From a virus: DNA of 24,243 nt. This document shows, one piece after another, positions 1 to 24,243 of the stretch (positions within the stretch are counted from its first letter, which is position 1; every line of letters starts with the position of its first letter). The stretch covers positions 1 through 24,243 of IMG/VR virus record IMGVR_UViG_3300036770_004857. One strand, 5' to 3'. The translations under genes and the position numbers were made by a program. The notes below the pieces were generated by a model. That model ran no database searches. It was given only the letters and a program-made list of their open reading frames with translations, and was not told the DNA's origin.

Positions 1-25
1 CATCTGTTGTCTGTAATCGACGATA

Positions 26-481
26 TTGATAATAATCAAGAAAGTTCCAGTGAGGACCTCCCAACCCAAGACGAATGATCATAGGTTGATTTCTCACATC
101 GCTAAACATTTTAAACTAGATCCGACAGACTATGAAAATCTGCCGGATCTGTTTTCTATGCTGGATGCGATGTTTTCAAATCCGCCCTTAAGATTTCGTG
201 ACTTGTTGTGCGTCTACGAGACGTTTCCAGTATTTGGTGAGTTTATGTTTCCAAAAAATAAAAGTCATCTGTGGCAATTGATTGAATCTACCGATTCACC
301 TATGCTACTTACTGACGCGCTTGTATCTGGTAAAGATGGTCTATTTATTTGCCATGCTATTAATACAGATACTGCAGCCTCGGAAGCAGAAAGAATCATT
401 GATAGACTTAAAATACCTTCGATGTGTATTAATCATCGTCATGGCGTCACAGCCTTGCTTTATCCTTTAATTTCTCTATAG
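26..481 (+). CDS. Hypothetical protein, 151 aa
   Basis: I do not recognise this protein. An in-frame stop at 14-16 means it cannot begin much further upstream, and the first usable start is the TTG at 26. The next in-frame ATG is about 45 codons in, which would remove much of the chain. The sequence mixes charged and hydrophobic residues and has no evident signal peptide, membrane segment or metal motif. Its stop codon shares one base with the GTG start of the next gene, so the two are probably translationally coupled. It is the first of three short unknown genes ahead of a RecQ-like helicase and may belong to the same replication or recombination operon. Confidence 0.6.
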   Translation: MIIIKKVPVRTSQPKTNDHRLISHIAKHFKLDPTDYENLPDLFSMLDAMFSNPPLRFRDLLCVYETFPVFGEFMFPKNKSHLWQLIESTDSPMLLTDALVSGKDGLFICHAINTDTAASEAERIIDRLKIPSMCINHRHGVTALLYPLISL

Positions 482-939
482 TGGGCAACATGTCTTCAAA
501 TACGGAGTGTATCAATGGGTGGATCGAGTTATTACATTTTAAGACCGATCCAAATAAAATACAGCTAGCTAGGCCTATTTTGAAATGTACTGACTCTTTG
601 GAAAATTTCAAAGAGGAGCACTATCAAATGGTTGGCAGTCATATTCCCCTTTGTGAGTACTACTCCGCGATTGAAGTGTACAAACAATTTGTTGTACCAA
701 TAGATAAAGAATTCAATATACCTAGGCCGATAGGTAATTTCGACGCTATGAATATATGCATGCGAGATCCTAAATTTGGTCGTAAATTTTTAACATTCAT
801 TTTTTATCCTAAAGGCGCGCATCACTCTGTTAAATTTAGAGAGCAGCGCGTTCAGTATCATCCTGACTACCCGCATGTTCTACTGATCAGAAAAGAACCT
901 TTTAGGTCTTTTATGCGAGCTCCTGAAAATCCTACCTGA
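481..939 (+). CDS. Hypothetical protein, 152 aa
   Basis: Not recognised. The GTG at 481 overlaps the stop of the upstream gene by one base. An ATG at 490 is an equally possible start, three codons later. The protein is soluble in appearance, rich in aromatic and basic residues, and lacks membrane segments. Its stop overlaps the ATG of the next gene (TGATG arrangement), so the three genes from 26 to 1484 are linked stop-to-start. No Shine-Dalgarno sequence is visible. The assignment as a gene rests on this tight coupling and on the absence of a competing frame. Confidence 0.6.
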   Translation: MGNMSSNTECINGWIELLHFKTDPNKIQLARPILKCTDSLENFKEEHYQMVGSHIPLCEYYSAIEVYKQFVVPIDKEFNIPRPIGNFDAMNICMRDPKFGRKFLTFIFYPKGAHHSVKFREQRVQYHPDYPHVLLIRKEPFRSFMRAPENPT

Positions 940-1484
940 TGTTTAATCAAACCTACTCAATCATCGCTTTCCTGAAAGAAACTGATGATGGAGTTTCCTT
1001 CCCATTTTTACCAGAGCAAATCTGGGATGAAGCATATGATATTTATTGCATTAACTGTAACGCTCCTACGCCTGTAGTGACAACGTGCGGTGGTAATTGT
1101 GATGAAACTATTCATATACCTTCATATGATATTATAAAGCATGGCGGTGTATCTAGTATTTTAGCCTCCCTTATTCATGCTGAAGGTATGGAAAGGCGTA
1201 GGATATTCACTGTGCATCCTAATAATATTTTACTGCCTATTTATAAATGGTATTTGCTAAAACATGGTACCAATATATCTAGTGTAGATGAATATGTTCA
1301 ACGCCTGTCCCGGGTAACAGTTGATATATGCGAGGCTTTTCATAAGCCGACCATTTTGACACTTGACCGCAGGCAGAACTTTAATTATAAAACCATAGCT
1401 AGATGGTTAGACTTAACACCTCAAGGTGAGTCTAAAACAGAGCAGTGTTTGAGTACTTTAAAATATATATGTCAGAGACTATAA
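939..1484 (+). CDS. Hypothetical protein with Cys pairs, 181 aa
   Basis: Not recognised. The N-terminal third contains a C-x2-C (YCINCNAP) and, about 15 residues later, C-x3-C (TCGGNC), so a small zinc site is possible. The rest is mixed alpha/beta in composition without membrane segments. The ATG overlaps the preceding stop (TGATG). The 3' end overlaps the RecQ-like helicase gene by 16 nt if the helicase starts at its ATG. The context suggests co-expression with the helicase. No function is proposed. Confidence 0.6.
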   Translation: MFNQTYSIIAFLKETDDGVSFPFLPEQIWDEAYDIYCINCNAPTPVVTTCGGNCDETIHIPSYDIIKHGGVSSILASLIHAEGMERRRIFTVHPNNILLPIYKWYLLKHGTNISSVDEYVQRLSRVTVDICEAFHKPTILTLDRRQNFNYKTIARWLDLTPQGESKTEQCLSTLKYICQRL

Positions 1485-3139
1485 AGCAGTTGAGAGAGTC
1501 CAAGATTAACATGGATGTTTTAAAGAGTGGGTATTCTCAATTACCTAATGCTTTGAGCGTGATGGGGTTTTCCCAATTACGTGCAGGACAAGAGCCGGTA
1601 ATTGTAAATATTATGGCTCAGCGAGATACTCTTTGTATTCTTCCGACCTCTACGGGTAAAACCGCTTGCTTTGTAATTCCGACGTTATGCCTTGGTTGGC
1701 GAGCCATTGTTTTCTCGCCCCTGGTCGCGCTTATGCGCGACCAGGTCCAGGGCCTCACGGCTAAAGGAATTAAAGCGCAGGCTATTTCTTCTATGCAAAC
1801 TGAAGCGGAAAACCAGGCGGCTATCAAACGCTGGGCTGAGGGTGAGCTTCAATTTATTTATGTAGCGCCGGAGCGATTGCACAATGAGGCATTCAAGGAT
1901 GCCATGATGCGTGTACCTCCTGACATTGTTGTAATGGACGAAGCCCACTGTTTATCCCAGTGGTCTGATAACTTTAGATCTAGTTACTGTCTTGTGGGAG
2001 ATTTCATTCGTGAAAAGAATCCCAAAGTTGTAGCAGCATTTACAGCCACGTGCCCTAATGAGGTTGAGCACGACATTAGACGTGTTCTTCATTTAGAGAA
2101 TGCGCAGAAGCTTTCATATTATCCGCGTAGAACTAATCTTCATTTGAAGAGTGATAATATGCTGAGCGAAACTCAGCTAGCTGATTTCATTTCGGGCATT
2201 GGTGGTCCTGTTATTGTGTACTGCGCTACTATTAATAAAGTAGAACAGACAGCTAAGCAGTTAATGTCAGCACTCCGGGAGGATGTTATTATTTTCCATG
2301 GTGAGCTGTCTCCTACAGATAAACGTGTTAATCAGGACATGTTCATGAATGACAAGATTCGTGTCATGGTAGCTACCAATGCTTTCGGTATGGGTGTGGA
2401 CAAAGGTAATATTCGAGGTGTCGTACATCGCGATATTCCCGGGTCGCTTGAAGCCCTTGCTCAGGAAGTTGGTCGAGCCGGTCGTGATGGTAACGATTCT
2501 ACCTGCATGACTTTCTATGCTCCTGATAGTTATAATACGCAGAAGTTTTTTATTGAGTGCAGTTATCCTTCCAAGTCTGAGATCAATGCTGTCATGCGTG
2601 TTCTTAATTTGGCTGCAGACAGTAATGGGATATCTCAACTTACTATTAGCGACATCGCCAAGAAGACTAATTTATTTAGTCGTAAAGTACCCGCTATTCT
2701 GGAGGTTCTTAAATCTAATAAAATTATTGAGCGCGAGAAGAATGGGGAAAAAATCGCGAAGATTCGTCTGGATGAAAATACACCAGAAGATGATTCCAGA
2801 TTTGAACTTTGGTGGAATACTATTTTAGAGTATGGTATTGAAGAAGATGGTTTCTTTAATATCGATCTAAACTGGTTCTCGGATCATATTGGTTTAGGAT
2901 ACCAAACCGTAACTAACCATTTTAAGAAATGGGATGAACAATCTGTCATTAGATTTATTCCTCCTTATCGTGGATCAGCTACAAGAATTATTGGATCTAT
3001 TAATCAGATTGACTTTGATCGTCTAGCTGTTAAAGCAGCTGGAGCCCACGCTAAGCTTGAACAAGTATTGGGATATATTAAAACACCTGATAATGACAAG
3101 CACAGTTATTTAGAAAAGTACTTTCAAGTTAATAATTAG
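1469..3139 (+). CDS. RecQ-like superfamily 2 DNA helicase
   Basis: Probable ATP-dependent 3'-5' DNA helicase of the RecQ type, expected to act in phage replication or recombination. Visible motifs: Q-motif-like FSQLRAGQ (about residues 34-41), Walker A LPTSTGKTA (58-66), motif Ia SPLVALMRDQV, DEAH (157-160), motif III FTAT (191-194), motif V VATNAFGMGVDK (301-312) and motif VI QEVGRAGRDG (332-341). After the helicase core only two scattered cysteines remain, so the four-Cys zinc site of cellular RecQ appears absent. The C-terminal part could be a winged helix (GISQLTISDIAKK). There is no clear HRDC domain. I chose the ATG at 1469 rather than the GTG at 1445 because it reduces the overlap with the upstream gene. 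Length 556 aa, near cellular RecQ (about 600). Confidence 0.9.
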   Translation: MSETIKQLRESKINMDVLKSGYSQLPNALSVMGFSQLRAGQEPVIVNIMAQRDTLCILPTSTGKTACFVIPTLCLGWRAIVFSPLVALMRDQVQGLTAKGIKAQAISSMQTEAENQAAIKRWAEGELQFIYVAPERLHNEAFKDAMMRVPPDIVVMDEAHCLSQWSDNFRSSYCLVGDFIREKNPKVVAAFTATCPNEVEHDIRRVLHLENAQKLSYYPRRTNLHLKSDNMLSETQLADFISGIGGPVIVYCATINKVEQTAKQLMSALREDVIIFHGELSPTDKRVNQDMFMNDKIRVMVATNAFGMGVDKGNIRGVVHRDIPGSLEALAQEVGRAGRDGNDSTCMTFYAPDSYNTQKFFIECSYPSKSEINAVMRVLNLAADSNGISQLTISDIAKKTNLFSRKVPAILEVLKSNKIIEREKNGEKIAKIRLDENTPEDDSRFELWWNTILEYGIEEDGFFNIDLNWFSDHIGLGYQTVTNHFKKWDEQSVIRFIPPYRGSATRIIGSINQIDFDRLAVKAAGAHAKLEQVLGYIKTPDNDKHSYLEKYFQVNN

Positions 3140-3141
3140 TT

Positions 3142-3552
3142 ATGAATCAGGAATTACCCGCAGGAGCGCAACAGGCGTTTAGGCTATTAAGTAGTCTGCC
3201 TCCTCCCAAGGATGCTATTACATTGGAAACTCATTCTCCTTGTGTATCTTGTGGTAGGCAAAAATACATTACTGACTTTAGAATTTACAATTCCGGTGTC
3301 GTAACAAATGTATTGGAGCCCCTTTGCACGTTATGCATTGGTACTTATAAGGAGTGTTGTAAAGTAGTATGCTGTAAGTGTAAAACGGTTATGGGCTGGC
3401 TAGATCCTCATAAAGATAATGATGGTTTTAATTTTGAAAAAGATCATTCTTATCATATTCAGGCTTGCCCTAACTGTACTCCTGGTTTATTAAAAGCCGA
3501 CTTGATAGAGAAAATTATTTACCTTCAACGAAAACAAAAAGGACTTATATGA
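3142..3552 (+). CDS. Zinc-ribbon protein, 136 aa
   Basis: Small cysteine-rich protein. CVSCGRQ is followed by LCTLC, which together look like one four-Cys zinc ribbon. A second group, VCCKCKT with ACPNC about 40 residues later, looks like another. This architecture is common in phage DNA- or RNA-binding accessory proteins, but no specific family is recognised. It begins two bases after the RecQ-like stop, and its end overlaps the next start (ATGA), so it is probably co-transcribed and coupled on both sides. A role with the helicase is inference from position only. Confidence 0.75.
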   Translation: MNQELPAGAQQAFRLLSSLPPPKDAITLETHSPCVSCGRQKYITDFRIYNSGVVTNVLEPLCTLCIGTYKECCKVVCCKCKTVMGWLDPHKDNDGFNFEKDHSYHIQACPNCTPGLLKADLIEKIIYLQRKQKGLI

Positions 3553-4139
3553 GTAATACCGCAGTATCCAGTATCCCAGTTCCAGGTGCTTTGATCAAAC
3601 CGAAGCGTGAGAACATTAAGAAAACCGAAGCCTTTAGCATGAAGCCTCCGCTTGTGGAAGCTGATCCTGAAGGCGGCGACAATCACAAGTATCTGTGCAA
3701 GTTTGTTTCGAACAATTACCGCGAGGTAAAACAAGTTTGTACTTTTGATGTATGGAAGCGATGCGAAGGCAGACAGACTCCCGGCAGAGTTCGGGATGGT
3801 CTTGATTCTAGATTGCAGAATGATTTTGTTATCATTCAGGACAAAGAGGGAAAAGTCATTGATATTGACATCATTCCTAAAACTTATTATACAAGCAAGG
3901 CTGTTCTTCCTGACCACCTTCAAGGCAAGGATGATATCGTTTTGAAAGTTAATACCAAAACGGGAGGCGTAGAAGTCACGCAATGTCCGGCTGGTGTAAC
4001 CAAAGCTAACATCTTAAAGCTTATTAATTCTCTTGATACAGTGACATCTGTCTCAACCGGTGATTCTTTGCCGGGAGGATTCGAGGTTCTGAATGTGTCT
4101 GGAAATCAGATTTCTGTTGTTTCTACGGCTCGTAATTAA
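3549..4139 (+). CDS. Hypothetical protein, 196 aa
   Basis: Not recognised. The gene has one of the few convincing Shine-Dalgarno sequences in the window (AAAGGA, about 6-7 nt before the ATG), and codon use looks stronger than in the neighbouring unknown genes, so it may be well expressed. The N-terminus is Pro/Ser-rich (SSIPVPGALIKPKR) and the body is hydrophilic with alternating beta-like segments. There is no membrane segment and no metal motif. It ends just upstream of a promoter-like repeat, so it is probably the last gene of the RecQ-like operon. It could be a small structural or DNA-binding protein; nothing in the sequence decides this. Confidence 0.7.
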   Translation: MSNTAVSSIPVPGALIKPKRENIKKTEAFSMKPPLVEADPEGGDNHKYLCKFVSNNYREVKQVCTFDVWKRCEGRQTPGRVRDGLDSRLQNDFVIIQDKEGKVIDIDIIPKTYYTSKAVLPDHLQGKDDIVLKVNTKTGGVEVTQCPAGVTKANILKLINSLDTVTSVSTGDSLPGGFEVLNVSGNQISVVSTARN

Positions 4140-4158
4140 TTTGTAATACAACGCTTTG

Positions 4159-4177
4159 TTGTGTTATAAATAATTGT
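4159..4177 (+). promoter_or_regulatory. Promoter-like repeat, copy 1 (variant)
   Basis: TTGTGTTATAAATAATTGT closely matches two further copies at 19077 and 22769. It contains TATAAATA, the -10 consensus known for T4-type late promoters. It also lies in the right half of a short hairpin (4144-4152 with 4158-4166, loop gcttt) that may terminate the upstream gene. If TATAAAT is a -10 element, transcription would start at about 4177, on top of the GTG of the next gene, so that mRNA would be nearly leaderless. Confidence 0.5.
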
Positions 4178-4382
4178 GGACCGCTCCGATATCTATACAA
4201 CCGCGACGGGTGCAGTTACTCTTGTAGTAGCTGCACCCGTATTAATTGGCATATTAGGCATCATCAATTTTGCCTGGCCTGTAATACCGATTTTGACTGT
4301 GAGCTCAGCGTGGCTTGCGGTTAAAGAAAACAATAATAAAGCCAACAACACCAATGATAGACACAAACACTCGCGCGACTGA
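4176..4382 (+). CDS. Small hydrophobic membrane protein, 68 aa
   Basis: A short, strongly hydrophobic protein: residues of about 10-30 (GAVTLVVAAPVLIGILGIINF) and 31-48 (AWPVIPILTVSSAWLAV) look like one or two membrane-spanning helices, followed by a basic and Asn-rich tail (NNNKANNTNDRHKHSRD). The start is GTG and sits at the end of a promoter-like motif. A 15-bp near-perfect inverted repeat lies inside the coding sequence at 4206-4240, which is unusual and leaves open whether this stretch also acts as RNA. Such small phage membrane proteins include holins and superinfection-exclusion factors, but no specific role can be claimed. The 3' end overlaps the next gene by 29 nt. Confidence 0.5.
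   Translation: MDRSDIYTTATGAVTLVVAAPVLIGILGIINFAWPVIPILTVSSAWLAVKENNNKANNTNDRHKHSRD
4206..4240 (+). repeat. 15-bp inverted repeat inside coding sequence
   Basis: The left arm 4206-4220 (A + CGGGTGCAGTTACT) pairs with the right arm 4226-4240 around a 5-nt loop (cttgt). All 15 positions pair, with one G-U. It begins about 30 nt after the promoter-like motif at 4159. No T-tract follows, so it is not a standard terminator. Confidence 0.7.
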
Positions 4383-5256
4383 AGCGCAACAGATAGATAC
4401 CGTGAGGAATCACGGTGCGATAAAAAAAGATAACGTAGCTCAGCCTGAGTGCTGGGCGGCATTCGCTGCAGAGTTTGCTACCGTAGAAGGTCCAGCATTT
4501 CTGCAGCCCGGTCAGTTTATACCGCTGTGGAATATTCACAGAGGTCAGTGGAAACTACAAACTCCCTTCAAACTTCATGTGACTTCTGCCTACGCTAGGG
4601 ACGGAAGATACATGGTGGTAGGAGGATCTGAAAAATTAGGATCTCACCCTAAAATTTCGGCATGGGACGCCGGAGTTCCTATGCCTGGGAAGACCGGTGA
4701 ACTGCGCAATCCAGGCGGATTGCGCACCATAGAGCTTTGCAACATACCAGCTATTATGGCTAATGGTGCAAGTTTTCAATCTAGGCGTTATCATGCAAGG
4801 ATGTTTCACGACGAGTTCGCTGAGGCCTCTTTGCATGAAGGTTGTCCTATTAGAATGATCTGTCGTTCTGATAAAGCCAACCCTAGCGGCATTCCTTTTG
4901 CTGCGCATGTCATGTATGATGTGCTTCGTGGTGACGCTACTTGCGGGTATGAGATACCCATCCCGGTGATCACATCCAATGAGGAAGAGATTATTTTGAG
5001 GGATTACCCTGAATGGGACGCAGCAATAGATGCATTTTGTGCCGAGTATAAAATTACCGAAATTGGTGTTTTGTATGCGGCACATGGCGTCGATGAGATT
5101 GAGGATAGTATCAGCAGCAAACGTCCTAATCAGGTGTTTCGCAATGCTATCATAAAAGGCGACATTGGATTCAGTACGCTGGATCCCAATCTGTACGAGC
5201 GGATGCTGCCGTTCGCTACGGGAAGTCTGGACAAGGCTTTCTTGCCAAGACTGTAG
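4354..5256 (+). CDS. Hypothetical protein, 300 aa
   Basis: Not recognised. The ATG at 4354 is preferred over the upstream TTG at 4315 because it shortens the overlap with the preceding membrane protein gene. The protein is globular in composition with several Trp, Cys and His residues (for example RRYHARMFHDEF, LHEGCPIRMIC). I see no membrane segments and no classical catalytic motif. It is the last gene before a strong terminator, so it closes the first operon of the window. Its composition is less AT-biased than that of the structural genes that follow. Confidence 0.7.
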   Translation: MIDTNTRATEAQQIDTVRNHGAIKKDNVAQPECWAAFAAEFATVEGPAFLQPGQFIPLWNIHRGQWKLQTPFKLHVTSAYARDGRYMVVGGSEKLGSHPKISAWDAGVPMPGKTGELRNPGGLRTIELCNIPAIMANGASFQSRRYHARMFHDEFAEASLHEGCPIRMICRSDKANPSGIPFAAHVMYDVLRGDATCGYEIPIPVITSNEEEIILRDYPEWDAAIDAFCAEYKITEIGVLYAAHGVDEIEDSISSKRPNQVFRNAIIKGDIGFSTLDPNLYERMLPFATGSLDKAFLPRL

Positions 5257-5264
5257 AAAATAAA

Positions 5265-5296
5265 GAGCTCGCGGATAACTACCGCGCCTCTTTTTT
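5265..5296 (+). terminator. Rho-independent terminator
   Basis: GAG and CGCGG (5265-5274, with a small internal loop) pair with CCGCG and CTC (5282-5290), followed immediately by six T. It lies 9 nt after the stop of the gene ending at 5256 and separates that operon from the structural module. Confidence 0.8.
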
Positions 5297-5317
5297 ACTT
5301 ATCAGGTTTTGCTTTTT

Positions 5318-5336
5318 TTTAGTTATCAAGTAAATT
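5318..5336 (+). promoter_or_regulatory. Repeated start-proximal element, copy 1
   Basis: TTTAGTTATCAAGTAAATT directly precedes the ATG at 5337. A near-identical element (TTTAACTATCAAATAAATT) directly precedes the ATG at 21250, and a partial one lies at 22155. Each follows a terminator, so it may be a promoter or a translation-initiation leader. Confidence 0.4.
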
Positions 5337-7160
5337 ATGTTTCACCATATGCAGCAAAATATTGAGCCAGAAGAAGAGTTACCAAAAGGCGTTATACTGC
5401 GCGACTTTGATGACTTCACTACCTTACGCAATCAAATTTTTGATGGTGTTAAGAATTCTATGATCAAATCATTTCCTGTTAATTATGGAAGTGTGAGAAT
5501 GGAATTACATGATGTGGATTATGATGACAGAGACGACGTGCCCGTGTCAGAGCAGAAGAAAAACCTTCTGGAAAATAAATATATAACTAAAAAGTTAAGA
5601 GGTACGATAAAATTATTTGATACAACTAATGATCAGCTTTTAGAAGAGAAGCGCATATCATTGATGAAGGTACCTTACCTCACTAACCGTGGTACATTTA
5701 TTCATGGAGGTAATGAATATGCATCGATCATGCAGTCACGCCTTCTTCCCGGGGTCTACACTCGTAGACAGGCTAACGGAGAATTAGAAACTCAGTTCAA
5801 TGTCAAGCCAGGTACAGGAATTGGTTTCCGTGTTGGTTTTGAACCTGAGACTACACAGTATAGAGTGAAGATCTCGCAGGCCAATCTGCACCTGTATAGC
5901 TTATTAAAAGATTTAGGCACAAGTGATAAGGAATTGGAAAAAGCTTGGGGTCCTGAAATTTTCAGGGCTAATCAAATGAAGTATGATGCCAGAGTATTTG
6001 ATAAAGCATATGACCGTCTTGTATCTGGAAGGCAGAAGAAATTGGATAAGACCAGAGAGGATAAAATTGCTTCTGTTCGTAATGCTTTAGAAGCAGCACA
6101 AATTCATGCTCGTGTAGCGCAGAAGAATTTGCCTAATATGTTTGACCCGAAGATTGCTTCTCAGTGGGAAGCACAATGGCAGGGTAAACAGGCTGCTGAA
6201 AAAGTTATCGATGAGATGCCTTTCAATCCTGACTTAGAACCCGAGCAGGTCTATGAGAATTATTTTGATGAAGACGAAGGTGTTAAATCAGCTGCAGACA
6301 TGCAAGCATTAATGCAGGCACGCAGACACAGTTCCCAGGCTAAAGAAGAATATAAAAAGAAAACAGCTATTATGGCTGCAGCTTTAGCTCGTTATCCTGA
6401 AGAATTCATTGTTGACCAAAATGGACGGATGTCAGGTATTACTCATTTACCTACAGGTTTTAGAATTCATGTTCCTAAAGAAATTATTCCTCAAGGCGTG
6501 AAGCGTGTGTTCCAGGAGGACGAAGAAGATGTAGAAACAAACAAAGAAGCTGCCTGGCAAAATGTACCTAAAAAAGTATTAGATGCTATCTTAACTGGTA
6601 ACAAAGATTTATTGCAGCAATTAGGAAGAAGAGGCGGACAAGTAGCTGCTAAAGTAAAAGCTAATAAAAAATTAATGATGCAGAAACAAATGGATGAGCA
6701 TTTGCAACATCCTGATGTGCAGCATTTTTTATCTATTTTAGAAAAGGATGCTTCTACCAATGAAGATTTTATTCCAGATTATAGCCCTGAAGATATTCAG
6801 GACGCATATAATGCTATTTACGGGCACTACGGTCCCCGGTTAGCTTCTATGGATAAATGGCCAGAAGAATGGATTAAGAGTGATGTTGATCCGATGGGCT
6901 GGCTCCAGTGGTATGAACAATATAAATCTGGGCGTAGAACTGAGGATGACGAAAGGCAAATCAAGAGATGGAAGTCTTTTAAAGCCAGACATGGTTCTCA
7001 GTTTAAAAAGAACCCGACTCCTAGACGTGCTTTTGCTTTGCGTAACTGGGCTATCGATCCTTTAAAACTCATTGAAGATGAAGAAGTGCGTGGACAGCTA
7101 GCGCAAGCTATGGAATCTTATAAGCAACAAGCCTGGGATAAATACAATAAAGAAAAATAA
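5337..7160 (+). CDS. RNA polymerase beta-subunit-like N-terminus fused to a GRR-type domain
   Basis: Residues of about 40-195 follow the order of the bacterial RpoB N-terminal protrusion: FPVNYGSVRMELHDVDYDD, then KLRGTIKLF, then VPYLTNRGTFIHGGNEYAS and SRLLPGVYTRR. The last two match the conserved RpoB stretch 'P.MT..GTFIINGTERVIVSQL.RSPGV'. GFRVGFEPETTQYRV then resembles RpoB 'FEFDPKDNLFVRIDRR'. The catalytic half of RpoB is absent. The middle is charged and helical. Residues of about 515-570 form another conserved-looking domain (DPMGWLQWYEQYKSGRR, then DDERQIKRW), resembling a Trp/GRR/RQI-rich domain I recall from hypothetical proteins. The gene opens the structural module after a terminator. 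It could be a split beta subunit or a repurposed virion protein. The RpoB similarity is clear; the function is unknown. Confidence 0.75.
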   Translation: MFHHMQQNIEPEEELPKGVILRDFDDFTTLRNQIFDGVKNSMIKSFPVNYGSVRMELHDVDYDDRDDVPVSEQKKNLLENKYITKKLRGTIKLFDTTNDQLLEEKRISLMKVPYLTNRGTFIHGGNEYASIMQSRLLPGVYTRRQANGELETQFNVKPGTGIGFRVGFEPETTQYRVKISQANLHLYSLLKDLGTSDKELEKAWGPEIFRANQMKYDARVFDKAYDRLVSGRQKKLDKTREDKIASVRNALEAAQIHARVAQKNLPNMFDPKIASQWEAQWQGKQAAEKVIDEMPFNPDLEPEQVYENYFDEDEGVKSAADMQALMQARRHSSQAKEEYKKKTAIMAAALARYPEEFIVDQNGRMSGITHLPTGFRIHVPKEIIPQGVKRVFQEDEEDVETNKEAAWQNVPKKVLDAILTGNKDLLQQLGRRGGQVAAKVKANKKLMMQKQMDEHLQHPDVQHFLSILEKDASTNEDFIPDYSPEDIQDAYNAIYGHYGPRLASMDKWPEEWIKSDVDPMGWLQWYEQYKSGRRTEDDERQIKRWKSFKARHGSQFKKNPTPRRAFALRNWAIDPLKLIEDEEVRGQLAQAMESYKQQAWDKYNKEK

Positions 7161-7165
7161 TACTT

Positions 7166-8515
7166 ATGCCAGAAAGTAAAGATTTCAATTTATCTGATTA
7201 CATTACATTATCTCTGCCTGTAGTTGGAGATCAACTGTGGGCATTGAAACGTAAGCTTTTGGGGCAGAATACATATACTACAGCCATTGATGCTGCCATT
7301 CGCGGCGATTCACATGGTGTATCTAAAATATCGCCTTTATTAGTGGCAGGGCTTATTGCTAGTCAAGGTCACAAACTTCCTGGCATGTTACCAGGTTCAG
7401 AGTTTAGAAAATTTTTACGTCCTATGATAGGACGTACTGGCACTAGAGTGTTTGGCGCTAAAGCAAAACCTATACTTGCTTCTATTTTATCCATACCTGC
7501 TACGCAAGGTTTAGTTAGTGGCGAGTACACCAGAAAAGCTTTACAAGATAAATCCGCAAGTTTTTTAGGTATTGAAACGGAAGAAGCTAAAAAGAAAAGA
7601 TTAGCAGAGGCCAATTTGGCTGCGGCTTTGACGTCTGCGGGTATTCCAGCTGCAGCGGCGCAGGCGCATATGAAAGTATTAGTTCCTAATTTATATAAAA
7701 ATGTAGAGGATACATTAGACCCTAAACAAAAAGCTATTTTTGATCGTTTCATCAGACGTAAAGGATTTCAGACCGATGATTTTGGAGAGATGGTAGATGA
7801 AATCAAAACTAAGGATTTCAGCCGGGCCACGGCACAAGCGATGAATGCAGCTAAACAAAGAGCTAAATTATTAGGCCTGAATGTGGATTTTGAAGAGCTA
7901 ATGAGAGCTTCTAGCTCGATAGCAAATAATAAATATAATTCCTTTGGTGCTTTAAGTGATAGTTTAAAAAATATGTTAAGGTCGTCTGGACCTTTTTTTG
8001 CACCCAAAGATAAAGGTATCTTTGGTAAGTTATTAACTGCAATAGCTGACAAAGGATCTTCTAAAACTAAAGGGGTAAAAGGTTTTATTAATATGCCTAA
8101 AGAGTTTTTTGATAATTTAGGCGCTGCAGGTAATCCTTTAAAACCGGGAGTGTTGGCACACGAAGTGGGCCATGGTGTTGGTCCTTCAGTTTATATCAAG
8201 GGCTTAACTCGCCGTTTTTCGCAATTAGCGCCTGCTCTAGCTACAGGTAATATATTATTTACCAATGATGAAAATACTGCTAGAAACTCTGCTTTAATTT
8301 CTCCTTTGTTAAGTGCGCCTTTACTCGCTTCTGAATTTGATGCTTCTATGCGAGGATCTAATATTTTGAAAAAGTTGACTAAAAGTAATCTGACTAGGCT
8401 GCAAAGACTTTCGCCTTTCGTAGGCTTACCTACTTACGCCGCATTTGCTACCTCTCCGATACTCGCATATTTAACAAAAAAGAAAATGGATGGCTTTGAT
8501 AAGAAACAGGCATGA
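7166..8515 (+). CDS. Membrane-associated zinc metallopeptidase-like protein
   Basis: A 449-residue protein with a zincin signature: LAHEVGHG gives H332, E333 and H336, and ASEFDASMRG supplies E390 as a plausible third ligand about 54 residues later, the arrangement seen in M48-like gluzincins. Hydrophobic stretches lie around residues 55-66, 100-115, 375-390 and 418-436 (FVGLPTYAAFATSPILAYL), so it is probably membrane-associated or crosses the membrane during ejection. It begins 5 nt after the RpoB-like gene and overlaps the next gene by 4 nt (ATGA). Its place in the structural module suggests a virion protease, for prohead maturation or envelope passage. Prohead proteases are usually serine enzymes, so envelope processing seems at least as likely. 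Confidence 0.65.
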   Translation: MPESKDFNLSDYITLSLPVVGDQLWALKRKLLGQNTYTTAIDAAIRGDSHGVSKISPLLVAGLIASQGHKLPGMLPGSEFRKFLRPMIGRTGTRVFGAKAKPILASILSIPATQGLVSGEYTRKALQDKSASFLGIETEEAKKKRLAEANLAAALTSAGIPAAAAQAHMKVLVPNLYKNVEDTLDPKQKAIFDRFIRRKGFQTDDFGEMVDEIKTKDFSRATAQAMNAAKQRAKLLGLNVDFEELMRASSSIANNKYNSFGALSDSLKNMLRSSGPFFAPKDKGIFGKLLTAIADKGSSKTKGVKGFINMPKEFFDNLGAAGNPLKPGVLAHEVGHGVGPSVYIKGLTRRFSQLAPALATGNILFTNDENTARNSALISPLLSAPLLASEFDASMRGSNILKKLTKSNLTRLQRLSPFVGLPTYAAFATSPILAYLTKKKMDGFDKKQA

Positions 8516-9237
8516 AAAGATCACAAGTAGACGAAATCCTTTCAAAAGTCAAAAAACAAGCCTCAGCCGTCGCTAAGGTTCGTTCTATTCTGCCTAATCG
8601 TAAAATTGATAATAATGACAATGGTATCCCGGATGACGAAGAGGAATATGTTCCTGTAGGTTTAAAGGGTTTGGTATCTGCTTCTCAGAAGCTTCTTGCC
8701 ATTAATCGGGGATTGGATAAACCCGATGAACGTGATAGTTTATTATTTAAACGAATCCTCACCACGGACAGATTATTATCTGAACGTGTAAGACTTGATA
8801 GTGACAGAGTGCGCGGAGCTATGCTTCCACTAATTGCCCGGCACAAGAATCTTAAAGCTGTAGGTCCTTTTGCATTTGATTCCTACATGGAGAAGTTCCT
8901 GATCGGGAATCCTTTGTCTTCTCCCTTGGAAGAAATTAATCCGCTGCATCTGTTAGAGCAATCCAGAAGAGCTACCCAGATGGGTCCGGGAGGTATTGGT
9001 ACTGATAACGCCATTACTGAAGACATGCAGGCTATTCGGACTGATCAGTTTGGATTTCTGTCTAGCTTGGAGGGTCCAGAAAGCGAGAAGATTGGTATCG
9101 ATACAAGAATGGCCTGGGGATCTAAAATTGGGTCTGATGGTAAACCTTATCAGAAATTTTATAATCGTAAAACAAAAAAATACCAGTGGATGAGTCCTGA
9201 AGATCTTGATGGTCTCACTGTAAAACTCCCGGATTAA
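8512..9237 (+). CDS. Hypothetical structural-module protein, 241 aa
   Basis: Not recognised. The N-terminus is a basic amphipathic helix (KRSQVDEILSKVKKQASAVAKV), followed by an acidic segment NDNGIPDDEEE that resembles short calcium-binding repeats of the D-x-N-x-D-G type. The C-terminal end (GSDGKPYQKFYNRKTKKYQW) is basic and aromatic. There are no membrane segments. It starts on the ATGA overlap with the metallopeptidase-like gene and ends one base before the lysozyme gene, so the three are probably translated together. A tail or baseplate role is plausible from position only. Confidence 0.65.
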   Translation: MKRSQVDEILSKVKKQASAVAKVRSILPNRKIDNNDNGIPDDEEEYVPVGLKGLVSASQKLLAINRGLDKPDERDSLLFKRILTTDRLLSERVRLDSDRVRGAMLPLIARHKNLKAVGPFAFDSYMEKFLIGNPLSSPLEEINPLHLLEQSRRATQMGPGGIGTDNAITEDMQAIRTDQFGFLSSLEGPESEKIGIDTRMAWGSKIGSDGKPYQKFYNRKTKKYQWMSPEDLDGLTVKLPD

Positions 9238-9238
9238 A

Positions 9239-9946
9239 ATGAATAGTTTAGATAAATTAGCTTTAAGTGCGCATATTATTAAGAAAGCGTATGCTGGTTA
9301 TTTTCCGCCAGCTCAACAACCTGCCTCTAAGGTGCAGCCTGTGCCTAAGGCTATCCCAATTTCTGTTGCCACTCCTGTACCCAAAGCTATTCCAATTTCT
9401 GCGGCGAAAGTTGCACCGCCTCCTTCTAAGGTTACGGCACAGCCAATGATGTCTCCTTACCAGCCTATCCTTGATGTAATACGTAAGGGCGAGTCTAACG
9501 TAGCAGGGTATGATACAATGGTAGGAAGTAATAAGCCTTTCGGTCTTACGAATAAAACTTTACAGCAAGTTTTAGATTTGCAAAAACAAAGGCTGAAAAC
9601 TCACGGCGGTACTGCCGCTGGAGGCTATCAGATATTAAATAAAAATTTATTAAATTTAGCCAAACAGCATAAACATGATTTAAATAAAACGCTGTTTGAT
9701 CAAGCTACACAAGATACTTATGCTAAGAGTTTGATGGATCGGCGAGGGTTTAAAGATTATTTAGCTGGCAAAATAACTCCGGATCAAATGCGTATTAATT
9801 TAGCTAAAGAGTGGGCGGCACTACCTGCTAAAGGAGAGCAATCGTATTACCATGGTGTCGGTAATAACGCTGCCAGAATTAAGGCCAAAGAAATTAATGA
9901 CGCTATACAAAAATCCTTAGAACTACACTCTAAATCCTTACAGTAG
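9239..9946 (+). CDS. GH104-type lysozyme with N-terminal tag
   Basis: Peptidoglycan-cleaving enzyme resembling the lambda R endolysin family (lytic transglycosylase, GH104). Matching features: ILDVIRKGES (catalytic Glu85), GYDTMVG, GTAAGGYQIL (residues 124-133; lambda R has a similar GAGRYQLL), a QAT/DTYAKSLMDRRG segment, and KEWAALPAKGE near the end (lambda R: IWASLPGAG). Before the enzyme, residues 1-18 form a tag shared with two other proteins (LDKLALSAHIIKKAY), followed by a Pro/Ala/Lys linker of about 50 residues containing VPKAIPIS twice. There is no signal peptide and no adjacent holin. Sitting among structural genes and carrying the tag, it is more likely a virion-associated muramidase for entry than the lysis endolysin. 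Confidence 0.8.
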   Translation: MNSLDKLALSAHIIKKAYAGYFPPAQQPASKVQPVPKAIPISVATPVPKAIPISAAKVAPPPSKVTAQPMMSPYQPILDVIRKGESNVAGYDTMVGSNKPFGLTNKTLQQVLDLQKQRLKTHGGTAAGGYQILNKNLLNLAKQHKHDLNKTLFDQATQDTYAKSLMDRRGFKDYLAGKITPDQMRINLAKEWAALPAKGEQSYYHGVGNNAARIKAKEINDAIQKSLELHSKSLQ

Positions 9947-9974
9947 AGAATTTATTAGTGTTTTTATAATCCTC

Positions 9975-10003
9975 TTGACTTAAACTCTCATATACATTTT
10001 ATT
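9975..10003 (+). promoter_or_regulatory. Possible sigma70-type promoter
   Basis: TTGACT (9975-9980), a 17-nt spacer and TTTATT (9998-10003) lie in a 67-nt gap ahead of the gene at 10014. A similar TCTTGA-TTAA sequence lies in the next gap (10577) and TTGTCT at 14874. The -10 match is weak. Confidence 0.35.
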
Positions 10004-10013
10004 ACTTTGTATC

Positions 10014-10568
10014 ATGAAATCATCTGACAAGCTTTTAGCTTCTTCTTATTTAATTAAACGCGCTTATGCCAATTACCTAGAAATGGGACGACAAATAGGT
10101 GGAAGACCTGCCGCGCCTGCAGTTGATAACAATCAACCTGCACGCGCGTTTGGCGGCTACTTCACTGGCGGGCGTTTACAAGAAGGCCCCTCGCCAGCTG
10201 GCGCTAAAGCCTATGACCCTATGAACGTAATGGGACTTTTTAATTCGGCCCCTGCTGCTGCCGAGGCTCCCGCCCCTGCGGCTACTACCGCTCCTGAGAG
10301 AGGACCTATTCCTACAATTAGCGCCACCCCTTCGATGATGATGCCTACGGATGCAAAGCTCATGCCTAAAGCACAACCCGCTGCTGCAGGTAAAGCAGAC
10401 CTCAATAGTGTGTTTGCAAAATTTATGGGTTCTAGCTTTGATCCTAAAAGTAAATTAGATAGATCAAAGATGAAGTATCTTCAGACTTTAGCGGATCAGG
10501 GAATTGATTTATCTAAAGCTAGAGCTAGCGATATCTATGACACTCGTCGCGGCTACGGTAAATGGTAA
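10014..10568 (+). CDS. Tagged Pro/Ala-rich protein, 184 aa
   Basis: Residues 1-17 (MKSSDKLLASSYLIKRA) align without gaps with the N-termini of the lysozyme at 9239 and the small protein at 14908. The centre (about 50-125) is low-complexity Pro/Ala with scattered Met. The C-terminal 55 residues (DLNSVFAKFMGSSFDPKSK, then KMKYLQTLADQGIDLSKARASD) are charged and helical and look like a small folded domain. No enzyme motif is present. The architecture of tag, flexible linker and compact domain parallels the lysozyme, which suggests that both are delivered to the same virion compartment. The family is not recognised. Confidence 0.7.
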   Translation: MKSSDKLLASSYLIKRAYANYLEMGRQIGGRPAAPAVDNNQPARAFGGYFTGGRLQEGPSPAGAKAYDPMNVMGLFNSAPAAAEAPAPAATTAPERGPIPTISATPSMMMPTDAKLMPKAQPAAAGKADLNSVFAKFMGSSFDPKSKLDRSKMKYLQTLADQGIDLSKARASDIYDTRRGYGKW

Positions 10569-10576
10569 ATTATCTC

Positions 10577-10604
10577 TTGATTAAGCGACAAAACACAATA
10601 GAAT
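10577..10604 (+). promoter_or_regulatory. Possible sigma70-type promoter
   Basis: TTGATT (10577-10582), a 16-nt spacer and TAGAAT (10599-10604) lie in the gap before the ATG at 10615. The predicted transcript would have almost no leader. Moderate match only. Confidence 0.35.
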
Positions 10605-10614
10605 CTATAACACT

Positions 10615-10803
10615 ATGCCAAACGAAATCACTCCTGAATTAATCCGTCAAGCTAAGTACGAAGGCTTTATTCGTCATACTTCCTCTATGTACGATAAAGA
10701 AACTACTGCTCAAAAATTTGCTGACTATGTTGAAAAAGACAAAGCCAGAGAAAATAAGTTTGTAGAACTTCGTGGCAACATCCTCGAAGGTTTACAATCA
10801 TAA
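10615..10803 (+). CDS. Small acidic/basic helical protein, 62 aa
   Basis: A 62-residue, mostly helical, highly charged protein (ITPELIRQAKYEGFIRHTSSMYDKETTAQKFADYVEKDKARE). It has no cysteines, membrane segment or known motif. The central part could be a short helix-turn-helix-like pair, but there is too little to assign. It is followed directly by a perfect 14-bp hairpin, so it may be a single-gene unit with its own promoter-like sequence upstream. Confidence 0.6.
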   Translation: MPNEITPELIRQAKYEGFIRHTSSMYDKETTAQKFADYVEKDKARENKFVELRGNILEGLQS

Positions 10804-10820
10804 ACTAGATGAATTTTTTT

Positions 10821-10858
10821 ACCTCCGTGGTAGAGTATATCTACCACGGAGGTTTTTT
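10821..10858 (+). terminator. Perfect 14-bp hairpin with T-tract that also holds the next RBS
   Basis: ACCTCCGTGGTAGA (10821-10834), loop GTATA and TCTACCACGGAGGT (10840-10853) continue into six T. This is a textbook intrinsic terminator for the gene ending at 10803. The right arm also contains GGAGG six bases before the ATG at 10859, so the hairpin would hide the Shine-Dalgarno site of the next gene by pairing it with ACCTCC. Confidence 0.85.
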
Positions 10859-11245
10859 ATGCCCAAATCCACATCTAAAAAGTCTCATAAACCTGCGCTT
10901 ACCAAAGTTAAGATAGTAGAGACTAAGATAGGGCATAGGAAGGCCCTGGGGCTTTGGGAAAAAATCAATAAGAATACAACGCGTATTACTATTGATACTC
11001 GGTTAAAGGGTTTCCAGCGTTTGTTAATTGTACTGCATGAATCTTTGCATGAGATATGTCCTGACTGGACAGAAGAAAAAGTTGTTTCAGTAAGTGAATT
11101 TTTAGCTCGCATACTTTGGGAATGTGACTATAGACATGTGGATCACTCTGGCGAGGCTAAGCCTTCTTATAAAACACCGATTAAAAAGAAGAAAAAATCT
11201 GAGAACAAAAATAAAGAGCCATGCGACAAAAAGAATCAAAGTTAG
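10859..11245 (+). CDS. HEXXH metallopeptidase-like protein, 128 aa
   Basis: Small protein with the motif LIVLHESLHEICPDWTEEKV: H60, E61 and H64 fit a zincin active site, and E73 or E80 may be the third ligand. Phage proteins of this size with HE-x2-H followed by P-x-x-x-E are often grouped with ImmA/IrrE-like or SprT-like domains. The C-terminus is Lys-rich (KKKKKSENKNKEP). I chose the ATG at 10859 because GGAGG lies six bases upstream; a longer in-frame start at 10772 would lie inside the preceding gene and read through the terminator hairpin. The end overlaps the next gene by 25 nt. The substrate is unknown. Confidence 0.65.
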   Translation: MPKSTSKKSHKPALTKVKIVETKIGHRKALGLWEKINKNTTRITIDTRLKGFQRLLIVLHESLHEICPDWTEEKVVSVSEFLARILWECDYRHVDHSGEAKPSYKTPIKKKKKSENKNKEPCDKKNQS

Positions 11246-11922
11246 GACCCTATGCCACGCCAGCGCAGACGCAGCGATGGATTAAGTGTTTACTTAGCTG
11301 GGCTAAGATCAATGATAAGTCGCATACTGACATATCTAATATGCTTGGTTACTCAAGCAGATCCGGGTGGTATCGCTTGTTGCAGGGTGTAAATAAAAGA
11401 GCGCGCCTAGCTTTAATCCGTAGTTCTACGCAGCAGCTGGGGTTAGATTCTAATTTTATTAATGGTATTTATGACTTCAAAGCTAAGTTCTCTGAAGCTA
11501 GAAATATTTTTACTGATTTTAAAGAACTATACGCGCAGTACCGTAGCCAGGGAAATCAGTATCAGGCATCCCAGATTGTACGTAAAGCAGCCATGTTTGT
11601 TTATGAGACTCTTGTGCCTAAAGATATGCTTTTGAATCTTGAGTTTACGAATAGACAAAATCAATATGAGACGACCAAGATCACCTGCAGCCCGGACGAA
11701 GTTAATTTCTATGACATAGTTGTGTTTGGGGGTCCTATATGTGTCATGTTTACGCTGTCCAAAAAAGTTGGTAGTGCAGATATGCCTATCATGGAAGGTG
11801 ATCTTGATATCCACGCAGTCAGTGCTATTAAACACCAAGTGTCTGTCGGAAAGAAAAAACATTATAAGTCACAAAAGAGCATTGCTAAGTTTGAGGACAA
11901 TGCTAAAAAATTTGCTATATAA
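11221..11922 (+). CDS. HTH-domain protein, 233 aa
   Basis: Residues of about 20-65 (QRWIKCLLSWAKINDKSHTDISNMLG, then SGWYRLLQGVNKRA) read like an XRE-type helix-turn-helix: a first helix, 'HTDISNMLGYSS' as the turn region, and a recognition helix. The remaining 165 residues are not recognised and contain aromatic-rich helical segments. It may be a phage transcription regulator. In the middle of a structural module it could alternatively be a DNA-binding virion component. It overlaps the HEXXH gene upstream by 25 nt and is followed after 2 nt by the next gene, so all three are probably co-translated. Confidence 0.6.
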   Translation: MRQKESKLGPYATPAQTQRWIKCLLSWAKINDKSHTDISNMLGYSSRSGWYRLLQGVNKRARLALIRSSTQQLGLDSNFINGIYDFKAKFSEARNIFTDFKELYAQYRSQGNQYQASQIVRKAAMFVYETLVPKDMLLNLEFTNRQNQYETTKITCSPDEVNFYDIVVFGGPICVMFTLSKKVGSADMPIMEGDLDIHAVSAIKHQVSVGKKKHYKSQKSIAKFEDNAKKFAI

Positions 11923-11924
11923 TT

Positions 11925-12521
11925 ATGTCTCAGAGTATTGATACAGGCGTAGAAAGAACCCCTCCAGCGGTGGCTGCTATGAAAAGTTTCAAAGAGAAAC
12001 TTTTACAAGGCCATAAAGTGAAAGCATCGCAATTTGGAATTGAGTTGCCGACTATGACAACTCAAGAGAATGTGGCTTATGACGTTGAAGACACAGAGCA
12101 AGATGTTGGCTTTGATAACGAACTTACCGCAGGCGAATCAAATGTAGGCGAAGATGATGAATTGGATTTTTCTGCGGCTATGATGCCTTCGCCCGCAAAG
12201 ATTATTAATAAAGATATTTCAAGTAAAGATCCTATTCAGATGCTAGCCAGTTATCTTGAGCAGACCCCTGCTAAGGAAGATCTAAAAATAGTTGGTCCCT
12301 TTGGTAAGCTTGGGTTTAAAGCTTTAAACGTTAGTATTACCGATTTTGGTGTAGCTTTCATAATTAAAAAAGATGCTATTCAGTTTGAGCCAAATATAAA
12401 TACAGAATTGACTATACAATATCGAGGTCAGGACTATTCTGTAATTTATGCAGGAGGGTTCTTTACTTTTCCCAAAATACCTTTTACATTTGTATCCTTC
12501 CTGCGAGTTCAACCTGAATAA
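11925..12521 (+). CDS. Hypothetical structural-module protein, 198 aa
   Basis: Not recognised. The first 100 residues are acidic and apparently disordered (VEDTEQDVGFDNELTAGESNVGEDDELD). The last 90 look like a compact beta-rich domain (LKIVGPFGKLGFKALNVSITDFG, ending PKIPFTFVSFLRVQPE). There are no membrane segments or cysteines. It starts 2 nt after the HTH gene and ends 2 nt before a tiny Cys-rich gene, just upstream of the portal. A head or neck accessory role fits the position; this is inference. Confidence 0.65.
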   Translation: MSQSIDTGVERTPPAVAAMKSFKEKLLQGHKVKASQFGIELPTMTTQENVAYDVEDTEQDVGFDNELTAGESNVGEDDELDFSAAMMPSPAKIINKDISSKDPIQMLASYLEQTPAKEDLKIVGPFGKLGFKALNVSITDFGVAFIIKKDAIQFEPNINTELTIQYRGQDYSVIYAGGFFTFPKIPFTFVSFLRVQPE

Positions 12522-12523
12522 TT

Positions 12524-12688
12524 ATGATAAAAGAAGGCGTAGTAAAATCTGATAAAACACCTTGTCCCATAACAGGTAAGGTGTGCAATTGCTCGCACCC
12601 TGATAATGAGTGTGAAATGAGCAAGGGTAAAATTGCTTCAGCTTCTGAACTTGGTGCCATGCTCGGCGGGGAAGACAATAACGAATAA
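12524..12688 (+). CDS. Tiny four-Cys protein, 54 aa
   Basis: A short gene of 54 codons starting ATG two bases after the previous stop and ending 11 bases before the portal gene. It holds four cysteines in a compact block (CPITGKVCNCSHPDNEC; Cys14, 21, 23, 30) with an intervening His, which could bind a metal. The C-terminal part is acidic (GGEDNNE). Its placement exactly between two genes, without a gap, supports it being real. The function is unknown. Confidence 0.6.
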   Translation: MIKEGVVKSDKTPCPITGKVCNCSHPDNECEMSKGKIASASELGAMLGGEDNNE

Positions 12689-12699
12689 ATTAAATTCTC

Positions 12700-14511
12700 A
12701 TGGTTAACTATCCCGGCGACAATGACGCATTTGCAATTTGGACAGGTAAGAACCGAGTCTTTGCAGATCCCTTTCTTCTTCCCAGTAGCACAGCTATTCC
12801 GACTGAACTCCAGTCAGCTCTGGACTTCTGCTTATTCCTTTATTATTTAAATCCTCTTTATCGTCGCGCTTCGACTCGAGTAATTAGTCACTTTGTTACT
12901 GACATTGATTTTGTAGGTAAAGATGGCGACCAAGATGAAAGAGATGAGTTTAAAAACTTCCTGATTAATGACCTGGATATTTTCGGGGCATTACTTGAAG
13001 TAGGTCAGGAGTGGGCGTGTTACGGTAATGCATTCCTTAGACTCCATCTTCCTTTTGACCGTGTACTTGTTGACCATAGAGACGGTAAATATAAGGAGTA
13101 TGCGCTGCCTATGTTCGGAGCGGATGTGAAGTATGATTACAAGGCCATGAAATACGATGTGCCTGATCCTACTACCTTTGACAGACCGAAGGATAAAAGA
13201 TCTAGAGTTAAACTTGATTTCATTGACCGACCGTCTCGGGATAAGTCCCGCATCAGACTTCGTAAAATCGATCCTCGTCAGGTTGTGTTGCAGCACTCAT
13301 TTATGAGTGGTAAGCAACAAATGATTTATCGTTTTGAACCTGAGTGGGTTACTATGATTAAAAATAGTATCATGTATCAGGTTAACGAGACGCCGATGAG
13401 CATGCTCAAGGCTATTGCTCTTGAACAGGACTTTCTGTTCAATGAAGGGCAAGTATTTCATTTTAAAGCGCCTACAATTTCTGGTGTATCTAACTATGGG
13501 TGGGGACTACCAGAAACCATTGCTAACTTCAGGCATATTCACCAGTTACAGGTTCTCCGTAAGATTGATGAATCGGTAGGTTTGGATTATATGCTGCCCT
13601 TCCGTATGTTTCACCCTGTACCTTCGGCGCAGGCGAGTGATCCTATGAACTATATGCTTCTGAACCGTTGGGGCTCAGAAATCAAAGAGGTGATCAAGCG
13701 TCGTCGCCTTGATCCTTTCGCTATGCATGCCCTACCCTTCCCGGTTAGTTATCAGGAGTTTGGCGCGCAGGGTAAAAACTTAGCGCCTAAAGAACTAGTT
13801 GAGTATCATAATAATGTTCTTCTTGATTCTATGGGGTATCCTGCAGAATTATTCAAAGGTTCTTTGCAGGTTCAGCAGATTCCGACAGCTGTTCGTCTGT
13901 TTGAAAATTCATTCCATTTCGTTCACCAAGGGTTTGATAGAATTGTGAAATGGGTATCTGGTCGTATTTGTGACTACATCGGGCAGCAACGCCTGGAAAC
14001 GTCGCTTCAGCTGCCTCGCCTTGCGGACGACCTTGAGCGTCAGCGTGTTTATATGCAATTGGCTGCAGGCGCTGAAATTCCTCGCTCTATTGCTTACGGT
14101 CCCTTCGGCATCAAAGACCCTGTGGAAGCTGCTAAACAGCGTGCTCAGGAAGATATCGAAATTCAGAAGGAGCAGATGAAGCTACAGTCTGATTTTCAGA
14201 GACAGCAGCAATTGGGATCTATGGATAGTATCTTGGCGCAACAAGCCCAACAAGGTGGTGGCGGTGGAAGTTCTCCTGCGGGCATGGAAGGCGCTGCAGG
14301 AGGTGGTGACATGAACCCGCTTGACATCCAGAATAAAGCTGCTGAATTGGCGCAGCAATGGTTGCAATTGCCTGTCGGTGAACGGCAGAAGCAAATGGCA
14401 GCTGTTCGCACTTCAAATCCTAACCTGCATGCAATGGCCAAGCAAAAGATGGAAGAAATGAGATCTGAAGCTGAAAGTCAAGGTAGGCAGGCGTTATCAC
14501 AACCAATGTAA
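12700..14511 (+). CDS. Portal protein
   Basis: Dodecameric head-vertex channel for DNA packaging and connection of head to tail (family knowledge). Typical portal features: an N-terminal segment NPLYRRASTRVISHFVTDIDF, followed by an alpha/beta clip/stem region (ALLEVGQEWACYGNAFLRLHLPF), a long wing region, and FHFKAPTISGVSNYGWGLPETIANFRHIHQLQVLRKID. The C-terminal 120 residues are Gln/Gly-rich (QQAQQGGGGGSSPAGM), as is common at portal C-termini. Length is 603 aa, in the range for T4-like or larger phages (roughly 500-650). The capsid and terminase genes are not in this window and are expected outside it. Confidence 0.85.
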   Translation: MVNYPGDNDAFAIWTGKNRVFADPFLLPSSTAIPTELQSALDFCLFLYYLNPLYRRASTRVISHFVTDIDFVGKDGDQDERDEFKNFLINDLDIFGALLEVGQEWACYGNAFLRLHLPFDRVLVDHRDGKYKEYALPMFGADVKYDYKAMKYDVPDPTTFDRPKDKRSRVKLDFIDRPSRDKSRIRLRKIDPRQVVLQHSFMSGKQQMIYRFEPEWVTMIKNSIMYQVNETPMSMLKAIALEQDFLFNEGQVFHFKAPTISGVSNYGWGLPETIANFRHIHQLQVLRKIDESVGLDYMLPFRMFHPVPSAQASDPMNYMLLNRWGSEIKEVIKRRRLDPFAMHALPFPVSYQEFGAQGKNLAPKELVEYHNNVLLDSMGYPAELFKGSLQVQQIPTAVRLFENSFHFVHQGFDRIVKWVSGRICDYIGQQRLETSLQLPRLADDLERQRVYMQLAAGAEIPRSIAYGPFGIKDPVEAAKQRAQEDIEIQKEQMKLQSDFQRQQQLGSMDSILAQQAQQGGGGGSSPAGMEGAAGGGDMNPLDIQNKAAELAQQWLQLPVGERQKQMAAVRTSNPNLHAMAKQKMEEMRSEAESQGRQALSQPM

Positions 14512-14520
14512 ATAAAACAA

Positions 14521-14862
14521 ATGGAAGAAACTAAAATCGACTGGGTAGATGTAATGAATACTGTAGCTTCTGATATTAATCAGAATGCAGTTAATAAAGG
14601 GTTCTGGGACAAGGAACGCAATGATGGAGAGGCAATCGCACTTATCCATTCAGAGCTTTCTGAAGCGCTTGAGGCTCTACGTCATGGCAATCCGCCAGAT
14701 GATAAAATTAAGGAATACACTGGAGTGGAAGCTGAACTGGCTGATGCGATTATTCGTATTTGTGATTTAGCGGCAGGTAGAAAATGGCGTGTCTTTGAAG
14801 CTATGGCCGCAAAGATGCAATTCAATACTACGCGAGAAAGACTACACGGTAAAGAATTCTAG
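14521..14862 (+). CDS. MazG-like nucleotide pyrophosphohydrolase
   Basis: A 113-residue all-alpha NTP-PPase of the MazG/dUTPase-like superfamily. The metal-binding pattern is visible as HSELSEALEALRHG (E-x2-E, residues of about 43-50) and VEAELADAIIRICDLA (E-x2-D). Such phage enzymes hydrolyse (d)NTPs or alarmone-like nucleotides to NMP and PPi. Single-domain phage MazG proteins are about 90-130 aa, so the length fits. It is an odd metabolic gene directly after the portal, 9 nt downstream. A perfect 13-bp hairpin follows. Confidence 0.8.
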   Translation: MEETKIDWVDVMNTVASDINQNAVNKGFWDKERNDGEAIALIHSELSEALEALRHGNPPDDKIKEYTGVEAELADAIIRICDLAAGRKWRVFEAMAAKMQFNTTRERLHGKEF

Positions 14863-14873
14863 TATATTTGTAT

Positions 14874-14902
14874 TTGTCTTAACGTCCATGATATGTTAAA
14901 CT
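14874..14902 (+). promoter_or_regulatory. Possible promoter with -10 in a hairpin loop
   Basis: TTGTCT (14874-14879), a 17-nt spacer and TAAACT (14897-14902). The -10-like hexamer lies in the loop of the perfect inverted repeat 14881-14916, so the repeat could be an operator around the promoter. Transcription would begin near the ATG at 14908. Confidence 0.35.
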
Positions 14903-14916
14903 GTATCATGGACGTT
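14881..14916 (+). repeat. Perfect 13-bp inverted repeat containing a start codon
   Basis: AACGTCCATGATA (14881-14893) and TATCATGGACGTT (14904-14916) are exact reverse complements around a 10-nt loop. Only four T follow, so it may act as a terminator for the MazG-like gene, an operator, or a translational control hairpin. The ATG at 14908 is inside the right arm. Confidence 0.75.
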
Positions 14917-15177
14917 TTGACTAAATTAGCTGCAAGCTTTTATCTGCTCAAAAGAGCGGAACAAGCCTGTATAGACAATGGGCAACCTACCCATGTCAAG
15001 CAATGGGATTCCATCAAGGGTATTCCCGGATCGGCTGGTAATCAGAATTACACAGATCCTTGGAAACCGAATCCGGACGATATGCCGGTGGATATTGGCA
15101 TCAATAATAAGCAGATGGTCACTGGTACTGGTGGCGGTGCTCTGATCTACGGAAGATATAAAAACGGAGACAGATAA
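14908..15177 (+). CDS. Small tagged protein, 89 aa
   Basis: Starting at the ATG at 14908, the first 17 residues (MDVLTKLAASFYLLKRA) align without gaps with the N-terminal tag of the proteins at 9239 and 10014. This supports this start over the ATG at 14893. The rest is a short polar segment rich in Gly, Asn and Asp (KGIPGSAGNQNYTDPWKPNPDDMPVDIG), ending GGGALIYGRYKNGDR; no enzyme domain is visible. The start codon lies within a perfect inverted repeat. One base separates it from the next gene. It may be a minor virion protein directed to the same place as the tagged lysozyme. Confidence 0.65.
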   Translation: MDVLTKLAASFYLLKRAEQACIDNGQPTHVKQWDSIKGIPGSAGNQNYTDPWKPNPDDMPVDIGINNKQMVTGTGGGALIYGRYKNGDR

Positions 15178-15178
15178 G

Positions 15179-16165
15179 ATGACCACAGACCCGTCATTAA
15201 GTGCTCTTTATAGTTCTATTGATCCTGCCATTAAAGGCAAGATCAAGAATAAAATATACGATGTCGCTACTTCGGATACTGGTACATTAACTGTTCCCGA
15301 CCCTCTTTCGCCGTATAAGAAGGATACAATTGAGATGACTCCGCTGCAGTGGATGTCAACTTATGATGAAGAATTTAAAAAGAGTAATCCGCAGTATGCT
15401 GCGTTAAACGCATATTATAATCCTTTTCAAAGTAATAGATCTTTAGGTTATGCGTTGGGTAATAATTTAAACCAATTATACAAAGGCTACGGCCCCGTCA
15501 TTGGTGATATCTTGAATAAGGGACCTCTTGCTGGTGGTTTGTTATCTATGGCTCCAGGTTTATTGCTTGGCGCAGCTGGTACCGGTATTTTAAATTTATT
15601 AACCGGTAAATCGACTACTACTGATATGCTGCGTAATGCGCTAATCGGAGGTTTGGCTACTGGTTCTTTAGGTGCGTATAGTGGGTATGTGAGAAAGTAT
15701 AAACCTCAGTGGGAAGAGCCAAACTTCAAAAAAGAACAGTGGTCTCCTGCGGAGTTACAGCAAATGCATGAATTAAATCGCGGGCAAGCTCTCGAAGGGT
15801 TGAATCAAAAAAGTGCATATGTAAAAGCGGCGATGGGGTCAGCTGAAGCGCAATCTAGAGTTGTGCAGCTAATTCAATCAGCTCCCGGGCTTTCGTTTTC
15901 TGAAAAGAGTCAGTTGATTGCAGGTGTAGCGCAGTTATCTGGTAATGAAGTATCTCAGTTATCAAATTCTTTAGTGGGTATCGGCGGCGCGGCTGTTGGC
16001 GCAATAGTGGCTAGATTTTTAATGAATAAAGGATTGATTGGTACAGTACTTGGCGCTATTTTTGGCGGTACTGTTGCCAAGTCTTTATTTGGTCCCCCTG
16101 TACCAAAAAATGATTTAGGTCAGCCATCTTTCCAGGGTAGAACTTTATTAGGACAATATCTTTAA
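15179..16165 (+). CDS. Gly/Ala-rich hydrophobic protein, 328 aa
   Basis: Not recognised by family. Three hydrophobic Gly/Ala-rich blocks could insert into membranes: about residues 117-142 (LAGGLLSMAPGLLLGAAGTGILNLL), 153-170 (NALIGGLATGSLGAYSGY) and about 270-310 (LVGIGGAAVGAIVARFL, then GTVLGAIFGGTVAKSL). Glycine-zipper spacing (G-x3-G) is evident. Between them lies a soluble helical region. Together with the following hydrophobic proteins at 16167 and 17260 it forms a run typical of phage proteins that are packed in the virion and inserted into the envelope at infection. That role is an inference. Confidence 0.7.
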   Translation: MTTDPSLSALYSSIDPAIKGKIKNKIYDVATSDTGTLTVPDPLSPYKKDTIEMTPLQWMSTYDEEFKKSNPQYAALNAYYNPFQSNRSLGYALGNNLNQLYKGYGPVIGDILNKGPLAGGLLSMAPGLLLGAAGTGILNLLTGKSTTTDMLRNALIGGLATGSLGAYSGYVRKYKPQWEEPNFKKEQWSPAELQQMHELNRGQALEGLNQKSAYVKAAMGSAEAQSRVVQLIQSAPGLSFSEKSQLIAGVAQLSGNEVSQLSNSLVGIGGAAVGAIVARFLMNKGLIGTVLGAIFGGTVAKSLFGPPVPKNDLGQPSFQGRTLLGQYL

Positions 16166-16166
16166 C

Positions 16167-16814
16167 ATGAATGATTCATCATTTTTTAATTTAGGTGCCA
16201 AGTTAGCTTCTGTAGCTTTAGAACGAGATCCTCAAAGTCTTGTTACTATGGTAGGAATGCTGTCTACTGTAGATAATCCAAAAGAAGCCAATTATGGTTT
16301 CATTCAAAAATTTGTTTGTAAGGTTGCAGCGGATGCTTTTGCAGAAACTGGACGCAAACATGAAATGGAATATCATATTTTTGAAAAATTAGCTACTGCA
16401 CCCGTATGGCATCCGCAGTTTGATAATTTTTCTAATTCTGTATTTGCTGCCTTAGGTCAAGTCGCAGCAGAGTATGAACAACAAACCAAGGAAGCTAATA
16501 CTGAAGCAATTGTAAAACAAGCGCGTAACTTCTTGCCAGATTTAATTTCCATGACCGGCAAATCAACTCCTGATATTGTCAAGAGTTTGGCTGCCGCAGG
16601 CGCGCTGGGCGGTGGTATCACTGGCGGATTATACTGGTTATTGAATAGACATTCCCAAGAAGATGAGGACGAAGCTGAAGTCATCAAAGCTAAAATTGAC
16701 TATTATAACAGAATTTCTAATGAAATTAAAAATCAGTTAGGTACAAATAAAGCAGCTCCTTCAGACATTGCGGCCCGAGTAAAAGATATTGTAAGTCAGG
16801 ATAATTTATTTTAA
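16167..16814 (+). CDS. Single-membrane-segment protein, 215 aa
   Basis: Starts one base after the previous stop. The N-terminal 150 residues are mostly helical and soluble. One glycine-rich membrane segment is visible at about residues 145-165 (AAAGALGGGITGGLYWLL), followed by an acidic, helical tail (HSQEDEDEAEVIKAK). The extreme N-terminus (FFNLGAKLASVALERD) has a K-L-A-S helix that only loosely recalls the shared tag. There are no catalytic motifs. It is probably part of the same membrane-interacting set as the genes at 15179 and 17260. Confidence 0.65.
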   Translation: MNDSSFFNLGAKLASVALERDPQSLVTMVGMLSTVDNPKEANYGFIQKFVCKVAADAFAETGRKHEMEYHIFEKLATAPVWHPQFDNFSNSVFAALGQVAAEYEQQTKEANTEAIVKQARNFLPDLISMTGKSTPDIVKSLAAAGALGGGITGGLYWLLNRHSQEDEDEAEVIKAKIDYYNRISNEIKNQLGTNKAAPSDIAARVKDIVSQDNLF

Positions 16815-16820
16815 TATTTT

Positions 16821-17258
16821 ATGCGTGATAAAAATGAGATTGACGCTAAGTTAGCGGCAATGATGGACCCGGGTGCCGGGGTGAGTGTGGATCCAAATAA
16901 AGTAGTATCTTCTTTTGGACCTTCCGAAAATAAACCAGAAGAACCTGATCCTGAATCTGATTTTACAGAAGAGCGGGATCCTAAAGGAAAAGCAATTTGG
17001 ATAAGTACACCTACATTTGAAGATCAGTATAAACGCTTTCCTGAGACCACGCGCATGGTCGGTCCGATGGTAGCTGTTTTTGATGTCGCCAATCCTGAAC
17101 AACTTAAAGAATTAAATGCTCTACTTTCAAAACAACAACCTGAACATGCACCTTCGGTTATTCTCGCAAGTCGCAAGGAAAATTTCCACGAAGGAAAATG
17201 GTTGATGCTTTTGGAATATTTTAGAGTAGAATACAAACAACTCATTACGACCTCTTAA
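16821..17258 (+). CDS. Hypothetical structural-module protein, 145 aa
   Basis: Not recognised. The first 60 residues are acidic and Pro-rich, probably unstructured (ENKPEEPDPESDFTEERDPKG). The last 85 form a likely alpha/beta fold (MVAVFDVANPEQLKELNALL, ending KWLMLLEYFRVEYKQL). There is no membrane segment. It lies between two membrane-protein genes with gaps of 6 and 1 nt, so it is co-transcribed with them. A tail-completion or chaperone function would fit the position but is not shown by the sequence. Confidence 0.65.
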   Translation: MRDKNEIDAKLAAMMDPGAGVSVDPNKVVSSFGPSENKPEEPDPESDFTEERDPKGKAIWISTPTFEDQYKRFPETTRMVGPMVAVFDVANPEQLKELNALLSKQQPEHAPSVILASRKENFHEGKWLMLLEYFRVEYKQLITTS

Positions 17259-17259
17259 A

Positions 17260-18600
17260 ATGGAAAAGATCGCTTTAACTCCGCGCAGCAAAGAATTAAT
17301 TAAAAATTACCTTATTGGTGGTGCCGCTCTTGGTGGTTCTGGTGCGCTGCTTACATCTCTGATTAATTATATTAACACTCTGAAACAGCAGGCTCCTGTT
17401 GATCCAGAAAAAGAAGATGATGATACCCTTTATTTAAATGTTAATAAATCGGCTAATGAAGGCGCGGGCGCTATCGATTTAACGGCAGGTGGTTTGGCTT
17501 TGACTGGCGGTCTTTTGTCTACACTTGGTACATATGCGCTAGTTCGTAAGTTGTATCAAAATATTAAGCGTCAGCAATTACAAGAGCAGCTTGATCAAGC
17601 GCAGCAGTCTTTTCTCTCCTCGGCGGAGCAAGAAGCGCAGACTAAGAAAGCTGAAGAAGCAGGCAAGCCTATGGGACTTGCAGAATTAACCTGGTCTGCC
17701 CCTGTGGCATTTGCTTTACTTAGCGCTATTGCAGCTGGTGCTCTTACTAACAAAGCTTTAGACAAGACCTTCCCGAGAGTTAAGAAGCCCAAGGATACTG
17801 CGCCTAAGAGAATTGTTATTCGCAAAACTCCTGAGCAGGAAATGGAAGAAGAAAAAATGGCCTACGATAAGGTAGCCGCCGCCGAACAGGCTGACGACGC
17901 TATGGAATTCCTAATTCATCTTTGCATGGGTAGTAAGTCTGCGGCGCAGTCAGAGCTGGTAGATATCGTTCATGCTGCTGCTCAAGGTAGAGGCCCGGAG
18001 TTTGTTACTAACGTCTTGGAATATGGTTTTGATGCGGCCATGGACACTATCAAAGGCGCATCAGAAATTGACATCACTCCTGAACAGAAACAATTAGCTA
18101 TTAGCTATTGTGTAAAGAGCGCAACATTAAATCCTGTAGTTTCCTTATTGGCGGCTGCTGAGTATAATGACATGGCTCCTAGATTTACTAAAATTGCTAG
18201 TCTGCAGAGTGATGAATGTTTAGATACTTTATTAAAGATTGCTGGTGCTATTGGTGCCCTCAACAGATCTGAAATGGTTAACTCTGTTTCAGATATTTTT
18301 GAAGTTACCAAACAAGCGAATGAAATGACGCTTGAGGAAATCCTGGCGTTAGTAAATAAAATGAAAGGTCAGGGCGCTCATACATCTGAAGAAGATGATA
18401 TTGAACAAAATGAAGATTTAAATTCTGAAGACAGTATTGACTCTAAAGATGAAAAGCAGGTAAACGACCGCAAGCCGTTTGCCAATCCAAATACTACGCC
18501 TGACATAATTGACGAATTATCTGAAGATGATGACTTGATTGATCAGGCAATGTCTGCTCCTGTTACTCCTGCCAAAGCAGTAGCAGCAGAAAACAAATGA
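17260..18600 (+). CDS. Gly/Ala-rich multi-segment membrane protein, 446 aa
   Basis: Hydrophobic blocks lie at about residues 17-37 (YLIGGAALGGSGALLTSLINY), 72-96 (AIDLTAGGLALTGGLLSTLGTYALV) and 147-165 (APVAFALLSAIAAGALT), separated by a Gln/Glu-rich coiled-coil-like segment (IKRQQLQEQLDQAQQSF). The C-terminal half is soluble and helical, ending in a very acidic tail (EEDDIEQNEDLNSEDSIDS). The family is not recognised. The layout of glycine-zipper helices plus a long soluble domain fits an internal virion or ejection protein. The stop overlaps the ATG of the DUF1064-like nuclease (ATGA). Confidence 0.7.
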   Translation: MEKIALTPRSKELIKNYLIGGAALGGSGALLTSLINYINTLKQQAPVDPEKEDDDTLYLNVNKSANEGAGAIDLTAGGLALTGGLLSTLGTYALVRKLYQNIKRQQLQEQLDQAQQSFLSSAEQEAQTKKAEEAGKPMGLAELTWSAPVAFALLSAIAAGALTNKALDKTFPRVKKPKDTAPKRIVIRKTPEQEMEEEKMAYDKVAAAEQADDAMEFLIHLCMGSKSAAQSELVDIVHAAAQGRGPEFVTNVLEYGFDAAMDTIKGASEIDITPEQKQLAISYCVKSATLNPVVSLLAAAEYNDMAPRFTKIASLQSDECLDTLLKIAGAIGALNRSEMVNSVSDIFEVTKQANEMTLEEILALVNKMKGQGAHTSEEDDIEQNEDLNSEDSIDSKDEKQVNDRKPFANPNTTPDIIDELSEDDDLIDQAMSAPVTPAKAVAAENK

Positions 18601-19067
18601 GCGTACCACGTAATAAAAACTCAGCGGCCAAGCTTCTAGACCTTATAAACAAGAGTTCTAAGCGCGGGCGTTATAAAGTTTCGCCTAAAGAAGCGCGAAC
18701 ATACGAAGGTATTGTCTTTGACTCCAAATGGGAAGCAGAGACATATAAGCTATTGTCTACCTTATTACCTGAAGACGTACATATTCATCGGCAGGTAGAT
18801 TTCCTTTTACAGGAAAAGTTTAGAGCTCCCAATGGTAAAGCTGTTCGTGAGATTCATTATTCAGCAGACTTTGTAATTACCCGGGAGAAGGAACTAAAAG
18901 AGGATGTCATTCCTAATGATGCCTTTGTCATAGATTCCAAAGGGCATATTACTGATATATTCAAAATAAAGAATAAGCTGTTTATGTATAAATATCAGAC
19001 ACTTATTCATCAGGTAAAGTCTGCCAAGGATGTGGCAGCAGTTGTTGATTTATATAAGGCGCAATAA
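18597..19067 (+). CDS. DUF1064-type PD-(D/E)XK nuclease
   Basis: The sequence follows the DUF1064 layout of phage nucleases: FDSKWEAETYKLL (Glu46 after the first helix), an RQVDFLLQEKF strand, REIHYSADFVI (Asp91), and FVIDSKGHITDIFKIKNKLF (Asp113-x-Lys115, then Lys in the next helix). This is the PD-(D/E)XK metal site expected for a structure-specific endonuclease. Members of the family are small (about 120-160 aa), matching the 156 aa here. It begins on an ATGA overlap with the membrane protein gene and is the last gene before the RNA-rich region. The substrate, for example branched DNA during packaging or recombination, is inferred. Confidence 0.75.
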   Translation: MSVPRNKNSAAKLLDLINKSSKRGRYKVSPKEARTYEGIVFDSKWEAETYKLLSTLLPEDVHIHRQVDFLLQEKFRAPNGKAVREIHYSADFVITREKELKEDVIPNDAFVIDSKGHITDIFKIKNKLFMYKYQTLIHQVKSAKDVAAVVDLYKAQ

Positions 19068-19076
19068 CAAACATTA

Positions 19077-19096
19077 TTGTGTTATATAAATTTGTA
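19077..19096 (+). promoter_or_regulatory. Promoter-like 20-mer, copy 2
   Basis: TTGTGTTATATAAATTTGTA is identical over all 20 bases to the copy at 22769 and closely related to 4159. The conserved block is contiguous, with no separate -35 conserved upstream. A hairpin begins immediately at its 3' end, as if the RNA starts there. Confidence 0.6.
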
Positions 19097-19121
19097 TGGG
19101 TAGCAATTACCTATAAAGCAT

Positions 19122-19328
19122 ATGCATAACCATCCAAGAATAATCGGCATACTGGCGGCGAGGGAGTATATCCTTAGTCGCACCCCTGCGCCTGAAACGG
19201 TGCAGGAAATCAAAAGCATGGGTACTGTGCAGGCGCGTTCATCGTGCTTGTACGGTATCAAACTTCCGCCTTACGAACGGAAGTTGAAAAACGCACTAGG
19301 TAACGCTTTGCCTAGTATCTCCCTATAA
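19122..19328 (+). CDS. Possible small protein, 68 aa (may be non-coding)
   Basis: An ATG-started frame whose translation looks ordinary for a small basic protein (REYILSRTPAPETVQEIKSM, then YERKLKNALGNAL). It has no recognised domain and no Shine-Dalgarno sequence. It lies within a stretch that has its own promoter-like element and several hairpins, two of which (19261-19285 and 19295-19316) are wholly within this frame. Either a short mRNA has a structured 3' region, or the ORF is accidental within a structural RNA. I lean slightly towards the second. Confidence 0.3.
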   Translation: MHNHPRIIGILAAREYILSRTPAPETVQEIKSMGTVQARSSCLYGIKLPPYERKLKNALGNALPSISL

Positions 19329-19380
19329 AGGGATAACAACAAACACAGGTGGCAAATGTGTTGTTGGTTGCTAACACCCA

Positions 19381-19411
19381 GGCCCGCGTCGTAGCCACCA
19401 CGGCGCGGGCC
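19381..19411 (+). terminator. GC-rich hairpin between convergent genes
   Basis: GGCCCGCGTCG (19381-19391) pairs with CGGCGCGGGCC (19401-19411) around a 9-nt loop. Only a loose T-rich tail follows (gcatttcttt). It lies between the plus-strand unit and the end of the minus-strand HNH gene at 19420 and could stop transcription from either side. Its loop complements the loop of the preceding hairpin. Confidence 0.55.
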
Positions 19412-19419
19412 GCATTTCT

Positions 19420-19788
19420 TTATTCATATCTGTCGAGGAATTGCTTGTAGGCTTGCTCTTGTGTTAACTTATTTTTATTAATTAGATTACACATTTGAGC
19501 CATTACCTTTAAAGACAGATCAGGATGATGAATTTCAGAATGACAGTTATGGCAAACAAGAACGCACTTGTTCAATTCTTTTTCTGCGTGATCTACTGGC
19601 ATTTTAATTAGGTGACTTCCAGACAGAGCAGTTCCTTTTTCGTTAATATGATGAAAAGCCAAAGCAGCTAAATTCTTTTTGTAGCTGCATATCACACACT
19701 GTCCGCCAGCCTTTTTAATGAGATTGTATTTCCTTAATAATCTCGCCACTCTATTTCTTTTAACAGAAGAAGGTCGTCTTTTAGGCAT
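19420..19788 (-). CDS. HNH endonuclease
   Basis: Likely homing-type or free-standing HNH nuclease, the only confident minus-strand gene. Motifs: CVIC (Cys31, Cys34) and CHNC (Cys79, Cys82) form a structural zinc site. LAFHHINEKG (His46-His47) and ELNKCVLVCHNCHSEIHH supply the H, N and H residues. The basic N-terminus (MPKRRPSSVKRNRVARLLRKYNLIKKAGG) is typical of the family. I prefer this ATG (19788) to the longer frame from 19875, because a minus-strand TATAAT at 19878-19883 would start transcription at about 19871, downstream of that first ATG. Next to a tRNA cluster, it may promote spread or insertion of this region. Confidence 0.8.
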   Translation of the reverse strand: MPKRRPSSVKRNRVARLLRKYNLIKKAGGQCVICSYKKNLAALAFHHINEKGTALSGSHLIKMPVDHAEKELNKCVLVCHNCHSEIHHPDLSLKVMAQMCNLINKNKLTQEQAYKQFLDRYE

Positions 19789-19872
19789 TGCATAATATAC
19801 GATATGTAATATGTGCGGCAAGTCATCTTCGGAGCGGTGTCGTTTGCGCTCTTCGACCTCGAGTGAGGTTGA

Positions 19873-19926
19873 CATGCATTATATCAAATAAGTTCTTGCG
19901 CTAAGACTGATATTGTATAATGCATG
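19873..19926. promoter_or_regulatory. Divergent promoters inside an 11-bp inverted repeat
   Basis: CATGCATTATA (19873-19883) and TATAATGCATG (19916-19926) are exact reverse complements separated by 32 nt. Each arm carries a TATAAT facing outward: one drives the HNH gene leftward, the other the tRNAs rightward. On the plus strand TTCTTG at 19893-19898 is 17 nt upstream of TATAAT, and the predicted start near 19928 lies just before tRNA-Arg at 19937. Confidence 0.6.
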
Positions 19927-19936
19927 GAATCCCTTT

Positions 19937-20011
19937 GCCCGGTTCGTTTAATGGATAGGACAAGACTCTTCTAAAGTCTTTGTGGGGGTTCGATTCCCTC
20001 ACCGGGTACCA
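19937..20011 (+). tRNA. tRNA-Arg(UCU)
   Basis: Acceptor GCCCGGT pairs with ACCGGGT (one G-U), followed by discriminator A and encoded CCA. The anticodon stem AGACT/AGTCT encloses the loop CTTCTAA, giving anticodon UCU. The T-arm has a TTCGATT loop. It would read AGA and AGG, and AGA is common in the phage genes here. It lies just after a good sigma70-type promoter. Confidence 0.95.
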
Positions 20012-20035
20012 GTTCCTTGACATCATTTAATTTTC

Positions 20036-20112
20036 TGGGTAATGGCTCAGCCTGGTAGAGCGCTTGCTTTGGGAGCAAGAAGTCGTCGGTTCGAATCCGG
20101 CTTACCCAACCA
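20036..20112 (+). tRNA. tRNA-Pro(UGG)
   Basis: Acceptor TGGGTAA/TTACCCA with A and encoded CCA. The anticodon stem CTTGC/GCAAG encloses the loop TTTGGGA, giving UGG (Pro). The D-arm GCTCAGCCTGGTAGAGC and T-loop TTCGAAT are canonical. It begins 24 nt after tRNA-Arg. Confidence 0.95.
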
Positions 20113-20117
20113 ATTTT

Positions 20118-20194
20118 GCGCTTGTAGCTCAGCGGTTAGTAGCGGGGGACTCATAATCCCTAGGTCGCAGGTTCGAATCCTGCCGGGCGCACCA
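20118..20194 (+). tRNA. tRNA with CAU anticodon (Ile2 or elongator Met)
   Basis: Acceptor GCGCTTG/CGGGCGC (two G-U) with A and encoded CCA. Anticodon stem GGGGA/TCCCT, loop CTCATAA, anticodon CAU. T-arm GCAGG/CCTGC with TTCGAAT. G1-C72 is paired, so it is not an initiator. The segment after the anticodon (CCCTAGGTCGC) recalls bacterial tRNA-Ile2, whose C34 is modified to lysidine to read AUA, but elongator Met cannot be excluded. The D-stem has one C-U mismatch. Confidence 0.85.
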
Positions 20195-20523
20195 ATTTCC
20201 GCTCAACCAGAGATGCTAGTGCCCTCGCGGAATAGGCACGTACAGCTAGCATTTCACAATAGAGTCTGCTGTGTCTTTGCACAAGCCGAGAACTAAATAC
20301 GAGCTTAGACTTTCTTGTCTGAGTTTAGATTAGTTCATAGTACAAAACTGTGCATCCGGGCAAGGGTTTCGTTCGGACGTTTTGTAGCAGCAGCTGGGAG
20401 TGGGGTAGTAGACTGCAGTCAATGACTACCTCACTCCCCTCCAATTTTCTCGGCTAGGGGACAAGAGGCTCCATGCCTCGATCAAGGGAGTAATATCCTG
20501 AGACTTACCCCAGCTGGGATTCC
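20195..20523 (+). ncRNA. Candidate structured RNA in a gene-free gap of the tRNA cluster
   Basis: 329 nt without a convincing protein gene, GC-rich and full of complementary segments. TTCCGC (20197-20202) pairs with GCGGAA (20227-20232). ATGCTA-GTGCC (20213-20223) pairs with GGCAC (20235-20239) and TAGCAT (20247-20252). The two pairings cross, as in an H-type pseudoknot. Further stems: CTAAA and CTTAGAC with GTCTGAG and TTTAG (20293-20328); TACAAAAC/GTTTTGTA with inner TCCG/CGGA (20341-20386); a 14-bp stem 20396-20409 with 20425-20438; GAGGC/GCCTC (20465-20479). It is flanked by tRNAs and probably co-transcribed. It does not match the tmRNA layout. Large phage RNAs such as GOLLD and ROOL also sit beside tRNA genes but are much longer. 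Confidence 0.55.
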
Positions 20524-20524
20524 C

Positions 20525-20611
20525 GGGCATGTGGTGTAACGGTAGCAAAGGCACAAGGTCGAAAGGCCGGTATTTACTGAGGTGTAGGTTCAACTCCTAC
20601 CATGCCCACCA
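20525..20611 (+). tRNA. tRNA-like gene without a canonical anticodon arm
   Basis: Seven-bp perfect acceptor GGGCATG/CATGCCC with A and encoded CCA, a D-arm-like GGTGTAACGGTAGCA, and a perfect T-arm GTAGG/CCTAC with TTCAACT. Between the D- and T-arms lie about 33 nt, some ten more than in a class I tRNA. I find no register giving a 5-bp stem around a 7-nt loop. The obvious fold there is GGTC-GAAA-GGCC (20557-20568), a GNRA tetraloop hairpin, followed by GGT-ATTT-ACT. It could be a degenerate tRNA, or a tRNA mimic with another role. Confidence 0.6.
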
Positions 20612-20625
20612 TCTAAACCAACAAC

Positions 20626-20835
20626 ATGATATCTGACAATACCATTGTATTAGCGGCCACAGCCATTGCTGATAAAATTGATAATTTAAAAGACAGAAAA
20701 GCAAAGTGTACGGAATGGATGAAGTCCGGTGAGCAGTCAGAAAAAAATACGAAATTCTGGATGCATCACATCGAGCTTATCGAAAAAGACATTCAGGAAT
20801 ACACGGAAGCTAGACAAGAGCTATTTAAGAATTAA
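20626..20835 (+). CDS. Small helical protein, 69 aa
   Basis: Not recognised. A highly charged, probably all-helical protein (ADKIDNLKDRKAKCTEWMKSG, then IELIEKDIQEYTEARQELFKN), possibly a short coiled coil. The ATG is 14 nt after the tRNA-like gene, so the mRNA probably begins within or before the tRNA cluster. There is no Shine-Dalgarno sequence. It ends one base before the next ATG. Confidence 0.6.
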   Translation: MISDNTIVLAATAIADKIDNLKDRKAKCTEWMKSGEQSEKNTKFWMHHIELIEKDIQEYTEARQELFKN

Positions 20836-20836
20836 T

Positions 20837-21109
20837 ATGTCTACAAGTTTTAAATTAGCAACTCTTTGTGTTCTGGGTAATTTACCCATGCTGCTTGCGC
20901 TGACGTATGTTTTGAATCGCGAGCCCACACAGCAAGAAATTTTCGACAGTGTTTCAAAATATGCACTTGCATATGAGGAGGCTGTTGATAAAGAGAGATA
21001 CCTGGAAACAATTTACGATGAAATCAAAGGCATAAACGAGGCCGTTCTACCACACGACCTAAAAGCCTTTGTGATCAAAGTAAAAGTGAGCCAGTTTGGT
21101 AAACAATGA
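20837..21109 (+). CDS. Small protein with N-terminal hydrophobic segment, 90 aa
   Basis: The N-terminus (FKLATLCVLGNLPMLLALTYVL, residues of about 5-26) is a membrane anchor or uncleaved signal. The remaining 60 residues are charged and helical (AYEEAVDKERYLETIYDEIKGINE). I start it at the ATG at 20837, directly after the stop at 20835; a longer frame from 20729 would overlap the preceding gene. The topology of one N-terminal helix and an exposed acidic domain recalls small phage envelope proteins such as spanins, but there is no lipobox or partner gene, so no role is assigned. It ends 5 nt before tRNA-Leu. Confidence 0.6.
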   Translation: MSTSFKLATLCVLGNLPMLLALTYVLNREPTQQEIFDSVSKYALAYEEAVDKERYLETIYDEIKGINEAVLPHDLKAFVIKVKVSQFGKQ

Positions 21110-21114
21110 GTTAT

Positions 21115-21200
21115 GGCCCAGTGGTGAAATGGTAGACACAACGGACTTAAAATCCGTTGCTTTAAAAGGCGTGCCGGTTCAAGTCCGGCCTGGGCTACCA
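21115..21200 (+). tRNA. tRNA-Leu(UAA)
   Basis: Acceptor GGCCCAG/CTGGGCT (one G-U) with A and encoded CCA. The anticodon stem ACGGA/TCCGT encloses CTTAAAA, giving UAA. A long class II variable arm (TGCTTTAAAAGGCGT) and T-arm GCCGG/CCGGC confirm leucine. It would read UUA, the favoured Leu codon in these AT-rich genes. Confidence 0.95.
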
Positions 21201-21203
21201 CTC

Positions 21204-21230
21204 GAAATAACCGCACTCGCGTGTTATTTC
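21204..21230 (+). terminator. Terminator after tRNA-Leu
   Basis: GAAATAAC (21204-21211) and CGC pair with GCG and GTTATTTC (to 21230) around a 4-nt loop, with one bulged T. TTT follows. It begins 4 nt after the tRNA CCA and ends the RNA-rich unit. Confidence 0.65.
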
Positions 21231-21249
21231 TTTAACTATCAAATAAATT
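21231..21249 (+). promoter_or_regulatory. Repeated start-proximal element, copy 2
   Basis: TTTAACTATCAAATAAATT matches the element at 5318 at 16 of 19 positions (three transitions). Both abut a terminator on the left and an ATG on the right. Confidence 0.4.
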
Positions 21250-21516
21250 ATGTCCCCAGAAGCTGATACCACCACCAAAGTACCTGAAGTTGAGGCAATC
21301 TTTAACCAGCTGAATGCTGTCGATTTTACATTGGCGCAGCTGGCTATTGATCTCAAAGATCCTGATAAACGCCAAGAGATTGGTATTCGACTTATTGAAA
21401 ATATTAATGATGCTTTTGCTAAAGGCCTGGAGTTTTCAGACATCAAAGTCAAGACTAAAGCCGGAGTGGCAACTGTGTCGTTTAAATTTCCAGTTGTCGC
21501 ATTAGCCAAGAAATAA
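21250..21516 (+). CDS. Small hypothetical protein, 88 aa
   Basis: Not recognised. Mostly helical in the first 60 residues (EAIFNQLNAVDFTLAQLAIDLKD, then IGIRLIENINDAFAKGL) and strand-like at the end (VKTKAGVATVSFKFPVVALAKK). There are no cysteines or membrane segments. It is preceded by the repeated TATCAA-TAAATT element and by a terminator, so it starts a new transcription unit. It is followed after 4 nt by another small gene. Confidence 0.6.
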   Translation: MSPEADTTTKVPEVEAIFNQLNAVDFTLAQLAIDLKDPDKRQEIGIRLIENINDAFAKGLEFSDIKVKTKAGVATVSFKFPVVALAKK

Positions 21517-21520
21517 TTGT

Positions 21521-21730
21521 ATGCGCTACTTTTGTCTGCCTCGCAATATTGTAGAATCAATTCAAAATTTCCCTCCAGCCAAAGACATTTACCGCCCGGT
21601 AAATTTTATTTTGAAGGATGGATCGATACGTAATGACGTTGATGTCATTAACGGTGAGTTCTACGCTATGGACGAGACCAAGCATAAATACTTTGAACCT
21701 GCTGATATTTCCTTTGCGAGCGAGAGCTAA
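21521..21730 (+). CDS. Small hypothetical protein, 69 aa
   Basis: Not recognised. A short beta-rich looking protein (YRPVNFILKDGSIRNDVDVINGEFYAMDE) with no metal or membrane motif. It is co-directional with the upstream gene, with a 4-nt gap and no Shine-Dalgarno sequence. The 113 nt after its stop hold a T-rich tract (21733-21750) and an AT-rich TATAAATT stretch near 21776 that could be a promoter for the next gene; neither is certain. Confidence 0.55.
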   Translation: MRYFCLPRNIVESIQNFPPAKDIYRPVNFILKDGSIRNDVDVINGEFYAMDETKHKYFEPADISFASES

Positions 21731-21843
21731 AAGTTTTTCTTTTTTCTTCTTGCGCGTTTTAGAAAACTTGCCAATATAAATTAATCTTGGAAGAGGTTGT
21801 TACCAAATCCAGAGCAATCCAAACCCGAAACACATAACTAGAT

Positions 21844-22101
21844 ATGAAGAGAAAAGCACTGCCTGAAATTATCAAGGGACTTGAGCCGCTTGAAGCCAAC
21901 ATCAAACGTAACCGTACTAAGCCTCGCAAGAGCCTTTGGGATGAGTTCTTTGGTTCGCTTCAGGCCGGGGATACCTTTGAGATTGAGGCTCTGGAAGTTA
22001 ACACTGTGAAGGCTCATGCTGAAAAGCATGGTTTTGAGCTGCGCCATAAGAAGACCGAAGGCAACAAGGTCTTGGCCCAGGTTCATAAGGCTGAAGCGTA
22101 A
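21844..22101 (+). CDS. Small basic protein, 85 aa
   Basis: Not recognised. A basic N-terminal half (MKRKALPEIIKGLEP, then IKRNRTKPRKSLWDEFFGSL) precedes a small alpha/beta segment (GDTFEIEALEVNTVKAHAEKHGFELRHKKTEGN). The composition and size would suit a nucleic-acid-binding protein. Codon use is closer to a highly expressed gene than in its neighbours (many AAG, CTG and CGT codons). A strong terminator follows 21 nt after the stop, so it may be a single-gene unit. Confidence 0.6.
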   Translation: MKRKALPEIIKGLEPLEANIKRNRTKPRKSLWDEFFGSLQAGDTFEIEALEVNTVKAHAEKHGFELRHKKTEGNKVLAQVHKAEA

Positions 22102-22122
22102 TTGTTAAGCAGAGAACCCTCG

Positions 22123-22153
22123 GGGCTACCACTTAATTGTGGTAGCCCTTTTT
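22123..22153 (+). terminator. Strong rho-independent terminator
   Basis: GGGCTACCAC (22123-22132), loop ttaatt and GTGGTAGCCC (22139-22148) form a perfect 10-bp stem followed by five T. It ends the single-gene unit at 21844. Confidence 0.9.
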
Positions 22154-22181
22154 ATTTAGCTATTAAATCTTAGACAACAAT

Positions 22182-22754
22182 ATGACACCTGAAGATATCA
22201 AACAAGAAGTTGAGAGAGCACTAAACCAAGATAGAACATTGATGCTTAAGGGCTATAAAAGCTCAGACGGTTCAGTGAAAGATTATATCGTAACCTTGCT
22301 TCCTGATGACGGATATAAAAATCTGGTTAAGATCAGTCACGAAAAACTCAATAAAGAAACTGAGTTCTTTATGACTGAGTTGCGGCCCGCAGAGGCTGAT
22401 GTCGCTGAATGGGCTACTGCTATCACTGAGCAGATTGAAAGCTTTAATAAAAGCTTGAGTGAAGATAAGCCTGTTAAAGAAATGCAGTTTAAGAATCCCA
22501 CTGTTAAACAGGGAGGTATGCATTTTTATCAATCTGAATTTGAGACTGGCGATGTTAAGACTGTGATCATTAAGAATGTGCAGGTAATTTCTGTTACCAA
22601 TCACACTCCTGATAAAGAGGTAAAAGAGCCTAAAGGTAATATTCCTCGATATAAAAACCTGATTAAGTCTAAGCTACCGATTAGTCAGTATGTCGGGCAG
22701 TTCAACCTATCCCCGGATAAAGTTGAAATGGTCAAGGCACTACACATGCCTTGA
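22182..22754 (+). CDS. Hypothetical protein, 190 aa
   Basis: Not recognised. The start follows a terminator and a partial copy (22155-22173) of the TATYAA-type element seen at 5318 and 21231. The protein is hydrophilic: a helical N-terminus (PEDIKQEVERALNQDRTLMLKGY), a central region with strands (GGMHFYQSEFETGDVKTVIIKNVQVI) and a Pro/Lys-rich stretch before the C-terminus. There is no metal-binding or membrane motif. It ends 14 nt before the third copy of the promoter-like 20-mer. Confidence 0.65.
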   Translation: MTPEDIKQEVERALNQDRTLMLKGYKSSDGSVKDYIVTLLPDDGYKNLVKISHEKLNKETEFFMTELRPAEADVAEWATAITEQIESFNKSLSEDKPVKEMQFKNPTVKQGGMHFYQSEFETGDVKTVIIKNVQVISVTNHTPDKEVKEPKGNIPRYKNLIKSKLPISQYVGQFNLSPDKVEMVKALHMP

Positions 22755-22768
22755 TATGCGTAAGCGTG

Positions 22769-22788
22769 TTGTGTTATATAAATTTGTA
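22769..22788 (+). promoter_or_regulatory. Promoter-like 20-mer, copy 3
   Basis: TTGTGTTATATAAATTTGTA, identical to 19077-19096. It lies 19 nt before the ATG at 22808. A short hairpin (AGCGC/GCGCT) follows immediately. Confidence 0.6.
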
Positions 22789-22807
22789 GCGCAGCGCGCT
22801 ATTTATT

Positions 22808-23428
22808 ATGAAACTACAACACTACCATGCTGAAAGTTTTCTGTCCTTGACCCATGAAGGGCAGGAAACTGGGAATAGGATCTGCCAAATTCTGGCGGAT
22901 ATGGATGCTTCGAGAAGCATTCAAAGAATCAAGCTGGACGTTAGTCCTGTGGCTCAGGAAGAGCAGCAAATTCTCAAACAGGCAATCGCTTGTGTGGAAT
23001 ACGCTGAGCTCGCCGCCATGGAATTGGCTGAGGTGACGGCGCGTCGGAAGATGCTACTGACTCAAGAGCATGTGACTCTAGCCGATCAGGCCCGTATACT
23101 GGGACTTCGATTGTACCGCAATCTGTGGGAGCTAACCCTCTCAGACAGCGACAGGAAGAACTTACGTTGCCTTATTAGGCGCGTGGCCTCTCTGTCCGTG
23201 TGGGAAGATCTGCCTGCTACAATGGCTGGCAAGTCATATGATCATGTCAGTAACGGCATGGATGGTACCATTGCGTACCAGCATGCTTTTGGCGTTTCTT
23301 TCATCGAGTACAAAGCAGGCAAAGCCGAATTTGGCTGGACTCTGCTGCGAGATACGCTGGAAGATAATGTTCTACTGGCTCGTTCGGCCTCTGAGGCTGC
23401 TGCGGCTTATATGCTGCCTGTTACATGA
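22808..23428 (+). CDS. Hypothetical protein, 206 aa
   Basis: Not recognised. Helical and Ala/Leu/Arg-rich (QQILKQAIACVEYAELAAMELAEVTARRKML) with no cysteine cluster or membrane segment. It is visibly richer in GC than the structural genes, with codons such as CTG, GCC and CGC. That difference could reflect recent acquisition or different expression needs. It is driven by the conserved 20-mer at 22769, and its stop overlaps the next start (ATGA). Confidence 0.65.
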   Translation: MKLQHYHAESFLSLTHEGQETGNRICQILADMDASRSIQRIKLDVSPVAQEEQQILKQAIACVEYAELAAMELAEVTARRKMLLTQEHVTLADQARILGLRLYRNLWELTLSDSDRKNLRCLIRRVASLSVWEDLPATMAGKSYDHVSNGMDGTIAYQHAFGVSFIEYKAGKAEFGWTLLRDTLEDNVLLARSASEAAAAYMLPVT

Positions 23429-23601
23429 AAGCACCAACACATCGTGCGCTGCGTAGGGCTGTCGCGGGTTCCGTTCTTTGCGCTGCCCGCGCACATCCTG
23501 ATAAAGTGCATCCTGAGATTGCCAATAGCCTCGTGAAAAGAATCACGGGGCAGCTACTGGCACAATTCGATATCAAACCCAAAACTCCTTCCCAGAACTA
23601 A
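23425..23601 (+). CDS. Tiny basic protein, 58 aa
   Basis: A 58-codon gene whose ATG overlaps the stop of the upstream gene (ATGA). The N-terminal part is Arg/Ala-rich (RALRRAVAGSVLCAARAH) and the C-terminus is polar. No domain is recognised. GC-rich codon use matches the upstream gene, which supports both being real. The TAA stop lies in the loop of the terminator that ends this two-gene unit. Confidence 0.6.
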   Translation: MKAPTHRALRRAVAGSVLCAARAHPDKVHPEIANSLVKRITGQLLAQFDIKPKTPSQN

Positions 23602-23616
23602 TCTGGGAAGGAGTTT
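23582..23616 (+). terminator. 15-bp terminator hairpin
   Basis: The arm 23582-23596 pairs exactly with 23602-23616 around a 5-nt loop (ACTAA). A short T/C tract follows (TTTCCTCTTT). The loop contains the stop codon of the gene ending at 23601. Confidence 0.8.
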
Positions 23617-23629
23617 CCTCTTTACCTAT

Positions 23630-24243
23630 ATGCTACCTCAACAGAATCCATTTGCATCTTTGCTGGAAAAAATTCAAAACAAAATGGCGCATGCGACCAC
23701 CTTCATTGGTGTCTGCATTACTACAAAGCGTCATATGAAAATTATTAAAGATGAAGCAACTGGCAAATTTGCCTGGTATGCGTCATGTGCTGCGCTGCAT
23801 ACTGAGTTTATGAAGCGCATGCAGGCGGATCCATCCAAGTATAAGGGTTGTGATTTTTATGCTATTAGCGGGCTTAATTACCTGAATAACAAGTTGATGA
23901 TTAATGCCGCTGAATCAGCTAAGATAACAATTTCGGCTGAAGCGCTTGTTGTTTTGAATGCTGTAGAACTGAACTTTCATAAGAAAGCCAGTATTGGAAT
24001 GTTCATGCCTATTCAATTTAATTTGGAGAAGGTGTATGACAAGATCAAAAATGATCCGTCACAACTTTTCGCAGCAGCTTCCCGGGCCAAGGATTTGATT
24101 TTCAACGAAAGCAAACCTTGCACGTCTTGCGGGACATTGTGTCATGTGCCTGACATGAGTGATCATCCAGAAATGTCCTCTGCTATGCTCAAGGATATTA
24201 TGGACATTACCAGCGACAATAAACATTTCTGTTTTAATTGTGG
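23630..24243 (+). CDS. Hypothetical protein with zinc ribbon, 3' end outside window
   Basis: An open frame from the ATG at 23630 to the window edge (204 complete codons, no stop). The first 160 residues are a soluble alpha/beta region (KIQNKMAHATTFIGVCITTKRHMKII, then NAVELNFHKKASIGMFMPIQFN). Near the edge, CTSCGTLCH and FCFNCG form a split four-Cys zinc ribbon. The family is not recognised. It starts 14 nt after a strong terminator, so it has its own promoter or depends on read-through. The total length is unknown. Confidence 0.7.
   Translation, partial: MLPQQNPFASLLEKIQNKMAHATTFIGVCITTKRHMKIIKDEATGKFAWYASCAALHTEFMKRMQADPSKYKGCDFYAISGLNYLNNKLMINAAESAKITISAEALVVLNAVELNFHKKASIGMFMPIQFNLEKVYDKIKNDPSQLFAAASRAKDLIFNESKPCTSCGTLCHVPDMSDHPEMSSAMLKDIMDITSDNKHFCFNC

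Follow-up and report, generated by a model that had tools for sequence, protein, structure and literature searches.

In phage T4, the capsid-targeting sequence (CTS) of the internal proteins IPI–III and of Alt is described as an N-terminal propeptide of about 10–20 residues that is common to otherwise unrelated internal proteins (PMC9026906, PMC5694885); its first residues are reported to target the protein and its last ones to direct the processing (PMC9026906). Cleavage is described as occurring after Glu in T4, phiKZ, 201phi2-1 and SPN3US (PMC5694885, PMC10052503). In SPN3US, identical N-termini are reported on two diverged proteins (PMC5694885), and in phage P1 the N-terminal 30 residues of DarB are reported to send a reporter into the capsid (PMC9024508). 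More generally, the capsid protein is said to lose an N-terminal propeptide to the prohead proteases studied to date (PMC7411985).

The window (the whole stretch of DNA analysed here, 24,243 nt) covers part of the genome of a large uncultured phage (IMGVR_UViG_3300036770_004857), in which three proteins with unrelated bodies begin with a common 17-residue peptide. We consider it fairly probable that this N-terminus is a capsid-targeting propeptide, which would be cut by the head protease after a Phi-x-K-x-A motif (Phi being a hydrophobic residue).

5337..7160, plus strand: N-terminal piece of RNA polymerase beta (match to Arash gp206)
8512..9237, plus strand: RNA polymerase beta piece, Rpb2 domain 3 (Pfam E 9.8e-6; match to Arash gp206)
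9239..9289, plus strand: tag 1, residues 1–17 of the lysozyme-like protein, putative cut after Ala17 (IIKKA)
9290..9460, plus strand: hypervariable Pro/Ala-rich linker, residues 18–74 (from the alignment; low model confidence)
9461..9943, plus strand: peptidoglycan-degrading (lambda-lysozyme-like) domain, residues 75–235 (PHROG_90 endolysin, E 2.9e-16; fold matches)
10014..10064, plus strand: tag 2, residues 1–17 of the F2 protein, putative cut after Ala17 (LIKRA)
10065..10568, plus strand: F2 body, with a variable Pro/Ala-rich middle and a conserved C-terminal domain ending in GYGKW (from the alignment)
12700..14511, plus strand: portal protein
14908..14958, plus strand: tag 3, residues 1–17 of the F4 protein, putative cut after Ala17 (LLKRA)
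14959..15177, plus strand: F4 body (short polar protein)
16167..16814, plus strand: portal-side protein with Phi-x-K-x-A (3 sites vs 0.54 expected)
17260..18600, plus strand: portal-side protein with many Phi-x-K-x-A (7 sites vs 1.14 expected)

The portal is 21–23% identical to those of Salmonella phage Arash and of the Vibrio phages D69, D148 and D181, and it is 89–100% identical in six IMG/VR contigs; across portal and lysozyme, one of these contigs is a complete match to the window. The tagged genes lie between, and just past, the RNA polymerase and portal genes, and their neighbours on either side are homologues of the Arash virion proteins gp206 and gp204. The former has the top spectra count in the list of Arash virion proteins, whose authors caution that abundant enzymes may be carry-over (PMC10585845). 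The "coverage" column of that mass spectrometry (MS) table, which reads 100% even for two-peptide proteins, was left unused, and its unnumbered row was taken as gp138. The RNA polymerase piece at 8512 contains VKKQA at residues 13–17, conserved in 6/6 relatives.

The two polymerase pieces flank a protein (7166–8515) with a metalloprotease-like HExxH motif (HEVGH), for which searches of Pfam and PHROG gave no match; since other genes occupy that place in relatives, it looks like an exchangeable insertion spot. In the relative G004 the corresponding polymerase piece (L021:8945-11782) has 946 residues, vs 241 in the window, with a LAGLIDADG-like domain (E 3.5e-6), and this virion RNA polymerase probably contains an intein. 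In three relatives the portal exceeds that of the window by about 300 residues:

L029:2905-5670 (G005): long portal gene
L023:12757-15525, minus strand (G006): long portal gene
L034:9965-12685 (G007): long portal gene

Those of G005 and G006 resemble Pfam intein-splicing domains and that of G007 is LAGLIDADG-like, all below the curated cut-off; inteins are probable in the three of them.

The three open reading frames at 9239, 10014 and 14908, on which the sequence-only reading had based its proposal of a shared sorting signal, are present at these positions. The last one also has an in-frame ATG at 14893, and its homologues share the N-terminus from the 14908 start. The first 17 residues align without gaps, as that reading had stated: over residues 2–17 the three pairs score 39, 33 and 35 (BLOSUM62), with 8, 7 and 9 identities. 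A score of 33 is reached by just 3 of 103,571 other pairs, drawn within genomes from the other first-ATG N-termini of five genomes after removal of the pairs with simple-repeat strings; of these three, one is an identical repeat pair, one reflects a second shared tag, in a relative, and the third is unexplained. In G002 and G005, open reading frames made of simple repeats (of the NSVxNSVx type) also have N-termini that are near-identical, through low complexity.

The claim that the tag DNA has diverged is borne out by DNA identities of 0.45, 0.61 and 0.45 (vs 0.53, 0.47 and 0.59 for the protein) and by differing codons at 17 of the 27 identical residues. The 40 nt upstream of the tags are 0.28–0.47 identical, and upstream DNA is not common to the tagged genes. 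The bodies, from residue 21 on, are indeed unrelated, the best between-family E-value being 0.063, which is no similarity. The description of the tag as amphipathic, for its part, is not supported: the helical hydrophobic moments are not above those of shuffled sequences (p 0.37, 0.37 and 0.20). In the model of the 9239 protein, residues 3–19 form a helix.

A search of related phages for the N-terminal motif shows that the tag recurs in five related contigs, on further families. This short peptide, common to unrelated proteins as in a T4-type CTS, is found in 21 distinct instances distributed over five families (five in the lysozyme family F1, six in F2, two in F3, six in F4 and two in F5). 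Lys6 and Leu7 are present in all 21 and Ser10 in 20. The tag ends in Phi-x-K-x-A in 20/21 instances, the remaining one ending in IIKKS; residue 17 is Ala in 19/21, the other two being this Ser and a tag which has an extra residue, where Phi-x-K-x-A is retained and displaced by one. What follows the tag directly is Y, E, G, R, N, F, I, D or S, a wider choice than the S/A/G favoured in Arash head proteins. G006 also has a truncated F3 reading frame that bears the tag.

When a profile of the tag was run over seven contigs (132,130 sequence windows), the 24 matches above 13.5 were all located at most a few residues from a start codon, and the top internal match scored 13.2; the profile was built from these same tags, so that the scan shows the location of the motif and not an independent significance. 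Over 397 loci (6.9 Mb), all the N-terminal tag scores of at least 22.6 belong to contigs of the window clade, and the next open reading frame scores 17.7. The KLxxS tag was also sought in Arash, in G007–G010 and in the 397 loci, with no N-terminal match beyond the window clade, the best distant matches being internal or ordinary Phi-x-K-x-A sites.

The 9239 protein consists of the tag, a hypervariable linker and a conserved catalytic domain. That it is a lysozyme, as first read, is supported by the match to PHROG_90 (E 2.9e-16), by a model with a lysozyme-type domain from residue 75 (pLDDT mostly above 90 in the domain), and by Glu85, which is invariant in 18 sequences and presumably catalytic; no Pfam match was obtained at E 0.1. 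The same domain occurs without the tag in 75 other loci, alone or within large proteins. In the first 79 residues of F2 the only invariant positions are M1, K6, L7 and S10. Homologues of F4 were detected in the same six contigs and nowhere else. We therefore regard the tag as an added module that is under selection, since it is conserved in unrelated families next to variable linkers, and since the enzyme domain is tagless elsewhere.

The significance of the tag end came to light by comparing the tag with the head proteins of Arash, an annotated relative (210 genes translated, the very small ones mostly omitted; gp225.1 left out). The products of seven consecutive head genes, gp220 to gp226, have Phi-x-K-x-A-like sites within their first 75 residues. 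Compared to shuffled sequences of the same proteins (expected number in brackets), there are 9 sites in gp220 (0.69), 8 in gp223 (0.75), 6 in gp225 (0.49), 8 in gp242 (1.09) and 6 in gp222 (1.01). Among the residue pairs of eight Arash head proteins, K-x-A comes out of an unbiased scan as the most enriched (50 vs 21.4, z 7.8), with L-x-K next; in the remaining MS-listed proteins of this phage, K-x-A does not rank among the first eight pairs.

The same enrichment is seen near the protease gene in related phages, for which 131 protease-centred loci with a length of 15 kb or more were used: their 1,174 distinct proteins contain 2,818 Phi-x-K-x-A vs 640 expected. Like the other counts given here, these describe the phage group and are not probabilities, the related sequences not being independent. 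Nine control motifs, among them the reversed order, a shifted Lys, Arg or Glu replacing Lys, and Ser, Gly or Val replacing Ala, are found in these proteins at 0.85–1.20 of expectation. In the window, the portal-side block (15179–18600) has 8 Phi-x-K-x-A vs 2.5 expected, and the other plus-strand genes have 7 vs 8.0; of the 7 sites of the 17260 protein, 4 are conserved in 6/6 relatives and 2 in 5/6. Outside the portal block, the two longest contigs of the clade are at expectation (90 vs 88.1). In Mycobacteriophage Pleione, whose protease is a distant relative, this motif density was not seen. Another Phi-x-K-x-A-rich protein, of 350 residues, is encoded far from the portal and is a candidate further head-core protein, with 6–7 sites vs about 1 in G002, G004 and G007, and 5 vs 0.79 in G006:

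G002 96635-97687, minus strand: 350-residue site-rich protein
G004 3934-4986: 350-residue site-rich protein
G006 61102-62175, minus strand: 350-residue site-rich protein
G007 147626-148678, minus strand: 350-residue site-rich protein

The head protease of these relatives has the gp21/herpesvirus fold. Arash gp222 matches the PHROG head maturation protease (E 2.1e-6), and, for a model built on 23 aligned sequences of its family, the closest structure is T4 gp21 (5jbl, Z 11.0, 131 aligned residues, 2.8 A), herpesvirus proteases coming next; in a plain Foldseek search E-values are weak and 5jbl comes eighth (E 0.025). H96 and S148 are invariant in the 23 sequences and are probably the catalytic residues. 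In the model, residues 1–31 have a pLDDT below 50 and order begins at about residue 33, just after the site LTKVA (28–32). Phi-x-K-x-A occurs within the first 75 residues of 48/62 distinct proteases, the 14 others including late-started reading frames and near variants, and in a further set of 44, drawn from 50 of 80 loci, it lies ahead of the core in 43 (K-x-A in 44/44). The stretch of 20 positions lying 21–40 residues before the core motif accounts for 89 sites in 99 proteases; Phi-x-K-x-A is also found in the core, with 28 sites each at +20 and +80. Many of the protease sites read [LF][IV]KRA, with the same letters as the tag ends LIKRA, IIKRA and LLKRA.

The major capsid protein (MCP) is a homologue of that of phage G (6wkk) and has K-x-A at about residue 25–30 in 39/39 distinct N-termini (one 5'-truncated locus of 62, L269, being left out) and the full Phi-x-K-x-A in 34; in the MCPs of G007 and G008, K-x-A is present and the hydrophobic residue is absent. 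A profile search of the six contigs related to the window (fragments of up to 121 kb) did not find the protease or the MCP, and no DNA link between this clade and a contig with either of them was found. The protease specificity is taken from relatives with 20–44% portal identity, and it is from them that we infer that the tag end is equivalent to the head-protease cleavage motif of this phage.

These observations are consistent with a mechanism in which, during head assembly, the tag brings otherwise unrelated proteins inside the prohead, probably by binding to the core or scaffold. The cargo would comprise the lysozyme, the Pro/Ala-rich protein and the small polar protein, together with two additional families in relatives. 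KLxxS would be a candidate address and Phi-x-K-x-A a candidate cut. The head maturation protease, which is related to T4 gp21 and to herpesvirus proteases, would then cut after Phi-x-K-x-A, and removal of the tag would free the cargo in the mature head, from which it could leave with the virion RNA polymerase at ejection.

The tag could also be a signal for tail or baseplate assembly, in which case the lysozyme would act at the hub, with its tagged companions as baseplate or tail partners. Foldseek matches of the lysozyme model do include baseplate and Gp5/VgrG-type proteins, and its domain is embedded in large proteins elsewhere, being part of baseplate-type proteins in several phages. We find this unlikely, since the tag ends in a head-module motif, which reaches up to 9 sites per protein in the core cluster whereas the five annotated post-MCP genes of phage D69 hold 2 sites, both in one protein, and since the tagged genes lie between the RNA polymerase and portal genes or adjoin the portal. 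An anchor or export signal for the lysozyme, like that of SAR endolysins, is the least probable reading of all: among the relatives of the lysozyme domain there are some with a hydrophobic N-terminus or with the name SAR endolysin, but the tag is short, contains several Lys, has no visible hydrophobic stretch of transmembrane length, ends in K-x-A and is common to non-enzymes.

It may be that Phi-x-K-x-A is an element that binds the scaffold or shell and is not cut, in which case the tag would target the proteins and remain attached to them. All the support for cleavage consists of sequence statistics, and the site-rich gp220–225 are reported in purified Arash virions (PMC10585845), which is not predicted for a pure scaffold. 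Yet the motif is located where order begins in the protease model, and near the N-terminus of the MCP, where prohead proteases reportedly remove a propeptide (PMC7411985), and we hold this reading to be improbable. As for a relic of gene duplication or recombination that has lost any function, the clustering of the tagged genes, with F1, F2 and F3 side by side in two relatives, is what it would leave; the tag DNA has nevertheless undergone many synonymous changes while K6 and L7 are kept in 21/21 instances beside freely varying linkers, which makes such a relic very improbable. We therefore keep the capsid-targeting propeptide as our preferred explanation.

A second, unrelated shared N-terminus, GF[IV]xKCxxxGVDPE, is carried by several near-portal proteins of more distant relatives, G008/L036 (record 89398-92827), L035 and L385, and in most of these proteins it is followed by K-x-A within the first 45 residues. 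This suggests replaceable address labels ahead of a constant cut site. We would give about even chances to the broader proposal that uncultured phages related to Arash have a protease of gp21/herpesvirus fold with Phi-x-K-x-A specificity and cargo tags of each lineage's own upstream of the site, that is, an exchangeable label and a shared cut code.

Capsid-targeting propeptides are themselves known; what is new is the end of the tag as a putative cut site after Lys-x-Ala. We found no description of a head protease with K-x-A specificity in the literature searched, in which subscription journals are little covered. If the proposal is correct, there would be a readable processing code for a group of phages whose virion proteins mostly lack a function. 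Sequence alone would then allow the prediction of substrates, of scaffold, of propeptides and of packaged cargo, the cargo of uncultured virions included, by way of the shared cut-site code. The 17-residue address label could direct chosen proteins into these heads. Capsid-targeting peptides would have evolved repeatedly around a common protease logic, here with a specificity nearer to that of herpesvirus proteases, which cut after Ala, than to that of T4. How giant phages load internal proteins, an old question, would become directly testable, and Arash spectra already exist.

Regarding the known systems, herpesvirus assemblin shares the fold of the modelled protease (varicella-zoster virus enzyme, Z 10.3) and differs in having no cargo tag and about 9–13% sequence similarity in structural alignments. 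In P1, no consensus is reported across the Dar proteins, and the MCP is processed between E120 and S121. SPN3US and phiKZ are, likewise, large phages with a virion RNA polymerase and a gp21-like protease, but their cleavage is at A/S/G-x-E, after Glu, and most SPN3US propeptides are longer. No tag described here ends in Glu; it is therefore not the same signal as those of T4, phiKZ, 201phi2-1 and SPN3US, which are cut after that residue. The comparison with the T4 CTS, drawn in the sequence-only reading, stands in part. The sequence differs, as does the putative cleavage residue (Ala in the conserved Phi-x-K-x-A end, while T4 gp21 cuts after Glu), a lysozyme is among the putative cargo, and packaging is here predicted from the sequence. 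The likeness holds for the modular design, with a short N-terminus shared by unrelated cargo, candidate targeting residues first and a candidate protease site last, for the end in a motif of the head module, and for the place of the tagged genes between a virion RNA polymerase homologue and the portal.

Follow-up and report, generated by a model that had tools for sequence, protein, structure and literature searches.

A structured mRNA with complementary terminal loops in an uncultured phage group: a candidate expression cassette with fast-evolving cargo

Introduction

What does a virus encode in a short, strongly folded stretch between two of its genes: an RNA, a protein, or both? The question is raised by a virus record of 24,243 bases with phage-like genes (the whole stretch analyzed here, hereafter the window). 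The initial annotation had described, behind a promoter-like 20-mer, a series of hairpins ending in two whose loops are complementary, and had read it as a candidate structured RNA whose 68-codon open reading frame (ORF) might be incidental. In this study, we analyzed the folding, coding potential, promoter and relatives of this region, and weighed several explanations of its function.

Results

Locus and relatives

The site lies between a DUF1064 gene and an HNH gene (Table 1). The same DUF1064 gene was present in six viral contigs (protein identity 74-100%). One relative (L004) was identical to the window over the site, and five were distinct (L005, L006, L007/L027, L008 and L009); the window and these five are called the six sequences below. 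In each of the five the site likewise followed the DUF1064 gene, and the promoter, as well as a convergent gene on the far side, was present in all six contigs. The module with complementary (kissing) loops occurred once per phage record. Among the sequences searched, the whole arrangement was confined to one uncultured phage group, and a DNA search of 50,697 phage records gave no match to the region.

Extra segments were inserted ahead of the site in L006 and L007. The L006 insertion contained, between the DUF1064 gene and the site, an ORF (5490-6065) with repeated KHTPETKEKI motifs that resembled NUMOD3 by eye and had a promoter variant and a leader hairpin of its own.

Table 1. Coordinates of features in the window and of a second structured RNA in related phages
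Feature	Record	Positions	Strand	Remarks
Gene matching phage portal protein	Window	12700-14511		21% identity
DUF1064 / Holliday-junction-resolvase-like gene	Window	18597-19067		Adjoins the site upstream
Promoter-like 20-mer TTGTGTTATATAAATTTGTA	Window	19077-19096	+	Holds TAAATTTG; fits Bacteroidota -7 element TAnnTTTG
Leader hairpin TATGGGTA/TACCTATA	Window	19095-19115	+	Leaders behind promoter family
68-codon gene	Window	19122-19328	+	Function unassigned; no Shine-Dalgarno; frame-keeping homologues
ORF-internal hairpin	Window	19155-19181	+	MFE; consensus fold of window, L005 and L008
ORF-internal hairpin	Window	19185-19206	+	MFE; consensus of window, L005 and L008
ORF-internal hairpin, 17-bp	Window	19221-19259	+	Two shorter hairpins in L005 and L008
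ORF-internal hairpin	Window	19261-19285	+	At length-variable protein stretch; other stem letters in L005 and L008
Hairpin H7	Window	19295-19316	+	Over last codons (LGxxLPS); L027 keeps stem with other letters
Hairpin H8	Window	19320-19333	+	Stop codon in loop; kept in L005, L008 and L006
Hairpin K1	Window	19337-19366	+	Loop GGTGGCAAA at 19348-19356; kept in six sequences
Hairpin K2	Window	19381-19411	+	11-bp G+C-rich stem (19381-19391 with 19401-19411); loop TAGCCACCA at 19392-19400; read as intrinsic terminator
HNH gene	Window	19420-19875	-	Convergent to the site
tRNAs	Window	from 19937 on
Second structured RNA	L022	5258-5790
Second structured RNA	L046	7418-7850
Second structured RNA	L048	from 7268
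Second structured RNA	L018	from 1780	-
Second structured RNA	L050	from 5266
Second structured RNA	L032	from 6541	-

Overall fold

The minimum free energy (MFE) of the region 19095-19421 was -137 kcal/mol; comparison with 100 dinucleotide shuffles gave a z of -8.7, and 19095-19328 by itself had a z of -6.2. The hairpins and both loops lay exactly where the initial annotation had placed them, and its description of a G+C-rich region in AT-rich surroundings was accurate (G+C 0.47-0.51 vs 0.29-0.43 just upstream). In the window MFE fold, the leader paired with the linker between K1 and K2; the L005 and L008 folds lacked this pairing, and it was rejected.

A scan of the window against Rfam 15 returned only tRNAs above the gathering threshold. 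In E-value mode the best matches to the region were PYLIS_2 (16.6 of 36 bits) and tfoR (12.3 of 70 bits), neither of which reached that threshold, and no family for the site was found in the related records either. The proposal of a structured RNA outside known families thus came through the Rfam comparison suggested along with it. The GOLLD and ROOL RNAs are also highly structured phage RNAs near tRNA genes; in contrast, the present transcript is short (~320 nt), has no Rfam match and contains a real gene. The GOLLD and ROOL models matched neither the window nor the region, which also falls short of the large size of these RNAs.

The 3' module

Judging from the six sequences, the K1 and K2 hairpins and the complementarity of their loops are conserved. 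All six had the stable, G+C-rich 11-bp K2 stem, three pairs of which showed compensatory changes (both sides changed) among the five similar sequences. Loop complementarity extended over 6 nt: GGTGGC/GCCACC in four sequences, GGTGGC/GCCATC (one G-U) in L005 and GCTAGG/CCTAGC in L009. In the latter, K2 kept its 11-bp stem and a 9-nt loop (TTCCTAGCA replacing TAGCCACCA) in the same register, and K1 bore GCTAGG where the others have GGTGGC, which restored the 6 bp at -10.3 kcal/mol; mixed partners (L009 with the window) reached -4.2 and -2.8 kcal/mol. In all six sequences, loops shuffled at the same composition rarely matched the pairing of the real loops (p 0.0005-0.002 for each), and by simple counting a 12-nt K1 loop would contain the complement of one fixed 6-mer by chance in ~7/4096 cases. 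Because the L009 letters differ entirely yet sit in the same K2 register, covariation supports a kissing pair; it comprises one complete 6-nt replacement, found in one lineage only (L009), and one G-U. Thus, the earlier suggestion that the GGTGGC and GCCACC loops could kiss gained from a search of relatives, five distinct members of which carry the site with paired loops, including one that still pairs with replaced letters.

When all loci compared were scanned on both strands for neighbouring hairpins with complementary loops, the site and one other were recovered. The other (L022, L046) was judged from its L022 copy to be chance, the L022 site being partly coding and its partner not being kept in L018. 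A covariance model (R1) built with L009 left out matched that record at this site alone (E 0.007, these E-values being rough). A weak match at 10118 of G007 fell inside a coding-like stretch, and matches to the K2 pattern on viral contigs outside the group were unrelated coincidences.

K2 resembles an intrinsic (Rho-independent) terminator in that an 11-bp G+C-rich hairpin is followed by a T-rich stretch (GCATTTCTTTATT) at the end of the transcription unit. It differs in that its 9-nt loop would pair with the loop of the preceding hairpin, a complementarity kept by covariation, and in that the T-run is interrupted, as are those of the relatives. The apparent design is a terminator in which a conserved contact with the loop of the hairpin upstream holds the terminator loop, and a limited literature search revealed no precedent for a terminator with a kissing upstream hairpin.

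The 68-codon gene and its internal hairpins

The ORF, which had been thought possibly incidental, is, by its pattern of substitutions, a real gene under protein selection. Homologues in L005, L006 and L008 preserved the frame, with in-frame indels, and changes fell mostly at third codon positions (21/9/39 at the three positions between the window and L005, and 18/9/37 between the window and L008). The dN was ~0.25 and the dS 1.45 or saturated; frame conservation and synonymous excess were both those of a protein-coding sequence. Since the ORF is a conserved protein gene, the region is a structured mRNA and not a plain noncoding RNA. In L027, an ORF of 83 codons was mostly different or unrelated, with a similar end over 14 residues. 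No recognisable part of the ORF was found in L009, where an ATG frame of 46 codons, beginning close to the predicted start of transcription, was all that was seen; in this most diverged relative, the gene is apparently lost or replaced. The small protein had no Pfam, PHROG or phage-record relative, a scan of host genomes gave no confirmed match, and its AlphaFold model was poor (pLDDT 60, pTM 0.26).

The ORF is itself rich in hairpins. Compared with permutations that fix both protein and codon content, the fold z was -3.3 in the window and -4.2 in L008; the excess was weak in L005 (-1.2), and L006 (-1.4) and L027 (-1.6) showed none. As a control, 32 segments of other window genes gave a mean z of -0.8 (sd 1.1), the minimum (-2.85) being the first 207 nt of a 206-codon gene behind the same promoter. 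When structures were projected among the window, L005 and L008, four of the six directions gave a retention exceeding the codon-permuted null (p 0.001-0.026), including the L008 structure on the window and on L005 (p 0.002 and 0.001). Projections to or from L006 were not retained above the null, and L027 had a different stem at the H8 position. Retention of the inner stems is therefore limited to the close group. The initial annotation had named homologues that keep the frame and lose the stems and loop complementarity as the finding that would speak against its RNA: neither the 3' module nor the leader behaved in this way, and the ORF-internal stems did so in part, not being kept in L006.

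Promoter, leader hairpin and host

The promoter-like 20-mer occurred twice in the window (0.02 expected), with an identical copy at 22769-22788. In nine related records the promoter pattern was present in 2-8 copies per record, on a single strand, and the reversed pattern used as a control gave 0. The Bacteroidota sigma-ABfr promoter consists of TTTG and, as its -7 consensus, TAnnTTTG (PMC6847099). The latter is matched by TAAATTTG at 19087 and 22779, which recurs in most phage copies, and is included in TATATAAATTTG. The phage promoters differ in lacking TTTG near -33, which was absent at the expected distance in both window copies; they have a conserved GTGTTATA just upstream instead, and some copies have TATAATTG. 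No clear Shine-Dalgarno sequence was seen at the gene starts inspected. Judging from the -7 element and the lack of Shine-Dalgarno sequences, the host is probably a member of the Bacteroidota (PMC6847099).

The first 26 nt of 29 distinct leaders of this promoter family in the group had a mean MFE of -5.8 kcal/mol (-1.9 kcal/mol when shuffled), and 22 of the 29 had p <= 0.1. As most leaders in the group fold, with stem letters that differ widely, the leader hairpin belongs to the promoter class and not to the RNA of this site alone. The hairpin at 19095 had been said to start exactly where the transcript should begin, and its position was confirmed. In the Bacteroidota system the G of the -7 element sits at -5 (PMC6847099), so a promoter of this type would place the start closer to 19099 than to 19095; on the other hand, the first T and A are paired in many leaders, which argues for 19095.

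The second 20-mer of the window opens a further unit (22769-23428), with a leader hairpin (TAGCGCAGCGCGCTA) and the 206-codon gene, the function of which is unassigned.

Discussion

We lean, with modest confidence, towards a self-contained expression cassette of the phage, in which a stabilised transcript carries fast-evolving cargo. The two ends (promoter with leader, and K1 with K2) are constant and the inside varies, from the gene to a diverged gene (L027) and to no homologue (L009), which fits such a cassette. A promoter of the phage group would start a short transcript that opens with the leader hairpin and carries a small, fast-evolving, hairpin-rich gene (68 codons here). The loops of K1 and of the terminator hairpin K2 would then form a 6-bp pairing that locks the 3' end, and K2 would end transcription. 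Hairpins at RNA ends can protect against decay; here the two structured ends (leader hairpin and kissing 3' module) may shield the RNA from 5'- and 3'-directed decay, giving one defined, long-lived product that would be insulated from the convergent HNH gene. Several points weigh against this reading: the kissing letters are completely replaced in a single lineage only, the T-run after K2 is interrupted, and translation could be hindered by the strong structure of the ORF, which a role in stability alone would not require.

The same ORF structure, which exceeds the codon-permuted controls in the window and L008 and is kept from L008 in the window and L005, speaks for a dual-function RNA, in which the transcript encodes the small protein and also acts as RNA, through binding of a host or phage target or in a particle, with the kissing loops folding or switching the active RNA. 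L009, with no ORF homologue, yet keeps the promoter, the leader, a string of hairpins (z -4.6) and the kissing end, and in relatives the same promoter precedes an apparently noncoding structured RNA. However, L006 does not keep the inner hairpins, L009 showed no counterpart of them, all sequences share only the two ends, and L009 may be coding in view of its 46-codon ATG frame. We regard a dual function as rather unlikely, an RNA acting in trans being possible given the excess ORF structure and L009. Somewhat less probable again is that such transcripts form a new class of dual-function RNA in phages, with a small gene in a selected hairpin string, a kissing-locked terminator and an RNA active in the infected cell; if true, the gene could be dispensed with in the L009 lineage and the RNA retained.

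Two further explanations concern the loops themselves. The guanidine-II riboswitch also has two neighbouring hairpins (P1 and P2) with complementary loops (PMC9300104), a layout that would suit a regulated 3' end whose kissing contact is a switch, opened by a protein, a ligand or an antisense RNA to alter termination or turnover. The phage module differs from it in having no Rfam match, a 6-bp contact with replaceable letters and a position after a gene, at the terminator. The free replacement of the loop letters in L009 is hard to reconcile with loops that form a fixed ligand pocket, and the loop pairing competes with neither stem; we consider regulation of this kind quite improbable. Alternatively, the complementarity might be chance or might follow from features of the DNA itself (inverted repeats or protein sites). 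Five of the six sequences have nearly the same letters, so that the window pair, taken by itself, could go back to a single ancient accident, but the replacement of both partners in L009 with pairing restored in the same K2 loop register, together with the G-U in L005 and the compensatory changes in the K2 stem, renders this very improbable. Returning to the expression cassette, its kissing 3' end could serve as a compact RNA-stabilising element, and a strongly folded phage mRNA such as this can face protein and RNA constraints at once.

Other structured elements

In related phages, the same promoter was followed by a second type of structured RNA, the conserved domain of which spans ~105-129 nt (TTGCTCTTAAAGCGCCC...GACGGTTACAAGGCCGAA...TAAGAGCAA). 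It had no Rfam family at gathering level (sub-threshold matches only) and no long ORF was evident in most copies. Compensatory changes were found in 13 of its 38 consensus pairs, and it may represent a new family of noncoding RNAs in this phage group.

Two minor observations relate to the tRNA regions. In L007, a Group I intron match above the gathering score was found at 8449-8665, near the tRNA region of that phage. In the window, a G+C-rich stretch between tRNA genes (20195-20524; fold z -4.6), for which L008 had no more than a partial match, may contain degenerate tRNAs or another RNA.

Follow-up and report, generated by a model that had tools for sequence, protein, structure and literature searches.

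The tRNA cluster and its 329-nt gap

The window analysed here is the whole of a 24,243-base record from an uncultured phage. Its tRNA cluster runs, on the + strand, from the genes of tRNA-Arg(UCU), tRNA-Pro(UGG) and a Met-type tRNA with a CAU anticodon (19937-20194), through a gap of 329 nt, a tRNA-like gene that we call J and two small ORFs, to the gene of tRNA-Leu(UAA) (21115-21200, + strand). These upstream and downstream members were called by both ARAGORN and Rfam, and the tRNA-Met gene (20118-20194) forms the left border of the gap. A gene for an HNH endonuclease (PHROG 2255; 19420-19875, - strand) faces the cluster; its product may be a homing endonuclease that contributes to reshuffling the cluster. 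We found neither a sigma-70-type promoter near the start of the cluster nor a consensus terminator.

The gap had been described, from its sequence, as a structured stretch that holds no credible protein, and both descriptions stand. Indeed, the sole ORF of at least 60 aa (20042-20296) runs across tRNA-Pro and tRNA-Met, and the homologues of unit C, which makes up the 3′ part of the gap, differ by indels, so that any reading frame there would be disrupted. The minimum free energy of the 329 nt is -122.5 kcal/mol, as compared with -97.5 ± 6.3 kcal/mol for shuffled sequences (z = -3.96), and none of 100 shuffles folded as well.

When the stretch was compared with Rfam at the gathering score and at E ≤ 5, the tRNA family was the only one to reach its cut-off in the window, and neither GOLLD nor ROOL was matched. 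This agrees with the original suggestion of a structured RNA that lies by tRNA genes and belongs to a class other than these two. For the neighbouring units in relatives, compared at E ≤ 2, the cut-off was reached only by tRNA and by one group I intron. Among the INPHARED phages, no match was found to the 329-nt stretch, to the unit named D below, or to units G plus C.

Relatives were found in IMG/VR via a DUF1064-type protein (window 18597-19064); they are few, namely one strain identical to the window (L002) and five phages that have diverged from it (L003-L007), and the homologous sequences are IMG/VR contigs. For the portal-like protein, the matches are all remote (about 22% identity) and lie in large phages of Vibrio and Salmonella; in two of these, Vibrio phage D69 and Salmonella phage Arash, no tRNA features are listed within 12 kb.

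Units A, B and C and the tRNA-like RNA J

Local alignment to the relatives splits the stretch into three units, A (20197-20257), B (about 20259-20440) and C (20447-20523), all taken on the + strand. The view that the gap represents a single 329-nt RNA class is thus not upheld, as it comprises at least three modules whose phylogenetic distributions differ among the relatives.

Unit C is a three-helix junction RNA of 77 nt, present in one copy in each phage record that carries it. Its 12-bp closing stem P1 (20448-20459/20508-20519) is accompanied by two shorter helices, P2 (20465-20469/20475-20479) and P3 (20487-20489/20496-20498). Homologues were found in L003, L005, L006, L010, L013, L014 and L056, giving an alignment of seven distinct sequences and 85 columns. 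Covariation had been proposed as a check on the structure, and C passes it: compensatory double changes occur at 9 of the 20 pairs (six in P1, one in P2 and two in P3), 99.3% of the cells pair, and this covariation was reached by none of 500 shuffles. In L056, P3 is altered on both strands, from GGA/UCC to GCU/AGC. The alignment holds 18 G-U cells against one A-C cell, which indicates that the RNA is read from the + strand. The loop of P2 (UCCAU) and three strands, GACAA, GAUCAA and GNGACUUA, are near-invariant, and variable helices around invariant junction strands are typical of RNAs that bind a protein or a ligand via the junction. Supported by covariation, C forms a family that Rfam 15 lacks, and we are highly confident that it is a genuine structured RNA.

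A self-cleaving ribozyme was considered for C and rejected, there being no match to such a family in Rfam. A pattern search for C across 84,980 bacterial and archaeal species returned 16 stretches, none of which has the closing stem and all of which were rejected as chance matches. A looser pattern applied to viral sequences returned 34 stretches, of which the real ones are those already known and L056 only.

Unit A (20197-20257), which is about 61 nt long and single in the aligned cluster, is predicted to fold as an H-type pseudoknot. The 6-bp stem that had been drawn near its 5′ end (S1, 20197-20202/20227-20232) is exact. An 11-bp pairing had been drawn across it, between 20213-20223 and 20235-20252; the crossing stands, but these coordinates do not. 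The pairing is better described as 11 contiguous pairs, two of them G-U, between 20210-20220 and 20245-20255 (S2), plus an inner UGCC/GGCA pairing of 4 bp (20220-20223/20235-20238), base 20220 being also used by S2. When stacking only was counted and loop costs were ignored, the pseudoknot energy of unit A was reached by none of 1000 shuffles of the unit, and the best pseudoknot of the whole stretch by none of 300 shuffles of the stretch.

The only diverged homologue of A lies in L006 (12002-12066) and is 97% identical over the aligned span (20193-20257). Its four differences fall outside the nested helix and, by inspection of the alignment, also spare the crossing stem. At the named pseudoknot, covariation analysis thus finds no pair broken and no compensatory change with respect to L006: the modelled fold is compatible with the data, and covariation gives no proof of it. 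Patterns written for unit A matched only the window's own strain and L006; a further candidate, L078, was rejected on reading.

Unit B (20259-20440, + strand, limits approximate) is a strongly folded segment of about 180 nt (z = -5.04) that ends in a 14-bp hairpin (20396-20409/20425-20438). Of all the relatives, L006 included, only the identical strain L002 has it.

J (20525-20611, + strand) is a non-decoding tRNA-like RNA whose first base lies 5 nt past the closing stem of C. It matches the Rfam tRNA model with 39.8 bits over 20525-20608, with its central stretch unaligned, and is not called by ARAGORN. Like a decoding tRNA, J has an acceptor stem (20525-20531/20601-20607), a T arm (20584-20600) and an encoded CCA; unlike one, it has no anticodon arm with a 7-nt loop, and a GAAA-capped hairpin stands in that place. 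The acceptor stem and the T arm are kept in L006, with two compensated pairs. The L003 version of J consists only of an acceptor-plus-T-arm minihelix, a shape also taken by minimal RNase P substrates; against the mascRNA model it scored 19 bits (E = 0.34), under the cut-off of 42.5. Matches in plasmids were confined to the T arm of J. As L005 and a second group of phages, described below, carry C without J, J is not required for C.

Odd tRNA-like RNAs were also seen in L004 (12402-12577), L007 (11408-11540 and 13100-13222) and L005 (14430-14556). They have a GAGCG-type acceptor stem and a T arm, and long inserts replace their D and anticodon arms, the RNA of L004 still having a Leu-like anticodon arm. 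In L005, tRNA-Met is interrupted by an insert (12885-13708) containing a group I intron (Rfam RF00028, 13449-13665) and, on the opposite strand, an apparent HNH-type ORF.

Cassettes within and between phage groups

In L006, which lacks B, C directly follows A, and in L003 and L005 C is present and local alignment found neither A nor B. The clusters of the relatives contain other modules: D in L003 and L006, F in L005 and L006, G in L003 and L005, a tRNA-like module H in L005 and L007, and E, I and K, each in a single phage. Two-sequence comparisons gave six compensated pairs for D, three for G and two for J, and none for F, H and A. Because the relatives carry differing sets of modules, the tRNA cluster behaves like a shuffled array of cassettes.

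A second phage group (group 2: four contigs, L010, L013, L014 and L056) also carries C, which is flanked there by small ORFs and has no tRNA cluster nearby; indeed, no tRNA lies near C in this group, L013 having one tRNA elsewhere on its stretch. A third group (L079-L081) carries unit D, 95-96% identical, beside a RecT-like gene and without tRNAs. In L079, D (4739-4909; same place in L080 and L081) has on either side a 15-base direct repeat, TTAATTTCTCACCCA, which is absent elsewhere on the L079-L081 stretches examined, so that the arrangement looks like an insertion. When sizeable portions of one or two genomes from each group were compared, the window group had no nucleotide match to groups 2 and 3 other than C, D and a 213-bp fragment that overlaps an ORF. 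The occurrence of C and D in otherwise unrelated phages argues for selected functions. Since C is shared with a phage group unrelated to that of the window, it is more likely a functional RNA that has moved between viruses than spacer DNA.

Groups 2 and 3 both carry a gene for an F5/8-type C domain protein, at 98% amino-acid identity (L097 8840-9280, L094 686-1126). Proteins with this domain are often involved in surface binding, and the near-identity of these two suggests that groups 2 and 3 have a common host. We also noted in group 2 (L010, L013, L014 and L056) many copies of a palindromic repeat, approximately TTTACCTAGGCCAGGCNNCCTGGCNTAGGTAAAA, with CCTAGG/CCTAAG arms; it apparently stands in most intergenic gaps and is also found after unit C.

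Cassettes and tRNAs alike start after a shared A/T-rich junction, CAATTT(T)C or similar. AATT is found at 14 of 19 non-tRNA starts and at 10 of 19 tRNA starts, versus 9% of all positions in the clusters, a count that is descriptive, the boundaries of the cassettes having been set by eye on closing stems. As read from the sequences, these junctions would fit excision by tRNA-processing enzymes, and they would also fit recombination at short shared junctions.

Known phage RNAs and possible functions

The closest known RNAs are rnaC (species 1) and rnaD (species 2) of phage T4, which are non-tRNA RNAs of 119-139 nt located beside tRNAs. A, B and C are like them in being non-tRNA RNA genes inside a phage tRNA cluster, and T4 rnaC ends in a T arm, CCGGGTTCGAATCCCGG, as do J, H and K. 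However, rnaC and rnaD are annotated as stable RNAs, whereas the cassettes described here are known from sequence alone. Homology of A, B, C or D to rnaC and rnaD was considered and rejected, as short-word blastn showed only 11 nt of the T arm to be shared, with H. We know of no established role for rnaC, rnaD and similar extra RNAs of phage tRNA clusters.

GOLLD and ROOL are structured RNAs of phages and prophages that are often found near tRNA islands (PMC12286853). Like them, the stretch is phage-encoded and lies by tRNA genes, between tRNA-Met and J. Unlike them, it does not make up one large RNA: GOLLD and ROOL are much longer, whereas the stretch has 329 nt and splits into modules. Since rnaC and rnaD share the setting of the cassettes, GOLLD and ROOL do not match, and A to D lack the sequence of rnaC and rnaD, the cassettes are relatives in kind of known phage tRNA-cluster RNAs, the family of C being new to Rfam 15.

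Phage PhiTE carries pseudo-ToxI, a pseudoknot RNA that mimics an antitoxin and serves in counter-defence (PMC3475682). For A, an H-type pseudoknot is predicted that exceeds chance as judged by shuffles and that covariation does not prove; if formed, it would be a point of likeness to this RNA and to the type III antitoxins. A differs from ToxI, a 36-nt pseudoknot in tandem repeats, in being single and about 61 nt long. A ToxI-type antitoxin was rejected as an identity for A, the likeness being one of general shape, with no tandem repeats and no match to an antitoxin in Rfam. Phage-borne tRNAs also act in counter-defence, against defences that cut tRNAs (PMC13096335).

RNase P cuts non-tRNA transcripts at tRNA-like elements and processes phage-induced RNAs (PMC4919922). 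J is like the mascRNA/menRNA-type signals in that a tRNA-like element, of the kind recognised by RNase P, stands directly downstream of a non-coding RNA (PMC4919922). These signals, however, are eukaryotic, and we infer the cleavage at J.

We consider it rather probable that A, B and C are separate small RNAs in a tRNA operon that are excised and act on a host component. The cassettes would be co-transcribed with the tRNAs, and host tRNA-processing enzymes would cut them out at the shared A/T-rich junctions. Given that J starts so close to the closing stem of C (5 nt), an RNase P cut at J would at the same time generate the 3′ end of C; J-directed cleavage would then be one processing route for C and no requirement. 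The freed RNAs would then act in trans. Since the junction strands and the P2 loop are near-invariant and P1 and P3 are variable, C would most likely bind a conserved host protein or RNA.

A and C are adjacent in L006 too, with their order unchanged, and GOLLD likewise consists of a conserved 3′ part and a variable 5′ part (PMC12286853), which would suit a composite RNA of about 330 nt, that is, a small ornate RNA in which A, B and C fold together and B is an optional domain. We nonetheless find a composite RNA unlikely, as C occurs without A in L003, in L005 and in all group 2 phages, has a 12-bp closing stem of its own, and is preceded by its own AATTT junction, separate from the one before A.

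The separate, trans-acting RNAs that we prefer have also to be weighed against units whose main use would lie in processing, spacing or stabilising the tRNA transcript, with no trans function of their own. The units do have the same junctions as the tRNAs, and J is shaped like an RNase P substrate. However, both C and D also occur in phages that have no tRNA near them, and the junction strands and the loop of C are conserved far beyond the needs of a spacer; we therefore give a role confined to the tRNA transcript little credit.

It is also doubtful that C and the other units control genes of the phage, in the manner of sRNAs or riboswitch-like aptamers, and have no host target. While C sits between small ORFs in group 2, as a cis element could, and its P2 loop UCCAU could in principle pair with start regions reading AUGGA, its neighbour genes differ between the window group and group 2, which leaves it no common cis target; moreover, in the window group C precedes a tRNA-like RNA and not an ORF. 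Finally, J, H and K resemble altered tRNAs and the tRNA-Met of L005 contains a group I intron, but it is most improbable that the units are functionless leftovers, such as decayed tRNAs or remnants of introns, a reading disfavoured for C, since the compensatory changes in C and the recent transfer of D (95-96% identity) argue for selection and, apart from J, no unit matches a tRNA or intron model.

For separate RNAs acting in trans, the role that we would favour is interference with a host component, especially a decoy or antitoxin-like action against host defence. Counter-defence is favoured because the RNAs are optional, occur in unrelated phages and lie beside tRNAs, and because the PhiTE pseudoknot RNA provides a precedent. 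As the sequences point to no particular host target, this proposal is built on analogy and on mobility, and we put it forward tentatively. More broadly, the cassettes may be mobile, protein-free RNAs that are exchanged among unrelated phages of the same hosts and arrayed in tRNA operons, each acting in trans to disable a host defence or other host machinery; we regard this as a speculative possibility which, if true, would make them an RNA counterpart of anti-defence gene islands. The extra small RNAs of phage tRNA clusters are, in these phages, modular, and the small size of C (77 nt) and A (61 nt), which allows them to be synthesised, used as bait and deleted, renders the question testable.

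We also observed that a distant relative, L015, has three stretches with long closing stems just upstream of a tRNA-Met (14402-14650), with z values of -5.4, -4.9 and -2.9.
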